From an uncultured Lachnospiraceae bacterium (GTDB lineage: Bacteria; Bacillota; Clostridia; Lachnospirales; Lachnospiraceae), in assembly GCA_947594855.1 (NCBI GenBank), contig CANQEL010000017.1, positions 1-50,410 of the forward strand: a DNA stretch of 50,410 nt. Direction: 5' to 3'. The position numbers and the translations under genes were made by a program. Below are positions 1-50,410 of the stretch, piece by piece; positions within the stretch are counted from its first letter, which is position 1, and each line of letters starts with the position of its first letter. The notes beneath the pieces are model-generated. The model worked only from the letters and a program-made list of their open reading frames with translations, searched no databases and had not been told where the DNA came from.

Positions 1-102
1 ACTTGTCTCGCCACGAAACGGTGCATAAAATAGCAAAGAACGCTATTTAAGCACCGTCGGGCTCAAACAGTCTTATAACAGAGAGCCATGTCTGCCCGGC
101 TG
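1..102 (-). repeat. Structured hairpin repeat, copy 1 (cut by window edge)
   Basis: The reverse complement of this stretch matches bases 1886-1987 almost throughout, so the two copies lie inverted around the LRR gene. It holds an inner hairpin (GGTGCATAAAATAGC at 20-34 against GCTATTTAAGCACC at 42-55) and the conserved GTGGCGAGACAAGT tail at its left end. The outer stem cannot be completed because the window starts here. The same core recurs at 33.6 and 34.5 kb. Confidence 0.8.
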
Positions 103-373
103 TTTTACATTATACAATATTACATGAAGTATTTTATAAAAATTCTAATAATCATTTTATACATGGGATATATTTTTGAAGTGATTTTTGCATAAAAGAA
201 GTTTTACGGTGAAGTTTTTAGTTAAAATCAAGGTAAAAAAGGCAGTTTCTAAAAATTTAATAATTTCATATTTACCTTAATTTGGTAATTTACACCTATT
301 TTGTTGCAAAATATACATGTACAGCACTGCAGGTATATGCTGCAGCAAAATATTAATTAATGGAGGAAAAAGT
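103..373. other. AT-rich non-coding leader of the LRR surface gene
   Basis: No credible gene is visible between the hairpin repeat and the LRR gene. The stretch is very AT-rich. I could not settle on a -35/-10 pair. A GGAGG ribosome site at 362-366 decides the downstream start. Confidence 0.5.
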
Positions 374-1840
374 ATGTTTAAGAAAAGTATGAGAATGGCG
401 GCAGGTATAGTAATGGCATTTGCACTGGTATGTTCATCAGCAGTGCAGCCTGATGTGTCAGATGCCGCAGTAAAGGCAAAGAAGATAACTTTGAACAGGA
501 CAAAACTGTCTATGTATGTGGGCGAAAAGGCTGCCATCAAGGTAAAGAAAGTAACGCCAAAAAAAGCAGGAAAAGCAGTCAAATATAAGTCAGGAAATAA
601 AAGCATTGCCACTGTCACTAAAAAGGGTGTGGTGACTGCCATAAGTGCAGGGAACACAAAAATAACCGTAACCGCAAAAAGCAATAAAAAAGTAAAGAAG
701 ACTGTTAAGGTTACGGTTAAGAATAAGACTGGGGAGCAGAACATACCACAGGTAACTAATGTTCCTGGCGGCAATAACGAGCCTGTAGAAACCCCAACAG
801 CAACACCGGACAATACAAAAAAGGATGAAAACGATGTATCAGCTCTTCAAAAGATAATAAAAGAACAGAGGGAGCTTGGTGCAACGGTTAGTGAAGATAT
901 AAATAATAGTGATGAATATACATGGGAGAATGGAAGGCTTGTAGGTATTCATTGGGGAGGTTTTCATGATAATAATGGTAATCTTGTATCGAAAGGTTTA
1001 AAAGGTAATTTAAATTTATCAGATTTAACGGCGTTAGAAAGTTTGTACTGTTGGGGAAACCAATTAAGTAGCCTGGATGTAACGAGGTGCGAGGCATTGA
1101 CAGAGTTGTCCTGTTGGGGTAACCAACTAAGCAGCCTAGATGTAACGAAGTGCACGGTATTGGAAAGTCTGGGCTGTGATGGCAACCAACTAAGCAGTCT
1201 GGATATAACGAGGTGCGAGGCATTGACAGAGTTGTGGTGTGTTGATAACCAACTAAGTAGCCTGGATGTAACGAGGTGCACAGAATTGAAAAGTTTGCAC
1301 TGTGATGGTAACCAACTAAGCAGTCTGGATATAACGATGTGTACGGCATTGACAGAGTTATATTGCTCTGGTAACCAACTAAGCAGTCTGGATATAACGA
1401 TGTGTACGGCATTGACAGAGTTATATTGCTCTGATAACCAACTAAGCAGCCTAGATGTAACGAAGTGCACAGCATTGACATATTTGGACTGTAGGGAAAA
1501 CCAACTAAGCAGCCTGGATGTAACGAAGTGTATGGCATTGACAGAGTTATATTGCTCTGATAACCAACTAAGCAGCCTAGATGTAAGAGAGTGTACGGCA
1601 TTGGAAGAGTTGTACTGTGGTGATAACCAACTAAGCAACCTGGATATAACAGGCTGTACAGCATTGGAGACGTTGTACTGCGGTGGTAACCAACTAAGCA
1701 GCCTGGATGTAACTAGGTGTACAGCATTGTTCTGGTTGGACTGTTCTGATAATCAACTAACTACTCTTGACTTGTCAAACTGTCCTCAACTTAATGATGC
1801 AAATTTATTATACGATGCAGATGTCACCATTATAAAATAG
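374..1840 (+). CDS. Secreted Big2-domain leucine-rich-repeat protein
   Basis: A 488-residue protein, probably exported and cell-surface associated. I chose the ATG at 374 because GGAGG sits 7 bases upstream and a classic signal peptide follows (Lys/Arg, hydrophobic core, cleavage near VSDAA at about residue 31); an in-frame ATG at 317 lacks these. Residues about 35-120 form a bacterial Ig-like Big2 domain (Lys-rich, with KYKSGNKSIATV and GNTKITV). A Thr/Pro-rich linker follows, then twelve 21-residue repeats of the type LxxLxCxxNQLSSLDVTxC from about residue 222 to the end. Repeats of this kind occur in BspA-like and internalin-like surface proteins and usually mediate adhesion, but the ligand is unknown. 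There is no LPXTG motif or transmembrane anchor, so attachment to the cell is unclear. The gene stands alone between inverted hairpin repeats. Confidence 0.85.
   Translation: MFKKSMRMAAGIVMAFALVCSSAVQPDVSDAAVKAKKITLNRTKLSMYVGEKAAIKVKKVTPKKAGKAVKYKSGNKSIATVTKKGVVTAISAGNTKITVTAKSNKKVKKTVKVTVKNKTGEQNIPQVTNVPGGNNEPVETPTATPDNTKKDENDVSALQKIIKEQRELGATVSEDINNSDEYTWENGRLVGIHWGGFHDNNGNLVSKGLKGNLNLSDLTALESLYCWGNQLSSLDVTRCEALTELSCWGNQLSSLDVTKCTVLESLGCDGNQLSSLDITRCEALTELWCVDNQLSSLDVTRCTELKSLHCDGNQLSSLDITMCTALTELYCSGNQLSSLDITMCTALTELYCSDNQLSSLDVTKCTALTYLDCRENQLSSLDVTKCMALTELYCSDNQLSSLDVRECTALEELYCGDNQLSNLDITGCTALETLYCGGNQLSSLDVTRCTALFWLDCSDNQLTTLDLSNCPQLNDANLLYDADVTIIK
1030..1790 (+). repeat. Twelve tandem 63-bp repeats inside the LRR gene
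   Basis: Each 63-bp unit encodes one 21-residue LRR and carries a nearly invariant AACCAACTAAGCAGCCTGG block. The units around 1330-1450 are almost identical base for base (both contain ATAACGATGTGTACGGC and GAGTTATATTGCTCTG), which points to a recent duplication. Such arrays can gain or lose units by slippage or recombination. Confidence 0.85.
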
Positions 1841-1885
1841 TCGGTAACAATTTTTGTATAGAGTAATATTTTATAGGGCAGAGAG

Positions 1886-2030
1886 CATCCGGACAGACAT
1901 GGCTCTCTGTTATAAGACTGTTTGAGACCGTCGGTGCTTAAATAGCGTATTTTGCTATTTTATGCACCGCTGCGTGGCGAGACAAGTGAGAACGTGTCTT
2001 ATAACAGAGAGACCATGCCATACCCGGATG
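1886..2030 (+). repeat. Structured hairpin repeat, copy 2 (complete)
   Basis: The outer arms at 1886-1918 and 1996-2030 are long imperfect complements (CTCTCTGTTATAAGAC against GTCTTATAACAGAGAG at the core). Inside lies the inner hairpin GGTGCTTAAATAGC/GCTATTTTATGCACC and the conserved blocks GAGACCGTCGGTGCTTA and TGCGTGGCGAG. Copy 1 is the inverted partner. It ends 5 bases from the stop of the convergent DUF6062 gene and may also act as a two-way terminator. Confidence 0.8.
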
Positions 2031-2034
2031 CATT

Positions 2035-2748
2035 TTATTCTACCTCCACTCCATTTGTACGCTTAATAGTCCTTGGAAGCGCATCTTTTGAATTTTTCCA
2101 TGGAGCGTCGGCGTTTCTGTAATCAAATTTATCGGTAAACCATTCCAGGTCGCCTTGAAGCTCTTTTAAGCTGTCCATATATATCGTATTAAGCGTTGTT
2201 ATGAATTCTTCATATTCCCTGCCGCTTATATATTCGGAAGCCTTTTCATGGAGAAGAATATAATGGTTGGTACAGATTCCTTTTGCTTTCTTAAATGCTG
2301 ACTGAAAATCGGCATCATTATGGTACAGATGGAATATAGTAGCGATGTATCTGTCAAATGTAGCGTTTACTTTGTCGCAGACATAACAGGAGGAGCTTAT
2401 CTTTTTTAAAAATTCGACTGCGCCGTCAGAAGTTTTCTTTTTAAATAAAGACGGAGCGCTTATGTTTTTTGGCATAAGCTTATCCAGATTTTTTATAGTA
2501 TATTGAAGATGTGTATTAAGTATCAGCCCAAGTCCGAGACGATTCTGGTGCCTGTAAAGCATAGCAATATGGTCGTTACAGAACCCTGTTTTATCGGTTA
2601 CTGCCCTGATATCATCTTCCATATAGCTTGGACCCATTGTGAATTCTATTACGTCTTTTTCTATGTCCTTATACATTTTACATACCGGACATTCACATTC
2701 TTCTGCAAACGCATCGTTTACGGGAATTGTATATAATGCTTCTTTCAT
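2035..2748 (-). CDS. DUF6062 family protein
   Basis: A 237-residue cytoplasmic protein with no signal peptide or membrane segment, resembling the DUF6062 family of Clostridia; no function is established. The residues that stand out are paired cysteines and histidines: CECPVC near residue 18, a CNDH motif, a CYVC motif and a CTNHYILLHE motif. They suggest a structural metal or redox site. A GGAGGT ribosome site precedes the ATG at an unusually long distance of about 13 bases. The gene is transcribed alone, converging on the hairpin repeat that closes the LRR locus. The family assignment is from memory and moderately sure. Confidence 0.7.
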   Translation of the reverse strand: MKEALYTIPVNDAFAEECECPVCKMYKDIEKDVIEFTMGPSYMEDDIRAVTDKTGFCNDHIAMLYRHQNRLGLGLILNTHLQYTIKNLDKLMPKNISAPSLFKKKTSDGAVEFLKKISSSCYVCDKVNATFDRYIATIFHLYHNDADFQSAFKKAKGICTNHYILLHEKASEYISGREYEEFITTLNTIYMDSLKELQGDLEWFTDKFDYRNADAPWKNSKDALPRTIKRTNGVEVE

Positions 2749-2805
2749 AATTTTTACTTTTACCTCCAGCGTATATTATTAAATATATATTATAGCATCA
2801 TAGCT

Positions 2806-2834
2806 TTGACTTTAAAATAGTTATACATTAGAAT
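2806..2834 (+). promoter_or_regulatory. Sigma-A-type promoter of the GNAT-YunG gene
   Basis: TTGACT and TAGAAT are separated by exactly 17 bases, about 30 bases upstream of the start codon, between divergent genes. Confidence 0.65.
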
Positions 2835-2866
2835 TGAAATAAAAAAAGGTAAAAGAAGGTGTTTGT

Positions 2867-3823
2867 ATGACAGACAGATATGAATTCAGAAGTATTAATA
2901 AAGATGAAGTTTATGAGGCTGTCAGTATTGAGCAGATATGTTTTCCGCCGAATGAAGCCTGTTCTGAAAAAGATATGAAAGACAGGATAGAAAGACTCCC
3001 TGAGTTGTTTCTGGTGGCCGTCGATAAAAAAACAGGAAAGATTGCAGGATTTTTAAACGGGCTGGCAACAGATGAAAGTCTGTTTCGGGATGAATTTTTT
3101 ACGGATGCCGGCCTTCATAATCCTGACGGTAAAAATATTATGATATTAGGTCTTGATGTACTGCCGCAGTACCGTATGCAGGGGCTTGGCAGGGAACTTG
3201 TGAACAGATATGTAAGGCGTGAAAGGAAAAATGGACGCAGAATGGTTATACTTACATGTCTGGAAGAAAAAGTGAAAATGTATGAAAAAATGGGATTTTG
3301 CGATAAAGGAATATCAGGTTCGTCATGGGGCGGCGAGGAATGGCATGAGATGAGCAGATATATTTCTTACAATTTCTATGGACACGATAAAGTATCTGCG
3401 GTAAAGGCGGTAAATAATATATATCCGGGAATTGAAACGCCGCTTGATTTATATGACGCATTGTCAGAAATATGGTGTGCAGAAACGTGCGCGCCACGTA
3501 TGAGAGATGAGTGGACACAGGAAAATATGACGCTTGGCCAGTGCTCGGTTACAGCATTTCTGGCGCAGGACATTTTTGGCGGCAAGGTGTACGGAATGAC
3601 AACAGAAAACGGCGGTATCCATTGTTATAATATTGTAAACGGGATTATTTTTGATTTGACGTGCGAGCAGTTTGGTGAAAAAGCAAAAGAGCTTGTATAT
3701 GGCTCTGACCCTGTGCAGGAAAGGGAATCGGATTATCATTTTGGAAAAGAAGAAAAGTTCCAGAGATATGAGTACCTTAAAAGAAATCTCAAACAAAACA
3801 CATTAATAAATAATAGCATATAA
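2867..3823 (+). CDS. GNAT acetyltransferase fused to a YunG-like domain
   Basis: A 318-residue soluble protein with two parts. Residues about 3-165 form a GNAT N-acetyltransferase: the acetyl-CoA-binding strand and loop read LGLDVLPQYRMQGLGREL near residue 105, followed by the usual EKMGF segment. Residues about 175-300 resemble the YunG family of Bacillus (WTQENMTLGQCSVTAFLAQD, a GGIHCYNIVNG motif and FDLTCEQF), which has no known function; its Cys and His residues are arranged rather like a cysteine-hydrolase fold, but this is only an impression. The substrate is unknown. The start has an AGAAGGTG ribosome site and its own promoter. The GNAT call is firm, the YunG call moderate. Confidence 0.75.
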   Translation: MTDRYEFRSINKDEVYEAVSIEQICFPPNEACSEKDMKDRIERLPELFLVAVDKKTGKIAGFLNGLATDESLFRDEFFTDAGLHNPDGKNIMILGLDVLPQYRMQGLGRELVNRYVRRERKNGRRMVILTCLEEKVKMYEKMGFCDKGISGSSWGGEEWHEMSRYISYNFYGHDKVSAVKAVNNIYPGIETPLDLYDALSEIWCAETCAPRMRDEWTQENMTLGQCSVTAFLAQDIFGGKVYGMTTENGGIHCYNIVNGIIFDLTCEQFGEKAKELVYGSDPVQERESDYHFGKEEKFQRYEYLKRNLKQNTLINNSI

Positions 3824-3935
3824 CATAGAATTATAAAAATAAGAGAAAATAAGAGTATAAATGAGAAAAAAGCAGATATATTAATATATTATCGAAAAAA
3901 CGTTTTAATGGAAGAAATATACAAATGATAGGAAT

Positions 3936-3964
3936 TTGCAAATAATGGCTGAATTGGATAATAT
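3936..3964 (+). promoter_or_regulatory. groESL promoter
   Basis: TTGCAA and TAATAT lie 17 bases apart. The CIRCE operator begins 13 bases after the -10 box, so HrcA bound there would cover the transcription start. Confidence 0.8.
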
Positions 3965-3976
3965 ATAAAACAGCAG

Positions 3977-4003
3977 TTAGCACTCAACATGAGTGAGTGC
4001 TAA
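3977..4003 (+). promoter_or_regulatory. CIRCE operator (HrcA binding site)
   Basis: The sequence TTAGCACTC-N9-GAGTGCTAA is a perfect match to the CIRCE inverted repeat. It is the known binding site of the heat-shock repressor HrcA, placed between the promoter and groES. The hrcA gene itself is not in the window. Confidence 0.97.
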
Positions 4004-4033
4004 TAACATATAAAATATTAGGAGGAATGTATG

Positions 4034-4321
4034 ATGAAGTTAGTACCTTTAGGAGACAAAGTTGTTTTAAAACAGTTAGAAGCAGAAGAGACTACTAAGT
4101 CAGGTATTGTGCTGCCGGGTCAGGCGCAGGAAAAGCCGCAGCAGGCAGAAGTAATTGCCGTAGGTCCGGGCGGAATGATTGATGGTAAAGAAGTTGTAAT
4201 GCAGGTTAAGCCGGGAGATAAAGTTATATATTCAAAATATGCCGGAACAGATGTAAAACTCGGTGATGATGAATATGTTGTAGTAAAACAGAGCGATATA
4301 GTAGCTATAGTTGAAGATTAA
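4034..4321 (+). CDS. groES: Co-chaperonin GroES
   Basis: The 10-kDa lid of the GroEL chaperonin, acting in the cytoplasm as a heptamer that caps the folding chamber. The 95-residue length is typical. The opening MKLVPLGDKVVLKQ, the mobile-loop region ETTKSGIVLPGQA that contacts GroEL, and the DDEYVVVKQSDIVAIVE end are diagnostic. Two ATGs are in tandem at 4031 and 4034; GGAGG at 4021-4025 leaves 5 or 8 bases respectively, so the second is preferred. It is the first gene of a two-gene operon, 31 bases ahead of groEL, under CIRCE/HrcA control. Confidence 0.97.
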   Translation: MKLVPLGDKVVLKQLEAEETTKSGIVLPGQAQEKPQQAEVIAVGPGGMIDGKEVVMQVKPGDKVIYSKYAGTDVKLGDDEYVVVKQSDIVAIVED

Positions 4322-4331
4322 TTAATGTTAA

Positions 4332-5975
<1,644 letters not shown>

Positions 5976-5992
5976 CGATAAGCACGAATGCA

Positions 5993-6054
5993 CCATGAAT
6001 ATAAGCTGTCAGCTCCGGCTGCTTGCAGACAGGAGTGACGGCTTACTATTCATG
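5993..6054. other. Long imperfect hairpin after groEL
   Basis: The arms at about 5993-6015 and 6032-6054 pair over some 20 positions (CCATGAATATAAGC against GCTTACTATTCATGG, then TGTCAGCTCC against GGAGTGAC). No T-run follows directly. Together with the next hairpin it is enclosed by CACGA at 5983 and TCGTG at 6115, so both could sit on one short base stem. Confidence 0.7.
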
Positions 6055-6072
6055 GTATGTGAGTACAACGAA

Positions 6073-6112
6073 CAGCCCTGTATATATGCGATTTTGCATA
6101 TATACAGGGCTG
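6073..6112. other. Perfect 17-bp inverted repeat after groEL
   Basis: CAGCCCTGTATATATGC is followed by a 6-base loop and its exact complement GCATATATACAGGGCTG. The stem is unusually long and perfect for a terminator, and the sequence after it is not T-rich. It could be a transcript-end stabiliser, a terminator variant, or a small mobile palindrome. Confidence 0.75.
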
Positions 6113-6199
6113 ACGTCGTGTTATTACTTGACAATACCCATACCGGATACTAAACTTATATCAATTGAAACTTTAAAAAATAAGGAGATATATTATATT

Positions 6200-6700
6200 A
6201 TGGAAAACATGTATGCGGAAACAGCAGTAAAGCGTATAAATACACCAAAAGTAATGGTATTAAAAATCCTGATTGTTTTTGCGGTAATATTTACATTTGT
6301 ATTTGCAGCATTAACAGGAAGCAGGCTTTTATTTGCGGTAGGTATTATAGCCGGTTGTCTGCTTGTATGGTTCTGGCCGCGTTTTAACGTTGAATGGGAA
6401 TATATATTCGTTGACGGACAGATAGATTTTGATACGATATCGGGCGGCGAGAAGCGAAAGACAAGGCTTAGAATTGATTTGGAAGAAGTAGAGGTTGTGG
6501 CGCCTCTTTCTTCACATGCAATAGATGCATACAGACATAATAAAATAAGAGACTACTCGTCTCTGAGAAAAGATGCAAAAATATATGTAGCGGTTGCCAA
6601 GGTGGGAGAAGAGGGCCTGAATCAGATATATTTTGAGCCTTCGGAAAAAATGATTGAGCTTATGAAGATTAAGGCACCAAGGAAAGTTCTTACGATATAA
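6200..6700 (+). CDS. DUF6106 family membrane protein
   Basis: A 166-residue protein with two adjacent transmembrane helices (about residues 20-40 and 43-60, the second ending LVWFWPRF) followed by a cytoplasmic domain of about 100 residues. It resembles the DUF6106 family found in Lachnospiraceae; the function is unknown. I start it at the ATG at 6200 because AAGGAG lies at 6182-6187; an upstream in-frame extension to 6023 runs back through the post-groEL hairpins and is not believable. The gene is 20 bases upstream of the large surface-protein gene, so the two are probably co-transcribed. Confidence 0.7.
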   Translation: MENMYAETAVKRINTPKVMVLKILIVFAVIFTFVFAALTGSRLLFAVGIIAGCLLVWFWPRFNVEWEYIFVDGQIDFDTISGGEKRKTRLRIDLEEVEVVAPLSSHAIDAYRHNKIRDYSSLRKDAKIYVAVAKVGEEGLNQIYFEPSEKMIELMKIKAPRKVLTI

Positions 6701-6720
6701 TAAATAAAGGAGTAGATATT

Positions 6721-8715
6721 ATGAAAAGAATAATGGGTGTATTTACATTTATATTAGCAGTTACCGGACTGCTGTTTATAGCAGGGCCGACTGCTTATGC
6801 AAAAGTAAATGTAAAGAGTGTAGAAGTTAAGAGTGTTGCAGGTTCATCAAAAACTGCCTATGTAGCAAAAGGCAAGTCAGTTAAACTGAATACTTCTGTT
6901 AATGTAAAGCCTGATAAAGCAGTTAATAAAAAGGTGCGTTATAAGTCATCCAAAACATCTGTTGCATCGGTAAACAGCAAAGGAGTTATTAAGGGAATCA
7001 AAAACGGTACTGCAAAGATTACGGTTACTTCTGTAAAAAATGGTAAGAAAAAAACATCAATTAATGTAAAAGTAGTAAATACTGCAAATAAAATTACGAT
7101 TAAAAATAAAAAGGCTGTTGTAGCGGCAGGCGCAGCAATTAGCCTTAAGGCTTCAGTTAAAGGTAAAAAGAATTATTGCAAAGATATTGTATGGAGTTCT
7201 GCAAATAATAAAATAGCTACTGTTTCAGATAAAGGTGTTGTAACCGGAGTAAAGCCCGGAACGGTTAAGATAAAGGCATCTGTAGCTGACGGAAGCGGCA
7301 AATCCGCAATATGTAAAGTAAAGGTAAAAAAAGGTAAAACAGATATAAGTGAATTGAGTTTTGCCAAATATTATAACCGCGATTATACGGATAAAATTAC
7401 AGTAACACTTAACAATACGGCTGTGCTTAGTGAAGAGGATTTTGAGATTAAATCAAAGTCACGTGCTGACGGACAGTATATACATTATGAAGATATTGCT
7501 GATGTTTATACCGCTAATAACAAAGACTATATAATATCACTTGCAAATGAAGTATATGACGGACATTTTATCCAGGTTACGATAAATGGAATAAACGGTA
7601 AAAATATTGCTGAGAAGGAATTTGTTTCAGATGAATATGATGCAAGTGAAGTCATAACCGGAAAGGTTGGACAATATGTGTATTATTCGCCTGATTCAGG
7701 TTATAGTATAATTCAGCTTGAGTCGGGAACACTCCCATCAGGGCTTGAGATAGATCAAAGAAGCGGAACAATACAGGGAATTCCGTTAGAACTTGTAAAC
7801 AACAGAAGATGTACTTTTACTGTTACAGACGAGAAAGGCAAAGTTAACAGGCTTGAGATTAATTTCCTTATTGCTGACAACGAATACATATTTACTGAAG
7901 ATTCGGTTATTGGAGACAGAAAAGACCATATTGTGGTTTCAGGTTCGGATATCAATAGAATTGTAGCAATTGCGGGCGGAAGCGGAACATTTGAGTGTTC
8001 ATTGAAAGACAATGGAAATAGCAATTATAAAGACTGGTTTAAGGTCACTTCTTATGGCGGCAGTTTTTCTATTACATCTAACTCTAATCAGATTCCGGTT
8101 GGTACATATGATGTAAAAGTAGCGGTACGCGATACTGCATTGACAGGCGCGGAAGTAGAAGCTAATGTAAAGATTATTATATCGCCATCGGTAATGCTTA
8201 CAGGAACTGTTACAAATTACGGGGAGGAGGATACGAATTTATGTTACCGTAATACTGTGACAGATCAGTGCTATTATTTCAGCAGGATATATCAGGAGGC
8301 AGGAAATAATGTTACTTATTCGGTAAAAGTGCCTTTAGGAACATATGATGTATATTATACTACCTGTAATGATGATAATAAGTTAAAAATGCACTATCTG
8401 GAGAGAAATATTGCTGTAAATGCAGATGGAAATTTTGCTTATAATCTGAGTGATTCATATAAGATTGAATGTAATCTTATATCAGGTACAGGAAGGTATG
8501 ATCCGTTTACGCTTTATCAGGCATATCTTATGAATACAAACGGTAAATTTATTAAATCAGATATGGGTTATATTGGTGAAAAAGTATCATTTAAGGGACT
8601 TGAGGCAGGAAATTATATTGTAAAAATATATGATATCGAAAATGCAAGGATTGTTTCTGAATCCCCGGTAATAAATCTTTCATCAGACGTATCACAGACG
8701 CTAACAATAAATTAA
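6721..8715 (+). CDS. Large secreted protein with Big2 and putative Ig domains
   Basis: A 664-residue exported protein. The N-terminus is a signal peptide ending near TAYAK (residues 1-27). Two Big2-type Ig-like domains follow at about 28-118 and 122-205 (both carry the SKTSVASVNSKGVIKG / NNKIATVSDKGVVTG type motif). Around 310-385 is a putative Ig fold of the He_PIG kind (GTLPSGLEIDQRSGTIQGIP). The rest is beta-rich, with a second such fold near 395-490 and a C-terminal region of about 170 residues that I do not recognise. There is no LPXTG motif, cell-wall-binding repeat or C-terminal helix, so how it is retained is unclear. AAGGAG precedes the ATG. A structural or adhesive surface role is likely, not shown. 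Confidence 0.75.
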   Translation: MKRIMGVFTFILAVTGLLFIAGPTAYAKVNVKSVEVKSVAGSSKTAYVAKGKSVKLNTSVNVKPDKAVNKKVRYKSSKTSVASVNSKGVIKGIKNGTAKITVTSVKNGKKKTSINVKVVNTANKITIKNKKAVVAAGAAISLKASVKGKKNYCKDIVWSSANNKIATVSDKGVVTGVKPGTVKIKASVADGSGKSAICKVKVKKGKTDISELSFAKYYNRDYTDKITVTLNNTAVLSEEDFEIKSKSRADGQYIHYEDIADVYTANNKDYIISLANEVYDGHFIQVTINGINGKNIAEKEFVSDEYDASEVITGKVGQYVYYSPDSGYSIIQLESGTLPSGLEIDQRSGTIQGIPLELVNNRRCTFTVTDEKGKVNRLEINFLIADNEYIFTEDSVIGDRKDHIVVSGSDINRIVAIAGGSGTFECSLKDNGNSNYKDWFKVTSYGGSFSITSNSNQIPVGTYDVKVAVRDTALTGAEVEANVKIIISPSVMLTGTVTNYGEEDTNLCYRNTVTDQCYYFSRIYQEAGNNVTYSVKVPLGTYDVYYTTCNDDNKLKMHYLERNIAVNADGNFAYNLSDSYKIECNLISGTGRYDPFTLYQAYLMNTNGKFIKSDMGYIGEKVSFKGLEAGNYIVKIYDIENARIVSESPVINLSSDVSQTLTIN

Positions 8716-8737
8716 CATAATATATAGTTATTTTTTC

Positions 8738-8766
8738 TTGACTTAAAGGCTGATTGGTGTTATTCT
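8738..8766 (+). promoter_or_regulatory. guaB promoter
   Basis: TTGACT and TATTCT are 17 bases apart, about 60 bases upstream of the guaB start. I see no G-box or purine riboswitch in the short leader. Confidence 0.7.
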
Positions 8767-8795
8767 TTTCTGCAAATACTTTTGTTGAAATGTAA

Positions 8796-10280
<1,485 letters not shown>

Positions 10281-10311
10281 GCATATTAATAGGTATTAAC
10301 ACAGGGATAAT

Positions 10312-11022
10312 ATGGTAAAAAAGTACAAAACTAATAAACGTAAACATACATCAGGAACGAAAAAAGAGCAGACAAAGAGGATAAAATATATTTTTGTCCT
10401 TAGTGTTCTGCTCATTTTTTCGGTTTATTTATTTGCAATTATATTTAATCATTTTATTTCAGGTAAAAAAAATAATGTGCAGGCAACGGTAAATAGTGAA
10501 AATATAGAAATTATACGGGACTATATTGAACCGAATGAATATTCAAGACCTCAGAAGAAGCTGAAGAAGGTAAAGGGAGTGGTGGTTCATTATACTGCAA
10601 ACCCCGGCTCTGATGCGGAAGCAAACAGGGATTATTTTAATAATTTAAAGTATGCAAATGCGGGGAAAGACAGACCGGTATATGCAAGCAGCCACTATGT
10701 AATAGGATTAAAAGGACAGATTATACAATGTATTCCGCTTAATGAAATTGCGTATGCATCTAATGACAGGAACAAAGATACAATATCCATTGAATGTTGT
10801 CATGAGGATAATACAGGCAGGTTTAATGAAGATACATATAATTCGCTTGTTCATCTGACCGCATGCCTTTGCGAGGAATATAATCTGAAAAAAGATGATA
10901 TAATACGTCATTATGATGTGACTGGGAAAGACTGTCCCAGGTATTATGTAAAACATGAAAAGAAATGGAACAGTTTTAAAGATGATGTATTCCGGTATAT
11001 GGAAAACAATAAATCTGATTAA
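10312..11022 (+). CDS. Membrane-anchored N-acetylmuramoyl-L-alanine amidase
   Basis: Predicted to cleave the amide bond between N-acetylmuramic acid and the stem peptide of peptidoglycan outside the membrane. The first 24 residues are very basic, then one transmembrane helix (about 26-46) anchors it. Residues about 85-225 form an Amidase_2/PGRP domain: zinc ligands are probably His93 (VVHYT), His200 (IRHYDVTGKDCP) and Cys208. The 236-residue length fits a single catalytic domain without wall-binding repeats. The ribosome site is weak. The stop overlaps that of the convergent dCMP deaminase gene, with a shared hairpin there. Whether it serves growth, cell separation or sporulation cannot be told from sequence. 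Confidence 0.85.
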   Translation: MVKKYKTNKRKHTSGTKKEQTKRIKYIFVLSVLLIFSVYLFAIIFNHFISGKKNNVQATVNSENIEIIRDYIEPNEYSRPQKKLKKVKGVVVHYTANPGSDAEANRDYFNNLKYANAGKDRPVYASSHYVIGLKGQIIQCIPLNEIAYASNDRNKDTISIECCHEDNTGRFNEDTYNSLVHLTACLCEEYNLKKDDIIRHYDVTGKDCPRYYVKHEKKWNSFKDDVFRYMENNKSD

Positions 11023-11037
11023 AGAGTCAGATTTATT
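11008..11037. terminator. Shared terminator between convergent genes
   Basis: AATAAATCTGA and TCAGATTTATT form a perfect 11-bp stem with an 8-base loop, followed by TCTTTTC on the plus strand. It overlaps the last codons of both convergent genes, so it can only act by including their stop codons. Confidence 0.75.
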
Positions 11038-11498
11038 TCTTTTCCCGAAGGATTATATGCCCTGAATGAAATACCTGAAGCGCGGAGCATGGTTTTTGAA
11101 GCTACTGTGGAATCGGTATCTGAATATTTATCACTAAGATATATGATTTCTTTTATACCTGATTGTATAATTGCCTTGGTACATTCATTGCATGGGAAAA
11201 GGGTAGTATATATCCTTGAACCGCTTAAATCAGTGCCTGTATAATTGAGAAGGGCATTGAGTTCGGCATGGCATACATACAGATATTTGGTTTCGAGCGG
11301 CGCACCTTCCCTGTCCCAGGGAAATTCATCGTCACTGCATCCGATTGGCATGCCGTTGTATCCTACAGACAGGATTTTGTTGGACTGACTAACTATACAT
11401 GCGCCCACACAGGTCTGTGGGTCTTTGCTTCTTTCAGCGGAAAGAAGGGCAATCCCCATAAAGTATTCATCCCATTTAAGATAATCCTGTTTTTTCAT
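11019..11498 (-). CDS. Deoxycytidylate (dCMP) deaminase family protein
   Basis: A 159-residue zinc-dependent deaminase of the ComEB/dCMP deaminase family, which turns dCMP into dUMP to feed thymidylate synthesis. The zinc site is complete: HAELNALL provides the His and catalytic Glu, and PCNEC the two Cys ligands. The family N-terminus SKDPQTCVGACIV and YNGMPIGCSDDEFPW are also clear. The start is the ATG at 11498 behind GAGGTG; an in-frame GTG at 11507 lies within the ribosome site itself. It is the only gene of its unit, convergent with the amidase gene. Confidence 0.9.
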   Translation of the reverse strand: MKKQDYLKWDEYFMGIALLSAERSKDPQTCVGACIVSQSNKILSVGYNGMPIGCSDDEFPWDREGAPLETKYLYVCHAELNALLNYTGTDLSGSRIYTTLFPCNECTKAIIQSGIKEIIYLSDKYSDTDSTVASKTMLRASGISFRAYNPSGKEINLTL

Positions 11499-11532
11499 AA
11501 TATGCACCTCAACAGTTTAAAATATATTTTTT

Positions 11533-11565
11533 GATAAAAAAAGCTGCTACATAAGTAACAGCTTT
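11533..11565 (-). terminator. rpsT terminator
   Basis: On the minus strand AAAGCTGTTAC and GTAGCAGCTTT pair around a 4-base loop and run into a T tract (TTTTTATC). It lies 18 bases beyond the rpsT stop. Confidence 0.9.
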
Positions 11566-11582
11566 GATATATTGTCAGTAAA

Positions 11583-11846
11583 TTATGCTAATTTGTTGAC
11601 AGCAAGAGTAAGTCTTGAAATCTTTCTTGATGCCGTATTTTTGTGGTATATACCTTTACGCTGTGCTTTATCTATCTCTGAAATTGCATTCTTTAATGCA
11701 ACTGCAGCCGCTTCAGAGTCTTTGGCAGCAACGGCAGCATCTACCTTTTTAACAGCTGTCTTTACTTTAGAACGAATTGACTTGTTTTTTTCAGCTTTGG
11801 TCTTATTAACCAGAATTCTTTTCTTGGCAGACTTAATATTAGCCAT
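11583..11846 (-). CDS. rpsT: 30S ribosomal protein S20
   Basis: A primary 16S rRNA-binding protein of the small ribosomal subunit. The 87-residue, very basic sequence begins MANIKSAKKRILVNKTKAEKN and ends with an Ala/Lys-rich helix, as in all S20 proteins. The start at 11846 follows AGGAGGTGTT at ideal spacing; an in-frame extension to 11918 crosses that ribosome site and is rejected. It has its own promoter and terminator and lies divergent from gpr, its usual neighbour in Firmicutes. Confidence 0.97.
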   Translation of the reverse strand: MANIKSAKKRILVNKTKAEKNKSIRSKVKTAVKKVDAAVAAKDSEAAAVALKNAISEIDKAQRKGIYHKNTASRKISRLTLAVNKLA

Positions 11847-11924
11847 ATTAACACCTCCTGTGTATTCAGATTCATAAGCGGCATATAGGGAGACACGATA
11901 AAACCTACTTATGCACACTTTGTT

Positions 11925-11953
11925 ATTCTATTATAAAAGATTTCCAATGTCAA
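11925..11953 (-). promoter_or_regulatory. rpsT promoter
   Basis: Read on the minus strand, TTGACA and TAGAAT are 17 bases apart, giving a leader of about 70 bases before the rpsT ATG. Confidence 0.75.
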
Positions 11954-12055
11954 TACTAAAATTATAAATTTAAGTTATATATGTTTAATTCTAAAGAAAG
12001 CTGCAGAATAATATATTATGCTTTTGCATAGACTATCACAAAGAGGTGAGAAGCC

Positions 12056-12979
12056 ATGCTTGAAAGACGGACAGACCTTGCTCTTGAAGCCAGAGAGAGT
12101 TTTCCAAAAGATGATGTAGAGATATCGGGAGTATCTCTGGATAAGGAGACGGTTATTATAGATGATAAACGTAATATACGTTTGGATATATCAACCGTTA
12201 AAATAATGAATGAGGCAGGCGCAAAGAAGATGAATAAGCCTCAGGGAAGTTATATTACCATAGAATCCGGAGATATATCGGAATTGTCTGATGAATGTAT
12301 GGAAAAGGTGTCTGCAGAGATAGGAAGCCGTATAGAACAGCTTGCGGGAGTCCTGCATGAGAAAAAAATAATGGTTGCCGGACTTGGAAACAGATATGTA
12401 ACGGCAGATTCGCTTGGTCCGATAGTGGTGGATAATCTTAATATAACCCGTCATTTTGCAAAAGAATATGGCGTTGAATTTCTTGGAAAAATCGGAATGG
12501 GAGAAGTATGTGCAATATCACCGGGTGTAATGGCGCAGACGGGAATGGAGGCAGCAGAAATACTTGAAAGTGTTGCGGATTCCGTAAAACCTGATGTTTT
12601 AATTGTTATTGATGCGCTTGCAGCACGCTCGGTAAAAAGAGTAACGTCAACCATACAGATAACAGATACAGGAATTAATCCCGGCTCAGGGGTTGGCAAT
12701 CATCGTGTTGGTATAAATGAGGACAGCATTGGCGTAAAAGTAATCTCAATAGGAGTTCCGACAGTTGTTGAGGCTGAGGTTATTGTATCCGACCGTATAG
12801 AAGAGTTTATGAAAAAACAGAATTTCAATGATAATGAGATACAGCAATTTATAATGAATATGGGACAGACGGAAATAAATAATATGTATGTTACACCTAA
12901 AAATATAGATGAAACCGTAAGAGATATGGGAGAGCTTGTAGCCATGTCAATAAACGGCTGTATGCAGTATGCCATTTAG
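12056..12979 (+). CDS. gpr: Germination protease GPR (spore protease)
   Basis: Degrades the small acid-soluble proteins that protect DNA in dormant spores, early in germination. It is made as a zymogen in the forespore and self-processes. The 307-residue sequence opens MLERRTDLALEARE, the usual prosegment with its RTDLA site, and continues with VAGLGNRYVTADSLGP and DALAARSVKRVTSTIQITDTGINPGSG-type motifs (near residues 105 and 185). AGAGGTGAG precedes the ATG. It lies just upstream of spoIIP and divergent from rpsT, the standard context. In Bacillus the gene is forespore-transcribed; I could not identify a convincing sigma-G/F site here. Confidence 0.95.
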   Translation: MLERRTDLALEARESFPKDDVEISGVSLDKETVIIDDKRNIRLDISTVKIMNEAGAKKMNKPQGSYITIESGDISELSDECMEKVSAEIGSRIEQLAGVLHEKKIMVAGLGNRYVTADSLGPIVVDNLNITRHFAKEYGVEFLGKIGMGEVCAISPGVMAQTGMEAAEILESVADSVKPDVLIVIDALAARSVKRVTSTIQITDTGINPGSGVGNHRVGINEDSIGVKVISIGVPTVVEAEVIVSDRIEEFMKKQNFNDNEIQQFIMNMGQTEINNMYVTPKNIDETVRDMGELVAMSINGCMQYAI

Positions 12980-12989
12980 GGAGAATATA

Positions 12990-14207
12990 ATGATTGGAAA
13001 TTTAAGAAGAATATGCAAATATATTATAGGCGTATTAGCGGTACTGATTATGTCAGTATCCTTTTCAGGTTATTCAGTAAAAACAGAATATATGTCTGAT
13101 ATAGTATGCCGTACTTTTTTGGAAAATAACCCTGTAGTGCAGGGTGGTGGAGACGGAGAAGAAAATAAAGGAGCGGTAGAGTCGGTATGTACATATTTTT
13201 ATAACAGGTTTTCGCCATATGCACAAGTGCTTAAAGATGCAGCTGACAGATATCCTGAAAGAGTATCGATAGGGGAAATTAATACTAAGATAGGAGATAA
13301 TAATTATATATTAAAACGTAATACAATATCAGAAAACGAAGTGGTAAAAGGAGATGTTGATGTAGTCTTTGGAGACGGATATAACGAGAGCATACCTGCA
13401 TCTAATGATGAGGCAGTAAAAAATGAAAACATAAGTTTAATAAATGAACTTAAACAGAATATGAATACAGATTTTTTGATTAAAAATTTTTACATAGTAG
13501 ATTCAACTACATCAGTCAAAAAATCGTATTTTAAGGTAAAAAGAATGTTAAATGCTGATTTTACCATAACGAAAGAAAATGCCCCGCAGATTCTTATATA
13601 CCATACACATGGTGCGTCAGAAAGCTTTGAGGGGAGCAAAGCAGGTGTTTCAGAAGAGGGAATAATAGGGGTTGGGGATTATCTTACAGAGGTGCTTGAA
13701 GATACATACGGATACAAGGTATATCACGACAGAACCCCTTACGATATGATAGATGGCAAGATTGACAGAAGCCTTGCATATGCGAAGGCGCTGCCATGCA
13801 TTTCAAAAATTATTGCGGATAATCCGTCAATAAAGGTAATAATTGACCTGCACAGGGATGGTGTAGGAAAGGCTGCTAAAAAGGTAGTAGACATAAATGG
13901 CAAAAGTACTGCAAAAGTAATGTTCTTTAATGGATTAAGCCGCAGTAAAACTGGTGCAAGACAGTATCTTGCAAATGATAATCTTGCGGACAATCTGGCC
14001 TTCAGCCTTCAGTTAAAGATAAAGTCAATGGAGCTTTATCCCGATTTTACCAAACCGGTGTATCTGAAAGGTTACAGATATAATCTGCACCTTCTTCCAA
14101 GAAGTCTTCTTATTGAACTTGGCGACCAGAACAATACGCTTGAGGAAGCAAAAAATGCAGTGCCGCCTCTTGCAGATGTTTTGAATTCAGTATTATCGGG
14201 ACAGTGA
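12990..14207 (+). CDS. spoIIP: Stage II sporulation protein P
   Basis: A peptidoglycan amidase/endopeptidase that, with SpoIID and SpoIIM, thins septal wall and drives engulfment of the forespore. I use the ATG at 12990 because AGGGAGA lies just upstream; an in-frame ATG at 12969 is inside gpr. The 405-residue protein has an N-terminal membrane segment (about 10-28), a variable region, then the SpoIIP domain from about residue 195: QILIYHTHGASESF, the HDRTPYD motif, DLHRDGVGK and LLIELGDQNNT. It follows gpr by 10 bases, so the two form an operon. In many Firmicutes lepA comes next; here accessory genes intervene. Confidence 0.93.
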   Translation: MIGNLRRICKYIIGVLAVLIMSVSFSGYSVKTEYMSDIVCRTFLENNPVVQGGGDGEENKGAVESVCTYFYNRFSPYAQVLKDAADRYPERVSIGEINTKIGDNNYILKRNTISENEVVKGDVDVVFGDGYNESIPASNDEAVKNENISLINELKQNMNTDFLIKNFYIVDSTTSVKKSYFKVKRMLNADFTITKENAPQILIYHTHGASESFEGSKAGVSEEGIIGVGDYLTEVLEDTYGYKVYHDRTPYDMIDGKIDRSLAYAKALPCISKIIADNPSIKVIIDLHRDGVGKAAKKVVDINGKSTAKVMFFNGLSRSKTGARQYLANDNLADNLAFSLQLKIKSMELYPDFTKPVYLKGYRYNLHLLPRSLLIELGDQNNTLEEAKNAVPPLADVLNSVLSGQ

Positions 14208-14281
14208 TATATGCTCAGTGGGTAATTGTATTATAAATAAAATTTATAACCGGGAATAAATTATAAGTATATATAATTGCA

Positions 14282-14310
14282 TTGTAATTTTGAAAGAAGG
14301 GTGGTATTAT
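14282..14310 (+). promoter_or_regulatory. Promoter of the LysR gene
   Basis: TTGTAA and TATTAT with 17-base spacing. The shared palindrome starts 10 bases after the -10 box, over the expected transcription start. Confidence 0.6.
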
Positions 14311-14319
14311 TACTTTAAA

Positions 14320-14338
14320 ACCTATCAAAAAAGTAGGT
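14320..14338 (+). promoter_or_regulatory. Sulfur-island operator, site 1
   Basis: ACCTAT-N7-GTAGGT, one base off the perfect form ACCTAT-N7-ATAGGT seen at sites 3 and 4. It lies between promoter and ribosome site of the LysR gene. A likely repressor is the neighbouring Rrf2-type protein. Confidence 0.65.
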
Positions 14339-14356
14339 AAAGAAAGGTGATATACC

Positions 14357-15265
14357 ATGACATTGCAGCAACTATTATATACCGTTAAAATTGCCGAAAC
14401 CAAATCAATGAATAAGGCAGCTGCAGAATTATTTGTTTCACAGCCTGCACTTTCAAGCGCTATTCATGAACTGGAAGAAGAGCTGAATATTGATATATTT
14501 ATACGTAACAAAAGAGGAATTATAGTAACGGCGGAAGGGGAGAACTTTTTAAGTTACGCAAGACAGATGGTTGAATTGAGCCAGATGATTAAAGAGCGGT
14601 ATTCGTCAGATGAAAACAGGGAAAATAAGTTTAGTGTATCGATGCAGCATTATTCATTTGCGGTAGAAGCATTTATGACACTTGCAAAAGAGTTCGGGCT
14701 TAATGATTATGAGCTTGCGGTTCACGAAACAAAGACCTCAGAAGTTATTGAAAATGTGGAAAAATTCCGGAGTGAACTTGGAATTATTTATCAGAATGAA
14801 TTTAATCAAGTGGCAATAAACAGAATACTTTCAGACAGGGAACTTGAATTTATTCCGTTATTTAAGTGTGAAGTATATGTGTATATGAGCGCGGGACATC
14901 CGCTTGCCGGCCATAAAAAAATTGAACTTGATGAATTACTTGAGTATCCATGCCTGTCATTTGAACAGGGGGATAATAATTCATTTTATTATTCGGAGGA
15001 GATGTTTTCAACATATAAGTTCAGGCGTGTCATTAAAGCTGATGACAGGGCAACGATGCTTAACCTGATGACGGGAATGGACGGTTTTACTTTATGTTCC
15101 GGCATAATATGTGAAAAATTAAATGGCGATGGATATGTTGCAATTCCTCTTTCTACAAGCGAGAAAATGACGATAGGCTATATTAAAAAGAAAAGGATGC
15201 CGCTAAGTCTGCTTGGAGAAAGATATATTTCCATCTTAAAAGGATATTCGTCTGACACTGACTAA
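14357..15265 (+). CDS. LysR-family transcriptional regulator
   Basis: A 302-residue LysR-type regulator. Residues 1-60 form the winged helix-turn-helix (MTLQQLLYTVKIAETKSMNKAAAELFVSQPALSSAI region with the NKAAAELFVSQPALS core), followed by a linker helix and a periplasmic-binding-protein-like effector domain from about residue 90. Regulators of this class often control cysteine and sulfur genes together with an inducer, which fits its place at the head of a sulfur island, but the effector is unknown. GAAAGGTGA precedes the ATG. Its promoter carries the island palindrome, and its stop overlaps by 4 bases the stop of the convergent Rrf2 gene. Confidence 0.85.
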   Translation: MTLQQLLYTVKIAETKSMNKAAAELFVSQPALSSAIHELEEELNIDIFIRNKRGIIVTAEGENFLSYARQMVELSQMIKERYSSDENRENKFSVSMQHYSFAVEAFMTLAKEFGLNDYELAVHETKTSEVIENVEKFRSELGIIYQNEFNQVAINRILSDRELEFIPLFKCEVYVYMSAGHPLAGHKKIELDELLEYPCLSFEQGDNNSFYYSEEMFSTYKFRRVIKADDRATMLNLMTGMDGFTLCSGIICEKLNGDGYVAIPLSTSEKMTIGYIKKKRMPLSLLGERYISILKGYSSDTD

Positions 15266-15693
15266 ATAATATATTCGCAACTGTCCTGATTTTTGTTAAT
15301 AATGCTTTGAAGTGTTATTCCATCTAAATATTCAGTAATAACATTGTACAGGCCATGGTATAGAGGCAGTGTAAGACAGTTTTCACAATTTTCGCAGAGG
15401 TTAGGAACATTATCCATACAACTTACCGGAGTAAGGCTTCCTTCAGCGCTTAGAAGAATTTCTTTTATAGTTATTTCAGAAGGATGCTTCGCCAGCATAT
15501 AGCCGCCCATGTGTCCTTTATTAGATGCTAAGAGCCCGCTGCGGTTTAGAAAAGGTATTATTTGTTCAAGATACTTTTTGGAAATATTCTGGCGTGCCGC
15601 TATATCTTTAAGAGCTATATAACCTTCGGTGTAATGTTGCGCAAGGTCAATCATAAATCTCAATGAATAACGCCCGCGAGTAGATATTTTCAT
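15262..15693 (-). CDS. Rrf2-family regulator, CymR/IscR-like
   Basis: A 143-residue Rrf2 repressor. The N-terminus MKISTRGRYSLRFMIDLA with the winged HTH and the recognition segment NISKKYLEQIIPFLNRSGLL is characteristic. Four cysteines occur at residues 92, 100, 103 and 106; the first matches the first [2Fe-2S] ligand position of IscR, so a cluster is possible. CymR, the cysteine repressor of Firmicutes, is in the same family and works with CysK; here cysK lies 2.6 kb away. The start at 15693 follows AGGAGG; an extension to 15762 runs through the promoter. It is probably autoregulated and the best candidate for binding the ACCTAT palindromes. Confidence 0.88.
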   Translation of the reverse strand: MKISTRGRYSLRFMIDLAQHYTEGYIALKDIAARQNISKKYLEQIIPFLNRSGLLASNKGHMGGYMLAKHPSEITIKEILLSAEGSLTPVSCMDNVPNLCENCENCLTLPLYHGLYNVITEYLDGITLQSIINKNQDSCEYII

Positions 15694-15729
15694 AATAACT
15701 CCTCCTTTTATAATGCGTAGTATATTAAA

Positions 15730-15762
15730 ACCTATAATACCATAGAAATAGTAAGTATTCAA
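15730..15762 (-). promoter_or_regulatory. Rrf2 gene promoter with a partial operator
   Basis: On the minus strand TTGAAT and TATTAT are 17 bases apart. The -10 box lies inside CTATGGTATTATAGGT, an imperfect palindrome that contains one exact ATAGGT half-site. This suggests autorepression, though the second half-site is degenerate (ATAGAA at 6-base spacing). Confidence 0.6.
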
Positions 15763-15812
15763 GTTGATGATTATAGAAAAAGTTTATAACAATATAGAAA
15801 GGCTGATAAAAT

Positions 15813-16979
15813 ATGGAATTAAAATTTTCAACAAAATGTATTTACGGAAATAAGGCAAAGCTGAATGGGGAACCTACCGGAACAATTAGTTTTCCAATAT
15901 ACCAGACAGCAACATATGCACATCCGGAGGTTGGGAAAAGTACAGGTTTCGATTACTCAAGACTCCAGAATCCTACCAGACAGCAATTGGAAAAAGTCGT
16001 GGCCTCCCTGGAAAATGGAATAGATGCCCTTGCGTTTTCAAGTGGTATGGCGGCAATTACCGCACTTATGGAAATATTTAGGCCAGGAGATCATCTGATT
16101 ACTGACGCTGATCTTTATGGTGGTAGTATTCGACTCTTTAATAATATAAGTGAAAAAAATGGAATTGAATTTTCACATATTAATTGCAGTAAAGAAGATG
16201 TGGAAAGTTATGTGAGAGATAATACAAAAGCTATTTTTATTGAGACTCCGACTAATCCAATGATGAATGTTGTAGATATAAGAAAAATGTCTGAGATAGC
16301 AAAAAGGCATAAACTGATACTGATTGTTGATAATACGTTCCTTTCACCATATTTCCAAAATCCGCTTGAATTGGGAGCCGATATAGTTGTACATAGTGGA
16401 ACTAAGTTTTTGGGAGGCCATAATGATACGCTTGCAGGATTTGTTGTAACGAATTCAGAGGAAATATCAGAAAAAATGAGATTTATTATCAAAACAGTAG
16501 GTTCAGGACTTGCACCAATAGATTGCTGGCTTATTTTAAGAGGTATAAAAACACTGCCGCTTCGTATGGAAAAGTCACAGGAGAATGCAAAAGCAATAGT
16601 GGAATATCTGTTTTCTTCTGATAAGGTTAATAAAGTATATTATCCGGGAATTGAAGGAAGCGAAGGATATGAAATCTGTAAAAACCAGGCAAGAGGATTC
16701 GGCTCGATGCTTACTTTTGAAGTAGCAAGTAAAGAGCTGGCGCATCATATACTTAAAGCGACAAGACTGATTCCGTTTGCAGAAAGTCTTGGCGGCGTAG
16801 AAACACTTCTTACTTACCCTGTGACACAGACTCATGCTGATGTGCCGGAAGATGTAAGGATTGCCAATGGAATTACAGACTGTGTGCTGCGTATGTCAGT
16901 TGGAATTGAGGATAAAGATGATCTGATAGCAGATTTGAAGTATGCATTTGATTCATATGACGGATATAAGGAGTTGTAA
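15813..16979 (+). CDS. Trans-sulfuration-type PLP enzyme (MetB/MccB/MetC family)
   Basis: A 388-residue enzyme of the Cys/Met-metabolism PLP family, which forms or breaks the C-S bond of cystathionine or homocysteine precursors. Hallmarks are YSRLQNPTRQQLE (near residue 48), SSGMAAI, ETPTNPMMNVVDI, and SGTKFLGGHNDTLAG with the PLP-binding Lys198. Sequence by eye does not separate cystathionine gamma-synthase, gamma-lyase and O-acetylhomoserine sulfhydrylase; pairing with a second C-S lyase and cysK favours methionine/cysteine interconversion. It runs divergent from the Rrf2 gene and is separated by 5 bases from the next gene, so the two form an operon. Confidence 0.87.
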   Translation: MELKFSTKCIYGNKAKLNGEPTGTISFPIYQTATYAHPEVGKSTGFDYSRLQNPTRQQLEKVVASLENGIDALAFSSGMAAITALMEIFRPGDHLITDADLYGGSIRLFNNISEKNGIEFSHINCSKEDVESYVRDNTKAIFIETPTNPMMNVVDIRKMSEIAKRHKLILIVDNTFLSPYFQNPLELGADIVVHSGTKFLGGHNDTLAGFVVTNSEEISEKMRFIIKTVGSGLAPIDCWLILRGIKTLPLRMEKSQENAKAIVEYLFSSDKVNKVYYPGIEGSEGYEICKNQARGFGSMLTFEVASKELAHHILKATRLIPFAESLGGVETLLTYPVTQTHADVPEDVRIANGITDCVLRMSVGIEDKDDLIADLKYAFDSYDGYKEL

Positions 16980-16984
16980 GTATA

Positions 16985-18172
16985 ATGGAAAAAAATACGA
17001 AATTTGATAAAATCATTGACAGAAAAGGAACAGACAGCCTGAAATTTGATTTTGCAAAAAGATGCGGCAAGCCTGAAGGACTTATCCCATTGTGGGTTGC
17101 AGATATGGATTTTCAGACGTCAAGCATGATTTTGGATGAGATACATAAGAGGGTGGAGCATGGGATATTCGGATATACGGAGACGGGAGAAGACTATTTT
17201 AATACTGTAGCCGGATGGCTTAAGAAGCATCATAATATGGATATTAAAAGAAACTGGCTCGTAAAAACTCCGGGCGTAGTATTTGCTCTTGCAATGGCTG
17301 TAAAAGCATATACAAAGGAAAATGATGCGATACTGATACAGCAGCCTGTCTATTATCCGTTCAGTGAAGTGGCAGAAGCTAATAACAGAGTTGTGATAAG
17401 TAACGACCTGATACTTTCAGAGGATGGAAAATATCATATTGATTTTGATGATTTTGAGAAAAAAATAGCTGAAAATGGTATAAAATTATTTTTGCTCTGC
17501 AGTCCCCATAATCCTGTCGGAAGAGTGTGGACAGAGGAGGAGCTTAGAAAAATTGCAGATATATGTATAAAGTATAATGTTATTATAGTAAGTGATGAGA
17601 TTCACCATGATTTTGTATTTGAAGGATATAGACATACATCTCTTATTAATATTGATGAAAGACTGGCAGATATGTGCGTAATCTGTACATCTCCGGCTAA
17701 AACATTTAATCTGGCGGGACTTCAGGTATCAAATATTATTATTCCTAATGCTGGACTCCGCCACAGTTTTAAAAAGCAGATTGCCGCGGCAGGATACAGC
17801 CAGCTTAATACTATTGGAATAGCTGCCTGTGAGGCTGCTTATAAATATGGCGGAGAGTGGCTTGAAAAGATAAGAAAATATCTGCAGGAAAATCTGAATT
17901 ATATAAGAGAATATATATCTTCCGAACTGCCACAGATAAGATTGATTGAACCGGAAGGAACATACCTTATATGGCTGGATTTCAGAGGATTGGGACTTTC
18001 TGAGGAGGAACTGGAGTCTTTGATAGTGAATAAGGCCGGGCTGTGGCTTGACAGAGGAAATATATTCGGAAAGACTGGAGAAGGATTTGAAAGAATTAAT
18101 ATCGCTACAAGAAAAGAAGTGCTTAAGAAAGCGCTTGATAGTATAAAGTATGCTGTAAACAACGCATTATAA
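16985..18172 (+). CDS. PatB/MalY-type C-S lyase (PLP aminotransferase fold)
   Basis: A 395-residue fold-type I PLP enzyme of the MalY/PatB group, which cleaves cystathionine or cysteine S-conjugates by beta-elimination. Diagnostic are the N-terminal DRKGTDSLKFDFAKR and LIPLWVADMDFQTS motifs, LCSPHNPVGRVW, VSDEIHHDFVF, and the PLP lysine Lys239 in SPAKTFNLAGLQVSN. The operon with the trans-sulfuration enzyme, and the sulfur island around it, support a C-S lyase role rather than amino transfer. In Bacillus, PatB is a cystathionine beta-lyase. The stretch after its stop leads straight into the cysK promoter. Confidence 0.9.
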   Translation: MEKNTKFDKIIDRKGTDSLKFDFAKRCGKPEGLIPLWVADMDFQTSSMILDEIHKRVEHGIFGYTETGEDYFNTVAGWLKKHHNMDIKRNWLVKTPGVVFALAMAVKAYTKENDAILIQQPVYYPFSEVAEANNRVVISNDLILSEDGKYHIDFDDFEKKIAENGIKLFLLCSPHNPVGRVWTEEELRKIADICIKYNVIIVSDEIHHDFVFEGYRHTSLINIDERLADMCVICTSPAKTFNLAGLQVSNIIIPNAGLRHSFKKQIAAAGYSQLNTIGIAACEAAYKYGGEWLEKIRKYLQENLNYIREYISSELPQIRLIEPEGTYLIWLDFRGLGLSEEELESLIVNKAGLWLDRGNIFGKTGEGFERINIATRKEVLKKALDSIKYAVNNAL

Positions 18173-18237
18173 GAAAAATTTATGACAGATTAAAAATAAA
18201 ATTAATAAGCTATTTGAGAATTAATCAAAAAAATGTG

Positions 18238-18266
18238 TTGACAAATAAAGAAAATATGAGTATACT
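18238..18266 (+). promoter_or_regulatory. cysK promoter
   Basis: TTGACA-17-TATACT, close to the sigma-A consensus. A strong promoter that must be held in check, consistent with the palindrome 18 bases downstream. Confidence 0.85.
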
Positions 18267-18283
18267 CATGTTAATGCTAGCAA

Positions 18284-18302
18284 ACCTATTAAAATAATAG
18301 GT
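18284..18302 (+). promoter_or_regulatory. Sulfur-island operator, site 3
   Basis: ACCTATT and AATAGGT form a perfect inverted repeat around 5 bases (ACCTAT-N7-ATAGGT). It lies in the cysK leader just past the predicted start of transcription. Confidence 0.8.
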
Positions 18303-18335
18303 AATAAAAATGAATAAGAAAAGGAGAGTAAAACT

Positions 18336-19271
18336 ATGTCAGAGATTAAAAAGAGTTCATTGGAATTAATTGGAGAAACACCGGTACTTGAGATTTCACG
18401 TTACAGCAAGGCAGCGGGCGTAGAGGGAGTAAATATTATTGCAAAGCTGGAGTATCTTAATCCGGCAGGTTCAGTGAAGGACAGGATTGCACTTGCAATG
18501 ATAGAAGATGCAGAAGAAAAAGGTATATTAAAGCCGGGAGCTACGATTATTGAGCCGACCAGCGGCAATACGGGTATAGGCCTTGCGGCAGTGGCAGCAG
18601 CTAAGGGCTATAAGGCTATACTTACGCTTCCTGAGACGATGAGTGTTGAGAGAAGAAACCTCCTTAAGGCATATGGAGCCGAGCTTGTACTTACTGATGG
18701 CGCTAAAGGCATGAAGGGTGCGATTGCCAGAGCAGAAGAGCTTAAAAATGAAATAGAAGGCTCTGTTATCTTAGGACAGTTTGTAAATCCAGCCAATCCT
18801 GCAGTACATAAGAGAACAACAGGTCCGGAGATATACAGACAGGTTGACGGAAAAGTTGATATATTTGTAGCCGGCGTAGGAACAGGCGGTACTGTTACCG
18901 GTGTAGGCGAATACTTAAAAGAGCAGAATCCTGATATTAAAGTGGTTGCAGTTGAGCCTGCCACAAGCCCGGTGTTGTCAAAGGGAACGGCAGGCGCGCA
19001 TAAGATTCAGGGAATTGGAGCAGGTTTTGTGCCTGATACCCTTAATACAAAGATATATGATGAAGTAATTGCAATAGAAAATGATGATGCATTTGCTGAA
19101 GGAAAGAAATTTGCAGTATCAGAAGGAATACTTGTAGGCATCTCATCAGGCGCAGCGTTAAAAGCGGCGACTATTCTGGCAGCAAGACCGGAGAATAAGG
19201 GCAAGAACATTGTTGTACTGCTTCCGGATTCAGGCGACAGATATCTTTCGACACCGTTATTTGCAAATTAA
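18336..19271 (+). CDS. cysK: Cysteine synthase A (O-acetylserine sulfhydrylase)
   Basis: Makes L-cysteine from O-acetylserine and sulfide with PLP. The 311-residue length is typical. The PLP lysine is Lys48 in [11 protein letters not shown]; the substrate loop [11 protein letters not shown], the phosphate-binding [10 protein letters not shown] and the [10 protein letters not shown] motif are intact. In Firmicutes CysK also forms a complex with CymR to sense cysteine, so an Rrf2 regulator close by is meaningful. It has its own strong promoter, a palindromic operator and a terminator, so it is a single-gene unit. Confidence 0.96.
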
Positions 19272-19300
19272 TATCAGTTTTAAAATGTAATATTTAATGC

Positions 19301-19335
19301 AAAATGCCATGGTTCTGTTTCCATGGCATTTTGAT
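19301..19335 (+). terminator. cysK terminator
   Basis: AAAATGCCATGG and CCATGGCATTTT form a perfect 12-bp stem with an 8-base loop, with A and T runs on either side, so it may work in both directions. Confidence 0.85.
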
Positions 19336-19378
19336 ATGCAGTTAAAGCGAATTTTATAAAAAGAATGGTGAAAGGATT

Positions 19379-20503
19379 ATGGGAACATATAAAAGTATAT
19401 CTGTAAGCGAATTATTAGGGAATAACCGGATAGTTGATGATAGTCTGCTTGTTGATATAAGAAGTGAAATTGCCTATAAGCATGGATATATCCCGAATGC
19501 GGTTTCATTACCTGAGCCGGTCGAACCTGAAATATTATTGGAAATAATGAAAGAACATGCCAAAGAAAAGGTTATACTCTATTGCAGTATTGGGGAAAGA
19601 AGCAAAGCAGTTGTCAGAGAATTATGTGAAAATGGAATAGATGCATATAATCTGACAGGAGGATATCATGAATGGCTTTTAATGAAAACAGGAGAGTTGT
19701 GCATGGATGAAAAAATACAATATGCACGACAAATGATATTGCCTGAACTTGGAGAAACAGGACAGGAAAGGATTAAAAAAGCAAGGGTTCTGGTGATTGG
19801 GGCAGGGGCATTAGGAAGTATTGCACTGACGTATCTTGCGGCGGCAGGGGTGGGAACCATAGGAATTGCAGAAGGGGATATTATAGAGCGTTCCAATCTT
19901 CACCGGCAGATTTTGTTTGATACGGATAATGTGGGTAATAAAAAGGTTTATGAAGCAAAAAGCAGATTAGAGAAAATGAATACATTTATACATATTGAGG
20001 ATTACGATACTTATGTTACACCTGATAATATTAATGATATTATTAAAAATTATGATTTTGTAATAGATGCGACAGATAATATAGAAACAAAGTTTCTAAT
20101 AAATGATGCCTGTGTTATTAATAAAATACCGTTTTGCCATGCGGGGGTTGTGGCGTTTGAAGGTCAGGTTATGACATGGGTACCGGGTGAAGCGCCATGT
20201 TATAGATGTGTATTTGAAGACATACCGGATGGATATATTCCCAACTGTGCCCAGGCCGGTATTATTGGTGCAATGGCAGGGATGATAGGTTGTATACAGG
20301 CTTTAGAGGCCATTAAGTATATAGCGTCTGTAGGCGAGCTGTTAGTAGGAAAGATATATCATATCAATGGATTAAATATGCAGACAAGAATCATTCGGAT
20401 ACCGAGAAAAAATATAAGCTGTAAAGTGTGCGGAAGAAAGCCCGTAATAACTAATGTATCGGATAATTCAGTAATGTACAAACGAAGAAATTGTATGACA
20501 TAA
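19379..20503 (+). CDS. Rhodanese-E1 (ThiF/MoeB-like) fusion protein
   Basis: A 374-residue two-domain protein. Residues about 5-105 are a rhodanese domain with an active-site loop CSIGERS, which would carry a persulfide. Residues about 115-360 are a ThiF/MoeB/HesA-type E1 enzyme that adenylates the C-terminus of a ubiquitin-like sulfur carrier: ATP loop VIGAGALGS, ERSNLHRQILF, IDATDN, and a zinc site formed by CYRC and CKVC. Known MoeZ-type proteins have the domains in the opposite order. No ThiS/MoaD-like carrier gene is visible in the window. It lies alone between the cysK terminator and the ABC operon promoter. Confidence 0.88.
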   Translation: MGTYKSISVSELLGNNRIVDDSLLVDIRSEIAYKHGYIPNAVSLPEPVEPEILLEIMKEHAKEKVILYCSIGERSKAVVRELCENGIDAYNLTGGYHEWLLMKTGELCMDEKIQYARQMILPELGETGQERIKKARVLVIGAGALGSIALTYLAAAGVGTIGIAEGDIIERSNLHRQILFDTDNVGNKKVYEAKSRLEKMNTFIHIEDYDTYVTPDNINDIIKNYDFVIDATDNIETKFLINDACVINKIPFCHAGVVAFEGQVMTWVPGEAPCYRCVFEDIPDGYIPNCAQAGIIGAMAGMIGCIQALEAIKYIASVGELLVGKIYHINGLNMQTRIIRIPRKNISCKVCGRKPVITNVSDNSVMYKRRNCMT

Positions 20504-20558
20504 GCATTATTTATAACTGATAATAGATTTTATGAAACGTTATATTGGCAAAAATGTA

Positions 20559-20586
20559 TTGACAATATTATTTGGGATGATATAAT
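20559..20586 (+). promoter_or_regulatory. Promoter of the thiazoline/sulfur-import operon
   Basis: TTGACA and TATAAT, both perfect consensus boxes with 16-base spacing. The operator lies 15 bases beyond the -10 box. Confidence 0.85.
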
Positions 20587-20601
20587 TTACAACATCAAGT
20601 A

Positions 20602-20622
20602 AACCTATGTAAAAGATAGGTT
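20602..20622 (+). promoter_or_regulatory. Sulfur-island operator, site 4
   Basis: AACCTAT-N7-ATAGGTT, a perfect 7-bp inverted repeat between the promoter and the AAGGAGG ribosome site of the lipoprotein gene. Confidence 0.8.
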
Positions 20623-20638
20623 ATAAGGAGGATGTAAA

Positions 20639-21778
20639 ATGAAAAGAGGAAAAATAATAGCTGTATTATTGACAGCGGCGCTGGCTGTAAGTTTGTTTGC
20701 AGGCTGCGGAAGCAAAGAGGAAACAGAGGCTCCGGCACAGAGTACCGAAAATGCTGAAACCGAACAGGCAGAAGACAGTGCTGAAAACGAGACAGAAAAC
20801 GAAGGAGAAAAGGATACGCTTAGAATAGTTGCATTTAATAACATGATTGCGCACGTTGATTCTATTGTGGCAAAAAATGCAGGACTTTATGAAAAAAACG
20901 GAGTGATTCCTGAGTTTACTTTCAATAATTCAAATCCTGATAATATCCAGACACTGCTTGCGGATAAAGCCGATTTAGTATCGGCAGGAGCTACGGCACT
21001 GCTTCAGTATATAGATCAGGGCTCGGACATTGTTATAATCGGCGGACAGATGTCGTCAGGCGAAACCCTTTACTGCCTGCCGGAGAGAGCAGATGAATTT
21101 TCAGAACTTACGCAGGAGACATTGGCAGGAAAGAAAGTTGGCGTTTCTAGAATGAATACCGGCGATATAGTATTCAGGAAAATTCTTAAGGATAAAGGTG
21201 TAGATCTTTCTACGATTGAATTTGTAGAGCTTGATTCACAGGCTACGGTTACTCAGGCAATTGCATCGGGCGAAGTTGATCTTGGAATTAATTTCCTTAC
21301 ATATAGGGAAGCTGCAGAGCAGCAGGGACTTGTTGCACTTACACATTTTGACGGCGAGGATGAATGGCCCGGATTTATATGCTGCCGTTTATTTACTACC
21401 AGAGAAAAACTTGAAGCAAACAGGGATGCATATAAAAATGCAGTGAAGGCGAACATAGAGGCATATGCGCTTATACAGGAAGAACCCGATAAAGCCGTGG
21501 AATATGCCCTGCAGGATCTTTCAATAGATGAAACTACACTGCGAAACCAGCTCTTTGAATATGGCCATGTTGGTATAGGACCAAATCCTGACCGGAAAAA
21601 TACGGCAGAGTTTTATCAGGCAATGGTAGATATAGGTTATAGCCAGGGAAATATTGATATAAACGATTATATTGATACTTCACTTTATACGGAAGCATTG
21701 CAGGAATTGATAAAAGAGTATCCGGATTCGCAGGTATATAAAGATCTTTGGGAAGAATCTGAAGCTACGAACAGTTGA
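20639..21778 (+). CDS. ABC transporter substrate-binding lipoprotein, SsuA/NitT/TauT type
   Basis: The extracellular capture protein of an importer. It begins with a lipoprotein signal peptide and lipobox LFAGC (lipidated Cys23), then a Glu/Ala-rich linker and a periplasmic-binding fold of the NMT1/SsuA kind ([16 protein letters not shown] near residue 80, then a domain ending near residue 370). Family members bind sulfonates, taurine, nitrate or thiamine precursors. Here the operon and operator point to a sulfur compound. AAGGAGG precedes the ATG. It is the first gene of a run of six co-directional genes. Confidence 0.88.
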
Positions 21779-21821
21779 TTTTCATCATATCGGATATATA
21801 TGGAAAAAGGTTGAAAATAAT

Positions 21822-22628
21822 ATGGAAAAAATAGTATTTGAGGATATAGCATTAGATTACCGTGAAAGAGGCGGAACAGTTTTTAATGCACTTGATGGAG
21901 TATCTTTTACGGTTAATGAAGGTGAATTTGTAAGTATAATAGGCTCTTCGGGCTGTGGAAAAAGTACAATCCTAAGCGTACTGGCAGGATTGAACGAGCC
22001 CAAAAGCGGCAGCTACAGGATAGACGGCACAGAGACAAGGGGAACGGGAAAAAACAGGGGTGTTGTGTTTCAGCACTACTCCCTGTTCCCGTGGATGACA
22101 ATACGCAAAAATATTGAATTTGGAATCAAACAGAATTTTCCGAAACAATCCAAAAAAGAACTTGCAGAAAAAGCAGACCTTTATCTGAAAAAGGTTGGGC
22201 TTAAAGGATTTGAAAACAGATACCCCTCCCAGCTGTCAGGCGGTATGCAGCAGAGAGCCGCAATTGCAAGGACACTTGCAATGGAAACAGATATTCTTCT
22301 TATGGATGAACCTTTTGGCGCTATAGATGCAAAAAACAGGATAATCCTTCAGGATCTGCTGTTAGATATACTTGATACGGCGGATGTTAAGAAAACAATT
22401 ATTTTTGTTACCCATGATGTAGATGAGGCGATTTTAATGTCTGACCGTATCTTATTTATGAAGAATAAAAAGATAGAAAAGGATATCAATGTTCCTTTTC
22501 CGAGACCAAGAAAGAGAAATGAACTGCTGGAACGCTCCGGTTTCAGGCAGTTTAGGCAGAGAATAGTAAATCTGTTTTATTTTGATGAAGATGAGAAGCA
22601 GGATTTTCAGGAAGGAGAAGGAATATGA
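21822..22628 (+). CDS. ABC transporter ATPase, SsuB/TauB type
   Basis: The ATP-hydrolysing subunit of the importer. Walker A is GSSGCGKST (residues 41-49), the Q-loop HYSLFPWM, the signature [16 protein letters not shown] and Walker [13 protein letters not shown], followed by the switch His in VTHDVDEA. The 268-residue length and the FPWMTIRKN segment are typical of nitrate/sulfonate/taurine importers. Its stop overlaps the permease start by 4 bases, which indicates translational coupling. Confidence 0.92.
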
Positions 22629-23518
22629 TGCGAAAAGTACATATGGTTTTACCGCATATTCTGTTTTTGGTTCTGGTGATACTGATATTTATGCCATCGC
22701 TTGATTCTGTGGATTCTTATATATCCTTCCTGGTTGTTGCAGTGGTGATAGAGATTGCGGTTATTGCAAAAAGAAAAAGCAGTGTGGCATGTGATATAGG
22801 TATAATCCTCTATCTGTTTCTTATTATTTGGGAATATATCACGGCAAAGGCCGGTGTGAAAAATACCATGCTTTATCCGGCACCTGAAAATGTTTTCGGG
22901 ATATTCATCAAGGATTACGCAAAAATACTGGAAGGCGTGTTAAGCTCACTGAAGTTATTGTTTATAGCTTTTGGTATAGCTATCATACTGGGAGTTGGCC
23001 TTGGACTGTTTGTAGGATTATCTGACAGGCTTTCAGGGACACTGCTTCCAATAGTAAGGGTAATAAGCCCTATTCCCCCGGTAATCTATTCACCTTATGC
23101 AGTAGCGCTCCTGCCTTCATTCAGGGCGGCGGCAATATTTGTTGTTACACTGACTATATTCTGGTCAATGTTCATGAGTATGGTGTTATCGGTCAGAGAA
23201 ATTGATAAAAAAATTATGGATTCTGCCAGAACATTAAACTTAAGCAAGGGCTCGATGATTTTACATGTATTGATTCCATACTCCCTTCCGGGAATTATAA
23301 ACAGTATATCGGTATCCGTATCTACATCTTTTCTGGTGCTGACTGCTGCGGAGATGATAGGTGCAACTTCAGGACTTGGCTGGTATGTAAAATATAATTC
23401 TGATTTTGCGAATTTTACCAAGGTTGTGTTTGGAATAGTAATGATTGGCGTAGTAGTGACCTTGCTTAATACGCTGGTTGGATTATTGAGAAAATTATTA
23501 ATCAGATGGAAAGTGTAG
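22625..23518 (+). CDS. ABC transporter permease, SsuC/TauC type
   Basis: A 297-residue membrane subunit with about eight hydrophobic segments. Two extra N-terminal helices precede the usual six-helix BPD_transp_1 core. The coupling motif with the ATPase is around [20 protein letters not shown], near residue 200. Tandem ATGs occur at 22625 and 22628; both overlap the upstream stop. It pairs with the adjacent ATPase and lipoprotein as one importer. Confidence 0.9.
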
Positions 23519-23541
23519 AAAGATTATGAAGGAGAGATAAT

Positions 23542-24225
23542 ATGGGATTTAATGAAAAAGTACATGCATATATTGCCGCCAAATATTATCAGTATCTGAC
23601 GCAGTATTTCGGAGACAGGGGAAAACAGGCGTTTTTGCATGCTACCCAGTATTACGCCCTGCAGCGGGGAAGAAGAATGGCGCAGCGTGCAATTCGCGAC
23701 GGCAGACAGCTTACGCAGGAAACTTATAATTATTATGGCGAGTGGGTTAATACTGATGAGATAAAAAAAGAAGGGTGCGCCAACGTGATAGAACCTCAGG
23801 CTGACGGCTCCATGAAGGTTACGGTCTGTCCATGGTATAACCAGTTTCAGGAAATGGACCTTCATGAGGCAGGAGAATTGTACTGCTCAGATCTTGACAG
23901 TTCAATTTCAAGAGGGTTTAACCCGTTTTTAAAATATGAAATGGTGCAGACACTTCATAATGCAGATTATTGTATCCAGCGGATACAGACCGGAAATATC
24001 TGCGCCGGCGCAGAGAAAGGGAAAAATCCGGAAAGCTTAAGGAGCTTTGAATACCACTGTGCGCATATGTACTGGTCGTATAACGAGGTGGCAGAGGCAA
24101 TATTTTTGACTGAGGGAAGGAAAGTAAGCGAAAATGTGCTTGCAGATTTTGTAAGTGATTACGGCCAGGAAATGGCAGATACCCTGATGAAATACAGAAA
24201 TACGAATTTTAATGTATGTGATTAG
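23542..24225 (+). CDS. ATC hydrolase family protein
   Basis: A 227-residue soluble protein whose C-terminal half matches the pattern of the L-2-amino-thiazoline-4-carboxylic acid hydrolase family: VTVCPWYNQF (Cys96), GELYCSDLDSSISRGFNP (Cys115) and DYCIQRI. In Pseudomonas the founding enzyme opens the thiazoline ring of ATC to give a carbamoyl-cysteine. An N-terminal helical part of about 80 residues is rich in Tyr and Arg. A GGAGAGA ribosome site precedes the ATG. Lying between a sulfonate-type importer and an M20 amidohydrolase, it probably opens or desulfurises an imported S-heterocycle. The family also has members of unknown function, so the substrate is inferred. Confidence 0.75.
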   Translation: MGFNEKVHAYIAAKYYQYLTQYFGDRGKQAFLHATQYYALQRGRRMAQRAIRDGRQLTQETYNYYGEWVNTDEIKKEGCANVIEPQADGSMKVTVCPWYNQFQEMDLHEAGELYCSDLDSSISRGFNPFLKYEMVQTLHNADYCIQRIQTGNICAGAEKGKNPESLRSFEYHCAHMYWSYNEVAEAIFLTEGRKVSENVLADFVSDYGQEMADTLMKYRNTNFNVCD

Positions 24226-24245
24226 AAGTGTGGGGAAAGAAGAAT

Positions 24246-25430
24246 ATGAATTTTGCGGCGGAAGCATTGAAACAGGAAAATTATATAATTGAAATACGCA
24301 GATATTTTCACAAACATCCCGAACTTTCATTTAAAGAATATGAGACGACGGAAAAAATAGCGGAAGAGTTAAAAAAGATGGATATTGAACCGCATTTTTA
24401 TGACGGACTGACCGGATGTTATGCCATAATAGGGAACAAAAACGGCAAAACTTCGCAGAAAACGGTCGCACTTAGGGCTGATATAGACGCGCTTCCGGTA
24501 GAAGAAAAGACAGACCTTCCTTATAAGAGCTGTGTACAGGGGGCTATGCACGCATGCGGCCATGACTGCCATGCGGCTATGCTTTTGGGAGCGGCAAAGT
24601 TATTAAAAAAACACGAAAAAGAATTAAATGGCAGGGTAAAACTTATTTTTCAGGCAGCTGAAGAATCGTGTCATGGGGCCGAAAGTTATATAAAAAGAGG
24701 AATTCTTAACGATGTAGATGTTATATATGGCACCCATGTATGGGCACATCTTGATGCGCCTTATATGAATTTCGAGCCGGGATACAGAATGGCGGGATGT
24801 GACAATTTTTCCCTTGATGTGTACGGAAGGTCTGCCCATGGTTCAATGCCGCAGCAGGGAGCAGATGCAATAGTGTCGGCGGCGGCAATAATTATGAATA
24901 TACAGACTTTGGTTTCCAGAAAAAATGACGCGCGAAGTCCGCTTGTTATTACCGTTGGACAAATAGAGGGAGGACAGAACTTTAATATTATTGCAAATAA
25001 GGTTACCTTAAAAGGAACTGTCAGAACATGTGATGCGCAAACGAGACAATCGGTGGAGGAATGGATACGTGAAACGGCGGAAAATACGGCAGCGGTATTT
25101 AAGACGACGGCAAAACTGACATATCAGTATTTTGCACCGCCGCTTTACAATGATGACGGACTGGCAGGGCTTGCGCAAAATGCTGCGGCAAAGCTCTATG
25201 GCAATGAAGTATTAAGACCGGTGCAGGCGACCATGGGAAGCGAGGATTTTTCTTACTTTTCGGAAAAAATCCCGGCTGTGTATGGGTATCTTGGCATTAG
25301 GAATGAAAAAAGCGGCGCTGTGTATCCTCATCATAGTGACCATTTTTTGGCTGATGAAGGGGTACTGCACAGAGGGGCAGCTATGTATACGCAATTTGCG
25401 TGGGATTATTTAGACCAAAATACGATATGA
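24246..25430 (+). CDS. M20-family metal-dependent amidohydrolase
   Basis: A 394-residue enzyme of the hippuricase/IAA-amino-acid hydrolase branch of the M20 family. It uses two metal ions to remove N-acyl or N-carbamoyl groups from amino acids. Seen motifs are RRYFHKHPELSFKEYET, ALRADIDALP, MHACGHDCHAAML, FQAAEESCHGA and the TMGSEDFSYF ligand region. In Bacillus sulfur operons, relatives deacylate N-acetyl-cysteine derivatives; in the ATC pathway an M20-type enzyme releases cysteine from N-carbamoyl-cysteine. I start at the ATG at 24246; a GTG at 24228 is possible. It follows the ATC-hydrolase gene by 20 bases. Confidence 0.88.
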   Translation: MNFAAEALKQENYIIEIRRYFHKHPELSFKEYETTEKIAEELKKMDIEPHFYDGLTGCYAIIGNKNGKTSQKTVALRADIDALPVEEKTDLPYKSCVQGAMHACGHDCHAAMLLGAAKLLKKHEKELNGRVKLIFQAAEESCHGAESYIKRGILNDVDVIYGTHVWAHLDAPYMNFEPGYRMAGCDNFSLDVYGRSAHGSMPQQGADAIVSAAAIIMNIQTLVSRKNDARSPLVITVGQIEGGQNFNIIANKVTLKGTVRTCDAQTRQSVEEWIRETAENTAAVFKTTAKLTYQYFAPPLYNDDGLAGLAQNAAAKLYGNEVLRPVQATMGSEDFSYFSEKIPAVYGYLGIRNEKSGAVYPHHSDHFLADEGVLHRGAAMYTQFAWDYLDQNTI

Positions 25431-25465
25431 AAGAGTATTTGCTATATGGAAATGGAGGAATTAAG

Positions 25466-26269
25466 ATGGGTAAAGCGATAGGATTTGTTGGCGGAGGAAA
25501 TATGGCAGAGGGTATTATAAACGGACTTCTGGCTTCCAAAGCAAAAAGCACATCTGAAATATTGGTTAAAGAAATACTTGAAGAAAGAAAACAATATCTG
25601 AATGAAACTTACGGAATTAAAATAATAGAAGAGATGGCTGAAATTGCAAATCAGGCGGATATACTTATACTGGCAGTGAGACCACAGGATGCAGAATCTG
25701 TTGCCTTAGAACTTTCCAATTATATAACGAAGGAAAAAATTGTAGTTTCAATCTGTGCGGGAATACAGATTAGTAGACTTAATGAATGGCTTGGCAATAA
25801 TATAAAACTGGCAAGGATTATGCCAAATACTATGATACAGGTTAAAAAGGGTTATAGTGCGCTGGCTTTCGGAGATGGCTTTAACAAAGAAGAAAAGACG
25901 GATGTACAGGTTATTACTGATGCTATAGGTAAGACGCTTATATTGCCGGAATCGCAGTTTGACGCATTCACCGCTTTAGGATGCGCAGGAGCAGAGTGGG
26001 TTATTCTCTTTGCCACAGCTTTGACAGATGCAGGCGTAGAGACAGGAATTTCACGTGAAAACGCAAAAAAGATAGTATATGAAAATCTTGAGGCGGTGGG
26101 CAGAATGCTTGCCACATCAAATAAGCATCCATATCAGATTACGGATGAAATGAATACTCCGGGCGGTATTGGAATTGCAGGATTTCACAGTTTCCAGAGT
26201 GCCGGGCTTGGCGGAATTGTTATGGATGCAGTATATGCAGCTTATAAAAGAACTGTGGAATTGGGATAA
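25466..26269 (+). CDS. Divergent pyrroline-5-carboxylate reductase-like protein
   Basis: A 267-residue member of the ProC family, NAD(P)H-dependent imine reductases that normally make proline. The N-terminal Rossmann motif GFVGGGNMAEGI and RIMPNTMIQVKKGYSAL are clear. Two conserved ProC substrate-site segments are changed: the usual SGSGPAY is GCAGAEW at 172-178, and the usual SPGGTT is TPGGIG at 231-236. It may therefore act on an imine other than P5C, or have another role. The start follows GGAGG; longer frames overlap the upstream gene. It closes the import operon, with 35 bases separating it from the M20 gene. Confidence 0.8.
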   Translation: MGKAIGFVGGGNMAEGIINGLLASKAKSTSEILVKEILEERKQYLNETYGIKIIEEMAEIANQADILILAVRPQDAESVALELSNYITKEKIVVSICAGIQISRLNEWLGNNIKLARIMPNTMIQVKKGYSALAFGDGFNKEEKTDVQVITDAIGKTLILPESQFDAFTALGCAGAEWVILFATALTDAGVETGISRENAKKIVYENLEAVGRMLATSNKHPYQITDEMNTPGGIGIAGFHSFQSAGLGGIVMDAVYAAYKRTVELG

Positions 26270-26279
26270 ACACATATAT

Positions 26280-26336
26280 CTTTACTATATCTTTACTATT
26301 TTCTTTACCGGTACCTTTACTTTTATGTGGTAATAT
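26280..26336 (+). promoter_or_regulatory. Direct-repeat activator site and promoter of the ABC/two-component operon
   Basis: CTTTAC occurs four times, starting at 26280, 26291, 26303 and 26315, that is on one face of the helix with 11-12 base spacing. A TAATAT -10 box follows at 26331 and no recognisable -35 box exists at the right distance. This is the layout of a promoter activated by an OmpR-type regulator, and such a regulator is encoded two genes downstream. Confidence 0.7.
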
Positions 26337-26369
26337 GGCAGCATAATAGAGTAAAGGAGAGAACATATT

Positions 26370-27284
26370 ATGGAATATGTGCTTAAAACGGATTCTTTGA
26401 GTAAAAATTACCGGCACTTTAAAGCGCTTGACAAGCTTACGATGAATGTTCCTGAAGGGGCGATATATGGGCTGGTCGGCAGAAACGGTGCCGGTAAGAC
26501 AACTCTTATAAGGCTTATCTGCGGACTGCAGGAGCCTTCATCAGGAAGTTACATACTTTATGGAAAAAAGAACTCGGAAAGGGATATTATTAAGGTGCGC
26601 AGAAGAATGGGTGCGGTAGTAGAGACTCCTGCGATATATCCCGATATGACGGCGCGGGATAATCTTAAAATGATATATCGTATATTGGGCCTGACATCTT
26701 TTGACGGAATCGATGATATATTGGAACTTGTGGGGCTTTCCGGTACCGGAAAGAAAAAAGCCGGACATTTTTCGTTTGGTATGAGGCAGCGCCTTGGAAT
26801 TGGCATTGCGCTTGCAGGCGACCCTGATTTTCTTATCCTTGACGAACCGGCAAACGGACTTGACCCGCAGGGGATTATAGAGATACGTGAACTTATACTT
26901 AAGCTTAACCGAAGTTATCAGATTACAGTACTTATATCAAGTCATATCCTTGACGAATTATCAAGGTTTGCGACACATTACGGATTTATGGATAAAGGCC
27001 GTATAGTTAAAGAAATTAGTGCGAAAGAGCTTAATGATTCGTGCAGAAAATGTATCCGTATAGAGGTAAACAATATTAAAGCGCTTGCCTGTGTCCTTGA
27101 TGATATGGATATTCAGTATGAGATTCTTTCCGACGCCTGCGCCGATATATTTGCGGAGGTTAATATATCTAAACTTGTAACGTCATTGTCGGATAAAAAC
27201 TGTGAAATACTTTCCGTGAAAGAGCGCAATGAAAGCCTGGAGGGCTATTATATGAGTCTTGTGGGAGGTGACAGGGATGCGTAA
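26370..27284 (+). CDS. ABC transporter ATPase, BcrA-like
   Basis: The nucleotide-binding subunit of an exporter-type ABC system. Walker A is GRNGAGKTT (residues 37-45), the signature reads FSFGMRQRLGIGIALAG and Walker B FLILDEPANGLDPQG. The 304-residue length, with a C-terminal extension of about 80 residues, is usual for BcrA and lantibiotic-immunity ATPases. It heads a four-gene operon with an ABC-2 permease, a response regulator and a histidine kinase; such sets typically sense and remove cell-envelope antibiotics or peptides. A relation to bacitracin or lantibiotics is inference only. Confidence 0.9.
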   Translation: MEYVLKTDSLSKNYRHFKALDKLTMNVPEGAIYGLVGRNGAGKTTLIRLICGLQEPSSGSYILYGKKNSERDIIKVRRRMGAVVETPAIYPDMTARDNLKMIYRILGLTSFDGIDDILELVGLSGTGKKKAGHFSFGMRQRLGIGIALAGDPDFLILDEPANGLDPQGIIEIRELILKLNRSYQITVLISSHILDELSRFATHYGFMDKGRIVKEISAKELNDSCRKCIRIEVNNIKALACVLDDMDIQYEILSDACADIFAEVNISKLVTSLSDKNCEILSVKERNESLEGYYMSLVGGDRDA

Positions 27285-28110
27285 ACTTTTATCTGCTGAT
27301 TTTATAAGATTATTTAAAAGCAAAGAGTTTTATATAATGGGCGCAATAGTTATTATTATATCCTGTATCCGCGCTTTTGACATTATTGTTGAAGATGTCG
27401 GGGAAATGTCAGATGGGCTTTGGATATATGCAGTTTTTATGGGAATTGTTATGGCGTGCTTTATAGGTTTGTTTACGGGTACCGAACACAGCAGCAATAC
27501 AATACGGAATAAATTAATAACAGGGCACAGACGCAGGGATATCTATCTGTCTGATTATATTGTATGCACCGTTTCCGGTTCAATATTCTGTTTGTGCAGT
27601 ATTATAATAACATACGCCGCCATAGTGGGAAAAGGCGTTGAAAATGCCAATATGGATATAGTTATATCAGAGGCTTTGCTTATGTTTTTTATAAATGCTG
27701 CGTATAGTGCGGTGTTTGTAATGGTTTCGATGCTTAATACACAAAAAGCGGCTGCTGCGGTCATAAGTATAATCCTTGCGCTATTTCTGCTCATTGCCGG
27801 CATAGGTATACAGGAAGGGCTTTTAGAACCTCAAAAAGTGGTTATGATATATCCGTACCCATCTGACGAAGATGAAATAACGAGTGAAATGTTTGAGGAC
27901 AATACAAGATATGTGGCGGGAATTAAAAGAAAAGTATATAATGTAATTAATGATACATCCCCGGCAGGACAGAGCATCCAGACAGCAGGAATGTTTGAAG
28001 GCGGTATTCAGGTCAGAAAAGTGATAAAATTAGCCGCATATGATATAATTATAATATTGTTTTTAAATAGTGCTGGTATTTTTATATTTAAGAAAAAAGA
28101 CATAAAATAA
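27277..28110 (+). CDS. ABC-2 type transporter permease
   Basis: A 277-residue membrane protein with six predicted helices, an HSSNTIRNKLITGHRR motif in the second loop typical of BcrB-like permeases (gate region following TGTEH), and an external loop of about 70 residues before the last helix. It starts inside the end of the ATPase gene (8-base overlap) behind GGGAGGTGA. A GTG further upstream has no ribosome site. Together with the ATPase it would form an export or detachment system for membrane-active compounds. Confidence 0.85.
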   Translation: MRKLLSADFIRLFKSKEFYIMGAIVIIISCIRAFDIIVEDVGEMSDGLWIYAVFMGIVMACFIGLFTGTEHSSNTIRNKLITGHRRRDIYLSDYIVCTVSGSIFCLCSIIITYAAIVGKGVENANMDIVISEALLMFFINAAYSAVFVMVSMLNTQKAAAAVISIILALFLLIAGIGIQEGLLEPQKVVMIYPYPSDEDEITSEMFEDNTRYVAGIKRKVYNVINDTSPAGQSIQTAGMFEGGIQVRKVIKLAAYDIIIILFLNSAGIFIFKKKDIK

Positions 28111-28132
28111 TTAATGAACCGGAGGTCTGCGC

Positions 28133-28804
28133 TTGAAAGTTATACTGGTAGTCGAAGATGATATATACGTGGGAAATATGATTGAGGAAACGCTTATAGG
28201 CGAAGGATATACTGTACTAAGGGCATATTCGGGAACCGAAGCATTGCTTGTCCTGTCTGAAAAAAGACCGGATCTTATTCTGCTTGATTTGATGCTTCCG
28301 GGGCTTGGCGGAGAAGAAATACTTGACAGTATGAAAGGAATCCCTGTCATCATAGTCAGCGCCAAAGCGGATGCAGGAGATAAAGTAAACCTTTTGCTTG
28401 GCGGTGCGGCAGATTATATTACGAAACCGTTTGATACCGGCGAACTTCTTGCGCGTATTGCGGTACAATTAAGAAATGAGCATAATAAAGTAAATAGCAA
28501 AAAACTTATGTTTGATGATATAACGCTTGATACGGACACACATGCGGTAACTGTCTCAGGTAATGATATAAAACTTACGCGTACCGAATATGCGATATTA
28601 AAAATACTGATGGGAAATCCAAAGCAGGTTGTTACCAAATCGGTAATGCTTGACAGCATATCTTACGATACGCCTGATTGTACCGAAAGTTCCCTGAAAA
28701 TGCATGTAAGCAATCTGAGAAAGAAACTCCGCGGGGCCACGGACAGGGATTATATAGAAGCAGTGTGGGGAATAGGATTTAAGATGAGGGTGGGAGCAGA
28801 GTAG
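28133..28804 (+). CDS. OmpR-family response regulator (TTG start)
   Basis: A 223-residue DNA-binding response regulator. The receiver has the acidic pair Glu8-Asp9-Asp10, phospho-acceptor Asp52 in LLDLMLPGLGG and the TKPFD lysine near residue 100. The C-terminal winged helix spans about residues 125-220, with KLTRTEYAILKIL and SLKMHVSNLRKKLR. Translation appears to start at TTG, because GGAGGT lies exactly 6 bases upstream and no ATG is in place. It probably binds the CTTTAC direct repeats ahead of the operon. Confidence 0.92.
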   Translation: MKVILVVEDDIYVGNMIEETLIGEGYTVLRAYSGTEALLVLSEKRPDLILLDLMLPGLGGEEILDSMKGIPVIIVSAKADAGDKVNLLLGGAADYITKPFDTGELLARIAVQLRNEHNKVNSKKLMFDDITLDTDTHAVTVSGNDIKLTRTEYAILKILMGNPKQVVTKSVMLDSISYDTPDCTESSLKMHVSNLRKKLRGATDRDYIEAVWGIGFKMRVGAE

Positions 28805-28807
28805 TGT

Positions 28808-29710
28808 ATGAAATATATGCCATGGATGATTGCCGGAATTATGGCAATATTTATTGTAATTCTTATCATTAAGATATACATAATGAGAAAGTCAGCAGAA
28901 GAAATTATGCAGTCTTTTAAAGACAGGCTTTCGGATGAAACGAATACACTGATTGATATATCATCAGGCGACAGGTATATGAGAAGGCTTGCAAATGAGA
29001 TTAATATACAGCTAAAAAAGCTAAGGGCTTTGCGCCATCGTTATAAGCATGGTGATGAGAAACTTAAAAATGCAATTACTAATATTTCACATGACCTGCG
29101 TACTCCGCTTACTGCTATAAGCGGGTATACGGAGCTTCTTGAAAAAGAAGAAAGTACGGAAGCTGCAAAGAGGTATATAGGAATCATAAAGAACCGCACA
29201 GAAATAATGAAAAAACTTACCGAAGAACTTTTCGTATGTATGTTGCCGGTATCAGGTGAAAATGAAATAAAAAAGGAAGCAGTTGTTATTAATTGTATTC
29301 TGGAGGATTGCATAGCTGCGTTTTATACGGATTTTTGTAAGCATAATATTGAGCCTGTTATCCATATGCCTGAAATCAAAGTAGTAAGGCATATGGATTC
29401 TGATGCTTTATCGCGTATATTTTCCAATCTTATTAATAACGCAATAAAATACAGTGACGGAGATCTTGAGATTGATTTATATGAGAGCGGAGAAATTGTA
29501 TTTTCCAATGCTGCGCACCGGTTAAATGAACTTTATGTAAGTAAATTGTTTGACCGTTTTTATACCGTTGAAACAGGGAGCAGGGGAACCGGACTCGGAC
29601 TTTATATTGTAAAGACCCTTGTGGAAAATATGAATGGAAAGATATCGGCAAAATATGAGGCGGGAAGGTTAAATATATCTGTCATGCTGCCTGAAGGCAA
29701 TATGTATTGA
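28808..29710 (+). CDS. Sensor histidine kinase with a minimal sensor region
   Basis: A 300-residue membrane kinase. Only one clear transmembrane helix is seen (about residues 6-26) and there is no extracellular domain, so the signal is probably delivered by the neighbouring transporter or within the membrane. The phospho-acceptor is His95 in NISHDLRTPLTAISGYTELL-like HisKA sequence. The ATPase domain has NLINNAIKYS and GTGLGLYIVK motifs. It follows the response-regulator gene by 3 bases. Comparable kinases in Bce/Bcr-type systems depend on their ABC partner. Confidence 0.9.
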   Translation: MKYMPWMIAGIMAIFIVILIIKIYIMRKSAEEIMQSFKDRLSDETNTLIDISSGDRYMRRLANEINIQLKKLRALRHRYKHGDEKLKNAITNISHDLRTPLTAISGYTELLEKEESTEAAKRYIGIIKNRTEIMKKLTEELFVCMLPVSGENEIKKEAVVINCILEDCIAAFYTDFCKHNIEPVIHMPEIKVVRHMDSDALSRIFSNLINNAIKYSDGDLEIDLYESGEIVFSNAAHRLNELYVSKLFDRFYTVETGSRGTGLGLYIVKTLVENMNGKISAKYEAGRLNISVMLPEGNMY

Positions 29711-29735
29711 GAAAAAGAGCAGTTTAGTATATAAT
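29707..29735 (+). promoter_or_regulatory. Promoter of the EamA transporter gene
   Basis: TTGAGA and a perfect TATAAT with 17-base spacing; the -35 box overlaps the stop codon of the kinase gene. Confidence 0.65.
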
Positions 29736-29766
29736 ACAGGGAGTACTTTACATAAGGATATACAGT

Positions 29767-30669
29767 ATGAAAACGAACAATAAAAAAGCATTGTCTATAG
29801 CTGCGATTCTGACTGCGGCGGCGGGTTGGGGAATTATAGGCGTTTTTTCCAGACCGCTTGCGCACGCAGGAATAAGTCCGGTACAGATTACATTCATAAG
29901 ATGCGTTCTTGCGGCGGCAGGAATGGGTATTTTTCTTTTAATAAAAGACAGGTCGCTGTTTCGCATAAAGATAAAAGACTTTTGGATGTTTTTGGGAACG
30001 GGACTTCTCAGTATAGTATTTTTTAATGTGTGTTATTTCATTACAATAAGCCATACCACGCTTGCGGCGGCGTCTGTTCTTTTGTATACGGCGCCGTGTT
30101 TTGTGATGCTCATGTCGGCATGTTTTTTTCATGAAAAAATAACAGCAGTAAAAATTGCCGCGCTTATATCTGCATTTGCCGGATGTATTCTTGCAAGCGG
30201 ATTTGCAGGAGGAGAAATAGGTATACTTGCTTTTATGACGGGAATCGGCTCCGGATTTGGATATGCATTGTACAGTATTTTTGGAAAAGCGGCATTAAAA
30301 AAATATCATCCGTTTACGGTTATATTTTATACGTTTGCAGTTGCCGCGGCAGGTTTACTGCCTTTTTCAGGACTTTATGATGTTATGGCTTCGCTTACGG
30401 ATGATGTTAAAATATTGTTTACAGGTATTGGGCTTGGGCTGATATCCACTCTTATGCCGTTTATATTGTATACAAGCGGATTAAAATACGTTGAAGCAGG
30501 AAAGGCGTCGGTACTTGCATTTGCGGAACCTATGGTGGCTGCAGCAGCAGGAATCGTGATATTTAATGAGGAATTAAATATTAAAAATGTCTGTGGCATC
30601 CTGCTTATCTTTTTTGCCATTGTGCTGCTTAATATTCCGGTTGGAAAAGTGTTTTTCAAAAAAAGGTGA
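29767..30669 (+). CDS. EamA/DMT-family transporter
   Basis: A 300-residue membrane protein with ten predicted helices made of two EamA repeats (about residues 10-140 and 150-290), as in the drug/metabolite transporter superfamily. The first repeat contains the RCVLAAAG motif and the second a SVLAFAEPMVAAAAGIVIFNE segment, both typical. Members export amino acids or other metabolites; the substrate cannot be read from the sequence. The gene is transcribed from its own promoter behind an AAGGA ribosome site. Confidence 0.88.
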   Translation: MKTNNKKALSIAAILTAAAGWGIIGVFSRPLAHAGISPVQITFIRCVLAAAGMGIFLLIKDRSLFRIKIKDFWMFLGTGLLSIVFFNVCYFITISHTTLAAASVLLYTAPCFVMLMSACFFHEKITAVKIAALISAFAGCILASGFAGGEIGILAFMTGIGSGFGYALYSIFGKAALKKYHPFTVIFYTFAVAAAGLLPFSGLYDVMASLTDDVKILFTGIGLGLISTLMPFILYTSGLKYVEAGKASVLAFAEPMVAAAAGIVIFNEELNIKNVCGILLIFFAIVLLNIPVGKVFFKKR

Positions 30670-30728
30670 TTAATGCAGGGTAGGTCGGCAAGATTTATTC
30701 CATTTTTGAAGGGATTTTATAAAATATA

Positions 30729-30779
30729 TTGACATAAAGGAAAAATTACGGCATAATATAATTAACCAAAAGGTTAATT
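30729..30779 (+). promoter_or_regulatory. Promoter and operator of the higBA toxin-antitoxin operon
   Basis: TTGACA and CATAAT are 17 bases apart. Directly after lies AATTAACC-AAAA-GGTTAATT (30760-30779), a perfect 8-bp palindrome placed at the transcription start, as expected for an operator bound by the HTH antitoxin. Confidence 0.8.
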
Positions 30780-30796
30780 TAGAGGGTGATATATTT

Positions 30797-31135
30797 GTGG
30801 AAATAACATATATTAATAATAAAGTAAAGAAATATTTTGAAGACTACAATAAAATGCAAAAAAAATTACCCTTTGAATGGGTAAAAACAATAAAAAAGCA
30901 TATGGATCGATTAAAAGCGGCAGAATGTTTTGGGGATTTTTTAAAATTGGGTTTGGGGAAACCGGAACAACTTGAAGGATATAAGCAAATTCGGTATTCA
31001 TTACATGTAGCATCAAATGCCAGATTGATAGTTGAGCCAAATGCAACGCAAGATACTATTATGATTTGCACTGAAATTGAAGTGGAAGGAGTGAGCGATT
31101 ACCATGGCAGTAAAGAAAATTGGTATATACCATGA
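30797..31135 (+). CDS. HigB/RelE-family toxin
   Basis: A 112-residue, basic protein of the RelE/ParE superfamily in its HigB branch, which cleaves mRNA on the ribosome. The family-like features are the N-terminal helices, the GKPEQLEGYKQIRYSLHVASNARLI type core (LEGY...IRYSLH) and a C-terminal beta strand. It starts at GTG behind AGAGGGTGAT. The antitoxin gene begins inside its last 32 bases, so the two are translationally coupled. Toxin first and antitoxin second is the known HigBA order. Confidence 0.82.
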   Translation: MEITYINNKVKKYFEDYNKMQKKLPFEWVKTIKKHMDRLKAAECFGDFLKLGLGKPEQLEGYKQIRYSLHVASNARLIVEPNATQDTIMICTEIEVEGVSDYHGSKENWYIP

Positions 31136-32195
31136 TTTGATAATTCACCCTGGAGAAACTATTGCCGATGTATTAGAAGACCGTGGAATTACACAGGCTG
31201 AATTATCATCAAGAACAGGTGTTTCTTCGGCTTATGTAAGTAATGTGATTGCTGGAAAGAAAGGGATATCTGCAAATTTTGCGATGGGGTTAGAATATGC
31301 ATTAGGAGTGCCAAAGTCCTTTTGGTTAAATCTTCAGGCAAATTATGAGTCAGAACTTTTAGAAATGAATGAAGAGCAAACGATTACTGATGAAGAACGA
31401 AGCACAAGAGAAGATTTAAAAGATATTGTAAAGTATTTAAGGCAGCGAGAAATGATGCCTTTACGAGAAAAAAAGGATGATTCCATTCTTTCTCTACGGA
31501 AAGTCTTACAAATTAGTAATATAGCGAATTTGAAAGAAATGATTCCGGCAGGAGCTTTTCGAATAGCTGCCAATACTACTGTAAATCCCAATGTGCTTGG
31601 AGCGTGGATTCGTTTATGTCAGCTTATTGGAGATGACAAGACTGTATTATCTAAATTTGACAAGAAATATACTAATGATTTAATAAAAGAAATAAAGAAT
31701 ATTATGTGCCAAAAAGACGTAAGCATCCAAGGAAGTTTAAGGGATGTAATGGTGAAATATGGAATAGATTTCTCGGTGGTAAGAAACTTTAGAGGTGCTC
31801 CGGTGCAAGGGTATATTTCTCAAAAAAGTGATGGGATATATCAAATGGTTTTAACTATAAGAGGTGCATTTGCAGATATTTTCTGGTTTTCTTTATTTCA
31901 CGAAATAGGTCATATTGTTAATGGAGATATAGGAAAAAATTTCAAATTTTTAGATGATGGTAGTGATTACGAAAAGGAGAGGGCTGCTGATCTTTTTGCT
32001 AGTAATATGCTTTTATCTCCAGAAAGTTATAAAATGTTTGTTCAAAAAAGAGATTTTTCTATTGAAGCAATCAGTAAATATGCAAAATCTCAGAATGTAA
32101 TGCCATATATTGTAATAGGCAGGCTGCAAAAAGAAAAATATTTAGATTACAGAATGTATAGTAATTATAAACTGCGATATAAATGGGGAGATTAA
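31104..32195 (+). CDS. HigA-type antitoxin fused to an ImmA/IrrE peptidase domain
   Basis: A 363-residue protein. Residues about 10-75 are an XRE/HigA helix-turn-helix with the family opening HPGETIADVLEDRGI and TQAELSSRTGVSSAYVSNVI. The C-terminal part carries a zinc-peptidase motif HEIGH (266-270) and a downstream YEKERAADLFASNMLL segment with the third ligand, the mark of ImmA/IrrE proteases. Ordinary HigA is about 100 residues, so this is an antitoxin with a built-in protease. Codon choice looks more AT-rich than in neighbours, hinting at transfer. It probably represses its own promoter through the AATTAACC palindrome. Confidence 0.85.
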   Translation: MAVKKIGIYHDLIIHPGETIADVLEDRGITQAELSSRTGVSSAYVSNVIAGKKGISANFAMGLEYALGVPKSFWLNLQANYESELLEMNEEQTITDEERSTREDLKDIVKYLRQREMMPLREKKDDSILSLRKVLQISNIANLKEMIPAGAFRIAANTTVNPNVLGAWIRLCQLIGDDKTVLSKFDKKYTNDLIKEIKNIMCQKDVSIQGSLRDVMVKYGIDFSVVRNFRGAPVQGYISQKSDGIYQMVLTIRGAFADIFWFSLFHEIGHIVNGDIGKNFKFLDDGSDYEKERAADLFASNMLLSPESYKMFVQKRDFSIEAISKYAKSQNVMPYIVIGRLQKEKYLDYRMYSNYKLRYKWGD

Positions 32196-32213
32196 TGAAA
32201 ATATGAAAGGAAT

Positions 32214-32597
32214 ATGAATATGAAACTCTACGGATATTTTAAAAGTATAATTGAACAGGATGCGTGCGCGGTTGTTATATGTAACCTTAATCATGAGATT
32301 ATCTATATGAATCCTGCCGCCATAGCAAAATATGGAAAGTCGGGAGGCGCAGACCTTGTTGGTACAAGTATATTCGACTGTCATAATGAACGTTCAAACG
32401 AGTATATAAGAAAGGTGGTTTCGTGGTTTTTAAAAAGTAAAGATAATAACGTAATATATACAAATCATAATGAAAAGGAAAACAGAGATGTATATATGGT
32501 CGCCCTGCGCGATGATAATAAAGAACTTATCGGGTATTATGAGAAACACGAGTATCGTAATCCTGAAAGCAGGAAGTTCTATGACATGCCGGAGTAA
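32214..32597 (+). CDS. Single PAS-domain protein
   Basis: A small cytoplasmic protein of 127 residues that is essentially one PAS fold (DACAVVICNLNHEIIYMNPAAIAKYG through VYMVALRDDNKELIGYYE), with no output domain. Such proteins can bind small ligands or relay a signal to a partner kinase; no partner is obvious. An in-frame second ATG at 32220 is equally plausible as start, with GAAAGGA upstream. A strong terminator closes the gene. Confidence 0.75.
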   Translation: MNMKLYGYFKSIIEQDACAVVICNLNHEIIYMNPAAIAKYGKSGGADLVGTSIFDCHNERSNEYIRKVVSWFLKSKDNNVIYTNHNEKENRDVYMVALRDDNKELIGYYEKHEYRNPESRKFYDMPE

Positions 32598-32621
32598 CAA
32601 TTGTTATTTATAAATAGTAGT

Positions 32622-32669
32622 AAAGCAGTGAATTTTTCTGTGTACGGAAATGATTCACTGCTTTTTTTA
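32622..32669 (+). terminator. Terminator after the PAS gene
   Basis: AAAGCAGTGAAT and ATTCACTGCTTT form a perfect 12-bp stem, followed by a T tract. The loop is 19 bases. Confidence 0.92.
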
Positions 32670-32711
32670 TGGGAAAATTAAAAAAGAAAATAAAAAAAAT
32701 AAAAAAATGTT

Positions 32712-32740
32712 TTGACAATTTTAATAAAATAATATATTAT
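32712..32740 (+). promoter_or_regulatory. Promoter of the pilin-like gene
   Basis: TTGACA and TATTAT with 17-base spacing. Transcription would start near 32747, leaving an unusually long leader of about 175 bases. Confidence 0.8.
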
Positions 32741-32746
32741 GTTGGT

Positions 32747-32915
32747 ATAACAATGACACAGAACGAAACTGTCGCATATCACCGTATATGCAGACAGACA
32801 GTGTCAGCCGTAGCCTGTCAGGGCAGACAGAAGACGGGGGAGAACCGGTGTTATGTGTTTATTACAACAACCATATCAAACGGAAAAAAAGTAAATTTTT
32901 TAAATGGAGGGATGT
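32747..32915 (+). promoter_or_regulatory. Structured leader ahead of the pilin-like gene
   Basis: The leader contains nested complements: GACAC/GTGTC outside, CTGTC-GCATAT/ATATGC-GACAG inside, then CTGTC-N6-GACAG. I do not recognise a known riboswitch; the c-di-GMP-I and c-di-GMP-II cores are not present. It is a candidate regulatory RNA. Confidence 0.5.
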
Positions 32916-32921
32916 TTTCTT

Positions 32922-33428
32922 ATGAAAAAATTAAGAGAGAGATTAAGTAACAAAAAAGGTTTTACTCTTGTAGAACTCATTGTGGTAATTGTAATCATAC
33001 TGATACTCGCAGCAGTGCTTATACCTAATGTAATGAGGTATATTCAGTCGGCAAGGGAAGCAGCATTTCAGAGTGAAGCGTCAGGATATCTGACAGAGAT
33101 AACAGGATATGAGGCAGAATATTATGCACAAACATCAAAAGATGCTACTAATACTAATGTTACATCTACTGAAAGAATAGGTACGGCAAAAAGACCTTTA
33201 ACCGGTTGGAATAGCGGTGCTATAACGGTAGATGCCGGTGCTCCTTCCGCATCGGAATTTCCATTAACAGAATCAAATAAAGGTACAGCTAAAGCAATAA
33301 ATGTATGGGTAGATGCCGGTGCGGTTAAAGCGTTTACTTATACTGATGGTACTCATTTTGTTAGTTGGGATCAGAGTAAAGGTTGGACAAATGTTGATTC
33401 AAACGTATATAAATCAACAGCATCGTGA
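32922..33428 (+). CDS. Type IV pilin-like (prepilin) protein
   Basis: A 168-residue protein with a class III prepilin signal: a basic leader MKKLRERLSNKKG, cleavage after Gly, then FTLVELIVVIVIILILAAVLIP, the methylated-Phe start and the hydrophobic spine with Glu at position 5. The C-terminal globular part is Thr/Ser/Ala-rich and has no cysteine pair. I chose the ATG at 32922 because GGAGGG lies 10 bases upstream; an in-frame ATG at 32904 overlaps that site. No prepilin peptidase, ATPase or pilus membrane gene is in the window, so it is an orphan that must use machinery encoded elsewhere, or act as a competence pseudopilin. Confidence 0.88.
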   Translation: MKKLRERLSNKKGFTLVELIVVIVIILILAAVLIPNVMRYIQSAREAAFQSEASGYLTEITGYEAEYYAQTSKDATNTNVTSTERIGTAKRPLTGWNSGAITVDAGAPSASEFPLTESNKGTAKAINVWVDAGAVKAFTYTDGTHFVSWDQSKGWTNVDSNVYKSTAS

Positions 33429-33615
33429 TCATAATATTCATTAAAGGTAATACCAGCTACCTATGACGCTTTGCCCAAATTATTGGCGTCATGGAAAGTC
33501 TGATATTATATCATAAAATTGCAACAACCATTTAAGGACATTCTTAAGCTGAAAGAGGCTTTAAGGATGTCCTTTGTGGTTTTAATGCAGCTAAAAAATT
33601 GACGCAGGTATATAA

Positions 33616-33755
33616 GAACAGCCAGAACTCCCATACAGGAGCAGGTGCTGTGAGACCGCCGGTACTTAGACGTTGCGAAGAAACGTCTTATGTACCGTTT
33701 AAGTGTCGAGCGCAGCGAAAGCGTGCCTGAACCTGTATGGGAGTTTCGGCTGTTC
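33616..33755 (+). repeat. Structured hairpin repeat, copy 3
   Basis: The outer arms at 33616-33639 and 33732-33755 pair at 22 of 24 positions. The inner hairpin is GGTACTTAGACGTT/AACGTCTTATGTACC, flanked by GAGACCGCCGG and GTCGAGCGCAGCGAAAGCG. It is nearly identical to copy 4 and shares its core with copies 1 and 2. Open frames read through it are translations of the repeat, not genes. Confidence 0.85.
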
Positions 33756-33872
33756 ACTCATATAATCTGCAATCATTACCTGTAACTGTAAGACAAATAA
33801 ATTATTGTTGAAAACCAACAAAAAATGTGTTGCATTAATAACATGGGAAAAGCCAAAGAGCAAAAGGCGGCT

Positions 33873-33926
33873 GCCCTCTGATTATATCGGAGGGGCAAAC
33901 CCTCCAGGCGAAAAAAGAAAGGAGGG
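33873..33926 (+). promoter_or_regulatory. Toxin mRNA leader with a sequestered ribosome site
   Basis: Four short segments can pair in alternative ways: CCCTC (33874), GAGGGG (33890), CCCTCC (33900) and the ribosome site GGAGGG (33921). CCCTCC is the exact complement of the ribosome site. If segments 1 and 2 pair, the site is masked; if 2 and 3 pair, it is free. Confidence 0.6.
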
Positions 33927-33933
33927 CGAGCGG

Positions 33934-34026
33934 ATGAATGTTACATATTCGGATTTATTCCAATTTTGTATATTTATCATTGCTCTTGTGGGATTGTGTT
34001 ATACAGTCTTCAAGGGCAGAAAATAG
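33934..34026 (+). CDS. Small hydrophobic type I toxin-like peptide
   Basis: A 30-residue peptide with one membrane helix (YSDLFQFCIFIIALVGLCY) and a basic tail FKGRK, preceded by GGAGGG at 7 bases. It fits the putative holin-like toxin peptides of Firmicutes (TxpA/BsrG-like), which damage the membrane when overproduced and are silenced by an antisense RNA. An antisense promoter faces the gene from downstream, as in those systems. It is too short for usual gene callers. A longer in-frame ORF from 33805 lacks a ribosome site. Toxicity is inferred, not shown. Confidence 0.75.
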   Translation: MNVTYSDLFQFCIFIIALVGLCYTVFKGRK

Positions 34027-34109
34027 CCGCCACTACTTGCGATAGTGACGGCTGTATTTAAGTAGCTGGAACTATAGGGGTAGCCGCTTTTATGGCTTTC
34101 CCTACTTAT
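34020..34109 (-). ncRNA. Candidate antisense antitoxin RNA, copy 1
   Basis: A promoter on the minus strand (next entry) would start an RNA near 34109 that runs toward the toxin. It contains two hairpins: GGGAAAGCC/GGCTACCCC, then AGCCGTCACTA/TAGTGGCGGCT (34025-34053) followed by ATTTTCT, a likely terminator at the end of the toxin gene. The RNA would be about 90 bases and overlap the toxin mRNA 3' end. Exact ends are estimates. Confidence 0.6.
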
Positions 34110-34115
34110 ATACAC

Positions 34116-34144
34116 AATGTATCACATACAAAAAAATAAATCAA
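34116..34144 (-). promoter_or_regulatory. Antisense RNA promoter, copy 1
   Basis: On the minus strand TTGATT and TACATT are 17 bases apart. The same promoter, with the same spacing, is conserved in copy 2. Confidence 0.7.
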
Positions 34145-34240
34145 GAAATTTTTAGTATAGGAAAGTTAATATGGTAAAGCGAATTGTGGAAAGTTAGGTA
34201 GTAAATGATGAAAACGCTGAATGATTATATGGCAATTGAA

Positions 34241-34254
34241 AGCAGGGCGGAAAA
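34241..34254 (+). pseudogene. Toxin gene remnant (3' end only)
   Basis: AGCAGGGCGGAAAATAG matches the last codons of the toxin gene at the same position relative to the downstream hairpins (TTCAAGGGCAGAAAATAG in copy 1). No membrane-peptide frame or ribosome site remains upstream, so the second copy has lost its toxin. Confidence 0.6.
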
Positions 34255-34343
34255 TAGCCGCCAACTACTGGAATAGTTGACGGTAGGTAAAAACTGTTAA
34301 ATCACTATTAGGGGTAGCCGCTTTTATGGCTTTCCCTATTTAC
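34250..34343 (-). ncRNA. Candidate antisense antitoxin RNA, copy 2 (orphan)
   Basis: The same two hairpins as in copy 1 are present. The terminator stem has an extra matched base pair on both arms (CAACTA/TAGTTG at 34262-34279, where copy 1 has CACTA/TAGTG), a compensatory change that supports the fold. With no intact toxin beside it, this RNA could still act on the copy-1 toxin or on toxins elsewhere. Confidence 0.55.
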
Positions 34344-34349
34344 ATATAT

Positions 34350-34378
34350 AATGTATCACATACAGAAAAATAAATCAA
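34350..34378 (-). promoter_or_regulatory. Antisense RNA promoter, copy 2
   Basis: TTGATT and TACATT with 17-base spacing on the minus strand, identical in both boxes to copy 1, while surrounding bases differ. Confidence 0.65.
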
Positions 34379-34483
34379 CAAATTTTTAATACAAAAATAG
34401 CTTGTGAAATACCAAGAGGATTTAAGGGATGTCTTTTACGATTTAATATTTAATGCAGCTAAAAAATTGTCGCAGGCATATAA

Positions 34484-34621
34484 GAACAGACAGAACTCCC
34501 ATACAGGAGCAGGTGCTGTGAGACCGCCGGTACTTAGACGTTGCGAAGAAACGTCTTATGTACCGATGCGTGGCGAGCGCAGCGAAAGCGTGCCTGAACT
34601 GTATGGGAGTTCTGTCTGTTC
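34484..34621 (+). repeat. Structured hairpin repeat, copy 4
   Basis: The outer stem is a perfect 23-bp inverted repeat (34484-34506 and 34599-34621). Compared with copy 3, changes in one arm (AGACAG for AGCCAG) are matched in the other (CTGTCT for CGGCT), so pairing is conserved. The inner hairpin and the ATGCGTGGCGAG block match copy 2. Confidence 0.85.
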
Positions 34622-34699
34622 CTTTATATAAACTTCCCCAATTACTTACAGCAATCTTCAATGGCAGAAAGATTACCAAACCTTCAAAAGCGTTTTACC

Positions 34700-34728
34700 T
34701 TGTTTATATAACAAAATCATGATAAAAT
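34700..34728 (+). promoter_or_regulatory. lepA promoter
   Basis: TTGTTT and TAAAAT with 17-base spacing, about 70 bases ahead of lepA. In the ancestral order lepA would be read from the gpr-spoIIP unit; here it needs its own promoter. Confidence 0.55.
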
Positions 34729-34797
34729 AATTACAGTTGTTTTGAAAAACTCTAATTAAAATTAATAAAAACAGATATACCAAGGGAGGACATATTA

Positions 34798-36615
34798 ATG
34801 TCAGATATCAGCCAGAGCCATATAAGGAATTTTTGCATCATCGCGCATATAGACCATGGCAAATCCACACTTGCTGACAGAATAATAGAAAAAACAGGTC
34901 TGCTTACCGAAAGAGAGATGCAGGAGCAGGTCCTTGATAATATGGAACTTGAGAGAGAACGCGGAATTACGATTAAGGCGCAGACTGTAAGAATTGTATA
35001 TACTGCCAAAAACGGAGAAGAGTATATATTCAATCTTATAGATACTCCGGGACATGTGGATTTTAATTATGAGGTATCAAGAAGCCTTGCAGCATGTGAA
35101 GGGGCTGTTCTTGTTGTAGACGCTGCGCAGGGAATAGAGGCGCAGACTCTTGCAAATTGTTATCTTGCCATAGACCATGACCTTGAAATTATGCCGGTTA
35201 TCAATAAAATAGATCTTCCGAGCGCAGACCCTGAAAGAGTTATTAATGAGATAGAAGATGTTATAGGTCTTGAAGCGCAGGACGCGCCGCTTATATCGGC
35301 CAAGAACGGAATAAATATAGAGGAAGTGCTGGAACAGATTGTTACTAAGATTCCGGCGCCGGAAGGCGACAGCAAAAAACCTCTCAAGGCTCTTATATTT
35401 GATTCAATATATGATTCATATAAAGGGGTTATAGTTTTCTGCCGTTTATTTGACGGTACGGTAAAAAAAGGAACACAGATTCTTATGATGGCTACAGGGG
35501 CAAAGGCTGAGGTAGTTGAAGTTGGAACATTTGGCGCAGGACAGTTTATACCGTGTGACGAGCTTTCAGCCGGTATGGTAGGTTATATTACGGCAAGCCT
35601 TAAGGATGTGTCGGGAACACGGGTAGGCGATACGGTTACTGATGCGCAGAGGCCGTGTACAGAATCGCTGCCGGGATATAAAAAAGTTCTTCCAATGGTT
35701 TACTGCGGCCTGTATCCTGCTGATGGAGCCAAATATCCGGACCTTCGCGACGCGCTTGAAAAATTGCAGCTTAATGATGCATCGCTGCAGTATGAAGCGG
35801 AGACTTCCGTAGCGCTTGGATTTGGTTTCAGATGCGGTTTCCTTGGGCTTTTGCATCTTGAAATAATACAGGAAAGGCTTGAAAGGGAATACAACCTTGA
35901 TTTGGTTACGACAGCGCCGGGAGTTATATATAAAGTGTATAAAACAGACGGAACCGTTGTAGAAGTTACGAATCCATCCAATCTTCCAGACCCTTCTGAG
36001 ATAGATTATATGGAAGAACCCGTAGTAGATGCTGAGATTATGGTTACTACAGAATATATAGGGGCAATAATGAAACTGTGCCAGGAGAGGCGCGGCGTAT
36101 ATATGGGAATGGAGTATATGGAAGAAACCAGGGCTCTTCTCAGATACGTGCTGCCGCTTAATGAAATAATATATGATTTCTTTGATTCTCTCAAATCCAG
36201 GTCAAGAGGTTATGCATCTTTCGATTATGATATAAAGGGATATCAAAGAGCGGAACTCGTGAAACTTGATATACTCATAAACAAAGAAGAAGTTGATGCG
36301 CTGTCATTTATCGTACATGCAGATTCGGCTTATGAGCGTGGAAGGAAGATGTGCGAGAAACTTAAAAAAGAGATTCCGAGACATCTGTTTGAGATACCAA
36401 TACAGGCGGCGATAGGCAGTAAAGTTATTGCCAGGGAAACTGTAAAAGCAGTGCGTAAAGACGTGCTTGCCAAATGCTATGGCGGTGATATAACCAGAAA
36501 GAAGAAACTGCTTGAAAAACAGAAAGAAGGAAAGAAACGTATGAGGCAGATTGGCAATGTGGAAATTCCGCAGAAGGCTTTCATGAGCGTGCTTAAACTG
36601 GATGACGAGGATTAA
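34798..36615 (+). CDS. lepA: Elongation factor 4 (LepA)
   Basis: A ribosome-bound GTPase related to EF-G that affects initiation and the handling of stalled ribosomes. The 605-residue length is normal. GTPase motifs are AHIDHGKST (16-24), the ERGITIKAQ switch, DTPGHVDF and [11 protein letters not shown]; the C-terminal domain unique to LepA ends with the basic [17 protein letters not shown] tail (followed by [11 protein letters not shown]). GGGAGGA precedes the ATG. hemW begins 3 bases after the stop, so the two are one operon. Confidence 0.98.
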
Positions 36616-36617
36616 TT

Positions 36618-37775
36618 ATGTATAAGGATTTGTCGGTATATATTCATATACCTTTCTGTGTAAAAAAATGCAATTACTGCGACTTTGTATCAGCCCCGCC
36701 AGAGCCGGGACAGCTTAAGGCTTATGCGGACGCGCTTTGTAAGGAAATAAAGTTATCAGCAGCTTATGCTGATAATTTTAATATAAAAACTGTTTTTATA
36801 GGAGGCGGAACACCTTCGTTATATGATTCTTCGGTTATGACTTATATTCTTGATACGCTGAAAAGTACATTTGAAAACAGGAGACGGGGCTCATATATTC
36901 CTGAGGAAGTAACTATTGAATGTAACCCGGGTACGCTTGATAGAAACAAACTTTCAGATTATAAAAGGGCAGGAATAAACAGGCTTAGCATAGGACTTCA
37001 GTCGGCGGATGATAAAGAGCTTAAGCTGCTTGGGCGCATACATACATATGAAGACTGGGAAAAAAGCATGAAGCTTGCCAGAGAGTGCGGTTTTAATAAT
37101 ATAAATACTGATATTATTTCGGGACTTTTAGGACAGACTGTGGAATCGTTTGAAGATACGTTAAAAAAAGTGCTTGCTTATTCTCCCGAACATATATCTG
37201 TATACAGTCTTATTGTCGAAGAGGGTACGCCGTTTTATGAGACATATGCTCCTGAAAAGCTGAGTAAGGAAGAGGCTGATAAATGGGAGGAAGAGGACAG
37301 GCTCATATATGAAATGACAAATAGGGTTTTGTCAAAATATGGATATGACAGATATGAAATATCAAATTATGCAAAAAAAGGATGCGAAAGCCGCCATAAC
37401 ATGGTATATTGGAGAAGAGGAAATTATCTGGGATTAGGGATATCGGCAGCTTCGCTCATTAATGATGTGAGGTTTGCCAATACAGATTCCTTTAGTGAAT
37501 ATATAGCTGCTCCTTATGGCAGCATAAAATCAAAAGAAGTACTTACGGAGGATGAAAAAATGTCTGAATCTGCTTTTCTTGCGCTTCGGACATCATATGG
37601 CATAAGCTGTAAGAAGTTTTATGATGATTTTGGAAAAGATATACACGAGATATATGCAGAAGCCATAAAGAAATGGACTGAAAGTGGGATGCTTATAGAG
37701 AGAGACGGCAGGATTTTCTGCTCGGAAAAAGGAATTAACATATGTAATATGATAATGGCTGATTTTGTATTATAG
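36618..37775 (+). CDS. hemW: Radical SAM heme chaperone HemW
   Basis: A 385-residue radical-SAM protein related to coproporphyrinogen dehydrogenase HemN that binds heme and delivers it to target proteins. The [4Fe-4S] cluster is held by Cys14, Cys18 and Cys21 in IPFCVKKCNYCDF. IECNPGTLDRNK, SIGLQSADDKELKLLGR and the C-terminal winged-helix-like region are typical, and the protein lacks the HemN N-terminal extension. It is translationally close-coupled to lepA, its standard partner. Confidence 0.95.
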   Translation: MYKDLSVYIHIPFCVKKCNYCDFVSAPPEPGQLKAYADALCKEIKLSAAYADNFNIKTVFIGGGTPSLYDSSVMTYILDTLKSTFENRRRGSYIPEEVTIECNPGTLDRNKLSDYKRAGINRLSIGLQSADDKELKLLGRIHTYEDWEKSMKLARECGFNNINTDIISGLLGQTVESFEDTLKKVLAYSPEHISVYSLIVEEGTPFYETYAPEKLSKEEADKWEEEDRLIYEMTNRVLSKYGYDRYEISNYAKKGCESRHNMVYWRRGNYLGLGISAASLINDVRFANTDSFSEYIAAPYGSIKSKEVLTEDEKMSESAFLALRTSYGISCKKFYDDFGKDIHEIYAEAIKKWTESGMLIERDGRIFCSEKGINICNMIMADFVL

Positions 37776-37787
37776 GAGGTAATCGTA

Positions 37788-38525
37788 ATGGAGAGTAGCA
37801 TAAGTGCACTTGCAGATGTTTTACGTAAAAGCGAAAATATTGTATTTTTTGGAGGCGCCGGAGTATCCACGGCAAGCGGAATCCCGGATTTCAGAAGTTC
37901 AGACGGATTATACAGTAAAAAAATCGGTAAGCATTTTACGCCTGAAGAAGCGGTTTCACATTCATTTTTTGTGAATTATCCTGAAGATTTTTATGATTTT
38001 TATAAGGAAAATCTTATATATCCGGATGCAAAGCCGAACAAATGCCATACAGCCCTTTATGAGCTTGAAAAGATGGGAAAGCTTAAGGCGATAGTTACAC
38101 AGAATATTGACGGACTTCATCAGGCGGCAGGTTCAGAAAATGTGTATGAACTCCATGGAAGCGTTCTTAGGAATTACTGTATGAAATGCCATGCTTTTTA
38201 TGATGAAAAATATATAATTGCCGCTAAAGGAATCCCTTTGTGTGAAAGGTGCGGGGGAGTGGTAAAGCCTGATGTGGTACTGTATGAAGAGGGACTTGAC
38301 GACTCCGTTATAAGCGGGGCGGTATCTGCAATAAGTTCTGCAGATACTCTTATAATAGGCGGAACTTCACTTATAGTATATCCTGCTGCAGGACTTATAC
38401 ACTATTTCAGGGGCAGGCATCTTGTTTTAATTAATAAAACCAAAACCTCTGCTGACAGTAATGCAGATATAGTAATACATGACAGCATTGATAAAGTACT
38501 TTATGAAGCAGTTCATATGATGTAA
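37788..38525 (+). CDS. NAD-dependent protein deacylase (sirtuin)
   Basis: A Sir2-family enzyme that removes acyl groups from lysines with NAD+. In 245 residues it has the NAD motif GAGVSTASGIPDFRS, TQNIDGLHQAAGS, the catalytic His123 in ELHGSVL, and a zinc site made by two CxxC pairs (YCMKCH and LCERCGG). The acyl preference is unclear by eye. AGGAGGT precedes the ATG, 12 bases after hemW; it is probably part of the lepA operon. Targets are unknown. Confidence 0.95.
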   Translation: MESSISALADVLRKSENIVFFGGAGVSTASGIPDFRSSDGLYSKKIGKHFTPEEAVSHSFFVNYPEDFYDFYKENLIYPDAKPNKCHTALYELEKMGKLKAIVTQNIDGLHQAAGSENVYELHGSVLRNYCMKCHAFYDEKYIIAAKGIPLCERCGGVVKPDVVLYEEGLDDSVISGAVSAISSADTLIIGGTSLIVYPAAGLIHYFRGRHLVLINKTKTSADSNADIVIHDSIDKVLYEAVHMM

Positions 38526-38544
38526 AACGTCTGGAGGATTTATT

Positions 38545-41022
38545 GTGAATAATGATTTAAAAACAATCAAGTATAATGAAAAAGACCTGTTAGAAACTTC
38601 TTTGTTTATGATGAGGGATACCTTTTATCGTGTTGCCTGTATAGATTTGGATAGTAACGCTATGGAAACGGTAATTATTGCTGACAGTGAACAGGATGAT
38701 GCAGAAAGGTTTAAAAAAGATTACAGAAAAACCATTATTGAATTTGCAAATGAAAGGGTAAGCGCAGAGTATCGCGACAGATTCCTTGATATTATGCTTC
38801 CCGAAAACCTGAAAAAAATATTTGCTGATGGTATTAAATATACGGATATTACGTATAAAAGACTGGTTGGTGATGAATACTGCTGGGTACGTTCTGAGCT
38901 TGTATCCATGCCTGAGTATGGTACGGCAGGGCATAAAATCATGTGGTATGTAAAGAATATTTCGGATGAAAAAGCAAAAGAAAACAAGTATTCCCAAAAA
39001 CTGCTGCAGGCTAATGAAGAGCTTGAAAGCCTTCTCAAAAAAGAAAAAGAGAAACTTGAAATTATAAGTACAATGGGCAGCATATACATACGTAATTATT
39101 ATATTGATATGAATGATTATTCTGCGCGTAATATACATGGCGTGGTGAAAGATATGGAAGAATCATTTGATGTCAGGGATGAGTTTGAAAGATATTGTGA
39201 AAATGAAGTTGAACCTGATTTTAAAGAACAGGTAAAAACATTTTTAAATCTTGATACACTTAATGAAAGAATAAAAGGACAGAATTCGATATATCTCGAA
39301 TATAAGATAAAGAAAACGGGCTGGTGCAGAGGCAATTTTATTCCGGTAAGAGTGGACAATTCCGGAAATCTTACGTCGGTAATGTTTGCCGAGAGGGTTA
39401 TTGATTATGAAAAGAAAAAAGAACTTGATTATCAAAAGATGTTAAAGGATGCGTTTGATGCGGCAAACAGGGCAAATAGTGCAAAGTCGGAGTTCCTTTC
39501 CAGGATGAGCCATGATATAAGGACGCCAATGAATGCCATTATTGGAATGACTGCAATTGCGAGGACTCATATAGAAGATACTGCAAGAATAACAGACTGC
39601 CTGAATAAGATTACGACATCAAGTAAACATCTGCTTGCCCTTATTAATGAAGTGCTTGATATGAGCAGGATTGAATCCGGTAAAGTGGAATTGTCAGAAG
39701 AGGAGTTTAACCTTTCAGAGCTTATTGATAATCTGTTATATATGTCAAAAGAGGGCATAGTTGCCAAAAAGCATGAACTGATTGTTAATATTGAAAATGT
39801 TGAGCATGAACTTGTAATTGGCGACAGTCTGCATATACAGCAGGCATTTATGAATCTTATGGGCAATGCAATTAAATATACTCCTGAAGGCGGAAAGATA
39901 AAGCTTTCTATTTCAGAACGTCCTTCACATATACCAAATGTAGGATGTTATGAATTTATTTTTGAGGACAATGGTATAGGAATGACGCCTGAATTTATCA
40001 GTCATATATTTGAGCCATTTGCAAGAGCGGAAGATACAAGAATTAATAAGATACAGGGTACAGGCCTGGGTATGCCTATTACAAAAAATATCATCAATAT
40101 GATGAATGGTGATATTAAGATAGAATCAAAAATAAATGAAGGTTCCAGATTCATTGTAACTATTTTTCTAAAGATTCAGGATTCAGAAAATATTAATTAT
40201 GAGAAATTTATAAATTTACGTATTCTGGTGGCAGACGATATGGAAGACAGCTGCGAGGCAACCTGCGAACTGCTTAATGAAATGGGAATGGACAGTGAAT
40301 GGGTTCTGACAGGTGAAGAAGCGGTGGAAAGAGTAGAGCTTGCGCATAAGGAAGAAAATGATTTCTTTGCCGTAATTCTTGACTGGAAAATGCCGGGTAT
40401 GGACGGGGTAACTACTGCCAAGGAGATACGAAAACATGTCGGACCTGATATGCCTATAATCATTTTTTCGGCATACGACTGGTCGGATATTGAAGTAGAG
40501 GCACGTGCGGCGGGTGCAGATTATTTTATAAGCAAACCGCTTTTCAAATCAAAAGTTGCATATCTTTTCAGCACTATTACTAATGATGATAAAAATGTAC
40601 AGGAAGAAGATAATCCGTTTGAAGAAATAACGGAGAAAAATTATACCGGAAAAAGAGTGCTTTTGGTTGAGGATAATGAGCTTAATGCTGAAATTGCAGA
40701 GGAAATACTTAGTATAGCAGGACTTCAGGTAGATATTGCGTGTGATGGAAGTGAAGCGTTAGATAAGTTTTCACGTTCAGATATAGGATATTATGACTTG
40801 ATATTTATGGATATACAGATGCCCGGTATGAATGGTTACGAGACAACCAATGCAATACGCATACTTCCAAGAAGGGATGCGAGAGTGGTGCCAATAATAG
40901 CAATGACTGCAAATGCATTTGCGGAAGATGTTGCTGCGGCGAAAGCGTCAGGCATGAATGAACATATAGCCAAACCCCTTGATATGGGAAGATTAAATGA
41001 AGTGCTTAATATGTGGTTATAG
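38545..41022 (+). CDS. Hybrid histidine kinase with two receiver domains
   Basis: An 825-residue cytoplasmic signalling protein without membrane helices. Two PAS-like sensor regions (about 20-145 and 170-295) are joined by a coiled coil near 148-175. HisKA carries His323 in SRMSHDIRTPMNAIIGMTAIA-like sequence, and the ATPase domain NLMGNAIKYT and GTGLGMPIT. Two receivers follow: Asp613 in LDWKMPGMDG and Asp756 in FMDIQMPGMNG. No output or HPt domain is present, so the signal must pass to a partner. It starts at GTG behind GGAGG, 20 bases after the sirtuin gene. Confidence 0.93.
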   Translation: MNNDLKTIKYNEKDLLETSLFMMRDTFYRVACIDLDSNAMETVIIADSEQDDAERFKKDYRKTIIEFANERVSAEYRDRFLDIMLPENLKKIFADGIKYTDITYKRLVGDEYCWVRSELVSMPEYGTAGHKIMWYVKNISDEKAKENKYSQKLLQANEELESLLKKEKEKLEIISTMGSIYIRNYYIDMNDYSARNIHGVVKDMEESFDVRDEFERYCENEVEPDFKEQVKTFLNLDTLNERIKGQNSIYLEYKIKKTGWCRGNFIPVRVDNSGNLTSVMFAERVIDYEKKKELDYQKMLKDAFDAANRANSAKSEFLSRMSHDIRTPMNAIIGMTAIARTHIEDTARITDCLNKITTSSKHLLALINEVLDMSRIESGKVELSEEEFNLSELIDNLLYMSKEGIVAKKHELIVNIENVEHELVIGDSLHIQQAFMNLMGNAIKYTPEGGKIKLSISERPSHIPNVGCYEFIFEDNGIGMTPEFISHIFEPFARAEDTRINKIQGTGLGMPITKNIINMMNGDIKIESKINEGSRFIVTIFLKIQDSENINYEKFINLRILVADDMEDSCEATCELLNEMGMDSEWVLTGEEAVERVELAHKEENDFFAVILDWKMPGMDGVTTAKEIRKHVGPDMPIIIFSAYDWSDIEVEARAAGADYFISKPLFKSKVAYLFSTITNDDKNVQEEDNPFEEITEKNYTGKRVLLVEDNELNAEIAEEILSIAGLQVDIACDGSEALDKFSRSDIGYYDLIFMDIQMPGMNGYETTNAIRILPRRDARVVPIIAMTANAFAEDVAAAKASGMNEHIAKPLDMGRLNEVLNMWL

Positions 41023-41062
41023 AAAAAGTTCCCAAAGCCGTAAGGCAGAGGGAACTTTTTTA
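41023..41062. terminator. Terminator after the hybrid kinase gene
   Basis: AAAAAGTTCCC and GGGAACTTTTT make an 11-bp stem with a small inner GCC/GGC hairpin, with A/T runs on both sides. It likely also ends the convergent glnN transcript. Confidence 0.9.
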
Positions 41063-41087
41063 TAAGGAGAGTATTTTATTATATATA

Positions 41088-43205
41088 CTATACTTCAAAC
41101 AGAAGATCTCCGTAAGTTGGAACAGGCCATAATTCTTTGTCAACAATCATTTCAAGCTCGTCAATAGGAGCCCTTAAAGCAGCCATAGCGTCACGGATTA
41201 CATCTTTATAATAGATAGCTAAAGGTTCGCCGCCTTCGATTTCTTCAGCCTTTTTAGTCTTTTCAGTAAGATCTTTAAGGGCTGCTTTTGCTTCTGCAAG
41301 AAGTGAAGAAGACTGAACGAGCAGTTCATCCTGTACAGAAGTATCAGCAGGTATTCCGGTAGATTTTACATTGTTTATTGAAGCTGCAAGGCTTGAGCAG
41401 TATTTTATAACTGAAGGTATATAAAGCTTTGAAGCCATCTCTATCATTGTAAGCGCTTCGATATGAAGTACTTTTGAGTATGTCTCATAATTGATTTCCT
41501 CACGTGATTTAAGCTCTGCTTCTGTGAGTACTCCCTGACGTTCAAACATTGCAACACATTCAGGGTCAATATAATAACGGGTTGCATCAACAGTGGTCTT
41601 AATGTTAGGAAGTCCTCTCTTTTCAGCTTCAAGAACCCATTCGTCTGAATAACCGTTGCCGTTAAATATAACGTTCTTATTTTCTGAAAGAGTCTTGCGG
41701 ATTACTGATTTTACGGCTGTTTCAAATGCTTCTCCGCTAAGTCCCTCAATTTCATCGTTCATTTCCGAAAGGACATCAGCTACGATTGCATTAAGAACTG
41801 TATTTGCATCTGATATTGACATTGAAGAAGCAACCATACGGAACTCGAATTTATTTCCGGTAAATGCAAATGGTGAAGTACGGTTTCTGTCAGTAGCATC
41901 TTTTCTGAAATTAGGTAAGGTAAGAACACCGGTATCCATTTTACCGCCGCGTATACTTGATGTTGCCTCGCCCTTATCAATAATCTGTTCTACGATATCC
42001 TCAAGCTGTTCTCCAAGGAATATTGAAATAATAGCAGGAGGTGCTTCATTAGCGCCCAGTCTGTGGTCATTTCCTGCATTGGCAGCAGAAAGTCTCAGAA
42101 GAGGTGCATATTTATTTACCGCTTTAATTACGGCGCTGAGTACATAAAGGAACATGAGATTGTTATGAGGCTCTTTTCCAGGGTCCAGAAGATTGATGCC
42201 TGTGTCGGTAACGAGCGACCAGTTGTCGTGTTTACCAGAGCCGTTTACACCTGCAAAAGGCTTTTCATGGAGAAGACATTCAAGACCGTGTCTTCTGGCA
42301 ACCTTTCTCATTGTTTCCATAACAAGCTGGTTATGGTCGGTAGCAATATTGGCGGTTGAATATATAGGAGCCATCTCATGCTGTGCAGGCGCAACCTCGT
42401 TATGCTGCGTCTTTGCAAGTATTCCAAGCTTCCAAAGTTCAATATTAAGTTCTTTCATATAGGAAGCAATTTTTTCGCGGATAGAACCAAAATAGTGGTC
42501 TTCAAGTTCCTGTCCTTTAGGAGGCATTGCTCCGAAAAGAGTCCTGCCTGAAAAAATAAGGTCATCACGCTGTAAGAATTTTTCCCTGTCAATAAGAAAA
42601 TATTCCTGTTCAGGTCCTATGGAGCAGCTGACTTTATTTACTTCGTCATGGCCGAAAAGCCTTGCAGTATGTGTTGCCTGTCTGCTGATTGCTTCCATTG
42701 AACGCAGAAGAGGAGTCTTTTTGTCAAGAGCTTCACCGGTGTATGAACAAAAAGCAGTTGGGATGCATAATGTTACTCCGGCTGCATCTTCACGGAGAAA
42801 TGCAGGTGAAGTAATATCCCATGCGGTATATCCCCTTGCTTCAAATGTGGCGCGGAGACCTCCTGAAGGAAATGAAGAGGCATCAGGTTCGCCTTTAATG
42901 AGCTCTTTTCCGGAAAACTCCAGGATAGCGTCGCTTGATGATTGTGCGCTAAGGAATGAATCATGCTTCTCCGCAGTGATTCCCGTCATAGGCTGGAACC
43001 AGTGTGTATAGTGCGTAGCTCCGCGCTCAACAGCCCACTCTTTCATTGCATGAGCTATTACATTCGCAATAGTGATATCAAGTTCGCCGCCATTTTCCAC
43101 AATTTCCTTAAATGTGGAATATACTTTTTTCGGAAGGCGTTCCTGCATAACCTTATCGCTGAATACATCAGTTGCAAATACTTCCTTTAGTACGTTGTTT
43201 TCCAT
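41088..43205 (-). CDS. glnN: Type III glutamine synthetase
   Basis: Condenses glutamate with ammonia to glutamine using ATP, the main ammonia-assimilating step. The 705-residue length is that of the GSIII family, much longer than GlnA. Family motifs include the N-terminal [41 protein letters not shown], the [18 protein letters not shown] glutamate/metal site and [17 protein letters not shown]. It is preceded by a leader of about 125 bases with a terminator-like hairpin, which suggests attenuation by nitrogen status. It is a single-gene unit reading toward the hybrid kinase gene. Confidence 0.96.
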
Positions 43206-43249
43206 AGTTATCTTTCCTTTCTTATTTTATTTATAATACTTAATCCATA

Positions 43250-43326
43250 TAAAATAAAAAATGCCCCAGAAGAAAGGATAGTAGAATACTTTCTCTTGGA
43301 CATCTTCGTCAACGTCTCTACCTTAT
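43250..43326 (-). promoter_or_regulatory. glnN leader with attenuator-like hairpins
   Basis: On the minus strand a first hairpin (GACGTT/GATGTC around GACGAA) is followed by CCAAGAGAAAG/CTTTCTTCTGG and then GGCATTTTTTATTTT, a terminator form. An alternative pairing of GGTAGA with TCTACTATCC would break it. It is reminiscent of nitrogen leaders controlled by ANTAR proteins or glutamine riboswitches, but I cannot fit either consensus. Confidence 0.5.
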
Positions 43327-43381
43327 CACATTATCTTAAAAATTAAAAGAGAAAAAATGTAAAAAAAGGATTAACATATAA

Positions 43382-44677
43382 TTAACAATCAGGTAGAAAT
43401 TGTCCACAAACCATAAAAACGATATCTTTAAGCGATATGGAATTTATGTTTTCTGCTGCTGTAACCGGAAAATCATACATCGCGGAACCATTGACAAGGA
43501 GAGAGGCATTTCCTACTATTTCGCCTTCGGATACAGGCGCGGTTATACTTTCAGGAACAGTAAGAGTAAGAGATACGTTATCGCCTTTTGCAAGCGGCAG
43601 GCTACATTCTGCAGTAAATGATATGTCCAGTAATTTGTTAGTACTTCCTGCTTTATTGTTATTAATAACACTTAAAGGTTTAAGAAAAGCAGGGACATTC
43701 TGTCCTTCCACGGATGTATATACGCCGGATAGTACCGTATATGTCTGATAATTAGCAAATCCGTAGTCCATAATGGTTTTTGTATCAGACCATTTATAGG
43801 ATTTGTGCGGTGGCCAGCCTGAAGCAAGGACTGAACTGGTAAGAGTGACGCCGTTTCTTTGCGCTGCGCCAACAAAGCAGTATCCTGCTTTGCCGGTGAA
43901 ACCTGTCTTTACACCCAGCGCGCCATTATACATTTTAAGGAATAAGTCGTGGTTGTTTACGGTATACTTTCTTTTGCCGCTTAAATCGCTGAAAGAGTGT
44001 GAATCAGTGGCAATAATAGAAAGAAAATCAGGATTTTTGATTGCATATGAAGCAATAAGGCATAAATCCTCTGCTGTAGTATAATGCTCATCTGCGTCAA
44101 GCCCGTTAGGTGTTACAAAGTGTGTTGAAGTACATCCAAGTGATTCGGCTTTTTCATTCATCATCTGTGCAAAACCTTCCTTGCTTCCGCCGATATGTTC
44201 AGCAATGGCAACAGCAGTGTCATTATGCGATTCGAGCATAAGGGAATATAACAGGTCACCCAGATAATATTGTTCGCCCTCTCTTATATTTAATTGTACA
44301 TCAGGCATGGAAGCGGCATAGGAGGAAACATTTACAACGGAATCCATGGCGCCGTTTTCAAGGGCGAGTATACAAGTCATGATTTTAGTTGTGCTTGCCA
44401 TTGGCATTGGCGAGCTGCCGTTTTTGGACACAAGTATACGGCCTGAGCCGGCATCCATAAGGCAGTATGCCCTTGCATACATGGATAGTTTATCTGGATT
44501 TTTTGGCTCAGGTATACCTTCATAAGAAGGGGTTATGTCCGTGACGGGAGAGTTTGCCTCGCATACTGCCGGAGAGGTAAACTGTATTACCTCATTATTA
44601 TATTTGGGATACAGTACGCTAAGAAGCATTATAATAGAAAGAGCAGTTAAAACTATACTTATTGTTTTTGCCAGCAT
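43382..44677 (-). CDS. D-alanyl-D-alanine carboxypeptidase (DacA/DacF type, S11)
   Basis: A penicillin-binding protein that trims the terminal D-Ala of peptidoglycan stems outside the membrane. The 431-residue sequence has an N-terminal signal/anchor helix (about 5-23), the catalytic SxxK as S95-T-T-K98, SHN in LMLESHNDTAVAIAEH and KTG in GVKTGFTGKAG. After the catalytic domain comes the usual PBP5-type beta domain with a hydrophobic amphipathic end. No good ribosome site precedes the ATG. Clostridia use such enzymes in growth or in spore cortex; this one cannot be assigned to either. Confidence 0.9.
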   Translation of the reverse strand: MLAKTISIVLTALSIIMLLSVLYPKYNNEVIQFTSPAVCEANSPVTDITPSYEGIPEPKNPDKLSMYARAYCLMDAGSGRILVSKNGSSPMPMASTTKIMTCILALENGAMDSVVNVSSYAASMPDVQLNIREGEQYYLGDLLYSLMLESHNDTAVAIAEHIGGSKEGFAQMMNEKAESLGCTSTHFVTPNGLDADEHYTTAEDLCLIASYAIKNPDFLSIIATDSHSFSDLSGKRKYTVNNHDLFLKMYNGALGVKTGFTGKAGYCFVGAAQRNGVTLTSSVLASGWPPHKSYKWSDTKTIMDYGFANYQTYTVLSGVYTSVEGQNVPAFLKPLSVINNNKAGSTNKLLDISFTAECSLPLAKGDNVSLTLTVPESITAPVSEGEIVGNASLLVNGSAMYDFPVTAAENINSISLKDIVFMVCGQFLPDC

Positions 44678-44729
44678 AAAGTCGTTTCACAATTTTTTTC
44701 TTTATTGAAATAGTATGTTAAGATATACA

Positions 44730-44758
44730 GTAATATGAATTTGTTAAATAAATATCAA
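44730..44758 (-). promoter_or_regulatory. Promoter of the carboxypeptidase gene
   Basis: On the minus strand TTGATA and TATTAC are 17 bases apart, about 50 bases ahead of the start codon. Confidence 0.55.
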
Positions 44759-44793
44759 TAAAAAATGCGCATTGTCAGACTTTTTTTTTGTTA

Positions 44794-44822
44794 TTGCGTT
44801 TTAATTGTAAAAGATATACAAT
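44794..44822 (+). promoter_or_regulatory. Promoter of the decarboxylase cluster
   Basis: TTGCGT and TACAAT with 17-base spacing, about 50 bases upstream of the first gene of the cluster and divergent from the carboxypeptidase promoter. Confidence 0.55.
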
Positions 44823-44873
44823 ATACAATGAGGGAAATTGGAAATATTATTAAAATATATTGGAGGGCTGATA

Positions 44874-46280
44874 ATGAGCAATGCAACAAGAATGTCTGCA
44901 AGGGCAAGAATAGAAGCTCTTGTGGATGCAAACAGTTTTGTTGAAATCGGTGCGCTTGTTACTAAAAGAAACACGGATTTTAACATGCAGGAAAAGTCAG
45001 TTCCGGGCGATGGCGTCATTACCGGATATGGCTTAATCGACGGCAGTATTGTATATGTGTATAGCCAGGATGCTTCTGCAATTGGCGGTTCGATTGGAGA
45101 AATGCATGCAAAGAAAATATGCAATATATATGATATGGCTGTTAAGACCGGTACTCCTGTAATAGGTCTTATTGACTGTGCCGGTTTACGTCTTCAGGAA
45201 GCTACAGATGCTTTGGAGGGCTTTGGAAGTATTTACAGAAAGCAGGTTGAGGCTTCTGGTCTTGTACCGCAGATTGCTGCAATCTTTGGTACATGCGGAG
45301 GCGGAGTCGCAGTATCATCCGTACTGAGCGATTTTACATTTATGGAGAGCAGTGCAAAACTCTTTGTCAATTCCCCAAATGCTCTTTGTGGTAATTATAC
45401 TGATAAATGTGATACAAGTTCCGCTGAATTTCAGAGTACTGCAAACACTGTTGACTTTGTGTGTGAAGGAGAAGAAGAGCTTATAAGGGAAATAAGAGAT
45501 TTTGTTTCATTTATACCTGCAAATTGTGAAGATGTGGCTATAAGTGAATGTGGAGATGACCTCAACCGCCTTGTGCCTGAATTTGCTGCGTATGCTTCTG
45601 ATCCTGCAAAAGCGCTTAGCGCTATAGCTGATGATAACAGGTTTGTCGAGGTAAAATCAGGATATGCAAAGGAAATGGTAACAGGATTTATAAAGCTTAA
45701 CGGCATTACCGTAGGAGCTGTTGCCAACAGGAGCGCGGTTCTTGATGATGAAGGAAAGGCAGTAACCACATATGATTCCGTACTTACTACTGCAGGATGC
45801 GGTAAAGCGGAAGATTTCATATATTATTGTGATTCATTTGGTATTCCGGTTCTTACACTTACAAATGTAACCGGTTATGCGGCAACAATGGAAGAAGAAA
45901 AGACGATAGCAATGGCCGCTGCAAAACTTACTGCAGCATTTGCGGGTTCTGATGTGCCTAAAGTAAACCTTATCACAGGCAAGGCTTTTGGAAGCGCTTA
46001 TGTAACGATGAATTCAAAACATATAGGAGCTGATATGGTGTTTGCACTTGAAGGTGCGCAGGTTGGAATGATGGATTCAAAGGTTGCTGCACAGATTATG
46101 TATGAAGATGAGATTAATGCAGCTTCTGACAAGACAGCTGTTATAGATGAAAAAGCTGCTGAATATGATAAAGTTCAGTTAGATGTTTCATCAGCTGCAC
46201 AGAGAGGATATATTGATGTAATAGTAAGTCCTGAATCTGTTCGTAAGCAGCTTGTTTATGCGTTTGATATGTTATATTAA
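44874..46280 (+). CDS. Acyl-CoA carboxyltransferase subunit (MmdA/12S-like)
   Basis: A crotonase-fold carboxyltransferase that moves CO2 between an acyl-CoA such as methylmalonyl-CoA and biotin. Motifs are GDGVITGYGLIDG (near 45), the acyl-CoA region GTCGGGVAVSS, and GKAFGSAYVTMNSKHIGAD with ALEGAQVGMM in the C-terminal half. The 468 residues are about 40-50 fewer than usual, mainly at the N-terminus. It starts at the ATG at 44874 behind GGAGGG; an upstream extension has no ribosome site. First gene of a five-gene operon including BCCP and the Na+ pump. Methylmalonyl- or another acyl-CoA is inferred as substrate. Confidence 0.88.
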   Translation: MSNATRMSARARIEALVDANSFVEIGALVTKRNTDFNMQEKSVPGDGVITGYGLIDGSIVYVYSQDASAIGGSIGEMHAKKICNIYDMAVKTGTPVIGLIDCAGLRLQEATDALEGFGSIYRKQVEASGLVPQIAAIFGTCGGGVAVSSVLSDFTFMESSAKLFVNSPNALCGNYTDKCDTSSAEFQSTANTVDFVCEGEEELIREIRDFVSFIPANCEDVAISECGDDLNRLVPEFAAYASDPAKALSAIADDNRFVEVKSGYAKEMVTGFIKLNGITVGAVANRSAVLDDEGKAVTTYDSVLTTAGCGKAEDFIYYCDSFGIPVLTLTNVTGYAATMEEEKTIAMAAAKLTAAFAGSDVPKVNLITGKAFGSAYVTMNSKHIGADMVFALEGAQVGMMDSKVAAQIMYEDEINAASDKTAVIDEKAAEYDKVQLDVSSAAQRGYIDVIVSPESVRKQLVYAFDMLY

Positions 46281-46298
46281 TAAGTAAGGAGAGGCATT

Positions 46299-47039
46299 AT
46301 GAAAAAAAGATTATTATCAATTCTTTCAGTTTTTGCCTGCTTATGTCTTGTATTTACCCTTGCACAGACTACTGTAATCCATGCTTCCAGCAGTCAGTAT
46401 ACAGCCGATACATTTGCGGCTTATATGGATGAATGGATACAGTTATGGCTGTCAGGTGACATGGAAGCGCTTGAGGCTAATAATCAGCAGTATGAAAGTT
46501 ATGGAATGCCTGTAACTTATGATGTTGATGAAGAGGATTATAAGGCTCAGCTTGAAAAAGCAGGTGAATTTAAAGAATATGGCGAAGCTTCACTGACAGA
46601 AGACGGTGATGTAATAACTGTTACCAAGAATGCCGTATGTGAAAACAGAACCATAGATTTTACATTTTCATGGAATCTTTCGACCAATGAGATAACATGG
46701 CTGGCTGATATGGAAAGCACGCCGGGAGAAACATTTGTAAAGGCATGTCTTAATACAGTAATGGGAATGGGAACAGTATTTGTAGTACTTATATTCATTT
46801 CATTTGTTATTTCACTGTTTATATTATTCCAGAAGGGCAAAAAGAAAACTCCTGCAAAGGAAGAAAATACAGTTGAAAATATACCTGCCGTGGAAGTTGC
46901 GGACTCGCAGAACACTGCATCAGATGATGAAATTATCGCGGTTATTGCTGCGGCTGTTGCAGCATATGAGGCAGAATCTGGAGCAGAATATGAAGCACCG
47001 GCAGACGGACTTTTTGTCCGCTCAATCAAAAAGAGATAA
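46299..47039 (+). CDS. OadG-like subunit with an N-terminal extracellular domain
   Basis: A 246-residue membrane protein. A signal peptide (1-30, ending VIHAS) leads to an external domain of about 110 residues that looks like a small alpha/beta DUF3887-type fold. One transmembrane helix follows (about 150-172, MGMGTVFVVLIFISFVISL), then a cytoplasmic tail rich in Lys, Glu, Ala and Pro ending DGLFVRSIKKR. The helix with its MGMGTVFVVL start is the mark of OadG/sodium-pump gamma subunits, which are usually only about 80-120 residues. It should tether the biotin-loaded subunits to OadB. Confidence 0.8.
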   Translation: MKKRLLSILSVFACLCLVFTLAQTTVIHASSSQYTADTFAAYMDEWIQLWLSGDMEALEANNQQYESYGMPVTYDVDEEDYKAQLEKAGEFKEYGEASLTEDGDVITVTKNAVCENRTIDFTFSWNLSTNEITWLADMESTPGETFVKACLNTVMGMGTVFVVLIFISFVISLFILFQKGKKKTPAKEENTVENIPAVEVADSQNTASDDEIIAVIAAAVAAYEAESGAEYEAPADGLFVRSIKKR

Positions 47040-47081
47040 TTGCAAAAAGATTATTGATTATTTATTAAGGAGGATATATTA

Positions 47082-47447
47082 ATGAAAACCTATACAATTA
47101 CCGTAAATGGAAATGTTTATGATGTTACAGTTGAAGGCGGAGAAGGCTCTGCAGTACAGTCAGCAGCACCAAAGGCAGCGGCACCTAAGGCAGCACCTGC
47201 ACCAAAGCCGGCAGCACCTGCCGGAGCACAGGGTTCAGTAAAAGTTGCAGCACCTATGCCTGGTAAGATTCTTGCAGTTAAAGCAAGTACAGGTCAGGCT
47301 GTTAAGCGTGGTGATGTACTTCTTATATTAGAGGCTATGAAAATGGAAAATGAGGTTGTTGCACCACAGGATGGTACTGTTGCAAGCATTAATGTTGCAG
47401 AAGGCGCTATGGTTGAATCCGGTGATGTTTTAGCTACACTCAATTAA
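47082..47447 (+). CDS. Biotin carboxyl carrier protein of the decarboxylase
   Basis: A 121-residue carrier that shuttles carboxyl groups between the carboxyltransferases and the Na+-pump subunit. It has the biotinylation site EAMKMENEV with Lys87, a flexible Ala/Pro/Lys linker (about residues 25-50) and an N-terminal TYTITVNGNVYDV strand, typical of GcdC/MmdC/1.3S proteins. AGGAGG precedes the ATG. The gene sits between oadG-like and oadB-like genes. Confidence 0.93.
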   Translation: MKTYTITVNGNVYDVTVEGGEGSAVQSAAPKAAAPKAAPAPKPAAPAGAQGSVKVAAPMPGKILAVKASTGQAVKRGDVLLILEAMKMENEVVAPQDGTVASINVAEGAMVESGDVLATLN

Positions 47448-47485
47448 TAATTTAAGCTGAAAAATAAACCGGGAGGTAATATTAC

Positions 47486-48646
47486 ATGGACTATGTATTA
47501 GATACATTAAACAATCTGTGGCATCAGACAGCTTTTGTAAGTCTTAGCTGGGGTAATTATCTGATGATTGCAGTAGCATGTCTCTTTCTCTTTCTTGCCA
47601 TTAAGAAAGGATATGAACCGCTTCTTTTGGTACCGATAGCTTTCGGTATGCTTCTGGTTAACATATATCCTGATATTATGGCTGACGGAAGCGAAGGAAC
47701 AGAAGGATTGTTCCATTTCTTCTTCAGACTTGACGAATGGTCGATTCTTCCGTCACTTATATTTATGGGCGTAGGAGCAATGACGGATTTTGGACCGCTT
47801 ATTGCTAATCCTAAGAGTTTCCTTCTTGGAGCGGCGGCACAGTTTGGTATTTTTACTGCTTATCTGCTTGCTATAGGAATGGATGCCGTATGGCCGGTAC
47901 TTGAGTTTAATGACAAAGCGGCTGCAGCTATTTCAATCATCGGCGGCGCAGATGGACCTACATCCATATTCCTTGCAGGAAAACTTGGTCAGACGGCGCT
48001 CCTTGGACCTATTGCAGTAGCGGCATATTCCTATATGTCACTGGTTCCTATTATTCAGCCGCCTATTATGAAACTTCTTACAACGGAAAAAGAGCGTAAA
48101 GTTAAAATGGAGCAGCTTCGTCCTGTATCCAAGCTTGAAAAGATTCTTTTCCCTATAATAGTTACAATAGTTGTGGTAATGATTCTTCCTACAACTGCAC
48201 CGCTTATAGGTATGCTCATGCTTGGTAACCTGTTCCGTGAGAGCGGAGTTGTAAAACAGCTTGCGGATACGGCTTCAAATGCACTTATGTATATCGTTGT
48301 AATTCTTCTTGGTACTTCTGTAGGTGCGACTACAAGCGCAGAAGCATTTCTTAAACCTACGACGATTGCAATAGTTATTCTCGGACTTGTTGCATTTGCG
48401 GTTGGAACGGCTGCCGGAGTATTATTTGGCAAACTTATGTGTTTTGTAACTAAAGGTAAGGTTAATCCGCTTATCGGTTCTGCCGGAGTATCGGCAGTGC
48501 CTATGGCAGCGCGTGTGTCCCAGAAAGTTGGTTCTGAAGCAGACCCTACAAACTTCCTGCTGATGCATGCTATGGGACCTAACGTTGCCGGAGTTATAGG
48601 AACAGCGGTTGCAGCCGGAGTGTTCATGGCTATATTTGGAGTATAA
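47486..48646 (+). CDS. Sodium-pump decarboxylase beta subunit (OadB/MmdB/GcdB)
   Basis: A 386-residue integral membrane protein with about ten helices that decarboxylates carboxybiotin and drives Na+ out of the cell. Conserved motifs are GGADGPTSIFLAGKLG (its Asp is in the known Na+/carboxybiotin region) and AGVSAVPMAARVSQKVG, with PTNFLLMHAMGPNVAG near the end. Length and motifs are typical. GGGAGG precedes the ATG. With the carrier and carboxyltransferases it couples decarboxylation to a sodium gradient. Confidence 0.95.
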   Translation: MDYVLDTLNNLWHQTAFVSLSWGNYLMIAVACLFLFLAIKKGYEPLLLVPIAFGMLLVNIYPDIMADGSEGTEGLFHFFFRLDEWSILPSLIFMGVGAMTDFGPLIANPKSFLLGAAAQFGIFTAYLLAIGMDAVWPVLEFNDKAAAAISIIGGADGPTSIFLAGKLGQTALLGPIAVAAYSYMSLVPIIQPPIMKLLTTEKERKVKMEQLRPVSKLEKILFPIIVTIVVVMILPTTAPLIGMLMLGNLFRESGVVKQLADTASNALMYIVVILLGTSVGATTSAEAFLKPTTIAIVILGLVAFAVGTAAGVLFGKLMCFVTKGKVNPLIGSAGVSAVPMAARVSQKVGSEADPTNFLLMHAMGPNVAGVIGTAVAAGVFMAIFGV

Positions 48647-48681
48647 TGATAAAATATATAATAATTTAGGAGGTATGAATG

Positions 48682-50106
48682 ATGGCCGAAGAAAAAAGAC
48701 CTGTAAAAATTACTGAAACTATACTTCGTGATGCTCATCAGTCTCTGATTGCAACAAGAATGACAACAGAGCAGATGCTGCCAATCATCGATAAAATGGA
48801 TAAAGTAGGATATAACTCAGTAGAGTGCTGGGGCGGCGCTACATTTGATGCGTCACTCAGATTCCTTAAAGAAGACCCGTGGGAGAGGCTCCGCAAGCTG
48901 CGTGCAGGATTTAAAAACACTAAGCTTCAGATGCTGTTCCGCGGACAGAACATTCTCGGATACAGCCATTATCCTGATGATGTTGTTGAATATTTTGTTC
49001 AGAAGTCAATAGCAAACGGTATTGATATTATAAGAATATTTGACTGCCTTAATGATATCCGTAACCTTCAGACTGCAGTTAATGCTACTAATAAATTTAA
49101 AAAGCAGGAAGGAAGAGGACATGCACAGGTTGCATTGTCATATACACTTGGCGATGCTTATACACTTGATTACTGGAGAGATATTGCACGCAAGATTGAA
49201 GAAATGGGTGCAGATTCGATCTGTATAAAGGATATGGCAGGACTTTTGGTTCCTTATGAGGCAGAGAAACTTGTTAAAGCCCTTAAGGAAGGAACGAAAC
49301 TTCCTATCCAGCTCCATACGCACTATACATCTGGTGTTGCGGCAATGACTTATATGAAAGCAGTAGAAGCAGGATGCGATATAATTGATACTGCAATGTC
49401 GCCATTGTCAATGGGAACAAGCCAGCCTGCAACTGAAGTCATGGCAAAGACATTTGAAAACACACCGTATGATCCGGAATTTGACCAGAATCTTCTTGCT
49501 GAGATTGCAGATTATTTCAAACCTCTGCGTGAAGAGTGGATTGCAAGCGGACGTTATAGTACCAAAGTTATGGGCGTTAATATTAATACGCTTCGTTATC
49601 AGGTGCCGGGCGGAATGTTGAGTAACCTTGTTTCACAGCTTGCTGAAATGAAGCAGGAGGACAAATTTGATGAGGTTCTTGAGGAAGTGCCAAGAGTACG
49701 TAAAGATTTTGGTGAGCCGCCTCTTGTAACGCCTTCAAGTCAGATTGTAGGTACACAGGCAGTGCTTAATGTAGTACTTGGTGAGCGTTATAAGCAGTTT
49801 ACAAAGGAGAGCAGGGATCTTCTTGCAGGTAAATACGGACAGACAGTTAAACCTATGAATCCTGAAGTACAGAAGAAGGCACTCGGAGACACAAAACCGA
49901 TTACTCATAGACCTGCAGATGATCTTGAACCGGGACTTGCCAAATTCGAGGCTGAATGTAGCCAGTGGAAGAGACAGGATGAAGATGTTCTTTCATATGC
50001 GTTATTCCCGCAGGTAGCCACAGAATTTTTCAAATATCGTGATACGCAGTCAACAGGTGTAGATTCAACGCTTGCTGATAAAGAGGATAAAGTTTATCCG
50101 GTATAA
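48682..50106 (+). CDS. Oxaloacetate decarboxylase/5S-type carboxyltransferase alpha subunit
   Basis: A 474-residue TIM-barrel carboxyltransferase of the OadA/PycB/transcarboxylase-5S family, which interconverts oxaloacetate plus biotin and pyruvate plus carboxybiotin. Motifs are TETILRDAHQSLIATRM, ECWGGATFDASLRFL, CIKDMAGLL (the carboxylated/metal region), and QLHTHYTSGVAAM. It lacks a C-terminal biotin domain, supplied by the separate carrier. Tandem ATGs occur at 48679 and 48682; AGGAGG spacing favours the second. Last gene of the cluster, followed by a terminator. Confidence 0.93.
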   Translation: MAEEKRPVKITETILRDAHQSLIATRMTTEQMLPIIDKMDKVGYNSVECWGGATFDASLRFLKEDPWERLRKLRAGFKNTKLQMLFRGQNILGYSHYPDDVVEYFVQKSIANGIDIIRIFDCLNDIRNLQTAVNATNKFKKQEGRGHAQVALSYTLGDAYTLDYWRDIARKIEEMGADSICIKDMAGLLVPYEAEKLVKALKEGTKLPIQLHTHYTSGVAAMTYMKAVEAGCDIIDTAMSPLSMGTSQPATEVMAKTFENTPYDPEFDQNLLAEIADYFKPLREEWIASGRYSTKVMGVNINTLRYQVPGGMLSNLVSQLAEMKQEDKFDEVLEEVPRVRKDFGEPPLVTPSSQIVGTQAVLNVVLGERYKQFTKESRDLLAGKYGQTVKPMNPEVQKKALGDTKPITHRPADDLEPGLAKFEAECSQWKRQDEDVLSYALFPQVATEFFKYRDTQSTGVDSTLADKEDKVYPV

Positions 50107-50133
50107 GGGTAAATGGTGATATAAATTAAGAAG

Positions 50134-50166
50134 CAGCCGGACAGACCATGCCCGGCTGTTTTATAT
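50134..50166 (+). terminator. Terminator of the decarboxylase cluster
   Basis: CAGCCGG and CCGGCTG pair around an 11-base loop and are followed by TTTTATATT, 28 bases after the last stop. Confidence 0.85.
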
Positions 50167-50206
50167 TATATCTGAATTTTTTGAATAGGCCGATTACAAA
50201 TTCAGG

Positions 50207-50410
50207 TTACAGATTTGTTCTTTGAAGGAATTCTCCAACGTCTGATACTTCTAATGCCGTTTTTTGCCAGCTGTTCAGGACATTAATATCTTTCTGTCCT
50301 GATATCGCAGCCTTTAATTCATCCGGTACTTTACCGTAGGAGCTAAGTATATTAATCAGGCTTTGTGATATTCCCTGCGCAAGGCCGATTATTTTGCCTC
50401 TTGATTCGCC
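50207..50410 (-). CDS. C-terminal fragment of a probable Rpn-family nuclease
   Basis: The frame is open from the window edge to a TAA at 50207-50209 and gives 67 residues beginning GESRGKIIGLAQGIS and ending EFLQRTNL. The pattern, with YGKVPDELKAAISGQKDINVLNSW, matches the C-terminus of Rpn/YhgA-like recombination-promoting nucleases (PD-(D/E)XK), which are common and often multicopy in Clostridia. The catalytic part lies outside the window. The family call rests only on this tail. Confidence 0.6.
   Translation of the reverse strand, partial: GESRGKIIGLAQGISQSLINILSSYGKVPDELKAAISGQKDINVLNSWQKTALEVSDVGEFLQRTNL

Follow-up and report, generated by a model that had tools for sequence, protein, structure and literature searches.

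The 50,410-nucleotide stretch of Lachnospiraceae DNA analyzed here (the window) carries a six-gene operon coding for an ABC importer, a protein of the ATC hydrolase family PF14196 (ATCH), an M20 amidohydrolase, and a remodeled ProC homologue, and it shares a palindromic candidate operator with cysK. Judging from homology and gene context, the operon could well be dedicated to the import and salvage of cyclic cysteine of the thiazolidine-4-carboxylate class (thioproline or 2-substituted relatives), a reading that we put forward tentatively. The operon and its upstream neighborhood comprise:

14320..14338, no strand, putative operator copy 1 (ACCTATCAAAAAAGTAGGT), ahead of the LysR gene
14357..15265, +, LysR-family regulator (PF00126, PF03466), candidate owner of the operator
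15262..15762, -, Rrf2-family regulator, CymR/IscR-like (TIGR00738, 120.6 bits, cut-off 73.3), the other candidate owner
15813..16979, +, cystathionine gamma-lyase/synthase-type PLP enzyme (profile matches)
16985..18172, +, PatB-family C-S lyase (TIGR04350, 463.2 bits, cut-off 340)
18284..18302, no strand, putative operator copy 2 (ACCTATTAAAATAATAGGT), 17 bp beyond an 11/12 promoter at 18238-18266
18336..19271, +, cysteine synthase CysK (TIGR01139, 438.1 bits, cut-off 350.95)
19379..20503, +, rhodanese-ThiF/MoeB fusion, sulfur-carrier activation type (PF00581, PF00899)
20559..20586, +, sigma-70 promoter TTGACA-16-TATAAT (12/12 match, TG before the -10)
20603..20621, no strand, putative operator copy 3 (ACCTATGTAAAAGATAGGT), between this promoter and the SBP gene
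20639..21778, +, lipoprotein-type substrate-binding protein (SBP), NMT1/SsuA superfamily (PF09084, 2.4e-18)
21822..22628, +, importer ATPase, Tau/Ssu/Nrt type (profile matches)
22625..23518, +, importer permease (PF00528)
23542..24225, +, ATCH, proposed thiazoline ring hydrolase (PF14196, ATC_hydrolase, 45.1 bits, cut-off 28.1)
24246..25430, +, M20 amidohydrolase, proposed N-acyl/N-formyl-cysteine amidase (TIGR01891, 369.6 bits, cut-off 153.75)
25466..26269, +, type I ProC homologue, proposed thiazolidine dehydrogenase or thiazoline reductase (P5CR_dimer, F420_oxidored)

Layout and regulation of the six-gene unit

The six genes are separated by 43, -4, 23, 20, and 35 bp, and their coordinates and Pfam matches (NMT1; ABC_tran; BPD_transp_1; ATC_hydrolase; Peptidase_M20 with M20_dimer; P5CR_dimer with F420_oxidored) agree with a sequence-only reading of the same DNA, which had described co-directional genes for an importer, a PF14196 protein, an M20 enzyme, and a ProC-like protein. 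That reading had also called the reductase divergent, which is incorrect, the ProC gene being on the plus strand with the rest. The M20 and ProC genes more likely start at the ATGs at 24246 and 25466 than at GTGs farther upstream. ABC and two-component genes downstream (26370-29710) were rejected as operon members on the gene order of a near relative, L024 (ATCH 97% identical), in which the gene next after ProC codes for a protein that starts like the product of the window gene at 29767.

Of the 52 promoter-like sites between 14200 and 26400, the promoter ahead of the unit is the only one that matches at 12/12; in this region shuffles average 40.8 sites of at least 9/12. Upstream of the six genes is also the palindrome AACCTAT-N7-ATAGGTT, with a 19-bp core, ACCTA-N9-TAGGT, at 20603-20621; this core occurs three times in the window, compared with a mean of 0.04 and a maximum of 1 in 200 dinucleotide shuffles. 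Zero-mismatch matches to ACCTAYNNAAANNNTAGGT number three genome-wide, every one of them in this cluster (before LysR, cysK, and the six-gene operon). Allowing up to one mismatch gives five sites in the genome and likewise five for a reversed-pattern control, and we therefore place weight only on the perfect sites. Of the loci fetched from other genomes, only L024 has a perfect operator. The consensus promoter and palindromic operator noted earlier are thus confirmed; the shared regulator site is present, but it is common to three transcription units and not confined to one.

Directly upstream of the operon are the cystathionine-lyase-type, PatB, cysK, and rhodanese-ThiF genes, and these neighbors, together with the operator shared with cysK, bear out the earlier suggestion of a regulated sulfur unit. 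The cystathionine gamma-lyase/synthase-type gene is missing at the corresponding place in L024, and the best match to CysE in the window's genome is under cut-off. It is plausible that one local regulator, acting through ACCTA-N9-TAGGT, places the operon under joint control with cysK and LysR, and either regulatory protein could be the one that binds. No equivalog or subfamily model reaches its cut-off with the LysR protein among the 25 matches listed, and the Rrf2 protein scores 110.3 bits on the CymR model, under the cut-off of 195.

The importer resembles SsuABC alkanesulfonate systems, but the SBP reaches only 77.5 bits on TIGR01728 (SsuA; cut-off 163.5) and the permease is likewise under the SsuC cut-off, and we reject sulfonate import as such. 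The structure model of the SBP is poor (pLDDT 65.7, from an 8-row alignment), and no solved structural relative was found at E<=0.001. ThiXYZ-YlmB-TenA systems, which salvage thiamine breakdown products, combine an NMT1/THI5-like SBP with an M20-type deformylase, and the PF09084 match and the downstream M20 enzyme recall this arrangement. We regard such a function as extremely improbable and reject it: ATCH and ProC would be left unexplained, no TPP riboswitch was found in the window (no Rfam match at the gathering threshold), and the genome has no match to the TenA family, for which 7 of 14 control genomes gave a match.

The two hydrolases and the second ProC copy

ATCH is the sole PF14196 match in the genome, and three cysteines and one aspartate are invariant in all 16 rows of its alignment. 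The M20 protein has the HACGHD, EE, GTH, and HH motifs and matches Bacillus YxeP (1ysj) at 242.5 bits (6.7e-71). YxeP is presumably ScmP, given the yxe-to-scm renaming, and ScmP is a proven N-acetylcysteine deacetylase according to the available text of PMC12757645; this homology supports the earlier reading, which had cited M20 enzymes that deacylate N-acetyl-cysteine derivatives in Bacillus. The Bacillus subtilis scm cluster (formerly yxe), which acts on S-(2-succino)cysteine, similarly repairs damaged cysteine and ends in an M20 N-acylcysteine deacylase. It uses an N-acetyltransferase and a monooxygenase, however, neither of which is among the 10 genes scanned (15813-26269), and the window operon has ATCH and ProC instead.

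The sequence-only reading had followed the Pseudomonas pathway from 2-aminothiazoline-4-carboxylate (ATC) to L-cysteine, in which a PF14196 ring hydrolase is likewise followed by an amidohydrolase yielding cysteine; here ATCH would open ATC to carbamoyl-cysteine and M20 would decarbamoylate it. Pathways of this type expect a hydantoinase/carbamoylase-type amidohydrolase, whereas the window M20 is ScmP-like and, with 369.6 bits on TIGR01891, reaches just 37.2 bits on that model (TIGR01879, cut-off 204). The window also adds a remodeled ProC and an ABC importer, and there is no racemase among the six genes. The route is established in Pseudomonas (PMC10821248), where the enzyme that opens ATC belongs to the PF14196 family, and in the window a protein over the PF14196 cut-off stands upstream of an M20 enzyme. 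We nonetheless consider it quite unlikely here because the M20 is not of the carbamoylase type and ProC is left idle. The broader idea of converting a cyclic or N-blocked cysteine to cysteine is supported by the genomics.

The ProC homologue has the NAD(P) domain of canonical P5C reductases and exceeds the TIGR00112 cut-off (218.8 to 219.2 bits versus 196.75), but it differs in its replaced motifs and is the second, lower-scoring copy in its genome; housekeeping proline synthesis was rejected on these grounds. Type I proteins have MPNT[ML], CAG[PA]EW, and PGGIG where other copies have MPNTP, [ST]G.[GAS]PA[FY], and P.G[TS]T. The column that we take to be PYCR1 Thr-238, placed by motif, holds Gly in 6/6 readable type I rows (the seventh, L021, is truncated by a contig end and outside this count) and Thr in 9/9 other copies. 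As reported in PMC7939384, Thr-238 of PYCR1 contacts the substrate carboxylate and also, when a thiazolidine is bound, the nitrogen of the ring; plain thioproline may therefore not be the substrate of type I proteins. The sequence-only reading gave the reductase no step.

Two ProC lineages share a directon with ATCH, type I with L092 (100/100) and a canonical-like type II. A search of 397 family genomes for type I ProC (E<=1e-50) recovered the window's own copy and no other. In genomes G035 and G165 the operon type II ProC is the only one over cut-off, and it may simply make proline there. This, the ProC homology itself, and an Xaa-Pro-dipeptidase-like neighbor (L019) would suit a sulfur-free imino-acid pathway, in which ATCH, M20, and ProC turn an N-acylated or cyclic proline-like compound into proline. 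Such a pathway is improbable for the window: all seven type I genomes (7/7) have a separate, better-scoring ProC, the operator is common to the operon and cysK, and sulfur enzymes surround this operon and those of several relatives.

A possible route from thiazolidines to cysteine

Thiazolidines form when cysteine captures formaldehyde or another aldehyde, and they harm cells once they are built into peptides. In the salvage reading, the SBP, ATPase, and permease would bring in a cysteine-aldehyde adduct, and the type I ProC homologue would oxidize its C2-N bond with NAD(P)+ to a 2-thiazoline. ATCH would then open the ring, yielding an N-acyl-cysteine (the N-formyl compound in the case of formaldehyde), M20 would strip the acyl group to give L-cysteine, and the neighboring PatB and cystathionine-lyase-type enzymes would use or desulfurize it. 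The proposed chemistry and intermediates are those by which ProC, PutA/PRODH, and mitochondria oxidize thioproline through N-formylcysteine; E. coli ProC oxidizes L-thioproline (reported in PMC12899673), and bacteria and mitochondria convert thioproline to N-formylcysteine (reported in PMC9814826). Whereas that oxidation is known as an activity of proline enzymes, a dedicated operon is proposed here; no dedicated thioproline operon, thiazoline hydrolase gene, or bacterial genes dedicated to freeing cysteine from thiazolidines were found in the literature searched. The chemistry has long been suspected; its assignment to these candidate genes is a proposal. The genes offer a concrete three-enzyme set for testing, a candidate role for some members of family PF14196, and a possible role for second ProC copies, a question raised in the available text of PMC12899673. 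If the proposal is true, gut aldehyde chemistry would be linked to cysteine and sulfide supply.

Several reports temper the salvage reading. Oxidation by E. coli ProC was characterized at pH 10 (in the part of PMC12899673 available), and at neutral pH reduction is expected to be favored. N-formylcysteine also appeared when cysteine and formaldehyde were combined in buffer with no enzyme present, and thioproline forms reversibly, breaking down again to the same two compounds (both in PMC9814826), such that enzymes may not be needed. Both N- and S-carbamoyl-cysteine are described as ATC hydrolase products (PMC10821248, as available), and the N-acyl product of ATCH is therefore not certain. ProC-family enzymes are normally imine reductases, and the TIGR00112 score of 219.2 bits would suit a reductive route, in which a thiazoline is imported (e.g., from peptide natural products) and its reduction by ProC gives an unstable thiazolidine, which breaks up into cysteine and an aldehyde, as the reversibility of thioproline would allow, with parallel ring opening and deacylation by ATCH and M20. 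ATCH would take the thiazoline directly, although it and ProC would then compete for one substrate. We find this route rather unlikely, and clusters of the L019 and L042 types, with flavoprotein oxidoreductases of families that have oxidase or dehydrogenase members, also argue against it.

Linkage of ATCH with partner genes in relatives

Gene calls in the fetched loci are long open reading frames labeled by BLAST against 34 reference proteins. ProC is in the ATCH directon in 17/71 loci overall (7/33, 8/14, and 2/7, with 0/17 in the phylum-wide draw), although the draws from family, class, and phylum may share loci with one another and with the 33 named ones, related species are not independent, and L052, in which the ATCH frame continues from the upstream gene, is counted as without. 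That ProC is outside the ATCH directon in 26/33, 6/14, 5/7, and 17/17 loci counts against the salvage reading. M20 enzymes of other subtypes may escape the 34-protein set, most of all in the phylum draw, whose 17 loci gave no M20 match with it. Canonical ProC genes, taken from the genomes with type I and from that of L042, have an ATCH or M20 match within 1.5 kb in 0/8 loci. That ProC is repeatedly found beside ATCH suggests a putative redox partner acting on thiazolidine or thiazoline rings.

The earlier reading listed a lack of transporter-hydrolase linkage in relatives among the findings that would refute it; such linkage is seen in 20/33 loci, with two transporter types. Contig ends shorten several neighborhoods, including those of L018, L019, L021, and L047, in which no importer permease is seen. 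A wider proposal, possible but doubtful, is a gut-bacterial system for thiazolidine salvage and aldehyde-adduct repair, undescribed in the literature searched, in which a neofunctionalized ProC would be a thiazolidine dehydrogenase, PF14196 proteins would be the thiazoline hydrolases of the long-recognized thioproline to N-formylcysteine to cysteine route, and DUF5058 with the membrane protein that accompanies it would take the importer's place for substrates of this class.

Other C-N redox enzyme families also stand at ATCH loci, consistent with the oxidative direction: a nitroreductase-family protein is beside ATCH in L042 and, by BLAST, in L135, and a sarcosine-oxidase-type set is at the L019 locus, as clustering also indicates for L021 and L047. 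Many of the other ATCH neighbors would fit cysteine release. The Xaa-Pro-dipeptidase-like protein of L019 (254 bits, under the cut-off of 500) is also found by BLAST in L021, L047, and L095, and in E. coli peptides with thioproline are substrates of PepP (reported in PMC13131673 and PMC13424408). PF03313 lyase-type proteins are in 6 of the 33 ATCH directons, and the L018 neighborhood includes a hydantoinase A/oxoprolinase-family protein. Relatives come, according to their record titles, from gut and rumen samples, in keeping with the gut-type host suggested earlier.

Operon layout and the proposed pathway

The window corresponds to contig C17 of a 97.6%-complete genome of 2.48 Mb, and in it a perfect promoter and a palindrome precede six plus-strand genes:

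20639-21778, +, substrate-binding protein (SBP) of the importer
21822-22628, +, ATPase
22625-23518, +, permease
23542-24225, +, PF14196 protein of the ATC hydrolase family (ATCH)
24246-25430, +, M20 amidohydrolase
25466-26269, +, ProC homologue

The ATC hydrolase family opens the 2-thiazoline-4-carboxylate ring. We infer enzyme roles throughout the operon: the ProC homologue would oxidize a thiazolidine at C2-N to a 2-thiazoline-4-carboxylate ring, ATCH would open this ring to an N-acyl-cysteine, and the M20 enzyme would cleave that product, which belongs to the compound class split by ScmP-like M20 enzymes. Each of these reaction types is already known; E. coli ProC is reported to oxidize thioproline (PMC12899673), bacteria and mitochondria to turn thioproline into N-formylcysteine (PMC9814826), and ATC hydrolases to yield both N- and S-carbamoyl products (PMC10821248). 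Strictly, no enzyme is needed, since thioproline forms reversibly and cysteine and formaldehyde also combine in buffer to give N-formylcysteine (PMC9814826).

This operon would belong with the known cysteine-repair operons, and we know of no system dedicated to this combination of reactions. A search of mostly open-access literature, judged largely by title and abstract, found no description of an operon with this composition, and sections 2.8 and 3.3 of a survey of proC neighborhoods in 42 phyla do not mention the cluster (PMC12899673).

Genes for a cystathionine-lyase-type enzyme, PatB, CysK, a rhodanese-ThiF fusion, and a LysR regulator lie 5' of the operon on the same strand; an upstream Rrf2 gene is in the opposite orientation to the operon and the LysR gene. 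The nearest named relative, uncultured Lachnospiraceae bacterium isolate Lapin-003-2 (locus L024), has an ATCH 97% identical to that of the window. The cystathionine-lyase-type gene (15813-16979, between Rrf2 and PatB) is absent from the same place in L024 and was thus recently gained or lost. An ABC exporter and two-component block (26370-29710) following the operon is also not in L024, where ProC directly precedes the gene matching window 29767, and is a recent insertion or deletion. We note, too, a long ORF (317-1840) in which inspection by eye showed many near-identical repeats that look leucine-rich.

Linkage and neighbors of ATCH in relatives

Scanning genome contigs for ATCH gave 33 named loci, and further PF14196 loci (E≤1e-10) turned up in 14 of 199 other genomes sampled from the family, 7 of 390 from the class, and 17 of 397 from the phylum. 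ProC shares a directon with ATCH (a co-directional run with gaps of <300 bp) at 17 of the 71 loci, from draws that may overlap: 7/33 named loci (L017-L021, L024, L047), 8/14 in the family draw (L055-L062), 2/7 in the class draw (L092, L094), and 0/17 in the phylum draw. An M20 gene is in the ATCH directon at 11/33, 6/14, and 2/7 loci (the last including L097, Pfam-labeled), and none was found alongside ATCH at the 17 phylum-draw loci. As a control, no match to ATCH or M20 lies within 1.5 kb of eight canonical ProC loci, taken from the L042 genome and from the seven genomes with a window-like, or type I, ProC.

A transporter accompanies ATCH in 20 of the 33 named loci. SsuABC-type sets lie with ATCH in L018, L020, L024, and L042, and divergently at the cluster head in L019, L021, and L047 (ATPase and SBP only in L047, where the contig ends). 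DUF5058 and a second membrane protein accompany ATCH in 13/33 loci, paired 5' of ATCH in L025 (4094-5519) as in the 12 others; they look like a two-part transporter. Both proteins were scanned in L025, where the partner has no Pfam family, and DUF5058 is not mentioned in the literature searched. The L020 ATCH match has one in-frame stop (10001-10136; the ORF is open from 10136), which could reflect either a sequencing error or damage to this copy.

Many neighbors are of the kind expected if a cysteine derivative is opened at its ring, deblocked, and broken down. The L042 cluster comprises importer, ATCH, a nitroreductase-family protein, M20, cystathionine lyase, and PatB; that of L019 has a CysK-like enzyme, a sarcosine-oxidase/flavoprotein set, a second PF14196 protein, an Xaa-Pro-dipeptidase-like amidohydrolase (under the model cut-off), ATCH, ProC, and a PepT-like M20. 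In E. coli, the toxicity of thioproline is alleviated by Xaa-Pro peptidases. By clustering, L021 and L047 share the L019 gene order, with L021 stopping at ProC at a contig end, and the L018 cluster ends with a second PF14196 protein and a hydantoinase A/oxoprolinase-family protein. The second, distant PF14196 proteins in the ATCH directons (L019:7821-8471 and L018:5100-5630) suggest two different ring-opening steps. PF03313 proteins lie 3' of ATCH in L025, L028, L035, and L037 and 5' in L023 (labeled by Pfam in L025 and L023, by BLAST in the others); their size is consistent with YhaM/CyuA-type cysteine desulfidases, NCBIfam models gave no match to those of L025 and L023, and the PF03313 protein of L047 is of serine-dehydratase type.

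Other contexts do not fit cysteine release: ATCH is 3' of ksgA in L034, L050, and L051, and some copies are solitary. The L022 neighborhood (10755-13693), where TerB-domain and BREX BrxC/D-type genes follow ATCH, is defense-like and likewise does not fit. In a distant phylum member (L128, approximately 6767-8386), a PF14196 protein lies after ABC transporter genes and before a CysK homologue 59% identical to the window's CysK.

Remodeling of the ProC homologue

From its sequence, type I ProC is remodeled at the substrate site. Another ProC elsewhere in the window genome scores higher (293.1 versus 218.8 bits), as does a second ProC in the six other type I genomes. In a 27-row tree, rooted by midpoint only, the seven type I rows group together, and the ProC of L092, which comes from an M20-ATCH-ProC cluster, joins them (100/100); all lie apart from the canonical rows and those of type II, a canonical-like operon lineage. 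CAG[PA]EW is present in 7/7 type I rows, and the position of PYCR1 Thr-238 is Gly in all six readable type I rows and Thr in the nine other copies (eight canonical loci and the L017 operon copy). The L092 ProC is intermediate, with MPNTM and CAG present and Thr retained. Thr-238 is reported to bind the carboxylate of the substrate and also, in complexes with thiazolidines, the nitrogen of the ring (PMC7939384); its change in type I therefore favors a new substrate and disfavors a simple carry-over of thioproline binding.

The operator and its candidate owners

The window has three copies of ACCTA-N9-TAGGT, whereas 200 dinucleotide shuffles gave 0.04 on average:

14320, operator copy before LysR
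18284, operator copy before cysK
20603, operator copy before the SBP gene

These three are the only zero-mismatch matches to ACCTAYNNAAANNNTAGGT in the whole genome; with one mismatch allowed there are five, not above the reversed-pattern control. At cysK and the SBP gene the operator starts 16-17 bp 3' of the -10 box, where a repressor would block. We take T-N11-A within the operator to be a LysR-type box, and the Rrf2 protein is as possible an owner as the LysR regulator. Among the 33 named loci a perfect operator core is present only in L024, which has two perfect operators and one with a single change ahead of the same three genes.
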